A DNA stretch of 64,000 nucleotides from Branchiostoma floridae (taxonomy: Eukaryota > Chordata > Leptocardii > Amphioxiformes > Branchiostomatidae). The translations under genes and the position numbers were made by a program. Under the pieces are notes generated by a model. The model saw only the letters and a list, made by a program, of their open reading frames with translations, did not search any database and had not been told where the DNA came from. Below, in pieces: positions 1 through 64,000 of the stretch. The DNA is taken from assembly GCF_000003815.2 (NCBI RefSeq), contig NC_049981.1, positions 18,461,041 through 18,525,040 of the forward strand, given 5' to 3'. Within the stretch, counting starts at the first letter, position 1, and each line of letters begins with the position of its first letter.

Positions 1-727
1 ACATTTTCGTCACTCAGATGTCAAATTGTGTATTCTCAGACTGCCAGCGCTAGCGGCTTACCAAAAAGCCTACGGTCGGGTAAACGCAACATTTTTCTTA
101 GGCCTAATCGAAAATCAAAAACATACCAGAACAGAGAAAATAGGCTAAAACGAGTCTACTGTGCAGATGGTTTTCTTTAAAGTAAGGTCTAACACCTCCA
201 TTCTACACGGGCCACCTCATTGTGACCGCCCTGCGACCGAGCGACTTGATGCAGCGCTCAAGAAATTTCATAGATTTGTAAAAACGAGCGATTAAGAAAT
301 TTCATAGATTTATAACGAATGGAGGTCATCATGAAAACGAATCTCTCTACGCTTGCATGCTTTGCTGTTTTTTCAGTCATACTCTTATATTTTGCATAAT
401 ATTCCAATTATGAAGTCAAGCATTACACAAATCCACTTAAGGTCGCAGCGACATCGCAGCACTTTCCCCGCTGGGAACGTGGGGGGGGGGGGTAAAATAG
501 CGTTCATTATCTTTTTTTTCAACAGGTGGCCCTTCCAACTTGGATACTTGCCCGACTACAGAAGTATTTTATCTTATCTTCTCAACATTCTACTTGTTTC
601 GTCAATGTATTCGTGAATCTCAAACTCCGATGTCAAGATCTGCAAGCTCTTCTTAGGAGGAAATTCCACGAAGAAGTGAGCTTTCTTAGCACAGCGCTCA
701 AGAAATGGTTTATTTTTGATTACTTAC
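1..727. other. Non-coding stretch left of the first exon, with a small duplication
   Basis: I see no convincing exon here. Because the exon at 728-912 has a strong donor facing left, this is probably the first intron of that minus-strand gene. A 17-bp word (agaaatttcatagattt) occurs twice about 33 bp apart, at 262-278 and 295-311, so a small local duplication is present. A run of 12 G lies at 481-492. The open frames that cross the region have no start context, splice sites or recognisable motif. Confidence 0.4.
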
Positions 728-912
728 GTTTTTGTTACATCTTCGAAGAGGAAGTTCCGAACCTCCATGCCGTCGGGAAGCACCTTCGTGTTCCACTGGT
801 TGGTCCCGGCATTTTTCGCCTGGAGTCGGAAGAGCTGTTCGTCGCGTGTCGGGAGGCGCTGGGACCATGTCAGCGCCACTCCCAGCCACACCATCATCAA
901 CTCACACCTCAT
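728..912 (-). CDS. First coding exon of an unidentified secreted or membrane protein (partial)
   Basis: On the minus strand an ATG at 912-910 opens 61 codons plus two bases, followed by a canonical donor (AAAAC|GTAAGTA, boundary at 728). The peptide starts MRCELMMVWLGVALTW, a short hydrophobic core typical of a signal peptide. It continues with a charged, mostly soluble segment containing RLPTRDEQLFRLQ, WNTKVLPDGMEV and RNFLFEDVTK. No family is recognised. The gene would run leftward and most of it must lie outside the window, since no second exon is visible in 1-727. Alternative: a chance frame with a chance donor. The combination of signal peptide, good donor and balanced composition makes a real exon somewhat more likely than not. 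Confidence 0.45.
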
Positions 913-2520
913 GTCTGCAGTCGACCTGCACAATATAAACAGTAATAGTTCGCTGTTTACTATTTTGCAAACAAAACTTTTCTCCACTCATCGTGGGAAG
1001 TCCCTGTTGACCAAACATTCCAGGAATAAAGAGCAGAAAATAGTAGGACCAGTCAAAAAACGCGTCTTTGAAAGAAAGCGATTTTCCTTACGCTGCAAGT
1101 GTATAAAAAAACTTCATATCGAAAGAAAAATCGCTTCCAAAGCATTTTGACCCAAACCGAAATATATGATACAAAAGAACGGAAAGGAAAATGGCTTGCA
1201 CACAGCCGTACCGTGGTACAGCAGCAATACATGTACAGAACATGTACAACACACCTGTCCTTGTTCACATACCTGCGGCGTGCAGGGGGCGACACTGGCA
1301 ACATGTACACAAGCCGGCACAGTGATAAGAATGTAATGGTAGAGAGAACAACGAAACTTCACAAGATAAGAAAAAGCAAACCCGGTTAAAGTTTCCACCA
1401 AGTACTCAAAGAGGATGATCTGCTAAACGTCTCAGGATATGTGTTCGGTGGACGTCAAAGTCTCAGGGTCAGTTCGAATGAGGACACAAACATGAAGCAA
1501 CAGCAAACGAACGCCAAGGTCGTTTCACGGGCTCGGCTTTCACGCGTCCAAGTTGCCACCCACTAACTGAAGAGTTCTGACAGAATAAGCACCTTGTACC
1601 AGGCATTGGGCAGAAGGTCTGTCTGGAAGTATTCCGTCAGCCCTCCAGCGGCAGACCTTCGGCAGCTGCCTTCACTCCACCTATCTGAGCCGCGACGTTT
1701 GCCACCTGGACTCAGGGATGAAGTCTTCCAACTGCGCGTTTTTACACCGACGCATCTTTGGGCTTACACCTTCGGATTATGTTCCCCTACATCCCATCCT
1801 CCTTGCTTACTGCGGGACAAAAGTCGGTATGCCCCCCACACAGAGGACATACATTTCTTGTCAATCAACGAATAATGCTTTACTAAACAGACAGACAGTG
1901 CTCTTTCCCTTGGATGGATGTTTATTTATGGACCATAGTGCTTACTGTAGGCTCCGGACAGCTGCGATGCGTGGGAAACAGTCACCAGGGTACCAGACAA
2001 GCAGAAGTCGGCCGTAACTGTCACCCAAGCGGCTCTATTAAAAGAATTAGGAGTTCCTGATAACAACCACTTAGCCCAGATCTTACAGAGATATCCAAGT
2101 TTATGAACGTAACGACCCGTCCTATGTGGCACTTGTTTATTTCCTGTGTAACACTCGCTAGCGACAGAACGAGTCAAGCGAACTGACATGAAACACAACA
2201 ACACGTTGGGAGTACCGAAATGTGTATATTTTCATGTCTTTGGCGATGTCAGATCAATGTAGCCGAAAAACGTAGTACGTACGTTGAGCGACGTTAACGT
2301 GGATAAAGAGACCTAGGTGTCACAAGGTAGTTCTAGACAAGTTTCTCCAGCTCGGTAAAGTTACCCCTGTAACATTGTTTCGCCAGATAGAAGTTACTAA
2401 AGCAATTGAATAGAAACGGTCAGACGATTCAGACACTCAGACAGCATCTGCTGTCTTTCGTCAGTAACCTTCGTCGACGTGACATTGTATCATTCGTTCT
2501 TTCGGTCAGACCCTTATAGT

Positions 2521-2700
2521 GCCTAGTATAGGGTAACAAGTTTCCGGAGGGTATATCTTTACAAGAAAGAGTACTTTAAGGTGCTCGGGTACCTCCTTGA
2601 ACACAGGACCCTCATCTTAAGTCCCTTCCGAAAGATGGTTGCAGCCCCAACTGAGATACCCAATCAACCCAGGACTGAACGGAGATCTCTCAGTTACTGA
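2521..2700 (-). repeat. SINE-body fragment, minus orientation
   Basis: Contains cccttccgaaagatgg followed by a 'tgcagccccaactg' segment. This is the reverse complement, with a few changes, of the body of the tRNA-derived repeat at 38903-39125, and it also matches 61078-61235. I infer a diverged copy of the same family; its ends are not sharply defined. Confidence 0.45.
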
Positions 2701-5308
2701 TGGAACAATGGGCTCAACTGTCAGGCTGTTATTAGATGAGCTACAGGAACATCACTGCACCATTGCATCTGGTGCAGAACAAAAATCATTAAGACGTTGG
2801 GCCCCTAGCAACCCCTTTATACTGCAGGTATCACCAAGGAAGCTCAGTCTGTGTGCAGCATCTATTTCTATGTAGAATATGCAAGGCGTTTGTTTGTGTA
2901 AATCTGGGCATAGACAATGTTTCTGTTGCCGTTTACAGACTAACGCATACTTGACCTCATGATGGCTAAACTCGTGACACACTTCACTCCTGCACCTGAA
3001 ATGATACGGGTGATGTAACAGATGACCTGCATCTCAGCAGCGTCGATAAAACTTTAAACATAAACTATTGACTAAGGCAGTCATTAGCATGAAGATAACG
3101 CCATATAGGGAACTTATAAGACATTTCATAACTCCGTCCGTACGTGAACAAAAAGTACTGTCTGGTTGATATTTACCAGGCCTTCGTACAAGGGTATGGA
3201 TCACAGCAACGAGGAATGATTGGTCAGAAGAGTCAGCCCGTGGGAAGGTAACATTTCCCGCCCCGAAGATCAGAAGCTGTACTCTACTGGTAGATTAGCT
3301 CATCTGATTAGTTGTCTTGTCTATTTGGCCAATTTCCATCAATTTTCAAGCGACATGTGGAGTCCGGTAGAGGCTAATGCTATCCTAGTTACGGCCCAGC
3401 CGGTAGTCGGAAACGGCAATCGGTGCCGACGTGGCTCTGGCCAGGAAAGCGTCTACCTGACTCACTCCTACAATACTGAATAAAACAGGGACATCTTGCT
3501 GGTTTAGTACCCAAGTGTTGCTTAAAAGCGTCAGGACATTTCTATGATCTTCGAAGCGCTTTGTGTGGATGCACACCGCAGGGTATTGGCAGTGTGAGGC
3601 TGCCTTGAAGTGGAGCATGTCGGCAATTGTTTGGGACAACTCCAGACGTGGTAACGTTTACAATGTCGCACAATTACGGCTCTTGTAGATCACTCGATCG
3701 ATTGACAACTTGATCTCACATGAAACAGAGATTGAACATTCGGCCCAGCCGGTCCACAGGCCCGACCACCCCTCAAGAACAAGAAAACAAACGCCACGTC
3801 AGGGTAAATCTGGTATAGAAGATAGAAGCCAGGTCAGGCCGGGTCTAAAGGCCACCCGGCATACGCACACAGGTACGGACAGACGGTATCTCTAACGTGT
3901 GTGTATGAACGGTATTCTCCAGAAACTAAACGGAGCCTAACCTCTGCTTGGAAAGTATTGTATGTGAGTGTACTGATATCAACAAACACAACTATTCCAT
4001 TGCTTATTCGCGTGGACATTTTTGCACGAATCATTTGGCTTAACAACCGTAGCCGTTCGTAACAGGCCAGTATGGGAAAATCAACTAGGATCATCGGACA
4101 CTTCTCTGGCTAACACAATCAACTGAACGTGTTTTGTTGTATACGCCTCTGTTGCTTTAACTTCTTATTGCACTACGTCGATGCAACTAAAAAAACTGTT
4201 AGGCTTAGACGACATCCGTTGCAGTCACATACACAAAGTACGGAGGCAACAGCAATGCACGATTAAGTACGACAGATCGCAGTACCCACCTTGCAAAACC
4301 GTGCGCCTGGTCGCAAGACAACGTTAATAGTGCCGACGAAGCAAGGGATGAGATGCCAAATCTCAAGACCTGTGAAGCTTCCAGGTACCACCTCCTCTTG
4401 AAGCTGCCAACACTTTTCTTCACTTAGTCTTAGGCGCCTGTAAAATGTCCGAAGCTATCAGGATGTTTTGGCGGTGGGAACTCCAAGCTGCTCACCGTCG
4501 AGTAGACTGAAGGGTCACTTGTAAACTACCGCGCACAATCGAGTTTTGAGCCAACTTGCCAAGCGGCTCTCGGCTACGGAAAATCAAGCTGCTGACACGT
4601 ATGGGAAAGCCCACAGCCGCAATGGGCCAAGCCGAGCGCAACGGCTGGTCTTTGAACTGGTAAGCGGGACTGTCAGTCTGGGGCTCTCTGGCGCTGACGG
4701 CTCCCTTAAATTCCCCGGCTCTTCATGGTCCTTTGCCGATGGCTTACAATTTAATCCGCGGTTAACTGCATAGGAACGCTTTGAAAGTTATTGTGTGCAA
4801 ATGAAGCCTGCCGTTCCCATACAATTTCGTTTATAGATGAAATGAAAGACCTCTCTATACTGTTCCATACTAGTGAGAGAAGTGTGTCTAGTCCTGCGCC
4901 GAAGCTTTGATGTGTTTTACTTGATAGGGCTCGGAGAATCACACCGTGACGCGACGGTTTCTACACTGGACTGGATACTCCAGAAAACAGAGAACCCTGT
5001 CCATGGCCAGTTGTAGTAAAACCACATCAGTCACAGTCAGGCCTTGGGATGTTTTTGCCATCCCTAAGCCGGTGTTCATAAGGGGAACTGAGAGAGGATT
5101 TTAGACGTTGTGTACGTTGCACTGCACTTATCACCATGCCTTCGTGTTCTTTTGTTTGTTAAAGTTACTTTAAAAGAGAACACATTCCCCGAGAAAAGTC
5201 ATACAAAGCTGCGTAAAAGCAGTAAATGGAATATCTATCATAGATATTAGTACAATTACAAAAATGTGAGCCTTACTCATTTTTATTGTGGATACAAAGG
5301 GAGTCGTT

Positions 5309-5385
5309 AGGGATGTCCCCGTGGTTTAACTGGTAGCAGCCTCACAGTTGTTAAGCTGTTGCGTGGACGGTGGGATATTTTCTTT
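5309..5385 (+). repeat. tRNA-like SINE head
   Basis: The sequence agggatgtccccgtgg followed by 'tttaactggtagcagcctca' is nearly the same as the start of the repeat at 38903 (agggatgtccctgtagctc). It includes an A-box-like segment. Only the head is recognisable here; the B box and body seen at 38.9 kb are missing or too diverged. Confidence 0.45.
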
Positions 5386-8300
5386 ACTTTACTTATTCGG
5401 CATATATACGGCATTTGTTTGTCCCTTAGGTTTGCTTCAATCGTGAGTAAACTTGAGTAACTGCAATACCACATGATCATGGTTCAAACTAGGCAGCAAA
5501 GCCTGACTCTAAGACACTGCAATTCGACCGACAAAGTTGACACCTTCACCGATGAAATTGAAAGAAACTTCGCTCTTAACTTGAAAGTCCATTTGTGTTG
5601 GCACAAGTCATTGGGAACTCGGTCTCACTGGACAAATTGATTTTAGACGTAGAGCCAGACTTATTTTGCAAGAAGAAGCCACCTGCATCAGGGTTTTGCA
5701 ACAGCGACGGGGGGCGCGATAGCTTTTCGTCAACTAATGAGCGACAGTTCACCGAGTCACGTGTTCTACCTTCATAACATGATGTCACATAAGCATTTCC
5801 TGTACAGTACGGTCCACAATTTGGGTAAGTCCCGTATTTTTCTTGGAAATTACAGTCCGACTTTGATCCAGAAAATTCACTCTCTGTAGCACTGATATGT
5901 TGTCTTTAAATCCGAAAAGCACATGAAGATACACCCAGGTCAAGTTAACATTTGTTTTTAGTTATCTTCATATATCAATTGGTCGACAACAAAAAGGGCA
6001 AGACTGATAAGACACAGAATTTCCTTTGCCCAGTTTAAACCCTGCGCTACAACTTCCCCCTTTGGGCGACTTTACCGATTAATTGATTTGTTTCCAGTAA
6101 GAGGACTCTGAGACCTGCCTAAATCCTTGGCACAAACGGAAGTAGTGGCTTTATCAGACTTGTAAGGATTAGCGAACAGCTTTGTCACTTGACAGAACTC
6201 AGTCTCCATCATCACTTTACACTCGTGTATACAGACGTACGCTGATCTTAAACATCGACATAATCATTCTTTACACGACCAAAGCTTGCATGTGAATTGA
6301 ATGTAAGGGACAGGTGACATTAATCGTACGATCTCCGAACGATTTTAAACTGAGGGCATCCAAAGTAGTCGTGCAGGTGTCGTACAAAATCCAGCTAACG
6401 AGAGCGTTTTCGAGAACAAATCTTACAAGATAGCTGAATTTTAAATATCGGTTAGAAAACACCGGTTGGTTCTGTTAACAATCAAAATCGTACGACGCCC
6501 TACGACTAATGTGACAACTTTTTAAAACGTCGGCATTCCTTTCAGGACGATGAATGAAAATATGATTTCAAAGATCTTCCTGATAATGAGTCGATTGATT
6601 CACTGCTCTTACATAAATTCCACCCACCTGTCATTTGGTGCGATCAGATGTTGTAAAGCATTCATCCTCAGTTGAGGTGAAGCATGATGCTTTTTCAAGC
6701 AGCGAATGGCAGTTCAATGTGGCTTAGCTATGGCTTGCGTTAGGGGGTCTGGAAAATCGGGTCACCCCTACTCTTTTTAATAAGTGTGTTGGGTTCTTTT
6801 ACGTGCAGAGGTTTATCGCGTAATAAACCTTTTACAAGTACGGTTCCTTCATACACGGGGCTGCCGGCTTTATGTCTCCCTCTGAAAGGATGATGCGACA
6901 TTTCTTTTCCAATCGTGCCCAGGCCCAACCAGGCACAAACCTGACTCCACGGAAAATGGCGTTTTCATAACTTCTCCGTCTCTCCGGGAGTCACATTCTT
7001 AAGAAACTTAAAGACTAAATCATCACCATCGTATCAGAGAAGGAATGAAACCTAAATCATTCCCGTTCAGATTACCGAAGACTTCCTGATTACTTTTCTT
7101 TAATGTGGCGGAGGGCATGGGAAGACGCCCCAACCGATATTTAGAATGCACCTGCGGTGAACCTAAGTCTGCACCAGTAATGAAAAGACGGCAGAATAAG
7201 ATATTACACCGCCCGGGAGGAAATGAAGAGTTCGACTTAAGCCGTCTTAAAGTAAACAACATTAACTTCAGATCAGCAGCGCCAAAAACAACTGGCGTAA
7301 TCCCATGTTTGAAAATTCAGCAGGGGGCAGCTCCGCGGGTTGCGGGTTCCCAAAGCCAGACGAGAGCTGTGTGCGAGAGATAAGTGTACGGGAGTGAAGC
7401 TGTTGTGCTTTGTCGTCTCGGTCTGGAGGTAACATTACCCTGCTTCAGTCGGTGCCGGCCGTCACAACTCTGCAGCTCAATGCCACCGCGCACTTTGTCG
7501 GAGGGAAGGGCGCTACACATCAGCCTCGCTTAGAAGTCGGCTGGAACAAGACGCAGCCTCGTTTGTGTATTATTTTTCGTCAAAATCGATATTGGTAGGT
7601 GTTACGCCAAGTTTTATTGCATGGTGCCAATACATTAGGATAAAACAGTTTATATTGTCGTCCGATGAGGCTTTCACCTGTTTGTTTGCCAACGCCTGTG
7701 AGTTTTAGAACCGTGAAGCATGACGGGAAATACAACGCGAGGGGTCACCCCTCTTTCAGCCAACATACCGCCACGCTACTTGTAACAAAACTCACTTTGT
7801 GCGCCCTTCCTCCCACAAGACGAAACAAGCCCAAGGAAAGACATTTTCCATCGAAACACGTCCACCGACCCCTGTTTCCGTGTCAACCGGAACAGACGAA
7901 GAAAGGGGAAAGAATTCATCACCGCCACTGGCTTCAATTGGAACGAGACGGCGGTGAGGATGCATCGTTGAAGGATTTGAAAAAGTACCGACTTTCGGGT
8001 AATTACTCAATGTAGGCGCGTGCACAGGTGCAACACACCTTATGGGTAGACAACAGAGGTCAACCTACGGGGAGGATAGGACAAGTCTAGATCTTATTGA
8101 AACCGTAACAAAGCAAATATACAGATGACATCCCAGGTAGCAATGCTGATTTTGGGTGTCATCAACATACATTAAACCGCTAAACATCCACATAAAATAA
8201 CTCAATAGCACATCAAATCATTCACATATCACATAAAGTAAACAATATAAATTCTTTCCTCAGTTATCCCACTTTAAACTTCAACTGAAACGCCCCTGCA

Positions 8301-8579
8301 GTTCCAAAGCAAGCTGCTTACATAAAACGTTATCCGTCATCAAAATGTCAAGACCATGCATAGCATGTCCAAGGTCAGGACAAAAGATGCCCAAACCGGA
8401 GCTTCTGTTGCAGTGCCAAGGTTACACATCAGGGGGCGAAAATCGTCTGTGACCTTCATCTTCCCAACCACAAATATCAGAACCCATCCAGAGCTCGTAT
8501 CCAGAGGCTGTGAGTTATGATGACTACAACACATCCGGAAACGCAAAACGAAAACACCCAAACGCACAAACCAACATAG

Positions 8580-8662
8580 AAACACACACACACACGCACA
8601 CGCACACGCACACGCACACACACATGCACACACACATACACACGCACACGCACACACACACA
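8580..8662. repeat. CA microsatellite with CG interruptions
   Basis: About 80 bp of (CA)n interrupted by regularly placed CACG and CATG units. It produces long His/Thr or Val/Cys open frames in all phases, which are artefacts of the repeat. Confidence 0.95.
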
Positions 8663-9117
8663 GACTGGGGTTGGAAGCTGCAGGCTCTGCTCCACATCGC
8701 TGTGTGGCGTGAGTGTAATTCTAATTTCTCAGCACGTCGGATCCCGGGAGAGTCGAAGAAAACGACTTCTCTGAGTTCCAACAACATACGGACAAAGAGT
8801 TGAAACAGAGTCGCACATATTATGTAGGTTGCATGACAGGTACCTTAAATACCTCAACTCTCCTTTCCGTTTGTTAGATACTACTAGTAGTACATGTATG
8901 TCTTTAGTGTCCGACTTTACGAGTAGTTCACAGCGCCGAAGGTTGGTGGTGGTCCTAGTATGGCAGGTGTACTAGTGCATATAACTGTGGCAGTCTTTCT
9001 TGATACTCCTGTCCAAGCCACTTCTAGTGAAGCCACACACATATAATTGATGACATCCGTGAGTGTATTGACGGGGAATCTCTGGCGCCGTCTGGGTTGG
9101 CATTAATCGTTGCTGAC

Positions 9118-9252
9118 TAGCCTCCATAGCAGGCTCTCTATGGTCTAAAATGGCCGGCTGTCAGAAAAGTCCAGCAATCAGCGACCCAGTACAAAAAGAA
9201 ATGGCCAGCAAAAGTGCCAAAAAAGGCCATAGAGAGCCTGCTATGGAGGCTA
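9118..9252. mobile_element. Short inverted-repeat element (MITE) with 9-bp target duplication
   Basis: A 135-bp element whose ends are identical inverted repeats of about 26 bp (beginning tagcctccatagcagg). It is flanked on both sides by gttgctgac (9109-9117 and 9253-9261). The centre has no coding capacity. A direct repeat of 8-9 bp suggests mobilisation by a hAT-like (8 bp) or Mutator-like (9 bp) transposase; the terminal base shared between repeat and element makes the exact length ambiguous. Perfect arms and flanks suggest a fairly recent insertion. A diverged single arm may be present near 19430-19455. Confidence 0.8.
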
Positions 9253-9339
9253 GTTGCTGACCGCGTTTCCTTAATTACCGTAAGTTCACCTTGTAGTCTC
9301 AAGCCAAGAATTTCTGTCTGTACAGCTAGTCTCTTATGA

Positions 9340-9590
9340 GATACTGATTCGTGTGACATAAGTGCAAGGTCTTTGGTCAAGACCTCAGAGGTCCTGGGTT
9401 CGAATCCTGTCATGATACCGATCTGCCCTTGGGAAATGTGTAAAAATGGGTAGTGAGTCTACTGACTTCGGCAGAGGAGGTAAAATGCGGTGGAAGGGGA
9501 GGGATGGACTCCTAGAGTGGATAACATGTCAACTTCTTAGCGGGTCTCAAAAAGGCCATGGGACTACTTTTACTAAAGTGAGTGCAGTGT
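9340..9590 (+). repeat. tRNA-derived SINE
   Basis: Contains a B-box-like ggttcgaatcc at 9397-9407, followed by a body with 'cccttgggaaa' and 'gtgtaaaaatgggta'. The tail 'gtctcaaaaaggccatggg' recurs in the repeat at 62255-62522. No functional tRNA cloverleaf is apparent. I infer a Pol III-derived dispersed repeat. Confidence 0.6.
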
Positions 9591-12500
9591 CACATTTGCA
9601 TTGTCTGCCTTAAAGCAAATATGTAAAAAATAAATAAGAATTCGCCATTATTTACCCTAGTTATTATAAAGATTCTGTAGTCCATGAAAAAGGGAAAGCG
9701 TGGTGACCAAAAAGCGCGACGTGTTTTGTTCTAGGAATGATGTCACTTCGGCACACTGCGAAAATGTACAAGACTGACCCTGATATCATAGCTACAAATA
9801 GACACTAGAGGCGACCCGCACTGACCGATCACCCCCCCCCCCCCTCCCACCGGGCCGGGACCTAGCCTGGCATCCAGCCGTATTTTATAGCTCTCGGGAC
9901 CACAAGTGGGTTAGGCCGGTGGGCCGCCCGACTTGGTCACGAGCCGGCAGTCGTAAATTCTGCCATCAAATTAGTTCCGCCTGGCTCTGCTTCTAATAAT
10001 AGGAAGAAACCTCTTTCGATGCAGTAAATTGTTTCAGGCATCTTGTGTCACATACATTTTACCTTTCTACCACATACGACCCCAGAGTGTCGCGACCGGC
10101 CTGTCGACTGCGCATCAGCACAAACCTCTTCTACCAGAGTCTGTGGTTGCTGTAGAGGAACTGACTCTAGATCTGTCTATGGCTGCTATAGAGAAACTCA
10201 CCGAGAAGAAATCGTCAAATAGCCTGAGCAATATATGCCTTCTAGCAATGATATTGTATTCAAAGTGATGTCACATTCTTATATTTTAGAGTGCCATCGT
10301 TGTATGTTGTATGTAAACATAGGTTTAGACAATCAGTTGTTTGTACTTGGTCCAAATGGACTTTGCTAAAGCCCTATATTGTACACGTAGCAAACATAGC
10401 CATTTAGTCTTTTTAGAGCTGTCACTCAACAAAAAGATTATTACTTTTATTATTAGTTCACTTTTCTAGAACTTTAAAACTGATGTTTGAGTTTACATAC
10501 GTTATGACTTCCATACGAACACATGTAGAATCATGTAACCGTTACTGGCGTACTTTTGAAATATTTTAATCGCCATTTCACATTTCTAAATATTTCTTCG
10601 ATAGATAAAAAGTAGTTCAAACTAATTACCAATGTCAGCCATCTCGGTGACTTAGAATAAAGTCTAGTACAAGCAATGTTGACAACTTCATTTGCCTTTC
10701 TGCACCACTGAATTGTAACTTTTCAGGTGCCCCTTCCAAAATAGCACATCTATCCGCAGATAAGCATTCCTGCCCATCGAGCACTGACACTTCGGGGCCA
10801 GAGGACACCAGAAATTATTCACAATATCTGATCTTATCGTCCATATTAATAAGCACCACATGTTTACGTAACGGTCAAGTCGTTTGAACGGACATTTCAA
10901 CAAATTTACCGCCACAGAGTCCAGACACAATTCAGATTATTTCGACAATTAGGATTTTTTAGACATTATCTGGAACAGCTAACACAATAATGCCTAACAC
11001 ACGTGGGGCAATGGAGTTCAGTAAACTTATTGAGCAGTGACATGAGCATACTCCGTACAGGATGCGCATTGACATCGCATCTCAATCGTTTGTGTCAGAT
11101 TGAGATGTCGCGTATGAGGTGCGTATTGTGCGTACGACTGCGTATGAAAATATCCAATATAGACTTGGTATACTCGCTGGCCAACTTTCTACGAAAGGCG
11201 ATCTCTAAGCTACCGTACAGCGACAAATTCGATCTGTGTAACCCTTCACAATTGGAATGTGGCGCAAGATGTAGAAATTTAGTGCGAAAGACAACAAAAC
11301 ACATAAAACGTAATGAAAATTCATTCTTTTTTTTTAATTCGCCATTGAGTGACCTGTCAAATCCTGAGCCGCTCAGTGGTCGCAGCGCGGTCGCCCGAGT
11401 GGAAATAGGCTGTCAAACCACCCCTAACACGTGGTGGAAAATACCATTCTCAGCATAATGTCTGTAGTCTGGTTGCCAGGCCCTAGGAATAGCCTGGCCT
11501 CCAGGCTTTTAATCTGTTGAGCTCGAGCAAATGCCGGAAACAGTGATCCTTGCATCATGACCATCAAGCATGCTAGTAAATATAAATGATGTAAAAATAT
11601 CGAGGTGCAGGCGCGTCATGTAGCGGGGTAACCTATATCCGTCACAAGTTAGGTATATCAAGTGGATGGACGTGGTTTCAAGCAGCAGTACGTGTATTTT
11701 GAAAATACAGTTGTATTGCAGTTTGGAACCAGCATTTGTCGACTTGATGTCCCTAAACACCTTTTTCTTAAAAATGGATATAGGACTATGGTTACTACTC
11801 GGAAAAGGGTGATCCGGCGTTATATAATCCAAACCCTTAAAAAAAATTGGGCTTAGATTGGCGAAACGGCCGGAGCAGTCTGGCTTGAAAAGTCCGTAAA
11901 AATTTAATGAAAATGTCCCATGGCCTTTTAAAGCTCTTTTAAAACAGTACGGACAGAGTGTCTACGCATGCTTTTGCATGCACCTGTCCGCCGCCAGGTA
12001 CTCGTTAACACCTGATCGCACCTGGACGGAGTCAGTCAAGAAATTCGTATAAAATTTCGTGGTACAGTATTATCTTTCTCAAGGACACGTCGTCGAGCCG
12101 GGAATATCAGGAACAGAATCCATGACGTTTTCGTTCGTCTCAGCCACTCACTCAGCCATGCATCGACGCCACTTTGGCAATCGCCGTGGTCGCACGGGGG
12201 GCGGGGCGATGGGGGCCAATACGGCTGGATTTCAGGCTACATTCCAGGCCCCTCCAGCATGTGTGCGTCTGTGATCTTGGCGATACCTCAGCCTGGATGC
12301 CAGACTGTTTCCGGGGTCTGCGCAGAAAAGCTTCTCGGTTTTAGGGTAAACATGCCCCCAAGGAAATTGATCATAGACACCCCTCATTTACAACCTGTCC
12401 AGGCTCTATATCATCAGTGTCTGTGGTAACATAATGGGTTGGCCCTAAAGACGAGGAGATGGCCTGTATGAGTCCTTGAAACAGTCTGACACCCAGGCTA

Positions 12501-13038
12501 TGAAACGCTCGTCAACCGACCATGTGTTACGGATTTGGCCATGACGATCGATCAAAGGCCATCAGTACCAACATGGCATGAACAGTCAGCAGAGCCCCAT
12601 GCACCATGAACATGTAGACAGCGCGAAACTTCCCGGCGCGACATTGAGATACTTGTATGATTAGCATGGAATACTAGTATTCCCTTCTTAATGAAAGAGC
12701 AAATCCTCATGATATAATTTACCGATGTGTAACACTCGTATTGTCACACCATTAACATGTGCCCGTGTGCATTTTACGTACCATTCAATGTTTAAACCGC
12801 CGATAGCTACTATACTGGTAACAAATGCAATGCAAAGCGGCTACTTACCACTATTCACGACAATAAGGATGTCGAAGAATTATGTGCCGATGATAAAACT
12901 ACGGTTTTTCAGAGTTCAGCTCGCCTCACGATAGAGTTGTAGCTGTATGGCCGTCTCCAATTAGAGGGCTGCCGGGACGAAATGACCCGAGCCTAGAAGC
13001 AGGGTCGGAGTGTTTCTCTGTCGGATTGGCGGCTGAGG
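9591..13038. other. Gene-poor stretch
   Basis: No supportable exon. A C-run (9832-9844) is followed by a GC-rich patch. 'agcctggcatccagccgtattt' type sequence near 9866-9890 reappears in inverse orientation near 12218-12240, suggesting arms of related inverted-repeat elements. The minus and plus frames at 11.0-11.8 kb are open but show no motif, signal peptide or splice context. Confidence 0.35.
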
Positions 13039-13252
13039 CTAAACAAACCACACGCGACTTCTGCGCCAATGGAAAGCGTGTGTCTGCACCGGCACACGAT
13101 AGGTAATCATCAAAGGCTGTGACTCGCCCTCGGCGGGAGACGCAGGGCCTAACTTCTCGAGTTGCCCTACCACAGACAGTCGCCTATCAAACCCAATGGC
13201 TGCCATCACACCACAGACCACAGACTGATAAAACACGTCAGCGGTGATACAC
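13039..13252 (-). CDS. Weak candidate last exon, unknown protein
   Basis: On the minus strand an acceptor-like ...cgaccag precedes 13252. The frame then runs 71 codons to a TAG at 13041-13039. If joined to the candidate exon at 13452-13644, the reading phases agree. The acceptor has a poor pyrimidine tract and the peptide (CITADVFYQSVVCG... then a polar tail) matches nothing I know. This may be chance. Confidence 0.15.
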
Positions 13253-13376
13253 CTGGTCGATAAACTCAAGCTGTAGACTGAATGTTTTATTACCTTTCTT
13301 GTTAGGTTTTCGTGTTCGTTTGTTTGTTTGTGTTTGTGTGTATGACGTTGTGTGTTTGTGTGTGTGCCGGAAAGAC

Positions 13377-13378
<2 letters not shown>

Positions 13379-13424
<46 letters not shown>
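13379..13424. repeat. GT microsatellite
   Basis: Uninterrupted (TG)n of about 44 bp, preceded by a looser GT-rich tract from about 13315. Confidence 0.95.
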
Positions 13425-13425
<1 letters not shown>

Positions 13426-13451
13426 CTGAACAGCATAATAAGAAATGATAC

Positions 13452-13644
13452 TTAATTTGTTGGTAGAAGTTGGCAAGATGAATAAATGATTCCATTATGT
13501 TCCCCTGGCGGCTTTCCGCGGCGATGCAGCGGAATTCTTTTCTTGCTATCTCTTGGTCTGGTGTACATATGTGGCAGTGCGAAGGAGAGACGACCTGGTC
13601 CCTGTCCAAGGCAGAGTTATCCTCGTAACATTGATCTAGTCCTG
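13452..13644 (-). CDS. Weak candidate internal exon, cysteine-containing unknown protein
   Basis: A good minus-strand acceptor (cgccttctcacag) precedes 13644. The frame reads GLDQCYEDNSALDRDQVV, then a Cys-His-rich piece (HCHICTPDQEIARKEF) and RCIAAESRQG. A possible donor AA|gtatca lies at 13452. The first part looks like a secreted or extracellular protein; the second half is less convincing. No upstream exon was found that joins it, so the gene model is not closed. Confidence 0.2.
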
Positions 13645-16344
13645 CTGTGAGAAGGCGAGGGCAGCCTGATACTCAAACTAGAACTGCGACGTTCAAACCG
13701 ATGTTTGAAAGGAATTTAGTATCAAAACCTGTCCTAGAAAAAAGTTTTTCGCACAAACTAAATCCTTTTCTCGTGGTACATTTTATCACGATCTTTTCTT
13801 ATTGGCAACATTTTAACAACCAGTTCTACTGTTCCACCTCTGTCATTGCTGTCTGTGACGCAGACAGATGTGTCGGGTCACGCGGTCTTTGTCCTGTATG
13901 GAACCCTGCAACCAAACGACTGGTAATGATCTTGAAGTGAATATTGAACTTTAACATCACCAGCAGAGATTTGTACCAGGTGTTTGGAGATAGGGCAAGG
14001 CCGTAATCAGGTACAGGCAGCCAACTGAAGGTTTCCTAGAATTCTAAGGCTAAAGTTGACAAGTCGTTGAGATCATTTTTGCCTTTGCCAAGAAGTTTAG
14101 TTTTAGGTGCGTGTGTGGACTGCGTGTGTCCAGTGCGGGTGGATCCTTATGATATTTGGTATGTGAGTAAAGGTCGAGAAAACTAAGGTCAAGTTCAATA
14201 ATGGGCCTGAAAGAGGCTTTCTACGGTACTGTAGCAGAACGTCTAGTTTTGATATTAGCATCCGGATCTATCTGGTATTCTGGACATATACTGGACTCCA
14301 TGTATGAATGTTAGATACAAATAGCTTTTGAATTATGTAGGATAGCTGGAAAAGAGATAGTCTGAACAGATATTCATACTGGGCCGAAATTGCGGAAAAG
14401 CTCAAAAGTTACAGCCAAACCTTAACCCCGGCGATCATTTTCCATTGTAGGAAGTTGCAACGCAACAGCGTTCAAAGATCTTCGAAATGAAACTGTAGGT
14501 TCTTTTCAGCACACAGTAATTGGGGGAGGGGGATGTGGGGTTTGGACCGTTTGGTATCTCAAGTTGCTGTCATGATAAATATGTCTACGCATTTCTCCAA
14601 AAGGGGCAGCCTCGTCTGCCCCGGCACCTGCCAAATGGGACTCCCCGGGCTAGCAAGGACGGTCGTCAACTTTTAATGAGGGATTGTACGTTATTGAAAG
14701 GAGGGGTGTCCAGAATTACGAATGCGTAATCAATAGATTCGGCGGCGCAATATACTAGTAATATATTCCTCAGATCATGGGATGGCGTCTAGTCTAGCGG
14801 GGGAAAGGTGACCATCCCAAAAGTCATAGCAACACACATCCCACAGCACACATCCCAGATGGCAGACTGTGGCCAACAAGCATATAACGTTAAACCTGTA
14901 CGACTTTGCAACAGGTGGTAACGTTACAACTTGGTAAGTAAATGTTCTTTTTTCTTGAATTTTTTAAAAGATTTTATGACTTTCGTAACTTGTGTATACA
15001 GTGTGGGACTGGTGTGCCATAGATGTCAATCATTACTTGAAATATTGAATCCAAACTACAGTGTTTTCCTGCAAACGCTATTGAATGATGGTATGGTATT
15101 GCTTGTGCATCAGAAAACAAAAATGCACCGTGCGTATAACATGATATCATGTCTCTGCGTCCCTGTGATATTTAACTTGACTATAAATTGCAGTACATTC
15201 TAAGTCCCGACTGAGTCATTGACAAAACTATTCGGGGAGTAGTTGGAAAACTGTTGATTGTTATTCTGTCCACGCCAAATTGCATTTCTATTGTCCTTGT
15301 CAGCAGGGCTAGCTATTTGTAATACACCGGCTACCCGGGTAGAACTGCGCGTGCTTAACAGTCAAACCAAGAAATGAATAAGATGTTATGCTAAATAGAT
15401 AAAATGTTGTGCCAAAAAGCAGTTACTCAAGCAACTAGATATGATGGTTAGACGTTTTAGATAGCATCAGTGACACTGACGATAGATAGTGGATGACGAA
15501 AGATAGAGGATGCTATCTGAAACGTCTGACCGTTTCCAAAATCATTTCCAGTTGCTTGACTACATGCTTTTTGACATATCTTATTACCTGGGTCAGGCTG
15601 GATGTATAACCTTCATCAACGTAAATAATAAATCATTGTTGTATAAAGTCAAAAGGCGTATACACAATGATTACTCTGTATATATATATCATGCTCGATA
15701 GTTTTATCCACAAAGACTGAAGTTGAAAGAAATAAGACATCAAGCTAAAAGAAAATTTAGAGTCAAACCTCAGAGAAAGTTCATCTGCGTTGGCAGAAGT
15801 CATTCCGGAACAAGTTGAACCATAATTTGTGTTGGAAATCACAGTTTAACTTTGATCCAGAAGAATCAATGTAATTTACCGTTCTTCTTTACAAACCACC
15901 CTCTGCATCGAACAAAACATAAACACTGTACAAAGTACATACGAACTTCTCTTCTGTTGTTTTGTCTTGCCTTTGTCGGTCTAGCGTAACAAATCCCTGC
16001 CTTCTTCTCAGCACTCCTGAATCCAAGTTGATTCGTAGAAATTATTGATACATGCCATATTTCTCATTCAAAGCTCGATACTAAATGATATTACAATTGT
16101 AGGTCATTCTTATTCTGATAGAGTTGTTCAATTCATATTTGTATCAGTTGGTATCTTATATGACTACCACTTATTTCAAACAGTTGAGATTAGTAACTAA
16201 GGTGTATATACGGTGATCGATTTTCTTAGGTTGTGGAAGGAAAGAAATGGAAACAAAACTGAACACTGAAGAACAAAACGTGTTGGTTTCTCCGTAGGTC
16301 AGGGCCGTTTGGATCGTCGGTATCTCCGCCAAGCTGGATCACAC
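13645..16344. other. Intergenic stretch downstream of the cysteine-rich gene
   Basis: Apart from the hairpin at 15421-15564, I see no gene or clear element. The segment 15780-15870 resembles 5590-5870, including 'ttggaaatcacagt' and 'actttgatccagaa' words, so both are probably copies of one dispersed repeat. Confidence 0.35.
15421..15564. repeat. Imperfect long hairpin (inverted repeat)
   Basis: The left arm 'gttactcaagcaactagata...tagatagcatc' pairs with the right arm 'gatgctatctgaaacgtctg...agttgcttgactac' over about 50 bp with mismatches, around a short loop. A one-armed relative ('agttactaaagcaattga', 'aacggtcagacg') lies near 2388-2430. Most likely a non-autonomous inverted-repeat transposon. 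Confidence 0.55.
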
Positions 16345-16370
16345 TCAGTCACACTCCCCTTCGTCACACG
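16345..16370 (-). CDS. Cysteine-rich protein, exon 5 (terminal)
   Basis: Acceptor tatattttcag, then CGTGTGACGAAGGGG, coding S-CDEGECD and stop TGA at 16347-16345. The split serine codon is completed by T from exon 4. Confidence 0.65.
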
Positions 16371-19300
16371 CTGAAAATATAAAACAAGATTCGGGTGTTA
16401 GAAGCCACAATTAGTGATGGGTGCTATCGTCTAGATCATACGGTAGTCTGAATATTGGTAACTTACATGTGAAGACCTGCAAACTGGCACAGGCGTGACA
16501 TTGACTTCGGACCTGGCAGCAGTTGCAATATACAGCAGCATATGCATGTGCCCCCTCCTCCTTCGGGCAGTATTGACCATGGTAAAATCCTAATTGATAT
16601 CAGCCCTACAACTTCGACTGATTGGGCTACAGCAATGCTCTGATAATCCCCCGACTACCCTCCAGATAATCGTAAACGATCATTGGATAAACTTAAAGTG
16701 GGCGATATAACTTTTGCAATGTATCTCTGGGTGTTTGTTTAACAATTCATAGCCTTTGCAACTTTATTTTCCACTTTCTTTGACTTTCATCTGTGGCAAT
16801 CATCCCGGAACCATTCCCATCATACATCTATACATATATAGTGGACAGAACCAGTACGAACCCTGGCAGAACTCCTTGGTGGGATCAGGTAAGTAGCCAT
16901 CAGGACAGGTGACCACGCACGTACCGTACCTGCAACGGAACGTCAACGTTGTCGTAAAATAAAATAAAAAGTAGGTAAAGGTAGTCTCATAGCTCGTTAT
17001 TTATTGAGACGGTGGGACACCGAATGTCTAGCCAGGAATCGAACCAGTAACCTCTCGCATGATCTCGTGTCTGCTGGCCTAGCCACCCGACCATTCGACG
17101 ATATATGTGTCTTAACGTAATGATAATAAATAATGATAATAAAGAAGTGACTAAAAGCTGTTTATAGTGTGAAATAGTAAGAAGTGTGAGTTATATTCAG
17201 TGGAATGTCCCTCTTACTTTGAACGGGCACAGCTGCCATCCACGAAGTGCGCGATGAATCCCTGCATGCACTGGAAACAGCCGTACTCATAGTGGCACTG
17301 GCTCTGCACACAGTGGTCCGGGCATTCTGTAGGGACACACAAGTCAAGTCAAGTTTATTGCACAACGATTATAACAGGTACAATGTATGGCAAATAACGT
17401 ATACCTATCTACATCTAATCTAACATAATAGAAAATATGGCGGCATAGTGTATTTCACATTGTTAAAGCACTACTTCTCTTTTGCATAGCATTATATATA
17501 CTAAACGTTATAGGCCTAGGTGGACAGATATGGGGTCGGGACATAATAGAAGCACACAGCACGACACGATTACTAGGGATGCGGTCACGGTCAGAAGCTG
17601 AATACTCTCCAAGTAGAGGCCTTTTGGCTCCCAATGTTTTTTTACAAGCTTGTTCTCCCGGTATTTTTGTCATCTCTAATTTGTGCTGTTTTCTTCGTGA
17701 CAGACATTTGATTTGTTATTATACTATTAGATAGCTTCATTTATGTCACGATAGTTAATTATACTAGTAACCATCCAGCACCGCCATATTACCCCAAACC
17801 AGTCAGAGCTCCCATTTCTTTTCCAACATTCTTCTCTGCTTTGACAGTCTTTGATATCCACGGAGGATACAGGACTCTGTCATGCTGGACAGAAATTTGT
17901 GGAAATCCTGGTGTCACCTGTAGATCTCAGAGGATAAGAGGTGACAAGGACCCCTCCCCCCTTCACACACACCTGATGAAGTTAGCTAGGTTAGGTTCTG
18001 GTTTGGTCCGACTTTCTTGTTTGTTAGCGCCGACAACAGCCTAACCTCTTCTCGGAGATTATAAGTTACACACCAATGGAGACACATGTTGAAGGCGTCA
18101 GTTGTATGTACAAGTGACAGGGCATAGATGAACCATTGATAACAGGTCACCTGTGGGTTCGTTATCTTTGCGTGCAGAATGTAAGCCCTTGTCAGGGCTT
18201 CTTTCCAAGTTATGTCCGTACATTGGACCTTGTTGTTGGACATTTGCTTTGATAGATATGCTGCTTTCTGACGTTCCAGTCAACCCCCGGAACTCCTGAC
18301 TCCTGACTTCCCATTAATTAACCATTTAGCTCACTAATGGATTTCCGATTTCTCGTCTTGAAAAAGGTGAGTGCACGTCACCATGGTCATTTTTCAAGCC
18401 GTTACATTGTCCACTTTGAAGTCACAGCTCTTAAAATCACACTTTTTGTCTGCTAGTTGTCGGAATCACGTGCACAAAGGTACAGGGCGTGTGTGTAGTC
18501 TTGGCTGGGATCCCAGGCGTGACCTCATTGGTCTGCAATGGCCCATGCCCCTCATGACCCGGGGGCCCGTGTCCTTTAATGGCCCTTGAGGTAAGAAGAC
18601 AAGACCAGGTGAAAATATGCTACGTCTAGGGACTATCGAAGATTGAAAATGAATGCACCCGCTGGAACCCTCATTCGGTTACATGACTAAAACTTTTCCC
18701 GTTTGAAGTTTGAGGCCCACACCTTGTGAAGTCAAGAGAAACCCAGTTAAACACCTGCTTTCACTCAGAAGCCTGCCACTTGGTGCGATCTATCGGCAGA
18801 CAGGGGTTTCGCGCCCCAGCTGCGCGTTAAGTCTCTGGGAATGCCAGTGCAGCCAGGGATCTGTTCTATATAGGATAGAAATGCCAATGAACCTTCACTC
18901 ATGCAAGCTAACTGAGTGTTAAACACTGTTCTACAATGGTCTTTCATTATGAGACATTCATTTTTCATCATTATTTTTGAGTGGGTGGGTTGAGGTGTTA
19001 TGGGGTGGGGTGGGGTGGGCTAGTAGTGTAATGGGCTAGTGGTGGACAACGCACACAGGTCAGAAATGACATTGAATTGAACTTGGTTAGCGACCCAAAC
19101 TGCAAACTCTAGAATTTCTACCTGGCCAAAGAACCCAACTCTGCTCTACTCTACTCTACGCCACACTTCTATACTATACTTCACTATACTATACTAGAGT
19201 ACTCCATTTAATCACGAGACAACGTTAGCAGCGATGCTTTTGCTTCTATGGCACACTGTCAATGACCCGAAGGCAGCAGTCATGGCTGGTGTGCTGCGCC

Positions 19301-20851
19301 ATATCAGACCTCCTCAGGTATTTATCAACGTTGCGCGGACGTCTCGACAGATTAGTCCCAAGACGGGGCAGGTGTTCGTAATGTTAGTAGAGTAAGAAAG
19401 CACGGTTGGAAGGGGCTACAGAAGATTGAGTAGCCTCCTTTGCAGGCTCTAGCTAGGTGTCTGGCTTTTTTTCTAACGGCATATCAGTTCTATTGCTCCC
19501 AGTTTCTATTGCATCTGACTCGTTGATCCCAACCGTCGTACTGCCGCAGTCTCCAAGCAGAGTTCGGCTCCAGCTGTTTTTGACGTGTTTTAGGCGTTTT
19601 TGTCGGGGTTTCTATATAACGTTATGTGGATATTGCAATTTGAACAAAAGATATGACGAACGCCATTTTGTTATTGAATGTAGAGTTGTTTCCATATTTA
19701 ATACACTTAAGTAATGTAGAAAACTTCATATTCCCAATAGTAGTAGTAGTAGTTCATATTCCCAATACAACTAGACAAACCTTCCATCATAAAACATATC
19801 TCTTCTTTTATCTTCACTACAAATGAAAGGCAATAAGTTGAATTAATGTTTGTTTAATGAAATTGTTTTACTTTTGGCAGTGAAACCAAAGCAAATGAAG
19901 CAACGGAATTCGTCTGAATGAGTATGACAGTTGCGTTAGATTTTGCGGGCAGCCAAACGTCTTATTTTGTTCAGTATTTCCTGAAATATAACGCAAGAAC
20001 TTCGTAGAAGCCAAAAGGATGTGGATGAATTCTCTCACGCCAACACAGTTGGACCTTGACTTGCGTCCATCATTCTTTTTACAGCCAAACTTTTCTGAGT
20101 AACTTCCGTTGGCTGCGGAGTCCTTAGTCTCCACATGACCCTTCTACGGACTGAAAAAAATCACGAAATAGAGTGGATATGTTGCCAACGACGTTTGCCA
20201 ACTATAGGGGGACATATCTGCGGGCGGCTGTGCACTCCTATGGGTGGTCAACTTCTTTGGCAACATTTACGTACATATCCCCCTATTTTGGCCAATATCT
20301 AAAATAGTTTTCACTCCCTCTGGAGAAGTCTAGTGGAATATTTCCAGGCGCAAGTTTCTCCATTTTCACACCAGTCACGACCCGTTTATTAGTTACCCAT
20401 CGAATAATGTACAAGAATGGCAATGGCCGTGGCAAGATACCAAAAAGCAGATCTAAATTTTTTTCTAGGTGAAACAGGTACAAAAATCTGGAACTTGTAA
20501 GAATGAAAAAAAGCCATTAGTCACTATATGTATGTTAACTAGGTAGGGACTTTTGCGATTCTACCGGTAGAGATCACGATTTGCGATAGGCCCTTCTCGT
20601 TATGCAGTCGACAGAGATCGCACCCAGGACCTGTTCCAACACAATCGGTGACTCTATCAGTAGAGATCCCGTGATCGGATTCTATATGTAGACAGAGACT
20701 GTGGTCACGATCCCTGTCGAACTTCCCCGAATCTGCTAGATCGCAGAGTCTCTACTGACATATACAACAAACCTCCGTAGAAGTCGAACGCCTCCGTCAC
20801 CAAGGCCAGCGACAGCAATGCTGTCACCAGCAAGACAGCCGTCAGACGCAT
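16345..20851 (-). CDS. Secreted furin-repeat-like cysteine-rich protein (5 exons)
   Basis: The exons join as 20851-20773, 17326-17218, 16929-16862, 16589-16467 and 16370-16345 (minus). This gives 134 residues with every junction in phase. Residues 1-19 or so are a clear signal peptide (MRLTAVLLVTALLSLALVTEA); the mature part has 17 cysteines. The N-terminal half reads ECPDHCVQSQC, GCFQCMQGF, then YGTCVVTCPDGYLPDP, which is the spacing of a furin-like/growth-factor-receptor cysteine-rich repeat. The C-terminal half has a YCNCCQVRSQCHAC cluster and ends SCDEGECD. I infer an extracellular binding or structural protein; function is unknown and I know no named homologue. The protein does not appear broken. 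Weak points are the unusual donor of exon 3 (CAGG|GTTCGT) and the acceptor of exon 4, which lies in a dispersed repeat. An alternative junction there could change residues 86-93. Confidence 0.7.
16467..16589 (-). CDS. Cysteine-rich protein, exon 4
   Basis: Encodes FYHGQYCPKEEG...YCNCCQVRSQCHAC...VFT. The donor ACAT|GTAAGTTA is excellent. The acceptor (caattag|GA) and about the first 19 bases fall inside a sequence also found at 43655-43712 in a tetraspanin intron, so this boundary may have been supplied by a repeat. Confidence 0.6.
16571..16625. repeat. Dispersed repeat arm shared with 43655-43712
   Basis: 'tattgaccatggtaaaatcc' followed by 'taattgatatcagccctac' is nearly identical to plus-strand sequence at 43655-43712 in tetraspanin intron 6. 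In that copy a palindrome (ccatgg...ccatgg around tcaatattga) is visible. Here it straddles the acceptor of exon 4 of the minus-strand gene. Confidence 0.75.
16862..16929 (-). CDS. Cysteine-rich protein, exon 3
   Basis: Acceptor ccgttgcag, then YGTCVVTCPDGYLPDPTKEF-CQG, the most furin-repeat-like part. The donor is taken as CAGG|GTTCGT because it is the choice I found that keeps the frame into exon 4; it is not a consensus donor. Confidence 0.6.
17218..17326 (-). CDS. Cysteine-rich protein, exon 2
   Basis: Acceptor tgtccctacag; donor CAAA|GTAAGAG is strong. Encodes ECPDHCVQSQCHYEYGC, FQCMQGFIAHFVDGSC and ARSK, with six cysteines in 36 residues. An A/T-rich LINE-3'-end-like sequence (caagtttattgcacaac on plus) begins about 20 bp upstream of the acceptor. 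Confidence 0.7.
17341..17700 (-). mobile_element. Probable LINE 3'-end fragment
   Basis: On the minus strand the sequence ends in 'gtgcaataaacttgacttg', an AATAAA-bearing terminus with a short repeated tail. A 72-codon open frame (17455-17673, minus) has no reverse-transcriptase motif. I infer a 3'-terminal retroelement fragment inserted directly upstream of exon 2 of the cysteine-rich gene; the family is not resolved. Confidence 0.35.
17701..20772. other. Intron 1 of the cysteine-rich gene
   Basis: About 3 kb without a visible exon. A palindromic segment lies at 20168-20290, where 'ccaactatagggggacatat' is mirrored by 'acatatccccctattttgg'. A repetitive patch rich in 'agagatcgc/tagagatcac' words runs at 20560-20770, just beside exon 1. 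Confidence 0.5.
20773..20851 (-). CDS. Cysteine-rich protein, exon 1 (signal peptide)
   Basis: ATG at 20851-20849 opens MRLTAVLLVTALLSLALVTE-AFDFYG, a textbook signal peptide with probable cleavage after TEA. Donor CGGAG|GTTTGT. An in-frame upstream ATG at 20923 would add 24 residues and bury the signal peptide, so the downstream start is preferred. Confidence 0.65.
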
Positions 20852-22445
20852 GCTGTCCGTATGGGCTGCCCTGAAGATGGAAAACTGGGCCAAAATCTGA
20901 AGCCTTCGCCTCAAAATCAACAAAGCTCCGTCCCTTGTGGGAATACTCTCCTTCTCTCCACGGCTTTTTCTGCCGCGTACTAGTATCTAAGCCAGGACCT
21001 TCATTTGTCTTGACTGCCTGAAGGACCTATTGTATTGACAGACAATGCCTGACCAACAGCAATGTACAGGTCACAATGAATGAATAAATAATGAACGTTC
21101 AAATTCAACGGTTGCTGAGTTTTCTGTGGACTATTTTCTGGTATCCAACTTAGCACGTGAGACTATACAAAACTTAACACAAAGTTTTGAAGATTGATTT
21201 ATTATACGCAATAAAAAATGTTCTTTTGTCAGATTGTCCCGCGACCCGAATCGGCAAACAAACACTGATTCATGTTTCTTCCGTTCGTTGATAGGTCTGA
21301 AGACATTACGAACGTAACAGTTACACGCAACGGCGTTTGTACAGGGATTATAGAGAACAATCACTACCAAAACATCATTATAGAGTTGGACGGGCCTTTC
21401 AGTGGTCCTTGGTGCCCTTGGTGACACGGTACACAGAAAGTAAAGTTTGTTCAGGGTACGAATTGACTGACCTGGGTGCACTTGAATGTTTTTGAAAGTT
21501 TGAATTGATTACATATTTCTACACATACAGTGTAGAAATTCTGGATGTCTTTTAAGAAGTCACTTTGGCATGAAAAAATGGGAGTAATTTCTTTGGAATG
21601 TGGCTGAACCCATATTGAACCTGCTTCAAAACAAATTACTTTATGTACTTTCACAAAAATGATATTAACTTCTTTTCGCTCTCACTCTGTGTGAGAGTGT
21701 GCGTTTTTCGTGTCTACGGTGTGTGTGTGTGTGTTTGTTTATGTGTGGGTGTATGTATGTGTGTGCGTACGTGCGTGTGTGCGTGTGTGACAGTGTGTGT
21801 GTGTGTATGTGTGTGTTTGTTTGTGTTAGTGTGTGTGTGCGGTGTTAGATGTGTGTGTGCTTGTGTGTCTTTGAATGCGTGGGTATAACTGTTTGTTTCT
21901 TATGCGCATGTGTGAGTGTGTGTCTGTCTCTGCGTCTATGTGCCTCCGAGACCCAACCACACCATGAATCTTGTTCTCGCATCACCACAAACTGCACTCA
22001 GTAGATTTGAATGGATTTGATCAGAGATTTGATCAAGGGTTGGATTTAATATGAATGGTGACATTTTCATGAGGTTTGGCATTGAAATAGCTTTGCTATT
22101 GAGGTAAGTTAAGTTAAAATATACCTAGGACATCTAAGGTAGGAACATAGGTACCTTTAAAGGATTTTGCGGTGCACGGTGTAGAAGCCCCATTCAGCGA
22201 TGTTTGAAAAAATTGCAGTTGATTCCTTGTGCAATTTATTAAACAGTGCCCCACATTGGGATGTTTGTTAACTGGGATGCTTGTTAAGTGAAAAATGATT
22301 TCATGCTGAGCAAAAAGCTGCTTTATAAAAGCAGTAATTTTTTTCATGGTATTACTCCAAGACTTCTGTTCTGCTCAAATCAGATCACGTAGCGCTCGCC
22401 TGCGGTGGCATTGTTGTTGCCGTTTGCCAGCGCTCCCCATCTTGA
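20852..22445. other. Intergenic interval between the cysteine-rich gene and the tetraspanin gene
   Basis: Divergent intergenic DNA. It holds a GT-rich microsatellite (21688-21930) and no supportable exon. Minus-strand frames at 21131-21654 are open but featureless. Confidence 0.5.
21688..21930. repeat. GT-rich microsatellite
   Basis: Interrupted (GT)n with GTTT, GTAT and GTGC variants over about 240 bp. It generates Cys/Val-rich open frames that are not genes. Confidence 0.9.
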
Positions 22446-22453
22446 TGACGTCA
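22446..22453. promoter_or_regulatory. Consensus CRE palindrome upstream of the tetraspanin start
   Basis: TGACGTCA, the full palindromic CREB/ATF site, sits 129 bp before the tetraspanin ATG in a locally GC-richer stretch. This is where a proximal promoter or 5' UTR would be. Binding and TSS position are not shown by the sequence. Confidence 0.4.
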
Positions 22454-22581
22454 GCACAAGTCAGCCCCAGGAATGAATAGTAGCGGTAAAGGCAGGATCT
22501 GACTCAACCTTTCAGGCGAAAATCGCCGACGTTTTCCTCTTCTTTTTGACGTTTTATGGGTTCCTGACCAAGCTACAAGCC

Positions 22582-22650
22582 ATGGCCAGAGATACAGAAG
22601 TGAGCTGCTTGGTCAAGTACCTGGTTTTTGGCTTCAACGTGATATTTTGG
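22582..22650 (+). CDS. TSPAN5/14/17-like: Tetraspanin exon 1
   Basis: Encodes [23 protein letters not shown]: the cytoplasmic N-terminus with a palmitoylatable cysteine and the first half of TM1. Donor TTTTGG|GTGAGTA. Confidence 0.93.
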
Positions 22651-25600
22651 GTGAGTACAAATACGAACATCGAAAACATATTTTCAACCTCCTTCGCATA
22701 GTGTGTTGTGTGTTATGATGTGTTTAGTGACCCGCTGTAAGTTCAGTTTTTGCGTTGTAGGTTTTGTTTCCGCGATGTTGTGTCCCCGTCTTCACGATAC
22801 ATGGCTAAACAGCATTATTTTGTACCAGAAGACGTAGTTACTCATCCATAACTACAACAATTTTTACGTGTAAACTGCATTTCTGCGTTAAAAAATGATT
22901 AATTTTTGCTAGAGCCCTTTGAAGGTGGTTGGGGGGGGGGGTGATATTTATATGTAAGAAATGGGATCAATGGGATTTGAAAATGCCTGGAGTTTTAAGG
23001 CAGACAATTTCCTTAAGGAGCCAGGAGTCACGACGGTAAACAGCGTGGGTGTGTTATAAATGTTTATGGTCCTTGCCCAAGAGCAGGACTCATAAATTAT
23101 TATTTGGAAGGATGTGTTATGGTTGCAGCTGTACCAAATAATTTTGATGATCATTTAACTTCGGGAAGCGTAAAGGAAAGAAGTTAACATGTGAAAAAAA
23201 ATTCTTTGTTAGATTTCAGGACGTTTTACCGCAATGAAAATTTACCATCAATTTGGTATTGTGGATTATATACATATACCTTCAACCAACTGACTGTCAT
23301 AACTCAAAATTGCATTGCAGACGAAGGAGATTTGAAATCCTTGTTTCAGATAGCAAACAGATAGACCACCATGCCCTGATCCTAATCATAAATGGATCGT
23401 CCTTGTTGCATCTTGGCGGCAAAGAGGCTTGGTACCCTTTGTTCTTGTTTTGTAGCTTTGACAGTTGTTGTAGCTTTAATGATTACCACAGCTATATGCT
23501 AAACGAATCAAGATGGAATTAGAGCATGTTAAGTCATTTCCATCCTCATCAGTTGTAAAGCAAGAAAGACTTAATCCCTGCCCCACAAATACTGTCTGAA
23601 CCTAAATTCGACCTCATAAGCTTGCTTAGACTTATACTCGAGCTGAAAAGTATGATACCGAAAACACAATGTTATCACGGAATTGCAGAAACGAATCATT
23701 GCTTAAGCCGTATAATTCCTGGAGTCAAGTGCCTGGATGGTGATGCTTCTCGGTTGTCTACTGCCGTCAGATTACAATGTGCTTGATAAAGACAGACGAG
23801 ATGCTGGCATGGGCTTCAAAATTAATTCTACAGCATAATTGACGTTACTGTTGCAGCACCTTGACAAAGTGTCCCGGCACACTACATCTAGATTAGTTGA
23901 CCTTTGGGCGATCCATTTTTTCTATGCGCAACACTAGGTTAAATCTTGTGGAAGTGAATGCCATATCTTGTCTGTGCAGGCATAGCTTACTGCATTTTCT
24001 TGATTACAAAGTACGCACTTTCTAGTTTTTTTTTTTACACTTTTCAAAATTCGAAAGGAGCTTCAACTTCAAGTTGTCACCAAAGTTGGGTGCATACTTT
24101 TTTCAAGTTTATTGCTCAGATGAATAAAAAGGGGACGTCAAACACATTGTTTTCATGTACTGTAGAATACATGTATTTGCTTATGATTAAAATGTACCTC
24201 TGCTACACTGAAAAATTTGAGCAATTTTGTGGCAAGCGATTCGCAAGTTTTATAACTACGCACAAGTTTGCAGAGATGAAGCCAAAAACAAATATTTTTA
24301 CAAATTGATTTGAAAAAAGTCCTTCATTGATGCAAAATTACCAAGGGAAAAGATAAGAAGACATCATAAAAAAATTTGAATTTATCCGGTGCCAAAACAG
24401 ACAGTAATACTGCATATGTGAAATCAAAATGGAATGCTTTTATTCTATTCACATATACTTACAGTTCAGAAACAAGTATCCCTTTTGTTAGAAAATTATA
24501 ATACAAGCACCCCTTCCTACTTAATCATGAATTTTCATGTTGAAAAAACTGATCAATGGTTGAACTTGATATCTAAAAATTCAACTAAAAATTCGAATTC
24601 AACTTATCTATTACATGCATGATACATATACACCCAGTATTAATCATTAAATCAATGAATGGATGAATGAAAGACCTTTATTGTATATTCATGCCTCGGC
24701 GGGCTAGGTACAGGCTGTTGATAGTATGACGTAAAAGACATATATAGGTAAGTAGAAACAACAAAATAAAAGTTAACTATACATCAACGACTTCTCGCTT
24801 CTTTGTACATGTGGATCAATGCACTGTCCTTGGTCAGCGGTGGCCATCCTCTTATCAGGTATTTTTGTATAGGGATGGAGTACCTTCACATAATCAATAC
24901 ATTCTGTTACCAGGACATGGAGTATGTATGGAGAATGTTTGAATTTTAATTCCAATTTTCTTTTAACTGTATTTCACTTGTAAAAACCTAGGTAGGAACA
25001 ATGACTGCTTTTGTTTACATTCAGGGTATTTGATGACTGATAGGAAAAAGGACATGGGTTAGGTTACTAATTCTGATTATTTCATATTTATATATTTAGA
25101 TTAGCAAATCATATTACTAATTAATGTGTAAATTAATCTTTTGCCTACTGCTTGCTTCTTGGCTACCACTGCGTCACCTTGACGTCTTCGCAATCGCTTG
25201 TATAACAAAGGCATTGCACTTAAGGAGGAATCACCTTCAAGTTGATGAATCATTCTAACTCAGCAAATGGGACATCATTCAGAATACCATTGCAAACATA
25301 CAATCTCTGTCATCCTTGTTTGACAGACTGTAAAGAACATGCTCAAACATCGTGAATGACAAAGCTGCATGTCCTTGTTACTGTAAATTTATCAACTTTT
25401 GCTACATGGTCTTGATTTACAGTAGAAAAGAAATGGGGGCTTCCATCGTGTTTTGAATTTGCAGTTGAAACAGTGTGGTACAGTAGTCACAAGGGAGACA
25501 TATTCATGGTGTCATGAATGTGCGGTGGAGAGATTGCCACAACAACTGTGAAAATGAAAACGGTGAAAAAGTTTCAAGATATACTGTTGTGACTTTTTGC

Positions 25601-28600
25601 CCATACTCTCTCCTGGGTTCCACTTTGTATTCAAGTTTACCAGCCAATCAAGAACATGTTTTATTTGTTCACACCATACAGCATCAGTCTTCATGCCTTC
25701 AATGTTACAGTATACAGAAATGGCTATCATAACATTTTGCAGAGATTGTCTTCTTGAAACTGAAAGGATGGCAGACATTTTTATAAGTTACATATAAAAG
25801 ATGCTATATCATAGTATATGGCATATATAATTTGTAAGTCATATATCTTACGGATCCCTGACAGTAATGCTTTTTTGTCAGTGTACGTGTAAATGACAGG
25901 TACTTCCTTGTACAAGTCAGTGACCTTTATCATTATTGCTTGAACAGAATACACTTCATTTGATTTATTCAAACATAACATCTCTTCACATCCTCTTCTT
26001 TGTATCATTCAACTTTTTATGCTGGCAATAGATGCAAAAGTACTCTAGAAGCCAATATTATACCTAAGATTGTACCTCATTTCTGAGGCACATAGTTTTC
26101 TGCTCTGCTTAGACCAAGATAAGAGTTTGTTCATCTTTGTATGTGGATGTTCTCCTCTTAATAGTTTAAGGTTGTAGGGTTTGTTGTTTATCTGAATCCA
26201 ACACCTGTGCCCAATCAGGCATTTACTTCCTTCTGTGAAGCCTTGGTGATTCATTTGAGCCGTCAGGTACAAGTGGTGCCAGGTACGCTCCAGCACACCT
26301 GTGTGTGTTTTTGACAAGTAACAAAACATTACCTGGAAGACATCTAGGTAATAAGATATGCAAGATATCACTTACTCAAGCAACTGGACAGGTTACAGGT
26401 AGCATTCCCTACCTTTCATCAGTGACAGAAATTGTTTTATTTTGGAATTACCTGGAGTAGTTAAATTTTGCATGTAACCTACATATAGCCTTTTAGTATG
26501 TGGCCTGTTTGCATCATTTTGCCTTTCAATTTTCCATGACAATAGAACTACATGTATTGCCATTTTACTAACTCCACGGTCTTATATAATATATTTGAAT
26601 TGTCATTTTGGTGTTTGATAATCAAAAGATGGACATTTCAAGACATGATTTATATTGGAAGTTGTAAGCTGATATTGTTGAGGTTTTCCAGACTAAGACT
26701 TGATATCCCCAAAAGAAAATAGAGAAATACAAAAAGCCTGCCTTTGAAATACAGCACTGATAGCTTTCACTTTTATCATCCCATGCAAATCTTGTTGGAA
26801 AGATCATTTTTGTCATCCATTGAATGAAGTCATGAATTCCCTAGTTGGCATTAAATGAACAATTTTATGTGTGTCTTAACGAGTAACTGTTGCTCTACGC
26901 ATGGGCCAGACGTGTTTGCTAACCATCACCCATGTGACCTTGTTCGGCAGCAGCCACAAATGAAGTTCCATTACCAACCGTTATGGTTTCTCCATTCATA
27001 CCCTCATTTTAGGGGCTGGAGATTAATTTCTGGGACAGGCACACTGATGGCATGTGCCTCATTGAAAAATGGAGGTGCACAGAAAAAACATTTGGTGCAC
27101 AACATGATATATAACCTGAAATGTCAGCAAAGCTTATATTGCAAACTTAATACTTCCCTACATAACTTCTGAAAGTCTGTTATAGCTAATTTAGAAATTG
27201 TAAACAAATTAATAATGNNNNNNNNNNNNNNNNNNNNNNNNNNNNNNNNNNNNNNNNNNNNNNNNNNNNNNNNNNNNNNNNNNNNNNNNNNNNNNNNNNN
27301 NNNNNNNNNNNNNNNNNGTTTATGGGGGGGTATAATCCTTTTCTGACGCTTGAAATTCGAATGTCAAGATGCTGCTGTATACAAGTTTACCTTTACATAT
27401 GTAATCCTACACAAATATCTAGGTGCACTGGTGTACCCATACAAGGCCATAGTCAACGATTTGGTGCATAGCTCCAATTTTGGGTGCACAAATATTATAT
27501 GTATCCAGGTTTCTGGATTCATACCCTCATTTTGCTGAACTGCGTCAGCACCCTAGCTACAAGTATGATGTGTTTATGTACACAGACAGGGTGTGGTTCC
27601 ATGTTGTGTGCGTCACCGTGTTTGTGTATGCATGTGTGGACAATTTCCTTCTTGTGCTGCTCTTTGTCATGGTATTTGTCTCGGCTTGCAATTGTTTTTC
27701 TCGGAAAAGGTTTTGAATGAACAATTTTCTCACAAGGGCTTTAGCTTGTGCATTTCATCGTAAAGCCTAAAGGGACACTGTACTATAATTTGCTACCACC
27801 TTGCTAAATGAGGACCATAACTGATTTTTACTTAGCGCAGTGGTATTTTGATGATATTTACTTGCGGAACAATGTCTGATAAAAAATGTTGATACAACTC
27901 TCCAAACTGACTAAAAGATCCTTCAAATAACATTCGGTGTAAGAAGTCTCCCCATTGGTGGCTTAGAATGTTAAGTTACACGTTTTATGTTACATTTTCA
28001 AAATGTCCTTACTGTGGAAGGGAGGGACCATTAAACCCCTCCACATCAAATGCCATGATTGTTCTCTTTACTGCCTCTTTGTTACATTATGTTGAAAGTA
28101 AAATCAAATTTTGCCTAGAAATTTGCAATTTCATCATGTGTCTGGGTACAAATGTTAACATCATAATTCACACGTAGGACTTAGCCTTACCCAGCCTCAA
28201 AAAGACTAATCAAAGAACAGAGCTTAGCTTTTCAGACTACTCATATTGTGTGTCCTTAATTTCATTTTGTTGTGACTTCAGATCTGGTAATGTGATTTGG
28301 TTTCAGGGATAACGGAGGCTACTGTTACCATGATACAAACAGCGTTACCCTGGTAGCTCAGTGTTTACTTCTGATACACAAAGGTCAACAATTACTATTA
28401 CAGGGACTCCTTTTTACTTGCACATTCTACTATTCTATTGTTATGTTTACATATTTCGTATCAATATCATGAGCTGTCACTGTCATTTTGTACTTTTTAC
28501 ATCACATTCAATGTCTACAAATTNNNNNNNNNNNNNNNNNNNNNNNNNNNNNNNNNNNNNNNNNNNNNNNNNNNNNNNNNNNNNNNNNNNNNNNNNNNNN

Positions 28601-31600
28601 NNNNNNNNNNNNNNNNNNNNNNNTAACGGCCGCAGCTCGTACAGGGCTCATAACTACCGGCAACCCTGAGTGATGGCGAGCAGCCAGATTAGATATCATG
28701 CTAGTAGTCATTGTTTCTGACCCTTTCCTAAATCTTATTGTAGAGGTACAGAAAATAGAGAAAAATTATGATGAGCCTGGATACTACACCCTAGCCCGAT
28801 CTAAAGAATATTGTGATTCGTCATTTCGTGCACGATAGATATTTTTGAGATCGGGGTAGGGTGTGGTATCCAGGCTATGGTTATTAGTGATTGGGTTGCT
28901 AAGTCGGCTGGCGTTTGGCTTGTCGGCTGCGGCTTAGTTACCTCCATGAAATGTCATGGAGGTTATATTTTACCCTGCGTTTGTGTGTGTGTCTGTCTGT
29001 CTGTCAACAAGATAACTCAAGAACGGCTGGATGGATCGGTTTCATACTTGGTGTGTTGGTAGGGTGTGATGAAAGCTGGAAGTGATTAGATTTTGGGCCC
29101 CCTAGCGGCTTCCCTTGGTACTGCAGCGCAACTTCCGGTTTTGCTATCTCGTGTTCTGAACAAGCTATGGTCCCAATTTTTGGGTGTTAGATAGCTCTTG
29201 CGCTCAGGAATAAGTGACATAAGTTTGGGCCCCTAGCGTCTAGTTTTGGGATAGCAGGGGCATTTTTGTCAAAAACTTCTGAAGACGATAACTCAAGAAA
29301 GGAACAGCGGATTTTCATGATTTTTGGTATATAGGTACCTCAGACAATGTTGTACAAAATGAAATATTAATTATGCAAAATTATATTACATTTGCATAAT
29401 TAATGAGAATATTCTATCATAGCAGTTTTTTCTATGTATCTCTTGTCCCTGACGTGATATGGTCTTGACATTTGGGTGGTAGATAGCTTTTAGTGTCATG
29501 ACAAAGTGGGTGAAGTTTCAGCCCCCTAACATTTAATTTGGGAACTGCAGGGGCGTTTTTGTCAAGACATTCCAATGAGGATAACTGCAGAAAGGATTGA
29601 CGGATTGGCATCATATTACTAGGCATGCGGGTACCTTAGGCAAAGATGTTCATAATGATATACATGTTATGCAAATGAGAGCTTAATTTGCATAATTAAT
29701 GAGGAAATGGTATAATTCCATTGTTTTCAATAACTGGACTTCAATAAATGTAACACATGTTAATTATGATAGGTAGAATATAAGCAGATACCTAATATGG
29801 TAATGAGGAACTTATTTGCATAATTTATATAAAAATTGCAAAACCGCTTTATGATCAATAATGGGAATTTTATAATTGTGACATGTGTACGTTAGTCAAT
29901 GATGAACAACACCATGCATAAATTATGTTAATGTGTTAGTCAATTGCATGAAATTTACGAAAGCTCTAAATTTTCATGGCGGTATGAGGTCGCCGAACTC
30001 TAGTTGTAGAGATATGTTGCAAGACTACAATACTGTAAATTCAGAGATGTTCACTGTGTTTTTTGTTAGCAGTTTTTGTGGAGACTACTCAGCTATTATA
30101 ATAGTGATATCGCAAACTCAAAACCACTGCAAACATTATTCTCTTCCTGTTGCAAAATTAAATCCATGCGAACCCTAAATGCATTTGTATGTTACAAAAC
30201 TACAACAATATACAGTTGAGTCAGTGGCTATGGTGAGTGAAGGCGAGTGCAAAGGCATCCATGAAACTACAAATAAGACATATCACATGGGAGTGATAAA
30301 CTGGACAAGGGGTGAGGGGGGCCAGAATGACTTCCATTTGTCAGAATTATGGCACTGACCTACAACCCAGGAGATACATGTCAGGAATATAAATGGGCTG
30401 ACTTTGTGTTTGGAAGGTTGTGGTAATGTAGGAAAAGTAAGGGTGGAATATGTAGCATGACCATCTGCAAGTGTTGGTGTATGATGATTAGGCCACAGCA
30501 AGTAAATTTTATGGATGAGATGATTAATTTTTGCCTGATTTTGGGGAAAAAAAAATAATTTTTTACTTTTTACTCGAATACAGACTGCTCAACTCCCTTG
30601 CCACGTTGACCGAGCTCCCTCATAATATTTTTTTCTAGAAAAAAAAAACTGAAATGTTTCCATAAATGTACAATACATGATAATATATCTGTATCTGTAT
30701 CTCAAACTTAAAGGCATTTACAGTATTAGCTGTTAGAGAAGCCCTTTGTCTGCATGAACATAATTTACTTCACGCTCTCGTGTGCATCCTTTCAGGATCA
30801 ATTTTTCACCAGTGTATACTTCCAACCCCCTTCAGCTGATTTGTACTGACACTTACAAAACAGCAGCATCAACAGCCCCTGGTTCCTTACTCACAGCCAG
30901 CCTGGCTTTATGACATCAGAACCATCCGGACTGATAGATACCTGTCTGGCATTTGGAATGGTATCCCCACAAATTGGGAAGTGATATGGATATCCCGTTT
31001 TGTGCAGCAGTATCTCCAAGGTTCGGCAAATGTAGAAATAATGGCTCTGAATGCCAGTAAATGTAATATAGATGCCTGATCATGAGCGCAGGTGGAAGAT
31101 GACTCATCGCAAAAGGTCGAAGGATTGTGGAAGCCACGGAGACGTGATATGTCATCCGCTTTATACTAGACTGCCGGTTGGAAGCGTGATGGCATGTTGA
31201 TATTTTCTGTGAACCAAAGATTTATGGTAAGATGCTCCCAATGTTATGAAGTGTCGTGAGCAGGGAAGCCAAACATTTATATTCCTTTGTTCAATTGGGG
31301 GAAGTCCTTGTGTCCTCAGGAAAGATTTTTGCCATGCTTGAAGCTACCTCCATATATGTTTCCAAAAATATATCAGGAAACATTAGACATTATTATAGGT
31401 ATCTTCCCAGCTATACCTGTAATTGATATTAATAAGTACCTAGTACATGAAAATGGAGGTACAGTATTATTTTGTGTATGGTAATGTGTGTATGTATCTA
31501 TGTCTGTGTGTGTATGTATGTGTGTGTGTGTGTGTTTGTGTGAGTGTAACATGTAAAGTTGTGGTCAGCAAAAGTTGTGACGATATTTGTTAATGTTAGG

Positions 31601-34600
31601 TAGTTTTGTATCTTTTGTCCAGGAAATGCTCATGTTTTGATTTCATGGTGACAGGTAGCTTTTGATATCACTATCAGGAAGAAGTGGTGTAGTTTTGCAC
31701 CCCCCCCCCCCCTCTACCCTATTATATTAGTGACTTGGGAATGTTTCTCAGAGTGCCAGTTGGTGTAGTCAATACCAGTGATATAGGGACTATCGTCCCA
31801 CTAGAGGTGATCAATACTCACAGCACATGTACCCCAAAAGAAAATGACTTTTGTGGTTCAATATATCAATGAAATATCTATTAGAGTGAATTACAAACAT
31901 TTGAAATCAATGCTAAACAATAGCAACAACACCCATGTCACCACTTGTAATGGACTCTATTACTTAATGATATGCAGAATGTTATTACAATGATTTGAAC
32001 AGGCAGAAATTTGTCCATCTTTGCATTGAACTAGCCAAGAATATTTGCCAATCAGAGCTAAGCTCTCAATGTAAAGTGTAGATGTAGGTTTGGGCAGTTT
32101 ATTTCATCTGATGGATAAAGGGTAATAAATAAATAAATGAAAGACCTTTGTAAGTATAGGTCATGATGAGAAAGTAAAAGTATTACAGAATATGAACTGT
32201 CAGCTCAAGCAGTTCATAAACAATAAAAAAAACATGTTTTTCGCTGGAAAACTGATCTAAATTGATATATGGCATATAAGTGACAATGACAAATGATAAG
32301 TAACAGTAGAATGTGTCAGTGCAATGCTTTATGTTTGTGGACCCCCTCTAACCACAAATGACCCATTCATCCTTGTAAAATACAAGTTATGACTGCTCAA
32401 AGACGCATCATCACTCCTACCCAGGTACTTCTGTAATGCTGGGTCACATTTCCAGTCCAGGGCCCGGTCGACCAGGTTTGGTCCAAAAACCAAGTAGATT
32501 TACATGTAGGTTTGTTTTTTTCTAGGGCGAGCCTGCATTTTCACAAATTAAAATGTTTCCTTTCTAGTTTTTTCATCTTTCCAGAAATTATGGAAGGAAA
32601 CATCCTACCGTTTGCCAGGTCCCCTTATTTTTTGATAGAAATACAAGTTAATTGGAGTAACTTGGTTGATACTTGTCCATGGTACATAACAAATTGTAAC
32701 TACATCACAAAAATAGGAACATTACACTCAGCACATTTGGTCTGCCTATGCTATTAGCCCCATTGTGAAGATTTTGTGTGCATTATGGGGATCACGATGG
32801 TTGGTTTAAATAGTATATATACTTAATGAGCCTTTTTAAGATTATTACCAGGCCATAAATTGCCATAGATTCTGGTAAGTCTACTGGGGTATAAAATGTG
32901 CCATTAACGGGCAAATAAAGCAATGATAATTCTGATAGATTTATAGCCCCAATTCATAGCCACTAATTGCACCAGCATAACAAATAGTGTCAGTTCCATG
33001 GTTGATCCAGCTTAATTGTTCAATGGTTGGGTTTTTTCTTAATTGTTATGTTATTGCCATCAATTGTATGCATATGTACATGTATGTATACATTGTAAGT
33101 AATTTGGTTTAATTTGCAGTTTTAAGTTTTGTTCTTGGCCATGTAAAGATGTCCTTTGGTTGTGATCTTGCCCTGAAAGTATCATGGTTGGGCAGTTGTT
33201 TGCTTGAGACTGTAAATGTAAAAATGTTTGCTGTGATTTTATGTTTGGAGTTTTTCTCTTTACCAAAAATCGAAACCAAAATGAACATATATTTTTCTGT
33301 CTTCTACTTGCCCCTATGCTTTACTGTGAACCAAGATTTAAAACCACTGCAGACACTCCATTTTCTCCCTACCACAAAATTTAATCCCCACAAACATTTT
33401 ACCTTTTACAGTATAGCAATTATGTTTGCATTTCACTCCAGCAGAAAATACTTTCTCTGCTAATTCTATTCATTGCCTCATTTCATGGCAATGGACAGGC
33501 ATCCTTTACTTTACTTGTAAATTTTACCCAGAAATATAATTTTTTTCTTAGGTATCAATTGCAATTAGTCGTCTGCTTGCTTGCTTGAGAAAATCACAAT
33601 ATTTAGTGGCAGTATGCTGTTCACTCTCCTCTCACGGTGACTCCTACAGCGGTATCGGAAATCCAATAGCTAATCTGTAATCGTCTATTAAAGTGCACCC
33701 AGAAATGGTAGCGCCATTTCTCACATGAACAGTAAGGTCTAGTTACTGTTCTGCAAGCTGAGTCCAGGATGGTCTTCTGATCAATTATTGACTAGACTGT
33801 GATGGCTGGATGGCACTGGAATGGGAGACTGGGTTTCAGAGGCATGGGGTCCCCCTGGAAATGGGTTCAGGGCACACACAATGTGACTATATTAAAGGCT
33901 TGGTGGAGTGTATCATACAAATGGTCCGATGTAAGGAGAACCATGCAATAAAAGCACTGGGCTGTTTAGTGCCAGATGAATTTAGCACACAACTGATAGT
34001 GTACAGGGATGTAATTTCACTTTGGGGGGGGGGGGGAGTGTTTTGCAAGTAGTAACACAAGGGAAACGCATGTTTGCAGTTTTTCGAATCCACGACGAAG
34101 GAGTTGCTGCAAAAATGGAACTACATGTACCATAAATACTGTTCTCAAAAATGAAAGAAACTTATATTTCTGCCTTGTAACGTTGTGTGGATTCCCACAT
34201 GTTGTATTATAGTGATTGCATGCGTCATATTACATGCAATGTTAACAATTTGTCTTCTCTTTTACAGTTGGCAGGAGGCTTCATTCTGGGCATAGGACTC
34301 TGGGCATGGTTTGAAAAGGTAAACTGCTCGCTTGTTTTCTGTTCCTTTTGTCAGATGATACGGTTTGGAACGAGCTGTCTGACTCTGAGTGGTGTAACAG
34401 GTACTCAATTTGTCATGACTTTGAATTAGTGTTTTTTGTAAACTAAATGACCAGTCACTTTACTAGATCTTAAGGTAGCAGTGATGCTGTGGTTTGCCAA
34501 GAAAGTTGATACATTTGTACCTCTTTGGATGTGTGAATCTTCGTGTGTTGGTGTGTGTTTGTAGACAGCATAACTTGAGACATCGTGGACGTTGGTACGT

Positions 34601-37600
34601 GTTGACAAGGTGAAGAAACAATTAGATTTTGGGCGCCCTAGTGACTTCCTTGATATTGCATCAGGATGTCTGTTTTTGATGTCTCATGTTCCAGACTTGC
34701 TATGGTTATGATATTTGGAAGGTAGATATGTCTTGTGCTTGTCAAAGACATTTCTTCAAGGCAGAGTAGTATTGAATGCATTAGTGTAAACCATGTCAAG
34801 TAAAGATTCCTGACTGGCTAACCTACATTTACATGTAAAATTCTTGTCGAATGAACATTTTTTGTCCAAGGAATGAATTAAGAGTCCATTGATGTTTTTC
34901 CCTTAGGTATTCTAACCTTATTTCCTCCACCTTTATAGCATTGCTGATTAAACTGTCCCTGCCCTGTAAATTGGAAGAAAAAAATCTGATTCTACGTAGT
35001 GGTTTCCCACAGTGCAAGAAATCTAGGCCAACCTTGTTTGAACTAATTTCTCTTCCCGATAACCTTGTTTCCACAGGTCTTTTCAGAAGGCCAGGACTCC
35101 CTCTTTCAATTAACTTTTTCCCATAAGTGCACCTACTATGTTATTACCTCTGGGAAAGGGGTTCACCTTCAACTGGAGTACTGTTCAGGTTGTGTTTGTG
35201 TTTTTGCACCAATAACTCAAGACCCTTCAGATGGATTGGCATGATTTTTGATCATGTGTAGTTATAGAGGTCCCAAAGAATTGTAGTGATTTGGGCCCCC
35301 TAGCAGTATTTTTAGGTACTGCAGCATTACTATACAGCCCGACACCCCCTTCCTGAAACTAATGTGGTACCATCAATTTCTTGTTTGTATAGCAGATGTA
35401 TTAGTACTACCCTCCAAATCAATATGAATGCTAATCCCAGAAGCTTGCATGCAGATAAAGATTTTTCTTTATATTTGACCACTTTCGTTTGAATGTGTTT
35501 TTCCTTATCCCAATTTTGCAAAGGTCATGACAAATTCCAGGAAGCTGGAACTTGCTGTTTATTATGAGACTTTTAAACCAAGGAGGTTGAACCTCATTAT
35601 CGATGCTTATCCTTTCTTGTAGAAATTCCATGGAGCCGCCAGCCCAGGCATGCCTGGAAAAGTGTTGCACCGTCTTTTCAGATGGGGAGCTGGTAGCCCC
35701 ATGTATGAGGCACCTTATGGCACATATAGAATAACCCAACAAACTAACAAGAAGAGTAGGGGCGATCTAGTGTACTTTGCTAAATATACGAGCCGTAGCA
35801 GTGCCACATTGCATGCACAACTGCTAAATGCAAAATGCTTCGTTTCTCGAAAGACTCAGGTTTCTCTCCGGGAGACTCGACAGTTAACTCACTGTTATAT
35901 CTAACACATAATATGCATCAAGCACTTGATCAAGGACTTGATGTACGTACTGTTTTTTTAGACATATCTAAAGCATTTGATAAAGTCTGGCACTTGGGGC
36001 TAATTTTTAAATTAAAACAATTAGGAATAACTGGTCCCCTCCTTGCCTGGATTGAGTCATATTTAAATGATCGTGAGCAGCGTGTTGTACTCAACGGAGC
36101 CTGTTCCGAATGGCTACCCATTGGTGCTGGTGTCCCACAGGGCTCTATTTTGGGCCCACTTCTTTTCCTTGTTTTCATTAATGATTTGGTGGACAACTTA
36201 GAAACGGATGGCCGCTTATTTGCAGATGATGCCTCACTAACTGAGATTGTTAGAGACCCTATTATCTCAGCTGTAAGGCTAAATCACGATCTTAGACTAG
36301 TTCATAACTGGTCACGTCAGTGGCTCGTTACATTCAACCCTCTTAAAACTCAACTAATAACTTTTACAACCAAGCGAACTAAAGTTGTACATCCACCACT
36401 GTATTTTATGGGTATTCGGTTGACTGAGGTATCCTCTCACAAACACCTCGGCCTACATCTTACGCCAAAATTATCATGGTCATTACATGTTTCAATTATT
36501 ACAACTAATGCAATGAAACGAACAAATTTACTAAAGAGAATTTCAAGATTTGCTCCAAGGCAAACACTCGAAATTCTTTACAAAACTATGATACGACCAC
36601 TATTAGAGTACGCCGATGTTGTATGGGATGAATTGTCGGTTAAAGATTGCAACCTAATTGAATCTGTCCAGCTCACTGCAGCTCGAATTTGCACAGGTGC
36701 AATGAGAGGAACAAGTAACGACAGCATCTTGTCAGAAGTTGGGTGGGAAACTACTGCCAGCAGACGCCAAAAGCACAAACTTATTCATTTTTACAAAATG
36801 GTTAACGGTTTAACACCTGAATACCTTTGTGAAATTATTCCACCCCAGATCTGTGACCGCACTACATACAGCCTTCGTGCTAATCAAAATTATATCCAAA
36901 TTCCTTCTAGAACTGAGAAGTACAGGAGATCATTCTTACCTTCCTCTGTTCTTTCATGGAATAAACTACCGCTCACTACCAGAGTATCTCCCTCTGTTGC
37001 TAGCTTCAAAAATGAGTTGGAGTCTTTTTTCTATAGACCTCCTACCCACCTTCACTTCTCGCATGGTCCCAGATACCCAGCAATCCATCTCACTAGACTT
37101 AGACTTAACTTCGGTCAGTTGAATTTCCACCTGTTCCAACATAAATGTGTAAATAGTCCTATGTGTAAATGTGGCCACCCTAACGAATCAACTATACATT
37201 ATTTTCTACACTGTCCTCTATACAATGATGCAAGACTTGATATGTTGTCATCTTTAACCACTATGTTCATGCAGGGTATCTTACCATTTGACCCAAGACA
37301 CACCACTGAAAATATTTTATGTTCAACCTTACTCAGGGGAAACCCAGTACTATCTACCATTCAGAACTGTCATTTATTTGATGTTGTATTTAAGTTCATC
37401 AAACAGACAGATCGTTTTAGCTGAACCTTATTTGATTATTCCTAAGTTTGTTTATCAGTCATATGTCACTCTGTTGTTTGATTCCTTGTTTATTTTCATG
37501 AAGTTATGTCTTGTGTTCAATGGACAGGTTGTTTAAGTTGATTTATAACCTTATTTGTTTAACTCTAAGTTTGTATGCCAGCTACACGTCACTTTGTTAT

Positions 37601-40600
37601 TTGATTCCTTGTTGTTTTATTTCATGTCGTTATCATTATCTCTTGCCTTTGTTATTTAGCGTTTTGTAGTCCTGTATATGTGTCTTTATTTTGTTTATGT
37701 ACATGAGGAGAAGACCTCGATAAGCAGGGTCTGCTTTCCGTCTCATCCTCTTTAAAGAAATGTGAATAAAAAAAATAAAAAAAAATGCTTCGTCATCAGG
37801 AAGAGGTCGTTATCTTTACCATTCCTTGTACACATCTGTGTTGTATAACAGGGCACGTTTGACAACATTGCGAAGGTGGCCAATGTCCCCGTGGACCCTG
37901 TGCTGATCTTCGTGGTGGTCGGTGCCATCATGTTCATCCTGGGCTTCTCCGGCTGCGTCGGGGCGCTCAGGGAAAACATCATCCTGCTCAGATTTGTGAG
38001 TTTTTCTTGCAGTTACTTTTAGGCCATTTGATCCAAATAGTAAGTGATATACACACAAAAAACTTCTCTATCATGAGTTAGATTAGTTCATTTGAGCTTA
38101 ACTGGTTTGAGATCACTTTCATCACACAAAGTAATCATGCTAGTAGTGAGAAGTTGTTGTTTTTTTCTCCAGTTTTCTGTGGTTCTCGGCATCATCTTTT
38201 TTGTGGAGTTGGCTGTGGGCGTGTTGGGCTTTGTGTACAAGGACTGGGTAAGTAGAGTCATAACCATGGTATTGTATTTTCTCAAGTAAATACATAGACC
38301 CCAATAAAATATGTACCATTGATTGGGAGCAAGTCACAGACAACTCTGTAGGACTGAAACGTAAAATGGAAAAACTCAGTTGTAGTACACATCCCATCTC
38401 CACCGTTGTTGAACACATTTTGAAATGGATGAATTTGAATTTATTCCGTTTTCTGCCTAAATCTAGGACTCCATACAATATCCATGCTTGAATTTGTAAA
38501 AATGCTAACTTAAAGTGCTGAATGCTGGCATCATCTCTACAACCTTGTAAATTGCCTACCGCTATGTAAATTACAATTTTGAATCCTGTAGTGTTCTGTT
38601 GTAATGCAAAGAGAGTGATATCTTATGATCAATTTTTAATAGTTTACCTTTACGTCTTAAAAGCTATTGTAATCAAACAGTGGCCATGATGTCCTTACAG
38701 AATGGATGTTTTATCTGTTGACTATGAGACACTGATTGACTGAAAACTCTCATTTGTCCCCACAGTTCAGGCAGCAGCTGGACAACTTCATCCAGGCAAA
38801 CATCATCCACTACAGGGATGACCCTGACCTGCAGAACATCATTGACTTTGTCCAGTCCTATGTAAGTACATCATCACTGTACCGTAAAGTCATTTTCTCA
38901 GTAGGGATGTCCCTGTAGCTCAACTGGTAGCAGCCTCACAGATTTTCCAATTAGTTGGTAACTGGGAGGCCTTGGTTCAATCCTGGGAAGGGAATCTCAG
39001 TTGAGGCTGCACCCATCTTTTGGAAGGCACGTAAAATGGGGGCCACGTATTTGAGGGACACCTTGCTACTGAAACAGCTTGGAAACTTGCTGCCCTATGT
39101 GCCACTAGACACTACAAAGGTCTGAACGAACAAAGGTACAAAAGTCACATTTTTAAAAAGTTTCCTGCATTCAAATTTTGCTCATAGTAGGAGATTGTAG
39201 GAATTACAATGTCTTTTGTACTTATAAGTTTGTGTGATGACCTTTTTGTAGCCTAGTTTTCTCTAAGAAGTCCAGTGTGTATTACCACATCACTCAGACT
39301 GGTATTCCTGAAATGTATCGAAACAGTTACAAAATACAACAACAATTACATAATGTGTACTCCAGTCTACAAAAAGCACACTTTGAATCGTATCAGGAAG
39401 TAACATTCAAAACATGGGATCTTTGTCAAACAAGTCAAGAAATTCCACTCTAATTGTAAGAGTATGGAAATGTCTCAGTATGTAGTCATGTACTCACAGC
39501 ATTATGTAGTTTTATTACTAAGAAGAGTACGTGCCTGACTTTAAAAAAAATGCTGACTACTACTAACAATAATATAAAGAATGAATCTTCATATTCCTAG
39601 AGTACTTTCTCTGTGATTTCTTGCAAGTACCCCTTTGGTATGAAGCCAACATGCAAAATCATTACCTACCTTCAGGCAGAGTATATTGCCTGAAATAAAA
39701 GCATGGCTCCTAGCCAAACATTTTATGATGTCCATCATGTTCAGTGAAGGCCACTGGAGGATAGATAACTTTCTATCTCCGTCTTATCAAGGCCACCGGC
39801 CTTTTGGTCGGCGTCTGCCGTAATATAATGAAGGAGTTGGGCTCCATTAGTGGTGGATTACAGCCCGCTCCGTGCGATAGATAAGTGCTTGCCAGGCAGA
39901 CCTGGGGTAACCTATGGCCAGCACATGGCCCTGGTACAGCCTGTGTGGAGCAGTGCAGCTGGCAGCTGCTATTTCTCCTATCAAACTGACTTACAGGCGA
40001 TCCCAGTTCAGGCAAATCTGATTGAACGTCCGATGCAAATTTTATTCCGCTAGCATGGAAGGTTCTTCTAAGTCAAGGAAGGATGAGTTTTAAAGAATTC
40101 CTGTGAGATGAAAAAGGGCTAAGGTTGTATTTTTATTCAGCCATAAAAGGTTGGTAAAAAAATGTGGCAGGGCTGTGCATGTTTGTGGAACGAAAAAGGT
40201 GCCTATGGATTGCCATCAAAAGCGAATTTGAATTACATTACTGCATCACAAATCATGAACTTCAAATCCTGCAGACATGATACAAATCTGATTGAATGTC
40301 AGATGCAAATCTTATTTCCCCAGCATGGAAGATGCTTATAAGTCAGGAAAGGGTGAATTCTAAAGAACCTCTGTGAGATTAAAAAGTAGAGGGGTAAAGT
40401 TATATTTCTATCCATCCATGAATGGTTTGTAAAAAAAAATGTAGCAGAGCCCTGTATGTTTGTGGAAAGGAGAATAATAATTGGATTTCCATTCGAAAGT
40501 GAATTTGAATTGCATTATTGCATCACAAGTCATGAACTTCAAATCCTGCAGACATGACACAGTGCAAGTTGTAAGCTATACAGTCAAATGGTTTTCAGGT

Positions 40601-43600
40601 TTCCTTGTGTTTATCTCATTGAGGAATCATAGCCTAGATATTTGACTTGAACAGAAAGACTGTAAATATGAGGTACATTGTACATTTGTGATATGGTATT
40701 ATACTATAGATATTGTAATGCATAGAATTAGATTGCAATGCAAATTTAAAACATATTCCTTTTAAGCACATTGTATTAATTTGTAGTCAAACTAAATGGA
40801 TTTACCAGTAAGCAGTCTTCTGTACATGTTAAGTTTTATTGATAGTTGGCTTGACTAAATCACATGTTTTGAGACAAAAACAGTTCCTATCTTACTTTTA
40901 GGTACAGAAACACTCGAAAATGATTCAGTACATGAAAGTTTTCTTGTAATTGTACCAAATGTGGATACACTGTCGGCCAGGGAATAGGAAGACCAATGCC
41001 AGTAAGCCTGATTTTATACCCAGACGATCCTTGCCTTACATGCATGTACCTTAAAACAGTTCACATTCTCGATCATAGCTGTACCTGAAACCATGTCAAG
41101 GACTCTATAAATCCAGCCTTGCTGTTATAAGGAGTCTCAGACTTCCGTCTGCCTGTCCTTATTCTAAGACTCCAGTTATATAAAGCTCCCTTTGTAACTT
41201 CCAGCTGAGACCAACATCAACATAACCCCAAAATCAATACACGATACGACCTTTTCAACCATTCCAGTTCGCCCACAGCAAATTAATTTTATGGATGACA
41301 TCAGCGCACGCATTCTATTTCTTCCATAGGTGGTCAATATATTGAGGAAATACCCAAAATAGGAAAATATGTTGTGTTGAGGCCTTGAGTGTACTGAGAC
41401 ACTAGTATGATAGCATTGAGCGTAGTTACCAACTAAAACTAGGCTACTGTCACTTTTGACTTCTAATCTAAGATACAAGAATAAAAGACTAGTTGGCTGT
41501 GACACCATGTTTTGTCACTTCAGTTCTTCCTACAATGTTTATTCTATTATATATATATATACATATATATATAATACATGTATTTTGAAAATTTAGGCAT
41601 TTTAGGCGTCTTGTTTTTTAATCATCTTTTCTGTCACTCTTGCATTGGGTTCGGAGTCTGTTGAGATATCATCCATATAATTTACTTGCTGGGGCTTTAG
41701 GGATCGCAGTCTTTTCTAAATGTCCTTCTATAGTGCCTTGATGAAGATAGCTTCATGAATACTTATGAAGTTCTGACTGCTAAGTGAAGGTATATTTCAG
41801 CATCTCAACCCCATTTAGTTAAGCCAGCATGCTACTCAAGCCTCCTTAGGTAATTTGAAAGAGTAAAACTGTAGAATAGACAGAGCCTCGATACCAGGAA
41901 GCCCTTTTATCTTTTCCAACCTGTTTAGTATTAACAGATTTAGTTAACGATGATGAAGGGCAATTGTAACATGTTTTGCAAAATAAAAAGGCAGGTGGGA
42001 GTGAGAAACTGTAATGCATGGTTGGACGTAATTGAAATAAAAGGGGAAGATGGAAAACATACCATGAATTTAAAGCAAGGATTGTATGCAACCAAGAGGC
42101 CCCTGTGGGACATTCCCAACAGCTAAACTTACCAATATTGAGTAGAAAAAAATGTGACGTGTGGTGGTATGCCTAAACACCACAAACAATCACAACAACC
42201 ACAAATGGGTCTAATATGCAGTGTACATGGGGCAAGGACTTTGCATTGCGTGACGCTCTGAATATATTGAAATTTTGGCTGCCATATTGGTGTTCAATTT
42301 GTGCTTTGTTATTATTCATGCATTTCCATAGGCACCTCCAACACCACATAATGTACATAGTACAAGTAGTGCTCAGACAGGGGGTAGGTGGGGAGAAGAT
42401 GGAACAAAATGTTCATGGTGGTTTTGAGTTTGCGGTGAAGTGGTCACCCTGAAAACTGCAAACAAAAGAAAACCACCACGAACATTTCTGCATTTAGAGT
42501 GATTGCCAGTGTGCGCTGTAGGTTTTGAACCACTCACACCCAGAATGACTCTTTTTGATATATGTGTGGATGTTCTTTTACATGCTAGAGGTGTTGTTCT
42601 TCTCACACAGGACCTCCATATAGAATGCTAGTCAAAGAACAGCCCAAACCAAGGCCAGGTTCTCATTTTCTCCTGAGTAAAGGGAGAAAAGTTTCTGTCT
42701 CAAGGACACAAGATCGGTGACATATCAACAGATTTGAACCCAAGACCTCTAACTCTAAGCTTTGGCTGAATATGCCTCACATATGACGCCATAATTGCAT
42801 ACTAGATGATATATCTAGAGAGTTATTGTGGTGTTTTTCGGCATACCCATGTGTGGTTCTCCACCTGTAGTTCCAGTGCTGTGGTGGGGAGGACTACAAT
42901 GACTGGGAGAACAACATCTATTTCAACTGCACACTGAAGGAGTCCCGCGGGTCCAGAGAAGCCTGCGGCGTTCCTTTCTCGTGCTGCAAGGACCAAGGGA
43001 ACAACAACGTCCTCAACACCCAGTGTGGATATGACGTCAGGGAAGAAGAAATAAACGTATGTATGCTGGGATGTTGTGTTAGGTCTGATTAATGAATGAT
43101 TAGGAACAATTAGTTATCTCTATTTATTTATTTATTTATTTATGAAAGAAAGAGAGAGAGAAAGAAAAAGAAAGAAAGAAAGAGAAAGAAAAAATAAGAG
43201 TATATGCACTGTGCTCCTGGTTGAGTGACTTCTGTTTAAAAAGGGGCCCCCTTGTGATTACTTTCAAAACTGCGACATATGCTCTATAACTTCTAGTACA
43301 ACAAAGATACCCAGACTATTACAGCTTATCGGGTACACTGGTAATTTGATTGAGTGATAAGCCCTAGAATTAATAGCAGACGGCTGCATATATGGTGATA
43401 AGAAATTGAAAACTATCAGGATGGGACTGCTAGAAAATTGGCTGCATCAGCAAGATACTGGGGCGGACGGTTGTGCCAAGAATGTGCCAAATTGTGGACT
43501 TAAACATGGAGTTAAACTGCCAGGAATGTGTGTAATCATTTCGCCAGATCTCTGCAAAGGATATTAAGTTGGAGCTTGACTCCATGAATCCTGATCAGGG

Positions 43601-46600
43601 TATCTCTTCATTATCTGGAAGTGTCAGGACTTTGGGATATATTGTAGGGCCTCCATGGTTCAATATTGACCATGGTAAAATCCTAATTGACATCAGCCCT
43701 ACAGCTTCCCAATGGCTAAACGAGAATGACAGTGTCTGTGTTTGTCCTCTTACAGCCGAGTGCACGAGCCTTAGCCATCTACACAAAAGGTTGTGTGCCT
43801 CAGTTTGAGGCCTGGCTGCAAGAGAATTTGTTTGTGGTGGCAGGAGTGGCCATTGGAATAGCACTGTTACAGGTAGGGCTTGTTAAGAATACAGTGTGCT
43901 TTCTGATAGCAAAACTGTTATGTCAGGGCCAGCCTGAGTACATGTAGAACAGAATGAACAGAATAAGAATGTAGCAAATACATTTATGGATATTGTTTAA
44001 TTTGTGACTGTACACCAACATATCACACACTTTTTATAAGCTTGCTGAATTATCTAAGAAATCCATGTGATTGATGTACTCTCTTAATTTAGTATTTGCA
44101 AGTTTGCACTAATTTTCCTGTTTGCGTAACTCAGTGTTTTCATTTGAATCTCTTCATTGTAAGTTTTAGCAATGACAGCATTGTCTTTTGATATCTTTGA
44201 TTTCTTTGAATTGACATTTAACTTAAGATTTGCATGCTAAAGATCCCCACTTTGACAGTTTATACTGAAACATTGTAATCCTGATGTGTACTATTATACA
44301 GACATACATACTAAATGTTCTTCACTTCCTTCATGTTTGTGTTAACCAGTCTTGTCATCAGAGGCAGATCTAGGGGGGTTGCCTGTCTCAATGCCCCTGT
44401 CTCCTTTACTAATTCTCATAGACAATTCGGGAGATTAGTTTCTGGTAAAAAGTTTCTAGAAAAATCACGCTATTGTATGTTATATGGTATCAGTAAATTG
44501 ATGGCCCTCTCCTGATGTTTTTAATGATCTGCCTCTGAGTGATTCACTGTATGTAGTGTGAAGTATTTTGACTGCATACATTTCTGTGTTCTTTAAGCTT
44601 GTCCTGTTGCTACCTCATACCTTTCCCTTGTATGCTGTGTTAGTCAGCTTGTGCAACTTTACCCATGTTGTTCTTCTTTTTTTCCTTGATAAAGAGACCC
44701 CTCCTATCCGCTTATGTCTGTTTGAAACCCATTTTTGTCCAAAGAGTAGAACGTCCAGACACAACTTTCAACCATATATTAGTGTTTTTAAAAAATCATA
44801 GTAATACTGTTGTTAACTCAGCATATCGTTTAGCATATTGTGTATCCACTAATCTAACCCCAGTCCCTCCCTATACCATTCATACCCAGTGTGGTTTTCA
44901 GCTTACCCAAGCGACATCTATTTTTCACCAAAGCTGAGGCAGTGCATGTAGTTGCTAGTTGTCATTCTGTGTTGGCTTGCACATGTACATATAATTGGTC
45001 TATACTACAGGTATACATTTTAGCCATCAGGTATATGAATACAAGTGTATATTACTAGTATATACTGAAGCTTATCCATGCATGCTTGTACCAGTGATCT
45101 ACTGATTGCATGACTGTCACCTGTCTTACTGCATGTTTCATGTTTCAGGTGTTTGGTATTTACCTGGCCAACAGCCTGGTCAGCGATATTCAGGCCATTC
45201 AGGCCCTCTGGTAACCCCCATGCACAGCTTTCCAGGGCGGGGCGGGTAAACGCTTTTGCCTTCTGCTTCACAACGCTGCCGTGGCTGTCTCTGTGTCTCT
45301 GAACTTCCCAGGACTTATTTTCAGTTAAACTTAATTCTGTACTATTTGATGAATGTACCATCCTCACCCATTCTGCAGTACTGACTTCATAACAATACTT
45401 TAACAAAGACTTGTTTCAAATCACATTTGATTAATATCCGGACAGATACACAGCAAATGAAAACATTTTCAGAACAAAAACACGAGTTGTATTTCCTTTT
45501 TATTCTACTGCAGCAAGAGCTCACACTCTCCACCTCACATTGTGAGACAAGTTCCCTGTTCTGTCCACTCCTATATCCATGACATCATACATGTACAATG
45601 TATATATATACCTGTTTCCCTCAAAGATTTTTCAGCTGATACATAACTGATCTACTCTACAAATGATGGCATGTACACGTGCATTACCGACTGGCAATTC
45701 AGTATGGTGTTTCATTAACACCATATTGTGTTGTGTGGCATAACGGCAGGGTGAAGAGTTCCTTGGTTAACGTTCAGACCCACTGATTTGTCACCAATCT
45801 TGTGCCCTTGGGAAAGGCACTTTACATGACTTTCCTCATTCCCTCAGCTCAGGTGGAATTGTGTACCTAGCTTACATGGTTAGGGCCTCCCTCAGATAGA
45901 ACATTAAATGGAGTTCCCATCTTTGGTGAGGGCCATAACTCAACTCAAGCATGTTAAAGATTCTGCCACACCTCAAACACATTAAAGAACCTGCCACACT
46001 TATTAAAAAGATTAGTAGACCTTCCCAGCATGGGTGGATCAAACCTATATGTTACAGCCTGGTCTCTGGGTTGACATCTTGAAAAGATGATAGTCACCTG
46101 TTACGTCAATTCTTACACAAATGTGGTAAACCTGAATAAATGGAACAAGGCTTGAAAAGCCATCAATGGGAAAATAGTTATCCTGGTAGATATGGAAATG
46201 AGGTAGTGATGTTTGGAGGATTTTAAAAGGAGACATGTTCTCCATGTGGTCCTGGGAAGTTGTGGAGTCTGGAGGACACAGAGACATCCACGTGCAGCCT
46301 CTGGGCTGGTACATCTGACCCCGATTGACCTGGGACCTTCCCTCATCCTGATTCAGATCATCTGTCTCTCTACCAATCTCTCAGTTGGGACACTGTGCAA
46401 TACTGTGTAGAGCTCAATGACATGCAAAACCCTCATTGTTTCCTCTCCATATCTATTCCTGTAGTTCAGTCAATTTATAACCTACCAATTTATAGCTACC
46501 TTGGTCCCTATAGCTTCTTGGTCAAAGTCATCCTGAAAATTCTACATCTTCCATTGATATGCACAAAAACAAAACAATGTGTAAAAGATATGGCCATACC

Positions 46601-49046
46601 GTATTTTCTTGATTAAAGTCTCAGACAAATCTGTAGGACTGAAACCTAAAATTTAAAAACTGGAATAAGAAAAGTATGGTATGCACTCCTTCGCCAATGT
46701 TGAACACATCTTGAAACAGCTAAATTCAAATTCAGTTTTTTTTCTCTTTTCCCTGGGTGGTTTTGCATATATCAAGGATGTCTGATAATACGAATATAGT
46801 ATACAATGTCCTTGCCAAATTTTTACATGGTAGTATTGTACTGGTAGTGTCTATGCAAACTTTACTGCAAGATACAAAATTGCTAAGAGGGACTTTTAAT
46901 CAAAATAGTTTGAATTTTGAAAAGTTAAAAAAGTGCACTTTTTTTTACTTTATTCAAGAAAACAAGGTATAGTGATTTCATCAGGTTATTGCATCTTAAC
47001 TATATTGGATCGGCAACAGACTCAGGAACTAAACACTTGCTACTTGCTTGATCCATGCCCTGGCTTTTCCTAAACATGTTGTGTCTTTGTGTGACAACAA
47101 ATAAAGGGCAGGGTCACACGTAGGCATGTTGTGTACGTGAGCAATTGTATACATGTTCAAGAAAAGTCCTGTTCCTACATGTATATTTATATAAACTGGT
47201 CAGTGTAGCTCTTATAATACGGAAGAAAAAAAGGATTCTATAAAGAATCCATGTGTATAACAAAGAAGGTACCAATATGCTAAATACACAGTATGTACAG
47301 TTTTCTTGATGTTGACTATAATATCATCATCTGTTGCATTCATATTTGAGTTGTGCTGCTCTAGTAGTACCTTGCACAGTGTCCCTACCTTTGTCTGTCC
47401 TACAGTACAGTACTCTTCCTTAGCAATGTTTTGTCTTGGATCCTTCTTCTGAGACTTTTACTAATCCAAGGCAGAATGTTGCCGGTTGTTTCCCATAGGC
47501 AGCAATGAGAGATACCCGACTTTTCTGTAGGCATGGGAAATGAAGGATTTGGGATGGTCTCCAGCCTACACATACTACAGCCATGCTTTTGTAGTGAAAG
47601 GGAGGGGCCATTGAATAATGTGGGGAAAGGTGACAGAGTTGAGCAACCAGGATGCAAAAGACGTACATGTATTTGTTAATTAAAGGTTTACGCAATGAAG
47701 TTCGAAGGTCTCTGAGATACTTCTGAGTCCTGACAGTCAATGGTCTAGAAAGCAAACCAGTTAGTGTTCGAAAGAAAAGGCATTGATTCCAACTGGCATA
47801 CCATTATTTATGTCATACCTGGGCTAGAACACAGGTCAAAATGGTGTTATGGACTAGTCCATATTTTACAGTTTAGTCTGGGCTTCCAAGTTATATTGCA
47901 CAGGCTTCCATCAAATGATTCAAATGCACGTTGCATGCGCCGCTGTTGAAAATTTTACTTCCAGATTTGGACGGTGGAATTGATGTTATTACAATTTTTT
48001 GTCAAGGGACACCAAATTGTCTCAACTTCTGGTGCATTCCGAATTCAAATATGTGTTTTTTAGACAAAGATTTATACAACCTTAATTCTGTACTTGACAG
48101 ACTGTCACGAACACCGAAAACACCTTATTATGTCAACAATATCATGTCACCTTGTCTGACATTGGAATGGCCCATCCTATAGCTGCATTGCTTACTGTGC
48201 TCATCAAGATAGCTTAGTCATCATTACCTGTAGCTTAAAATTTAACATTTCTAAGTCTAGTACATTTGATTTTATGTTGCAGAAACTCTCGAGAAGTGGA
48301 GAGCTTTCTGTTTCTACAACTGTATTTTTAGCCTGTTTTCAATGTAGATAGTTTTGTTGTACAATGTAGACTACCTTCAAGAAGACTAAAAATATGAGTA
48401 TCTTTTTAGCTTCAATAATAATCTTCTGTATCATTATAGTTACAGATTTTTATTTGTAGAGACAATAATTATGCTTCTATATAATTATCTTATCTTGCTT
48501 TGCAGTATCCAATTATAGTCAATAACAATATTGCAGCCTTCCTCCTTGCGATAGTTAGTACAGTTAGCTTTATTGACTTATTATTTCTTTTTTAGTTGAA
48601 CTATAAGGTACAGAATAATACAGAAAAGTACGTTAAATGTAGTAGTATTGTGAAGATATTATGGATGACATTAGCTGTGTCCATTCATGTTGGTACCAAA
48701 CTACTGCATTTTGTAGATTTTTTTCTGGCTGACAGAGGCTCTGTCCCAATCATGTGCTAACACCATGCATGTTCAGTTGGTTTTCTATGTCAGGTTGTTG
48801 GAAAGTATCAACTATGAAAAAGCCTGTCCAATAGTTTGACATAGCCAACTTGATCATTGCTAATTTGATGTTTATTTTTTCTGGAAATTTGTGAGGGACG
48901 TTGTAGATTTATTGTTTTCTGGACCAATGACCATCTTCCGTCTGAACCCCTGTATGAATCTGTTTCAGATCCTGGGAATCTGTTTTGCAAACAGCCTCAT
49001 CAGCGACATCCAGGCACAGAAGTCGCGCTGGCAGTTCCGCAGGTAG
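22582..49046 (+). CDS. TSPAN5/14/17-like: TspanC8-group tetraspanin (TSPAN5/14/17-like), alternative last exons
   Basis: Four-pass membrane protein. Exons: 22582-22650, 34268-34318, 37852-37995, 38173-38247, 38766-38861, 42871-43056, 43756-43872, then either 45149-45214 or 48969-49046. All internal junctions are phase 0. The products are 267 or 271 residues, the usual tetraspanin size. TM1 falls at about residues 12-36, TM2 about 58-78, TM3 about 86-110 and TM4 about 231-250. The large extracellular loop carries CCGG (148-151), an NCT glycosylation sequon (164-166), CGVPFSCC (177-184), C197 and C220: eight cysteines, the signature of TspanC8 proteins. In vertebrates these bind ADAM10 and control its ER exit and substrate choice, thereby affecting Notch cleavage. 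The sequence is closest to TSPAN5/17/14 ([21 protein letters not shown]) rather than TSPAN33. The Kozak context is good (AAGCCATGG). Intron 1 (11.6 kb) holds two assembly gaps and intron 2 a LINE insertion. Confidence 0.93.
24655..24760 (-). mobile_element. LINE 3'-end-like fragment
   Basis: 'gaatgaaagacctttattg' followed by a 'tgcctcggcgggctaggtac' segment. The word gaaagaccttt recurs at 32130-32150 after 'aataaataaat'. The AT-rich short-repeat end suggests the 3' terminus of a minus-oriented retroelement. Family and full extent unresolved. Confidence 0.3.
27218..27317. other. Assembly gap (100 N)
   Basis: Exactly 100 undetermined bases, the conventional placeholder for a gap of unknown size. 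The flanks share words such as 'attcataccctcatttt' (near 26993 and 27516) and 'tttggtgca', which suggests the gap fell within repeated sequence. Confidence 0.98.
28524..28623. other. Assembly gap (100 N)
   Basis: Exactly 100 undetermined bases in tetraspanin intron 1. Open frames that appear to run through it are artefacts. Confidence 0.98.
28774..28876. mobile_element. Short inverted-repeat element (MITE)
   Basis: A 103-bp element. The left arm 28774-28802 (agcctggatactacaccc...) and right arm 28848-28876 pair over 29 bp with two mismatches, around a 45-bp AT-rich centre with no coding capacity. The outer end 'agcctgg' is shared with the element at 52403-52501. No clear target duplication is visible. 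Confidence 0.75.
28940..29720 (+). repeat. Composite dispersed repeat with about three internal units
   Basis: Begins with a perfect hairpin, acctccatga-aatg-tcatggaggt (28940-28963), then a GT/GTCT tract. About three diverged units of roughly 280 bp follow. Each has 'ataactcaagaa(a/c)gg', 'cggatt..catgatttttgg', 'gggccccctagc' or 'gcccccta' and 'actgcag(c/g)' words. Related single units appear at 31440-31740, 34550-34740 and 35150-35340. No open frame. Most likely a non-autonomous element family; class unknown. Confidence 0.6.
31488..31548. repeat. GT microsatellite
   Basis: Interrupted (GT)n/(GTAT)n, part of the GT tract that follows the 'aatggaggta' head of a dispersed repeat copy. Confidence 0.85.
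34268..34318 (+). CDS. TSPAN5/14/17-like: Tetraspanin exon 2
   Basis: Acceptor cttctcttttacag; codes [17 protein letters not shown], the second half of TM1 and the start of the small loop. Donor AAAAG|GTAAAC. In phase with exons 1 and 3. Confidence 0.92.
35832..35843. repeat. Target-site duplication, left copy
   Basis: aaaatgcttcgt, identical to 37782-37793. It marks the left edge of the LINE insertion; the ATG that opens the long frame belongs to this flanking sequence, not to the element. Confidence 0.8.
35835..37424 (+). CDS. Reverse transcriptase C-terminal part of truncated LINE
   Basis: 529 codons with no stop. The first three residues come from flanking DNA. RT motifs in order: [29 protein letters not shown], the [20 protein letters not shown] block, and LFADDASL (the catalytic Y/FADD box at about residues 129-132). 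A thumb-like region follows ([25 protein letters not shown], a [11 protein letters not shown]-like helix). A C-terminal knuckle-like motif [20 protein letters not shown] ends the frame. The enzyme would copy element RNA at nicked DNA, but the N-terminal endonuclease and RT fingers are truncated, so this copy cannot mobilise itself. Not a host gene. Confidence 0.85.
   Translation: MLRFSKDSGFSPGDSTVNSLLYLTHNMHQALDQGLDVRTVFLDISKAFDKVWHLGLIFKLKQLGITGPLLAWIESYLNDREQRVVLNGACSEWLPIGAGVPQGSILGPLLFLVFINDLVDNLETDGRLFADDASLTEIVRDPIISAVRLNHDLRLVHNWSRQWLVTFNPLKTQLITFTTKRTKVVHPPLYFMGIRLTEVSSHKHLGLHLTPKLSWSLHVSIITTNAMKRTNLLKRISRFAPRQTLEILYKTMIRPLLEYADVVWDELSVKDCNLIESVQLTAARICTGAMRGTSNDSILSEVGWETTASRRQKHKLIHFYKMVNGLTPEYLCEIIPPQICDRTTYSLRANQNYIQIPSRTEKYRRSFLPSSVLSWNKLPLTTRVSPSVASFKNELESFFYRPPTHLHFSHGPRYPAIHLTRLRLNFGQLNFHLFQHKCVNSPMCKCGHPNESTIHYFLHCPLYNDARLDMLSSLTTMFMQGILPFDPRHTTENILCSTLLRGNPVLSTIQNCHLFDVVFKFIKQTDRFS
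35844..37781 (+). mobile_element. 5'-truncated non-LTR retrotransposon (LINE) with intact RT frame
   Basis: A 1.94-kb insertion in the sense orientation of the host gene, ending in an A-rich tail (gaataaaaaaaataaaaa) and bounded by a 12-bp duplication (35832-35843, 37782-37793). It begins inside the reverse-transcriptase domain, so the endonuclease and any ORF1 are missing. An uninterrupted frame to 37424 and exact target duplications indicate a recent insertion by target-primed reverse transcription. Its tail contains AATAAA at 37765-37770, which could act as a premature polyadenylation signal for the tetraspanin transcript. The clade (CR1/L2/Jockey-like) is not resolved by eye. Confidence 0.88.
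37782..37793. repeat. Target-site duplication, right copy
   Basis: aaaatgcttcgt directly after the A-rich tail, matching 35832-35843. The host sequence resumes as 'catcaggaag', 58 bp before the exon 3 boundary. Confidence 0.8.
37852..37995 (+). CDS. TSPAN5/14/17-like: Tetraspanin exon 3
   Basis: Acceptor gttgtataacag (weak pyrimidine tract). Encodes [16 protein letters not shown], then TM2 ([17 protein letters not shown]) and [14 protein letters not shown], the conserved tetraspanin GCxGAxREN loop. Donor GATTT|GTGAGT. Confidence 0.93.
38173..38247 (+). CDS. TSPAN5/14/17-like: Tetraspanin exon 4
   Basis: Acceptor gttgtttttttctccag. Codes [25 protein letters not shown], the third membrane helix. 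Donor GACTGG|GTAAGT. Confidence 0.93.
38766..38861 (+). CDS. TSPAN5/14/17-like: Tetraspanin exon 5
   Basis: Acceptor catttgtccccacag. Codes [20 protein letters not shown] and [12 protein letters not shown], the helical A/B part of the large loop with the family's YRDDxDLQNxIDF signature. Donor CCTAT|GTAAGT. Confidence 0.93.
38903..39125 (+). repeat. tRNA-derived SINE with A and B boxes
   Basis: A-box-like tagctcaactgg (38916-38927) and B-box-like ggttcaatcc (38974-38983), spaced as in a tRNA gene. They are followed by a non-tRNA body ('ggctgcacccatcttttgga'). Body copies occur inverted at 2521-2700 and 61078-61235, and the head at 5309. Confidence 0.7.
40014..40556. repeat. Two-copy 270-bp tandem duplication
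   Basis: 'caaatctgattgaacgtcc' at about 40013 recurs as 'caaatctgattgaatgtca' at about 40283. The following 270 bp are repeated with roughly 15-20 % differences by eye; both copies include 'catgaacttcaaatcctgca'. Not coding. Confidence 0.8.
41551..41577. repeat. AT microsatellite
   Basis: tatatatatatatacatata-type repeat of about 27 bp in tetraspanin intron 5. Confidence 0.85.
42625..42790 (-). repeat. tRNA-derived SINE, minus orientation
   Basis: Read on the minus strand it has a B-box-like 'gggttcaaatc' (inverse of gatttgaaccc). Plus-strand words 'tctgtctcaaggacaca' and 'aagacctctaactctaagc' are typical of a SINE body and head in reverse. Confidence 0.45.
42871..43056 (+). CDS. TSPAN5/14/17-like: Tetraspanin exon 6 (variable part of large loop)
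   Basis: Acceptor ggttctccacctgtag. Encodes [20 protein letters not shown], then [12 protein letters not shown] and [14 protein letters not shown]: seven of the eight loop cysteines and the NCT glycosylation site. This is the portion that selects the partner protease in characterised family members. Donor AAAC|GTATGT. Confidence 0.94.
43057..43755. other. Tetraspanin intron 6
   Basis: Begins with a TTTA/GAAA low-complexity tract (43120-43195). Near its end, at 43655-43712, is a dispersed repeat also present at 16571-16625, including the palindrome ccatggttcaatattgacc-atgg, only about 45 bp before the exon 7 boundary. Confidence 0.75.
43756..43872 (+). CDS. TSPAN5/14/17-like: Tetraspanin exon 7
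   Basis: Acceptor tttgtcctcttacag. Codes [39 protein letters not shown]: the eighth loop cysteine and the first part of TM4. Donor TTACAG|GTAGGG. It splices in phase 0 to either last exon. Confidence 0.93.
45149..45214 (+). CDS. TSPAN5/14/17-like: Tetraspanin alternative last exon 8a
   Basis: Acceptor catgtttcatgtttcag. Codes [21 protein letters not shown] then TAA: the end of TM4 and a short tail. It aligns residue by residue with exon 8b 3.8 kb downstream. No AATAAA lies close by; the first clear one is at 47100-47105. Confidence 0.88.
   Translation: MFGIYLANSLVSDIQAIQALW
45740..45930 (+). repeat. Diverged SINE-like repeat
   Basis: 'cccttgggaaaggcacttta' and 'ttcctca..ccctcagctcaggtg' words match the body of the repeats at 62255-62522 and 9340-9590. 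The head is too diverged to show Pol III boxes. Confidence 0.4.
48969..49046 (+). CDS. TSPAN5/14/17-like: Tetraspanin alternative last exon 8b
   Basis: Acceptor cccctgtatgaatctgtttcag. Codes [25 protein letters not shown] then TAG: the end of TM4 plus a basic tail four residues longer than 8a. A polyadenylation signal follows at 49192-49197. Confidence 0.9.
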   Translation: MLGICFANSLISDIQAQKSRWQFRR

Positions 49047-49191
49047 ACCGTTAGGGTCACAGGTCACCACAACGACCCCACCATCCAACCAACCTCTGGA
49101 AGAGACCATTGCATCAGGGGGGTGTAAAAGGATCTACTTTTATGTGATCATTGTGTAAAAAAGTTTCAATAAGGATCAGTGTATGTATCTC

Positions 49192-49197
49192 AATAAA
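49192..49197 (+). terminator. Polyadenylation signal of the tetraspanin gene (8b form)
   Basis: AATAAA 146 bases after the 8b stop codon. The cleavage site is inferred about 15-30 bases further on. Confidence 0.7.
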
Positions 49198-50314
49198 TTT
49201 GACATTTTTGGCCAGCAATGTGTGGCTTGAACCCTAAAATTGTGGAGAGCCTAAACAGATTATGGTTTAAATATGCTGCCCCATTTCTGAGTAACACAAG
49301 ATGTTGGAAATGTTACAGTGTCTTACTTTACAAAAACATTCTGAAAGTATTGCAATGCTCTCCTCACTAAAAACTGTTATTAGGGGTAAAACTCTTCTAC
49401 CAGTACCTGTTTCATTTTTCTGAAGTTGAATGAGCCACAACAGAATTTTAGATGCTTTATCTTACCAAGGAGTTCCTTACTTAACCTCCTTGATCTTACA
49501 TTGGCGTGCTTACCATAAATCAAATTGTAGTCAAGCACAAGACCATGAACATTTAACCTCAAGGGAAATATGTACTACTTTTTGGCCTTATTTCTCCAAC
49601 TGTTTCATTTTTCTGTACCTAGACTTTTGATCACACAAAGGCTCAACAACTTGGCAATTTTGAACACATTTCCAGATGAAACCTGATTAAGGTGTAGCAA
49701 AATGAAAGATGATGTCATTATGCAGATGAAAGATTTTTATCACTAAGGCCATGTTGTTTTGATTATACATTGTATGGATGACATCCTCTGGGAATCCCAA
49801 AAGTGATGTGTGACAAGTAAAAAAAAAGTTGTCTTCATTAGGACATCTGGGTGGTTAGGAGAGTGTGGTATGGCATACGGTACAATTTTGTTCTTTCACA
49901 TCTTCTTCTTTGACTTTGGCATTCTACGACATTAGTATTCATGTTCATTTTTTTCAACTTACAGCAAAGTGCAACAGCTTTGTATGACTTACTGTTTGGT
50001 TGAAAACTTTTATCGCAAACAGATGAAACTGATGCACACGTGGATGTCATCCATATGATCGATTCAAAATACTGTAGCTGATATCCATGGTAGATGTGTT
50101 TAAATATGCATCAATTTGTACATCTTTTATTACTAGTCAAAAGAGCATTATTCCACATAGAAAAAAGTTGTTTTATTTCAAGGGCAAATTTGTTTAGAGT
50201 TGCAAAGATTTTACCATAAAAAGAAGGCTGCCTGTAAGATATCTAGAACCAATCTAATTTGTTTTAGTTATCTCATTTGAGTGCCAGGGAGAAAGCAAAC
50301 AGTTTTCTGTCTTA

Positions 50315-50711
50315 AGGCCACACCAATTTTATTTCTTGGTTCTCGGATTTTTTCAGAAAAATATTGGGGCGGTCGGTCGAAAAAAAATAAAAACTGAAAT
50401 TTTGCAAAAAGTCTGGGGTGAACATACGAGGCTTATATAACAAAAAAAAAAAGGAAATATGGGCAGAAATCCCCAATTTTCATTATTTCAGGGGTCCCTG
50501 ATCTAATTTTCAAAAACATAATAAACGTACCGTCCAAAATAAGAATGTACTGGGTGGATTTTGTGGCTGAAAAAAATAAATGTCCCGGTACGTTTATTTC
50601 AGGGACCTAAGAGTATATTATTTTCCTTGGGACCAATTTTTTTTTTTTCAAAATCGGAAAAAAATGGGTCGGGAAATCCGAGAACCAAGAAATTAAATTG
50701 GTGTAGCCTAA
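50315..50711. mobile_element. About 400-bp inverted-repeat element
   Basis: Left end 'ggccacaccaattttatttc' with 'ttggttctcggatttt' (50317-50352) is mirrored by 'aaatccgagaaccaagaaat' with 'taaattggtgtagcc' (50674-50709), about 35 bp with few mismatches. The AT-rich centre has no coding capacity. Read as a MITE. Confidence 0.7.
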
Positions 50712-52402
50712 TGTAGGTTATAACAGAACCATGCCTCTGATACATGTACTAGGGCACCCCCCTCCCCAACCAGTTATGGTCTTGTACAGCTGTAAAGCCA
50801 TGAAATGCCTTCAAACTTTTCTACTCTACTACACATGGGTCGTGCTGGGATCTGTATATATGTGCAGATTTTTACCGTCTGAAAAAGTACATGGCACTCT
50901 GCATACAAGTAATAGTACATGAAGTAGTTGCATGAACAACCAGCGGAAATGATGGGAGTTCTGTAAAGTTACAGAAACATCTCAAGTCCTTTTGGTAGAT
51001 CTTCTTTGCAGTTTGCAGTGAATGTGCTTGATCTAGTCTTTTTCTTAATGTTGAATTATACATACAGATGTTATATTGTAGGAGTGCTGATGACCAATAT
51101 TCATGACCAACATATTGGGGTGTACCACTTTTATATACTAGCAGTCATCCTAGGAACAAGATTGTGATTTGTTCTACCTGCATTTGCCCAGAATAAGTGT
51201 ATAGTCTATATTTTTTTTCTTTAAATTTGCACTCCTTAGAACTGGGGGAAAGTGAACATACTAGTCAGGGCATACTACTCAAGACTTGTGGCATGCAGTC
51301 TGTGTGTGTTGTGAAGAATATCTGTGCTTGATCATGTGACCTTGTCTGTGTTATAAATCTGAAACAAGAAAAAAGATGGTGATAGCCAAAGTTTTATCAT
51401 CCCTAGAATCTTTAATTTACTTCAATATTGCCATTTTTGTGCACGCACCATTTTTGTCTAGCAGTTTATGTGTATCACGAGTGGAAAATGTGCAATCTAA
51501 TAGAAGGTAACTTTGATTTGTTTTTCCTCAGAGATTTTCTTAATAACATTATTTAATGGTGGTGGAAATATATGATTGTTACACGTAATAAATTTTGATC
51601 TTATGCACATGTACCCTAACATTTATATTCGTATACATGTATCTATCCATGTTATATGCTTCTATATTCTTGTAGAGTGCTTTTACTGCATTTGTGCAGT
51701 ACTGTCTGATCTCGTGATGGTCTATTATCTTGTTCATTCTCCTGCACAGATTCGAACCAGTGTCCTAAAACTCTTAGTTCAACTCTGCCTTTGTGTTGTC
51801 CAAGGGAAAGCTTGTGCTAAATAAGGCATGCCCATTACTATGCTGAGACTGAGACAGTCGTTATTGGTAATTGGGTTTCAAATTTTAGATCCGTGGGATC
51901 TGTACGCACAGGGCAATTGCAGCATAAAAAAATGCTAGGCGAAAACACCTAGAAACCTCTTGCTAAAGAAAACAAATTTGTTCACTTGCATGCCAACAAT
52001 ATTAGACATTTGAAATCTAGGCGGTGCATGCTAACTGGCTTGTGCCAAATACGGCATGGTCATTGATATTTGTAAGCAAGTCAGGTCAATAGTGCAACAG
52101 GCAGTTTGATTAAGCAGAGGTGAATCTAGAGAAGTTTCTATGCCACATATTCAGCTCTGCATAGGAGAATGACCTTTTATTGAAGATCCTGTTGCTGCCT
52201 TTTAATTTAGGACAACACGCCAGATTGAGGAGTTAACTTTTCCTCTGCTATTTGTATACGAGGTGGCATTTTAAGGTAAAGAAGAGGTGAAAGTGAAGAA
52301 CTGTCACCCAGTATTGCTTTTTCTGCATGTCCTTGTGCCATTCCTTGTTCAAAGTAGCAGAGAAAGTGAAGTCCCCTGGACAATGTTGCTATGTGTATGT
52401 GG

Positions 52403-52501
52403 TAGCCTGGGTGTCATCCTCAGTAGTAACCGCTCTCAATCTTTTCGCTTGAAAAGCATGGCTTGAGCCAGCAGTTACTGCGGAGGATGGCACCCAGGCT
52501 A
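52403..52501. mobile_element. Short inverted-repeat element (MITE)
   Basis: 99 bp. Arms 52403-52430 (tagcctgggtgtcatcctc...) and 52474-52501 pair over 28 bp with three mismatches. Ends are similar to those of the element at 28774-28876 (agcctgg). No coding capacity and no obvious target duplication. Confidence 0.75.
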
Positions 52502-52934
52502 CATGTATATCTGTGGCCCTTCTTCACAACAAGTGTGTACTAATGCATGTTCCTGTGGAGTGGTGGATATACCGATTTGTCCATGTGTTACTGTAGTGTA
52601 CAGAAGGCAGGGCCCCAATGGTGACTCCCAAACAGGAGAATCAGATACAGCAAAGTTCACCTGAATACAGTATAAAAGAAACATTTAAATTTTGTAATCT
52701 TCTGCAAAATTTAGTACATGTGTAAAACTGTAAAAGCTTAAGCATTTCAGTTAAGGACTCCTGATGTAGTTTGTATTATTGTTTTTTTTCTTTAACCAAC
52801 TAAGGGTTTTAAAGCATTAAAAGAAGGAAGATTGTCAGGGCACCAAGATATGAGCCTATATCTACACTGTCGGGCAATATGTGCAACATCAGGTCCTAAG
52901 AATAAGATAGAACCCTGCAAGTTGGTCCAATTCT

Positions 52935-53045
52935 GATTTGTTTCAGTGACCATAGAATTACTTATCAATTTTGATTTGTTTCAGTGACCACAGAATTACT
53001 TATCAATTTTGATGTGTTTTAGTGACCACAGGATTACTTATCACT
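52935..53045. repeat. 38-bp tandem repeat, three copies
   Basis: Units starting gattt/gtgtttcagtgacc at 52935, 52973 and 53011, each ending 'attacttatca'. The copies differ at only a few positions. Confidence 0.85.
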
Positions 53046-53084
53046 GCATGTGTACTTTAAGGGTCATAAGATGTCCTGAATCAA

Positions 53085-53440
53085 TGTTAACTGTAATTTC
53101 CAACACAAAAATGGACTAACCCGAATTTTTTACTGACCAACTCGTCTGAGCAGTCCACTGCTTCTGTGGCGTCACATTATGCAAATAGGACACATGACTT
53201 GGTAAGCAGTGGATCATAAGTTGCAGAAAGTCTATGGCACCCTGTCCTGTTGACAGATGGTTGTAGAGGCCTCATGTAATAGACTTTCTACAACTTATGA
53301 TCCACTGCTCTCTGTCTGATTAATATGACATTGAATGGGGGGCAGATTGCTCATTCCTTGACATGTTTGTCAGTTGAAACTTTGGGTAAGTCCAATTTTT
53401 TTTGTTGGAAATTAAAGTTCAACTTTGCATCAGAAAGGCT
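53085..53440. mobile_element. Nested inverted-repeat elements
   Basis: An inner element, 53205-53309, has arms 'agcagtggatcataagttgc...' and its near-perfect complement (31 bp each, 53205-53235 and 53279-53309). It lies between outer arms: 'gtaatttccaacacaaaaat..ggactaaccc' near 53090-53125 is mirrored by 'gggtaagtccaattttt..tggaaattaa' near 53383-53425. Relatives of the outer sequence occur near 5820-5870 and 15830-15870. Confidence 0.65.
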
Positions 53441-54877
53441 TCTACGAACACAGATGTGGTTTCAAGTTAAGGTCATCACATATTACTACACCAGCAAGTA
53501 ACTCTGGTCACCTAGAATACATGTAAGACTATCCTTAGCTTGTACATGTATAATTTATTAATGATGTAAATTTTACTTCATACAGAATGATTTGCAGTTC
53601 AGGTTATCACAATGTACTGTACAGGTAATGATGAAATTTATGCAATTTCACTTGAATGGTAAAGTTACTAGTACCTTAGGGGACTACCTCAACTTGTGTT
53701 TTCTCAAAAAACTAAGCATCTTCAAACCAGATTTCAATGCTTTATTCAATACTTTTACAATGAACTTGTTTTTTGAGAAGACATTTTGAATTGAGACAGC
53801 CCCATTTTAAATCAATTATGTAAATGCATTTAACCAAGAAGTAAGTTGATTGTGGAACAATATGAACATTCCTGCTTATTTCCATTGTAGCCACGCAAAC
53901 ATACCAAAGTCAGGTTTTGTAAAGTCTCTGCTTTTCTCTTCTTGACTGGAACTTGAGCTGCATGTTGAAGTTTAGACCAGTATATCTGTCTGGTAAGGGT
54001 GGGTCCTGGTACAGACGATCCAGTCCAGGTCTGGACATGAACCTGGATCTGATTATAGTAGCCCAGTACTAGATCATATTTCAGACAGTGAGACATTCAT
54101 GTCTCTGTGAGGGCTTCAAATTACTAGTAGTTTCAAATTGTATACTGGAATATAGTGCATATTACCTCTGACTTTTCAAAAGAGCAACCCCAAACTGAAC
54201 ATTTGGGCCAAAAGTACCACACCTTTCCCTAACCAATCATCTCACAGGAACCACTACTGCTTGTTTTCAAATTGGTCCAAAGGCAATCCATTGATTTTTC
54301 CAGTCCTTCTTTTGGACCAGAACAGCAAGAAAGATCAGTTTTGCACCAGTACAGGTGCCCACCCGTACTGTATGGTTCATAATCTTAAGTCCTCATGTGA
54401 TGCATCATGTGTTACAGATGGGATAAAACTATTTTTACATGCATGTCAAGTTCCAAAGGTCTGGTGCAGGTGTAAAAACTGAGATGATAACGATACTTGA
54501 ACTTGGTGTACTTCCTTACTACACTGCTGTGCTGTTTTCTATCAAGAACTTTGTGCAAGAAAAATTGACTTCGTGACTGTGGTGTTTGTGTCTCTTTTTT
54601 TGTGTCTTTAGCTAAATGGCTAAGATGTACAAAGTCTGATGTACCAACAGACTCAAGCAAGAATAATGTAGCTTGGTATATTACTGCTGGGCCAATTCAT
54701 GGCACTGAGGTTCGTGGTAACATTCCTATTCAAAAAGCAGGTATCTTACTTGGCTGTGTCTGTTGCCAGATGTTTGACAATCTACTTGAATCTGCCTGCA
54801 GACGACAAAGTTTGCTAGGCAAGTACAGCACAATGAAGTTGTCCTGCATAGATTTAGAGCATCTCTTTGACTTTGAC

Positions 54878-54883
54878 TTTATT
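54878..54883 (-). terminator. Candidate distal polyadenylation signal of VPS26C
   Basis: TTTATT on plus (AATAAA on minus), 190 bases after the VPS26C stop. An alternative to the signal at 55064-55069. Confidence 0.4.
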
Positions 54884-55063
54884 ATCTCTAGTTCCCCTCT
54901 GCATTGCATGTAACCTTAATTACATATACAAATCAATGCATAACAGAAGTTTTTCTTATTCTTTTCATTGCCATCTTGCTATACAGTATGTCTTTTTCTG
55001 TTCAAATGGCTGTGTACAACTTGACGATGAAGCTGCAACAAGTTAGTATTGCAGCCCTTCAAT

Positions 55064-55069
55064 TTTATT
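55064..55069 (-). terminator. Candidate proximal polyadenylation signal of VPS26C
   Basis: AATAAA (minus) only four bases after the TGA stop at 55076-55074. If used, the 3' UTR would be just 20-40 bases. Confidence 0.4.
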
Positions 55070-55073
55070 GCCC

Positions 55074-55443
55074 TCAGATCCTGGTCAGCTTGAGAGGAAA
55101 GTTCTCGGTGATGAGGTGGTCATTCTGTAACACGATCACCACGTTCACCTCGAACTCCACCTTGAAGTTAGAGGTGATGAGGGTGGGGCAGGTGAACAGG
55201 CGCGGGAAGATCATGTAGATGGGTAGCGTCAGGCCCCTGCACACGTCGCCTTCACCAATCTGGATGTTCTGGATCTCTGTGGCATCGCGAGCGTAGCCTT
55301 CGGCACACCCGCAGGTCTCCACACGAACCAGCTGCAGCTCGATGGAGCGGATGGGCGACTCGGAGCTCTCCACCACCAACTCTCCCGTCAAGGGGCGTGA
55401 CAGGCAGCATACGGAGGAATCCAGCTTGCCCTTCACTACAAAC
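55074..55443 (-). CDS. VPS26C: VPS26C exon 3 (terminal)
   Basis: Acceptor tttgtcggatgcag. Encodes FVVKGKLDSSVCCLSRPLTG through FPLKLTRI and TGA; the C-terminal arrestin lobe with the CGCAEGYARDATEIQ motif. Confidence 0.95.
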
Positions 55444-57143
55444 CTGCATCCGACAAAAAGGTTTGGGTTTATAATAGAACATGGAGGTAATACTGTAAGA
55501 GAGGAAATATTTGCAAGGGTTTATTTCTGCAATAAGTAGGAAATGTAGTATTTGATGTGTTTCTCTTAAGTTCGCAGTTGAAAAGGGCTGGTGTAGGCAA
55601 AAAGACAACAAAATGTTGGTGAAAAAGTCCCAGCCAAAATGCAAAAGTAGAACCACAGCAAACATTTTCCCTTTTACAGTACTATACACAAAGTTCAACA
55701 AAAATGAAACGTCTCACAATCATCATAGTCTTTAAAATCTTGCAATGTGAGAAGCTTTGATGGGCTATATGTATCTGAGGTCCCCTAAAATGTATGGGCT
55801 TATTTCTGTCTATTAATTTGTGCATATAGTGCTGCATGCCAGGGTTGGACAAGTCCACTAGTCCTGGGCAAGTGAAAGTGCCGATGCGAGCAAGTGAAAG
55901 TGCTGATGTGGGCAAGCGCATGATGCCTTAACCTACCTTGGAATCTGACTCTTCTCCTTGATGTTCTGTAGTGAGTCTGGTGTGATGGTGAAGGGCACAG
56001 GTTTGGCCACAGCCTTCTCCTTGGAGTCCCTGTACTCTAGAATGATCTCACTCTGTTTGGTCAGGTCTTTGTTCAGCAGGGAACGCTTCACCTCTGCACG
56101 GAGCAGGTACTGAATGTTCACGAACACGCCGTGGTACGTCTCATACAAGACCTTGTTGTGTCCCTTTGGCTTCAGGGGAACTTCAAACGGAATTTCGGTC
56201 TTACCGGAGGGCAGCTTGCCAGGTTTGACCAGCTCTACCGCATAGCTGACCAGTTGGATGGGCTTGAGGGAGTTGTAGAAGGCTTCAAAGACACCTACAC
56301 TTTTGGCACTCAGCTGTAGGTTGACTGAGCCCTCCATAGAGAGGTTCACACCTGGAACAGAATAGTGGTATACAGTCAACCCTGCACAAATGATCACCCC
56401 TACATAATTTCATAAAAACCACCTGCCCAACCTCTACACAAGGACCACCTGGCCATTGATATATTTCATTTTCATTGGTACAGTCAAGCCTGTACAAGTG
56501 ACGACCTCTTCACACGGGCAAACTCACTTCATAGGCCCTGTGAGAGTTTGGTCATGTGTCACCGACTGTCAACGGACAGGAATAGACTAGCATATCCTTA
56601 TCCACACTCTTGGACCTGCCCCTGCTTATCTCTAAATGGTACGCTCAAGCAGTTTTCATTATTATTTTTACAAACAATTTACCAACAATTCAACATAAAG
56701 CACTACTGCACACGTTTTGGTAAACTTAATTGATGTCGAAACTGCACAAGAGCAAATTCTCACAGGAGTCTGCTGATGCTATATAATAAGGACAACCTGG
56801 CCATCGATTTACACAAATTACAGTAAAATCTGTACAACTACATAAGGACCACTTGGCAATTGATTTACAGTCAAACCTGTACTGGTGACTACCTCTACAT
56901 AAAGACCACCTGGCCATTTATATACAGTCAAAATGTACAAGTGACCTCCTCTGCATGCTGCATAAGCCAAGAACCACCTGGCCATTTGATATACATACAG
57001 TCATAAAGGTTCCTGACATCTATACGTTCTGTTGTACCTTGATGCTGCATGTCTCCTTTGCTCTGGATGACCACAACTCCAGACACGAGCTCCCCCTCGT
57101 AGTAGATCTTATTCACCTTCTTAAGGCGGATGTCTAAGGCCAT
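55074..57143 (-). CDS. VPS26C: VPS26C (DSCR3), retriever complex subunit
   Basis: Exons 57143-57038, 56351-55937 and 55443-55074 join to 296 residues, the family's length (297 in human). The protein is an arrestin-fold subunit of retriever (VPS35L-VPS26C-VPS29), which works with the COMMD/CCDC22/CCDC93 complex and SNX17 on endosomes to recycle integrins and other receptors. Visible signatures: MALDIRLKKVNKIYYEGE near the start, HQGVNLSMEGSVNLQLSAKS, KPIQLVSYAVELVKPGK, LYETYHGVFVNIQY, SRPLTGELVVESSE, the near-invariant VETCGCAEGYARDATEIQN and NDHLITENFPLKL near the end. All phases agree and nothing looks broken. The start ATG has a strong context (GCCACCATGG). An upstream in-frame ATG at 57293 would add 50 residues not expected in the family. 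It is divergently transcribed from CDK1, with start codons 848 bp apart. Confidence 0.96.
55937..56351 (-). CDS. VPS26C: VPS26C exon 2
   Basis: Acceptor accactattctgttccag; donor TCCAAG|GTAGGT. Encodes GVNLSMEGSVNLQLSAKSVG to LQNIKEKSQIP, the rest of the N-terminal lobe and the linker. Confidence 0.95.
56352..57037. other. VPS26C intron 1
   Basis: 686 bp with several diverged repeats of a 'ccacctggccattgatat..acagtcaa(g)cctgtacaa' unit (near 56445-56500, 56795-56850, 56860-56935, 56975-57005). This is a loosely periodic minisatellite-like array, not coding. Confidence 0.6.
57038..57143 (-). CDS. VPS26C: VPS26C exon 1
   Basis: ATG at 57143-57141; codes MALDIRLKKVNKIYYEGELV, SGVVVIQSKGDMQHQ. 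Donor CATCAAG|GTACAA. Confidence 0.95.
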
Positions 57144-57991
57144 GGTGGCTAAGCCTACAAGCTCTTTCCCAACTTCCGAACAAAAAATCAGGGTTGTCCA
57201 AGAAAAATGGGGAGGGGGGCAGGCACGAATTTGCACAAGACGACTCGTGAGAATCAAAGTCCACTGGGGTCTGTCACTCAATGGAAAAGTCAAGACAGAC
57301 TTAAAGACATAATTTTTCTACAAATAGGAGTCATACAAATTGCCTAAGTGAAGGAAATCTTGCATTGAAAAAAAAAATCAATTTCTCTAGCTGATTTCTT
57401 GCAAAAACGCCCACTTCCGGGTTCAAAAGCATGATGGGAAAATGCAAAACGAGGCCAAAATGAAAAACACCACTTGATTGGCCGTTATATGTTAGACGAT
57501 CTCTCATTGGTTGATTTAAAGACTGAGGCACTAGATTTGAAAACGTAAGATTCAGAACTGAGAAGGGATCCAGCTGGAGGAAGGTTTTAAAGGTTTGTGG
57601 GATTTTACACCTTTATTTCATACCTTTGGGGAAAAGTTTGAAGATCTTTGATGACTGAACATGAATAAAAACAAATAGGGCCGACGGAAATGTTGATCTC
57701 ACCGCGATTTTCCTGTTTTAGGATGGAAATTTGAAGATTTTTTTGTGACAGATGCACACAAAGGGTCGAGTAGCGTGGGGCTTCCAAGATTCAGACAGTT
57801 GAACATTTTCCCCCAGTTTCCTGCCATCATCAGCCTGAGATCGGAAAAATAAAAGAAGTATTTTCAGCTAGTACGACAGTTTGCATCTGTGCCCACAGAA
57901 TATAGATTTCTGTATAACAATTTCATTTGTTATTTTGAATATTTTTCTTCATCACAGGGTCGTAGCCTGGTACTCTTTGTTTGATACAAAA
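57144..57991. promoter_or_regulatory. Divergent VPS26C-CDK1 promoter interval
   Basis: 848 bp between the two start codons. It contains inverted CCAAT boxes (ATTGG) at 57477-57481 and 57506-57510 and TTTGAA at 57536-57541, at spacings of 29 and 30 bp. This is the order and distance of NF-Y boxes and the CHR in G2/M genes, including vertebrate CDK1. A splice-acceptor-like tract (tatttttcttcatcacag) ends at 57957, suggesting a non-coding 5' exon and an intron before the CDK1 start. TSS positions are inference. Confidence 0.6.
57477..57541 (+). promoter_or_regulatory. CCAAT-CCAAT-CHR cell-cycle module
   Basis: ATTGG at 57477, ATTGG at 57506, TTTGAA at 57536. In vertebrates NF-Y binds the CCAAT boxes and DREAM/MMB binds the CHR, repressing in G0/G1 and activating in G2/M. 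That this module drives CDK1 here is inferred from motif spacing and position only. Confidence 0.5.
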
Positions 57992-58028
57992 ATGGAAGAC
58001 TACGTCAAAATCGAGAAGATTGGAGAAG
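57992..58028 (+). CDS. CDK1: CDK1 exon 1
   Basis: [12 protein letters not shown] plus the first base of the G13 codon. Donor GAGAAG|GTAAGG. Start context ACAAAAATGG. Confidence 0.96.
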
Positions 58029-61000
58029 GTAAGGAAAGTTCTGATATGTATAATGGTGGATCACTTTTTATCCGTCAGCTTTTTAGTTGGGCATGAATAG
58101 ATTTAATACGTCTTTTTTGTTTGTTTTAAATTAAAAAATACATGTTACTCATTACTAAACACCTGTTGATGATGGTGCACTATCTCTCTAGGCAAGGATT
58201 GCATTTTGCTTTTCTACGATTCAACTATACACTTTCCCTTTCAAGTTGTGGATGGTCTCAATTTCATGAAATTGGGAAAGAATGACTCCCATTTGATTTG
58301 TTGATATCTCTTTTTCTGGATGTTTATTCACATATTATAACCAGTAATACACATAAACCAACCACCAGTTTCATGCTAGCTGTTTGTTGAACCTTTGTCT
58401 GAAGAAGAATCCCCCACAACAACATTTTTTTCAAAATTCAGTGCATGTAAAATAACTAGGTATCCATGTTTGGGCTTTCTATCCAAAGTTCATAGAATAT
58501 AGCCTGTGTGCCAGCAAGGAGCTTTTATCAGAGCTCCTTGGTGCCAGGGACTATGTACAGGTGAACTTTGACTCCATGGCCAACATGCCACAAAGGAAAT
58601 CTTATAACAGATGCCCGACTTAAACCATGAGCCGGCTAGCCAACTGGGGTATGGTGCCAAAAACTGCCAACATTGGGAGAGGAACAGATGACTGTGCCTT
58701 CAGCCAAAGGGTCAAGTTGTATTGCTTTATGGAGAGTCTGGCATCCAGGGTATTGCTACTTCTACTAGTACAGGTATTGATAATAAAACATTCCCTGGGC
58801 CTGACTCAGTGTTCTAACACCAAGACTGTTTGTGGTTGTGCCAGGTACCTACGGTGTTGTGTACAAGGGGAGGAATAAGAAGACTGGTCTGACAGTGGCT
58901 CTGAAGAAGATCCGTCTGGAAAGTGAAGAGGAAGGTGTCCCCAGTACAGCAATCAGGGAGATCTCCCTACTGAAGGAGCTCGTGCATCCCAACATTGTAA
59001 AGTAGGTCGATCAAAATGGCTAGGCTAGACTAGTAGTAGACACGAGATCAAGAGATCACAGGTTTGATTTCCGGAATTCCTGGCTAGATGTGACATGCCA
59101 TTGGGAAAACGGTGCAATGGTTGAGTGGGTAGAGAGTTTGCCTCACATTCGGTAGGTTGTGAGTTCGATCTGAGGGCATTGTCTGCTGAAAATTTTTAAC
59201 TCAGCAGATGTTCGGCTATGTCTAGAGGCAAATTGATTAAGCATAGCCGTTGCTCCAGTGTTTCCTTTATTCCTTTATTCCAATACCCTTTAGCCCTATT
59301 TAGGGCTAGTCTACCAGGGTTCATATGAAACAATGAAACATACATAAACAAATGCAAGTACATACACAAACATACATGTATATATACAAACAGATAATAA
59401 TACTTAATAGATACACAATCATTAAAAAAACTATTGGCTTGAGAAGACTTGATACATTGCCTTTTTAAAGCGTGAGATGTTGGGCAGGGATTTGATGTAT
59501 GGTGGTAGGTCATTCCAAAGACTGATGGCACGGTAGAGAAAAGTTCGCTTTTTTTAGTTTGTTTTTGGCTTAGGGAGTTTAAAACTGAAGGAGTTGGATA
59601 ATCTAGTTGAATATGTGTGGGTAGAATGGACAGGAATAATGGAACCGTAAATGTTATGGGGCTCCTTACTGACAAGTATTCTGAAAAACATAGTCAATGT
59701 GCTGATGGCGAATCTTTCTCTTACCATGGGCCAACCCAAGTTTGAATGCATTTGCTGAACAGGTGTTTCTAGTGGACATTTAAGCACCAATCTACAGGCT
59801 CTGTTCTGTACAACCTGGAACTTTCGAGCATTTGATTCAGACATGTTTGCTAGAACTGGGAGACAGTACTGTGCTACTGATAATGTTTCATTTAAGTATT
59901 CCTTCTAAAGCATTATTGGTAATTTATATACTATAGTTTGAATGATCAGTGACAAAAGCAGCTGACATTTGTCCTGTGTGTTGCCCAGCCTACAGGATGT
60001 CCTGATGCAGGAGTCCAAACTGTACCTGGTGTTCGAGTTCCTGACCATGGACCTGAAGAAGTACATGGACTCCATCCCCTCCGGACAGTACATGGACTCT
60101 ATGCTGGTCAAGGTGCAACAAGCAGTTTTTGTTACTGTTGTTGTTGTTGACAATTGACAAATGAATACTGAGTGACTATATCCTACACAATGCATTGCGG
60201 ATCACCCGAGGTACCAGCCCAAAAATTGGAGTAGAGTCATACAAAAACCAGAGAGCTGGACCCGAGTGTCATGCAAAGTACATTTTGTTGCATTCTCTTT
60301 ATGTCATACCCACTCAAAAAAACACAAATTTCAATGCAGGATGTGCTAGAAATTGAAAGAATTTGTTGTCCATAAAACAAAAAAAATTGGGAGATCATTA
60401 GGTCTAATGCCCAAATTTGGCATTTAGATTTTACAGCGGTGTACACAATGTGTTTTTAAATTCTTTGATGGAAGATTTTTGGATAACGCTAGAAGCCTGT
60501 GGGTTCCATGAAACATGAACCAGCCTGGAAGACCTACATCAAATGTTTTGCAGGTCCAATGATTAAGATTTGAAATAACTTATATCGTGTAACTTGGGCC
60601 AGAATACCAGTCCAAATTGTGCTGTATTGCCCAATCTTTGAAGTTGCAGTGCACAGGATTTGATGGAACATATTTTGCATGCATCGCTGGTGCTACTGTT
60701 TAAAAATTGCCTACCTGATACGGGGGTTGGATTGCTTTTCTGTCAATCTGACCCTAGCAATCTGACCTGCAGTCAGACTGGAACCTGGATGATACAGAAT
60801 ACACCATGATAATCATCAAGTATCTATCGTGTATAACGTTGATACTATTTTGTGCTCCACAGAGCTACTTGTACCAGATCCTACAGGGGATTACGTTCTG
60901 CCACTCCCGCCGCGTGCTTCATCGTGACCTGAAGCCCCAGAACCTCCTGATCGACAATAAGGGCATCATCAAACTGGCTGACTTTGGGCTGGCCCGCGCG

Positions 61001-62716
61001 TTTGGCATCCCAGTCAGGGTTTACACACACGAGGTAGGCTAGCTATAGTTGTTGTAACCCTTGTAAGTTGTAGTGCCTTGTGTCACATAGGGCAGCAAGT
61101 TTCCTTGTTGTTTCTGTAGCAAGGTATATTTTTACAGGGAGATGTTCCGAGCACTTCTCCTCATACACAGTTCCCCGATATTACATCCCTTCCAAAAGAT
61201 GGGTGCAGCCGCAACCAAGATGTCCTGACACAGCTTAAATTTTGAGTGTACAAAAGTGCATGTGCACCCCATATTTCCATCGCCGCAGCTAGATAGTTAT
61301 CACGCTAGATGGACCAGACCCATATTGAAGAAGAAATTGGAAGAAGTACACTGTAACAATGGTGGATTGAGAGTTTCAAACCATGGTTAACACCTAACTG
61401 TCTGTGTGTGTTCAGGTGGTGACCCTGTGGTACCGTGCCCCTGAAGTTCTGCTCGGGGGTGCCCGCTACTCCACGCCCATTGACATCTGGAGCATCGGCA
61501 CTATCTTTGCAGAGATGGCCACCAAGAGACCGCTCTTCCACGGAGACTCTGAGATCGACCAGCTCTTCAGAATTTTCAGGTACTGTTTTAGAGCTGGTGA
61601 TTCTGGGACAAAAGTTTATATTGCCAACTCAAATTTAGCCTTGGGTCCAGTCCAGGTCCAGCCAACACAGCACAACACATATTTTTGTTGGCTAAAAATG
61701 TCAACTAATAAGTAGGTGAGGAAATTTGTATGAGAGAACGTAACATGTTGTGATTGAGTACTGTAACATCAGGAGCTTCAGGTGGTACTAAAGTGCAGAC
61801 TAGTAATCCACAATGGTACTGCAGCTTTTGCACTAGTTGTTGACTAAAATTATTCTGACACCAGAAGGTGTCAGAATCCCAAATTGGCAGTGCCAAATTT
61901 TAAACAGGTTTCACCTATCATGAACATGTTAAGAGATGTACATGATATATGAATTGATACATGTACTGATTTTGCTGGGTGTCTAAAAATTTGTCCCTCC
62001 ACCCGCCTACCCCAGGACCATGGGCACCCCCACAGAGGACATCTGGCCAGGAGTGACCCAGATGCCTGACTACAAGCCCAGCTTCCCCAGCTGGAAGACG
62101 AACCCCAACCAGCTCAAAACATCCGTCAAGAACATGGACGACCAGGCCTTGGACCTGCTGCAGGTAACTTCTAGTAAAGGTCAACAGTACCCTGGAAGTT
62201 GGCCAGTTACCTTTCTTTCAGTACTTGGTGTAGAACTTCTGTGGTATTGGAGGTCAAGTAACAAGGTTAATGGAGTTTAGATTGAGAGGCCATGGGTTCA
62301 CTTCCTGGCTAGATATTCTGTCCTTTGGAAAGGCACTTGACACAGCTTTCCTCACTCCACCCAGGTGTAAAAGTGGGTACCTGAAGTCGGTTGAGGAGAT
62401 AAAAGGTGGAGGAAGAATAGGGGTGGGCCCCACCTCCCAATACTGTGTACTAAGTGTGTGTTTATAACAACCCACTGCCCCTAACTATGGTCTCAAAAAA
62501 GTCTATGGGACTCACTGACCTGTACCTGTTTAAAAAAAAAGCTTTTGTGTCTGTTTTCTTGTATTTTACTAAAATCATGTCTAATGATTTGCCTCCCAGA
62601 AAACCCTGATCTACGACCCAGCAAACCGCATCTCTGCCAAGGCTGCCTTGATACATCCTTACTTTGATGATCTGGACAAGGCTTCGCTACCGGGCACAAA
62701 CTTCAAACCTTGCTAG
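57992..62716 (+). CDS. CDK1: Cyclin-dependent kinase 1 (CDK1/cdc2)
   Basis: Exons 57992-58028, 58845-59001, 59989-60112, 60863-61033, 61416-61579, 62016-62163 and 62600-62716 give 305 residues, with all split codons restored. This is the serine/threonine kinase that, with cyclin B (and A), drives entry into mitosis. Seen: GEGTYG glycine loop with the inhibitory sites T14 and Y15 (Wee1/Myt1 targets), K33, the cyclin-binding PSTAIRE helix (45-51), HRDLKPQN with catalytic D128, DFG (146-148), T161 in the activation loop (RVYTHEVVTLWYR), [12 protein letters not shown] and [26 protein letters not shown] and PSTAIRE together with [14 protein letters not shown] favour CDK1 over CDK2/3. No catalytic residue is missing. 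The C-terminus ([11 protein letters not shown]) differs from vertebrates, which is a normally variable end. The gene is divergent from VPS26C. Confidence 0.97.
58029..58844. other. CDK1 intron 1
   Basis: 816 bp; no element is clearly recognisable. An inverted pair 'caaggagcttttatcagagctccttgg' (about 58517-58543) forms a short hairpin. Confidence 0.6.
58845..59001 (+). CDS. CDK1: CDK1 exon 2
   Basis: Acceptor tttgtggttgtgccag. Codes from G13 through [34 protein letters not shown] and ELVHPNIV, ending two bases into N65. Donor GTAAA|GTAGGT. Confidence 0.96.
59105..59225 (+). repeat. tRNA-derived SINE
   Basis: A-box-like 'ggttgagtgggtagag' and B-box-like 'gagttcgatct' about 30 bp apart, as in a tRNA gene, followed by a short body ending in the hairpin-forming 'ctgctgaaa..tcagcag'. 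Confidence 0.55.
59262..59900 (-). pseudogene. 5'-truncated LINE relic, RT C-terminus with frameshift
   Basis: On the minus strand the frame reads [42 protein letters not shown] (59554-59880). After a frame break it continues as [20 protein letters not shown] and [12 protein letters not shown] to a stop near 59435. This is the conserved tail of non-LTR reverse transcriptases. The 3' UTR contains the hairpin tagccctatttagggcta and ends in repeated 'ggaataaa' units. It has no endonuclease or catalytic RT part and is an inactive insertion inside CDK1 intron 2. Confidence 0.75.
59989..60112 (+). CDS. CDK1: CDK1 exon 3
   Basis: Acceptor ctgtgtgttgcccag. Codes [41 protein letters not shown]. Donor TCAAG|GTGCAA. 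Confidence 0.96.
60863..61033 (+). CDS. CDK1: CDK1 exon 4 (catalytic core)
   Basis: Acceptor ttttgtgctccacag. Codes [55 protein letters not shown], holding D128, the DFG motif and T161. Donor ACGAG|GTAGGC. Confidence 0.97.
61078..61235 (-). repeat. SINE-body fragment, minus orientation
   Basis: 'ccttccaaaagatgggtgca' with flanking 'gggcagcaagtttcc' is the reverse complement of the body of the repeat at 38903-39125. Lies in CDK1 intron 4. Confidence 0.6.
61416..61579 (+). CDS. CDK1: CDK1 exon 5
   Basis: Acceptor ctgtgtgtgttcag. Codes [54 protein letters not shown] plus two bases. Donor TTCAG|GTACTG. Confidence 0.96.
62016..62163 (+). CDS. CDK1: CDK1 exon 6
   Basis: Acceptor cccgcctaccccag. 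Completes R and codes [49 protein letters not shown]. Donor TGCAG|GTAACT. Confidence 0.95.
62255..62522 (+). repeat. SINE copy in CDK1 intron 6
   Basis: 'gaggccatgggttcacttcc' (degraded B box) followed by 'ggaaaggcacttgacac', 'cactccacccaggtgtaaaa' and the tail 'ggtctcaaaaaagtctatgg'. Same family as 9340-9590. Confidence 0.6.
62600..62716 (+). CDS. CDK1: CDK1 exon 7 (terminal)
   Basis: Acceptor aatgatttgcctcccag. Codes [38 protein letters not shown] and TAG. The conserved YDPAxRISAKxALxHPYFxDLD block is complete. Confidence 0.96.
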
Positions 62717-64000
62717 AGATAGACACTGTACAAATTTGTAACCTCTTCATATAGATGTCCTACTCTTCTACATCTACTCGTGCTGTCTTTTCTATATCCT
62801 GAAGCATAAATGCATACATGTAATATCTTTTATTTGTGGCTTCCATACAATTATGACTTGTGTGATTATATGATGATAATTGTAATGCCAAAAGTTGTTA
62901 CAACCTGTGTAAAAGAAACTGCCTGTCAATGAAAATGTGCCTGTGTAGACAATAGTTTGTCTTCAGATTTCCCCTTAACAATGGTCCATGAAAATGTGTC
63001 TATTGTGTAAACAATAGTCTTTAGATTTTCCCTTATCAAATGTGTAGTATTTCATATAATAAAGCCAAATATAAAAGCTTATAGTATACACAAATAGATA
63101 TTTACTAGGTAAAGTGCCATTGCATAATGTGGCTTCATGTCAAAACATTTCAATGCAAAATCCTCATCACCTTAAAACAACTGCTGTGGAAAAGATACCC
63201 GGTAATCTTACAATACCCGGTAATGTTTAGAAATTATGAACAACTCAACCAAACATGGCATATGTATATTAGTTCTCTACAACATGCATATAGTACTGTA
63301 GTCATTGTTGTTAAGTCCCACTACACACCTGCATTTCCTTCTCATTGCATTAGCAAGTAACACGACAATTGTGTGGTGCAACTGCTAGCTAGATTAGACA
63401 TTGCCAGTTATCTGTGCCCTGTTAGCAGCTGAAATTGTATGACAAAGCCATGGTTACCTCTCTAATCATGTGTAAGGGAAGCAACTTCATATAGGAATGT
63501 GCTGGTCTCAAGACATCAGCGTTACATCCCAACTGTGCACATCTACCAGATGGCAGTGTTTACTAAGAGTAGAGTATTTGGACAGGAAGCACTGGCATTG
63601 TATAGTCTATAGACACATCTAAGCTTCTATGCCTGTCTGTAGTTTTGTGTCTTTATGTGCTTGTTGATGCCACACTTTTTTCTCTGTCCTGTAAGTTATC
63701 CTACCATTGTAATACTATCCAAATGTTATTAGCCTGTATTAAGGAGGTTCTAGCAAGTCCTTGGCTTGTATGTATAACAGATGAGAAATGAATATATAAT
63801 GTAGTGTACAGTCTATTATTGTCTGTATTTATAAGACCATGCTGACATGGTTTGATTTTCCTTGAGTTCCTATCAACTTGATTTTATGGAGAACATTCCT
63901 TTGGACCCCACAAAATTGATGTGGGCATACACAGACAAAAGTATGACACATAACTCCTAAGAATAATTCACCAGTATATTGGTATGCTTGCTAATTTGGG
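62717..64000. other. CDK1 3' UTR and downstream DNA
   Basis: The 3' UTR is inferred to end shortly after AATAAA at 63058-63063. It contains an imperfect local duplication ('tgaaaatgtg(c/t)ct..gtgta(g/a)acaatagt', about 62930-63025). Beyond 63080 I see no gene or clear repeat. Confidence 0.6.
63058..63063 (+). terminator. Polyadenylation signal of CDK1
   Basis: AATAAA 342 bases after the CDK1 stop, in an AT-rich setting. It is the first consensus signal after the stop codon. Confidence 0.65.

Follow-up and report, generated by a model that had tools for sequence, protein, structure and literature searches.

Duplicated last exons in a lancelet TspanC8-type tetraspanin gene, and a TGCATG cluster that suggests RBFOX control of the choice between them

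The tetraspanin gene described here lies in a 64-kb window (C3:18461041-18525040, the whole stretch of DNA analysed) of the Branchiostoma floridae assembly, which was also the genome searched (513,431,437 bases in 431 contigs). The gene ends in two alternative last exons, 8a and 8b, which, as judged from their codons, are an ancient duplication held as coding by selection. Both last exons are very probably used. The reading that we favour, at somewhat better than even confidence, is that the gene makes two TspanC8 isoforms through the choice of last exon, RBFOX repressing a default 8a and thereby giving 8b. Given that both exons are used, RBFOX control of 8a would explain the choice better than any other single account, a view we hold as firmly or slightly more so.

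The gene model comprises eight exons, listed in Table 1. The spliced model is open throughout, with AG and GT bordering every joint and all joints in phase 0, and gives proteins of 267 residues with 8a and 271 residues with 8b. Both proteins match the Pfam Tetraspanin family PF00335 over positions 1-223 of the 225 in the profile (E 1.5e-55 and 2.7e-56; 188.7 and 191.2 bits), and the large extracellular loop has eight cysteines, with CCGG. The family match and the loop cysteines bear out the description of the protein as a TspanC8-type tetraspanin in the first-pass annotation of this DNA, an assignment that is supported at the DNA level. In a PDB search with a 154-residue piece covering the loop region, the closest chains were human Tetraspanin-15 (E 1.6e-29) and Tetraspanin-10 (E 1.5e-24). 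Human TSPAN5, 14 and 17 are absent among the seven PDB matches to this piece, and membership of the TSPAN5/14/17 subgroup is at most suggested by the tail, where SDI-A- resembles the SDIEAVKAGHH of human Tspan14 (a peptide given in PMC4751363).

Table 1. Exons, TGCATG sites and poly(A) signals of the tetraspanin gene, numbered from the first base of the window.
Feature	Position	Strand	Description	Evidence
Exon 1	22582..22650	+	First coding exon; ATG, start of TM1	Open spliced model; tblastn
Exon 2	34268..34318	+		Spliced model; tblastn E 7.9e-7
Exon 3	37852..37995	+		Spliced model; tblastn
Exon 4	38173..38247	+		Spliced model; tblastn
Exon 5	38766..38861	+		Spliced model; tblastn
Exon 6	42871..43056	+	Bulk of large extracellular loop: CCGG and next five cysteines	Spliced model; PDB match
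Exon 7	43756..43872	+	Last loop cysteine and outer TM4; donor CAG/GTAGGG, phase 0	Spliced model
TGCATG	44943..44948	+	-206 of 8a acceptor; RBFOX-type site	Motif count
TGCATG	45079..45084	+	-70 of 8a acceptor	Motif count; shuffle test
TGCATG	45107..45112	+	-42 of 8a acceptor	Motif count; shuffle test
TGCATG	45130..45135	+	-19 of 8a acceptor	Motif count; shuffle test
Exon 8a	45149..45214	+	Coding part with stop	Spliced model; acceptor ATGTTTCAG
Candidate 8a poly(A) signal	45903..45908	+	ATTAAA, 689 nt past stop; T/G-rich stretch downstream	Sequence
Alternative candidate 8a poly(A) signal	46135..46140	+	AATAAA, 921 nt past stop; without T/G-rich stretch	Sequence
Exon 8b	48969..49046	+	Coding part with stop	Spliced model; acceptor CTGTTTCAG
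8b poly(A) signal	49192..49197	+	AATAAA, 146 nt past stop; T- and GT-rich downstream	Sequence

Several other features were found in and near the window. Intron 2 holds a 529-residue reverse transcriptase open reading frame (35835-37424, + strand; Pfam RVT_1, E 1.5e-19), with a tail rich in A near 37780, some 70 nt ahead of the exon 3 acceptor region; the element looks like a retroelement without LTRs. The window also contains a Vps26-family gene (55933-57293, minus strand; PF03643, E 5.1e-20) and a protein kinase exon (61404-61715, + strand; PF00069) that is CDK-like by eye. A TSPAN15-like TspanC8 gene (L061; C3:18538705-18541336, minus strand) lies about 29 kb past 8b, placing two TspanC8 genes close together. 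Of the best 41 Pfam Tetraspanin matches in the genome, 25 fall within a 1.2-Mb stretch at C4:8.15-9.37 Mb, a large local expansion of the family.

The first-pass annotation had proposed two last exons, each with an acceptor and a stop and in phase 0 after exon 7. Both are present at the positions it gave; they are homologous, each joins exon 7 in frame in the same phase, and each has a poly(A) signal downstream. Its further proposal, that the two arose by duplication and share an ANSL(V/I)SDIQA core, agrees with an ungapped BLOSUM62 comparison in which 8b scores 63 against 8a (self-score 104), while the next best score is 26 among the 7,621 frames anchored on an AG in the window, both strands counted (mean -23, sd 10); no further exon 8 copy is therefore found among these frames. 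The likeness runs beyond the core to the last W of 8a. Directly upstream of the two exons, 16 of 20 alignment columns match, a likeness that is partly generic to any acceptor. We note that the TGGTAA of 8a (45206-45211) contains GT, a possible donor, which if joined to 8b at 48969 would lead to an immediate TGA.

The 21 aligned codons comprise 5 that are identical, 7 with synonymous changes and 9 with replacements. Nei-Gojobori proportions are pS 0.85 and pN 0.23 over all 21 codons (Fisher P 2.9e-5), and 0.97 and 0.15 over the first 16 (P 1.2e-6); the rates are rough given so few codons, and the contrast between pS and pN is large. The differences fall 7, 3 and 13 at codon positions 1, 2 and 3, a distribution that is weakly uneven when taken alone (P 0.04). 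Because the synonymous sites are saturated and the peptide is retained, both copies were under selection at the protein level through most of the time since they parted. This codon pattern stands in, indirectly, for conservation in another lancelet, the test that the first-pass annotation had named.

Among the matches listed, 8a and 8b occur once each in the genome, and there is a TspanC8 paralogue at C3:8.08 Mb; the tail of this paralogue, ALCFARKMINDIELIKAYW, is the nearest relative of exon 8. The 14 and 17 genome matches listed include no further copy. A search by eye did not identify the last exons of the TSPAN15-like paralogue or of a paralogue on C223. The tail at C3:8.08 Mb combines the cysteine of 8b with the W-stop of 8a, and each exon 8 copy therefore seems to have retained one old feature and lost the other, a hint provided by one outgroup. 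The same losses, of the TM4 cysteine from 8a and of the W-stop from 8b, could be taken to mean that a single exon is used, the other being a relic in decay that has survived by chance. Against this, amino acids have been retained while synonymous sites became saturated, and the frames, stops and acceptors of both exons are intact, which would fit only a very recent death; we consider such a relic improbable.

A search of the window with both proteins using tblastn finds exons 1-7 once each and exon 8 twice. This bears on the idea that 8b is all that remains of a second, tandem gene, or that the pair is an assembly artefact formed from two alleles. Lancelet genomes are highly heterozygous, and there is indeed another TspanC8-type gene beyond 8b; however, that neighbour is TSPAN15-like and on the opposite strand, and alleles would not show synonymous saturation. 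A remnant of a second gene or pseudogene was rejected because exon 8 alone is repeated in the window, and allelic misassembly because synonymous sites are saturated, leaving either origin very improbable.

The two exons alter a small and well-defined part of the protein. The most hydrophobic 21-residue window of TM4 is 232-252 in both forms, and exon 8 starts at residue 247. The exchange does therefore replace the end of TM4, as had been suggested, but it covers six of the 21 residues rather than the inner half of the helix. The 8a tail is short and hydrophobic and ends in W (net charge -1, mean Kyte-Doolittle value 0.42, helical moment 0.89). The 8b tail extends four residues beyond the W position and is basic (net charge +3, mean Kyte-Doolittle value -1.77, helical moment 0.50), so that the basic C-terminal extension ascribed to it is supported at the DNA level. 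The two forms also differ close to the inner end of TM4, at a residue that is Tyr in 8a and Cys in 8b.

Studies of related proteins give some indication of what such a change might do. In worm TSP-12, a tail motif ILxxxxxWYY limits the surface level, and mutating it raises surface TSP-12; in the tail mutant worms no phenotype could reportedly be detected, and the position of SUP-17/ADAM10 was unchanged (PMC13153982). The I-x6-W spacing of this motif is kept in 8a, in 8b and in the lancelet paralogue. Chimeras of Tspan5 and Tspan15 are reported to show that cytoplasmic domains, together with other parts, contribute to ADAM10 endocytosis and Notch output, and a study cited in the same paper found that the Tspan33 C-terminus moved Tspan15 and ADAM10 to junctions (PMC6892437). 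The same source describes Tspan5 lacking its four palmitoylation cysteines as reaching the surface like wild type, and palmitoylation-site mutants of Tspan15 likewise; the Cys/Tyr difference between 8b and 8a may therefore matter little. The tail swap would probably alter how the tetraspanin is trafficked, and with it ADAM10, its presumed partner; the effect on ADAM10 is one that we infer from these relatives.

The region in front of 8a contains a cluster of TGCATG sites (Table 1). This hexamer occurs 41 times on the + strand of the window and 27 times on the other. The cluster is the sole one on the + strand with three sites within 150 nt, and the sole one on either strand with three within 75 nt. 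At least three TGCATG in the preceding 80 nt are found at 1 of 3,742 AGs, and no such cluster precedes any of the gene's six constitutive acceptors. The spaced triple was obtained in 0 of 100 dinucleotide shuffles, and random placement of 41 sites put a cluster at any of the gene's eight acceptors with a frequency of 1.15e-4. The RBFOX reading is post hoc, TGCATG having been noticed by eye first and 11 motif patterns counted afterwards, and among 272 hexamers about as abundant, 29 form a three-within-75 cluster somewhere in the window (against 4% expected for TGCATG); allowing for this clustering excess and for the 11 patterns, a fair chance figure is near 3e-3. Near 8a and 8b, patterns for NOVA, PTB, MBNL, CELF, ESRP, SRRM4, QKI, STAR and TIA gave no comparable excess, though there are two ESRP-type matches within exon 8b. 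In longer upstream windows, what stood out was limited to GTATAT, present three times before 8a, and, before exon 3, a run of A and one T-rich word. The 8b counterpart of the -19 site reads TGTATG. The cluster ahead of 8a suggests a regulated switch between the two exons.

The genome contains an RBFOX-like gene with an RRM, seen as three collinear matches on C171 (96, 70 and 82% identical). This gene (C171:246850-250159, L064) has a 93-nt RRM exon with TGCATG at -187, -84, -53, -34 and -9, and another TGCATG spans its donor. A search for the Pfam Fox-1_C family gave no match in the genome, nor in the controls. Across 66 genome loci examined, the TGCATG triple was present in five, four of them overlapping the 8a place and the fifth being L064, which, having been chosen as an RBFOX gene, counts as a positive example rather than a random draw. 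Rbfox2 exon 6 is likewise a 93-nt RRM exon with upstream UGCAUG. In vertebrates, Rbfox proteins are reported to repress that exon (PMC3126832), and the array in L064 looks like RBFOX autoregulation of a kind shared with vertebrates, with the difference that its exon is an internal 93-nt cassette whereas 8a is terminal; in both, the array is just upstream of the acceptor. RBFOX binding upstream of an exon is described as typically repressive (PMC5633781).

Other features of the two exons could account for the choice without RBFOX. The 8a acceptor is the nearer and scores 8.7, as against 5.8 for that of 8b and 5.6 to 9.9 for the other six, using an untrained weight matrix, and the poly(A) signal of 8b is the stronger. 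There is no canonical poly(A) signal close to 8a, and we regard the 8a signal as the weakest point in the case for a duplicated last exon. Both exons might thus be used with the choice depending only on how strong and how near the acceptors are and on polyadenylation kinetics, and with a TGCATG cluster that is due to chance or has some other role. The post hoc character of the motif finding and the general tendency of hexamers to cluster lend weight to this account, which we consider possible but distinctly less probable than RBFOX control. What it leaves unexplained is that the cluster is at a place where RBFOX is repressive, ahead of an alternative exon while the six constitutive acceptors lack it, and that the same design recurs in the RBFOX-like gene of this genome. 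The first-pass annotation left it open whether acceptor competition or alternative polyadenylation decides; the sequence favours acceptor competition overlaid by repression of 8a through RBFOX.

In the mechanism that we propose, 8a would be the default, having the nearer and better-scoring acceptor. RBFOX, where present, would block 8a by binding the cluster, which lies over the region of its branch point and pyrimidine tract, and transcription would then reach 8b, whose poly(A) signal is near textbook. The resulting switch of tail may alter membrane anchoring or adaptor binding, and this in turn may change the endocytosis or placement of the tetraspanin and ADAM10, while the loop expected to bind ADAM10 would stay unchanged across both isoforms. 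The cells that express RBFOX in vertebrates are neurons and muscle. In its fullest form the proposal, which is speculative and taken whole rather unlikely, is that in RBFOX-expressing cells the basic, cysteine-bearing end reroutes ADAM10 and hence Notch signalling, so that splicing of one gene would do the work that vertebrates divide among several TspanC8 genes.

Comparable arrangements are known in other genes. CALCA has UGCAUG/Fox sites at exon 4. Calcitonin/CGRP is described as switching between alternative last exons, the proximal of which has a weak poly(A) site (PMC3647115), and as a Fox target (PMC3126832). It resembles the lancelet gene in that a shared exon is followed by a proximal or a distal terminal exon giving different C-termini, in the involvement of UGCAUG/Fox, and in the pairing of a weak proximal with a strong distal poly(A) site, as for 8a and 8b (PMC3647115, PMC3126832). 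The CALCA exons, however, are unlike each other and encode different peptides, whereas the lancelet exons are duplicates that change the TM4 end and tail alone; and RBFOX action has been tested in CALCA, whereas for the lancelet gene we infer it. In KRAS, the mutually exclusive last exons 4A and 4B exchange one membrane-targeting tail for another, with cysteine in one and basic residues in the other; 4A reportedly derives from an NRAS exon inserted into KRAS, whereas the lancelet copy is local (PMC9882654). Unlike in KRAS, the cysteine and the basic residues occur in the same lancelet exon, 8b.

Within the TspanC8 group, C. elegans TSP-14A and TSP-14B are isoforms reported to differ in localisation, but it is their N-terminus that varies and their 3' ends that are common, and not the C-terminus as in the lancelet gene (PMC8827444). 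In human TSPAN17 isoform 3, an alternative splice site in exon 8 alters the stop and the C-terminus (PMC6773723, Table 1), through a frame shift rather than duplicate exons. TSPAN5 is listed there with one isoform, and the variants of TSPAN14 and TSPAN15 skip internal exons; no duplicated last exon appears among the human tetraspanin splice forms covered here, TSPAN5, TSPAN14, TSPAN15 and TSPAN17 among them (PMC6773723). Titles and abstract openings in the literature on tetraspanin and amphioxus splicing, mostly outside subscription journals, describe no duplicated last-exon pair in a TspanC8 gene. Duplicated terminal exons that swap membrane tails are already known (KRAS 4A/4B, PMC9882654), and, within the literature so covered, it is their occurrence in a TspanC8 gene, together with the TGCATG cluster, that appears to be new here.

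A lancelet gene that altered its cytoplasmic end alone by splicing would separate the role of the loop from that of the tail naturally. TspanC8 proteins set the location of ADAM10 and the substrates that it cuts, a job that vertebrates split among six genes. A splice-switched tail would tie the choice of TspanC8 end to a known splicing regulator.
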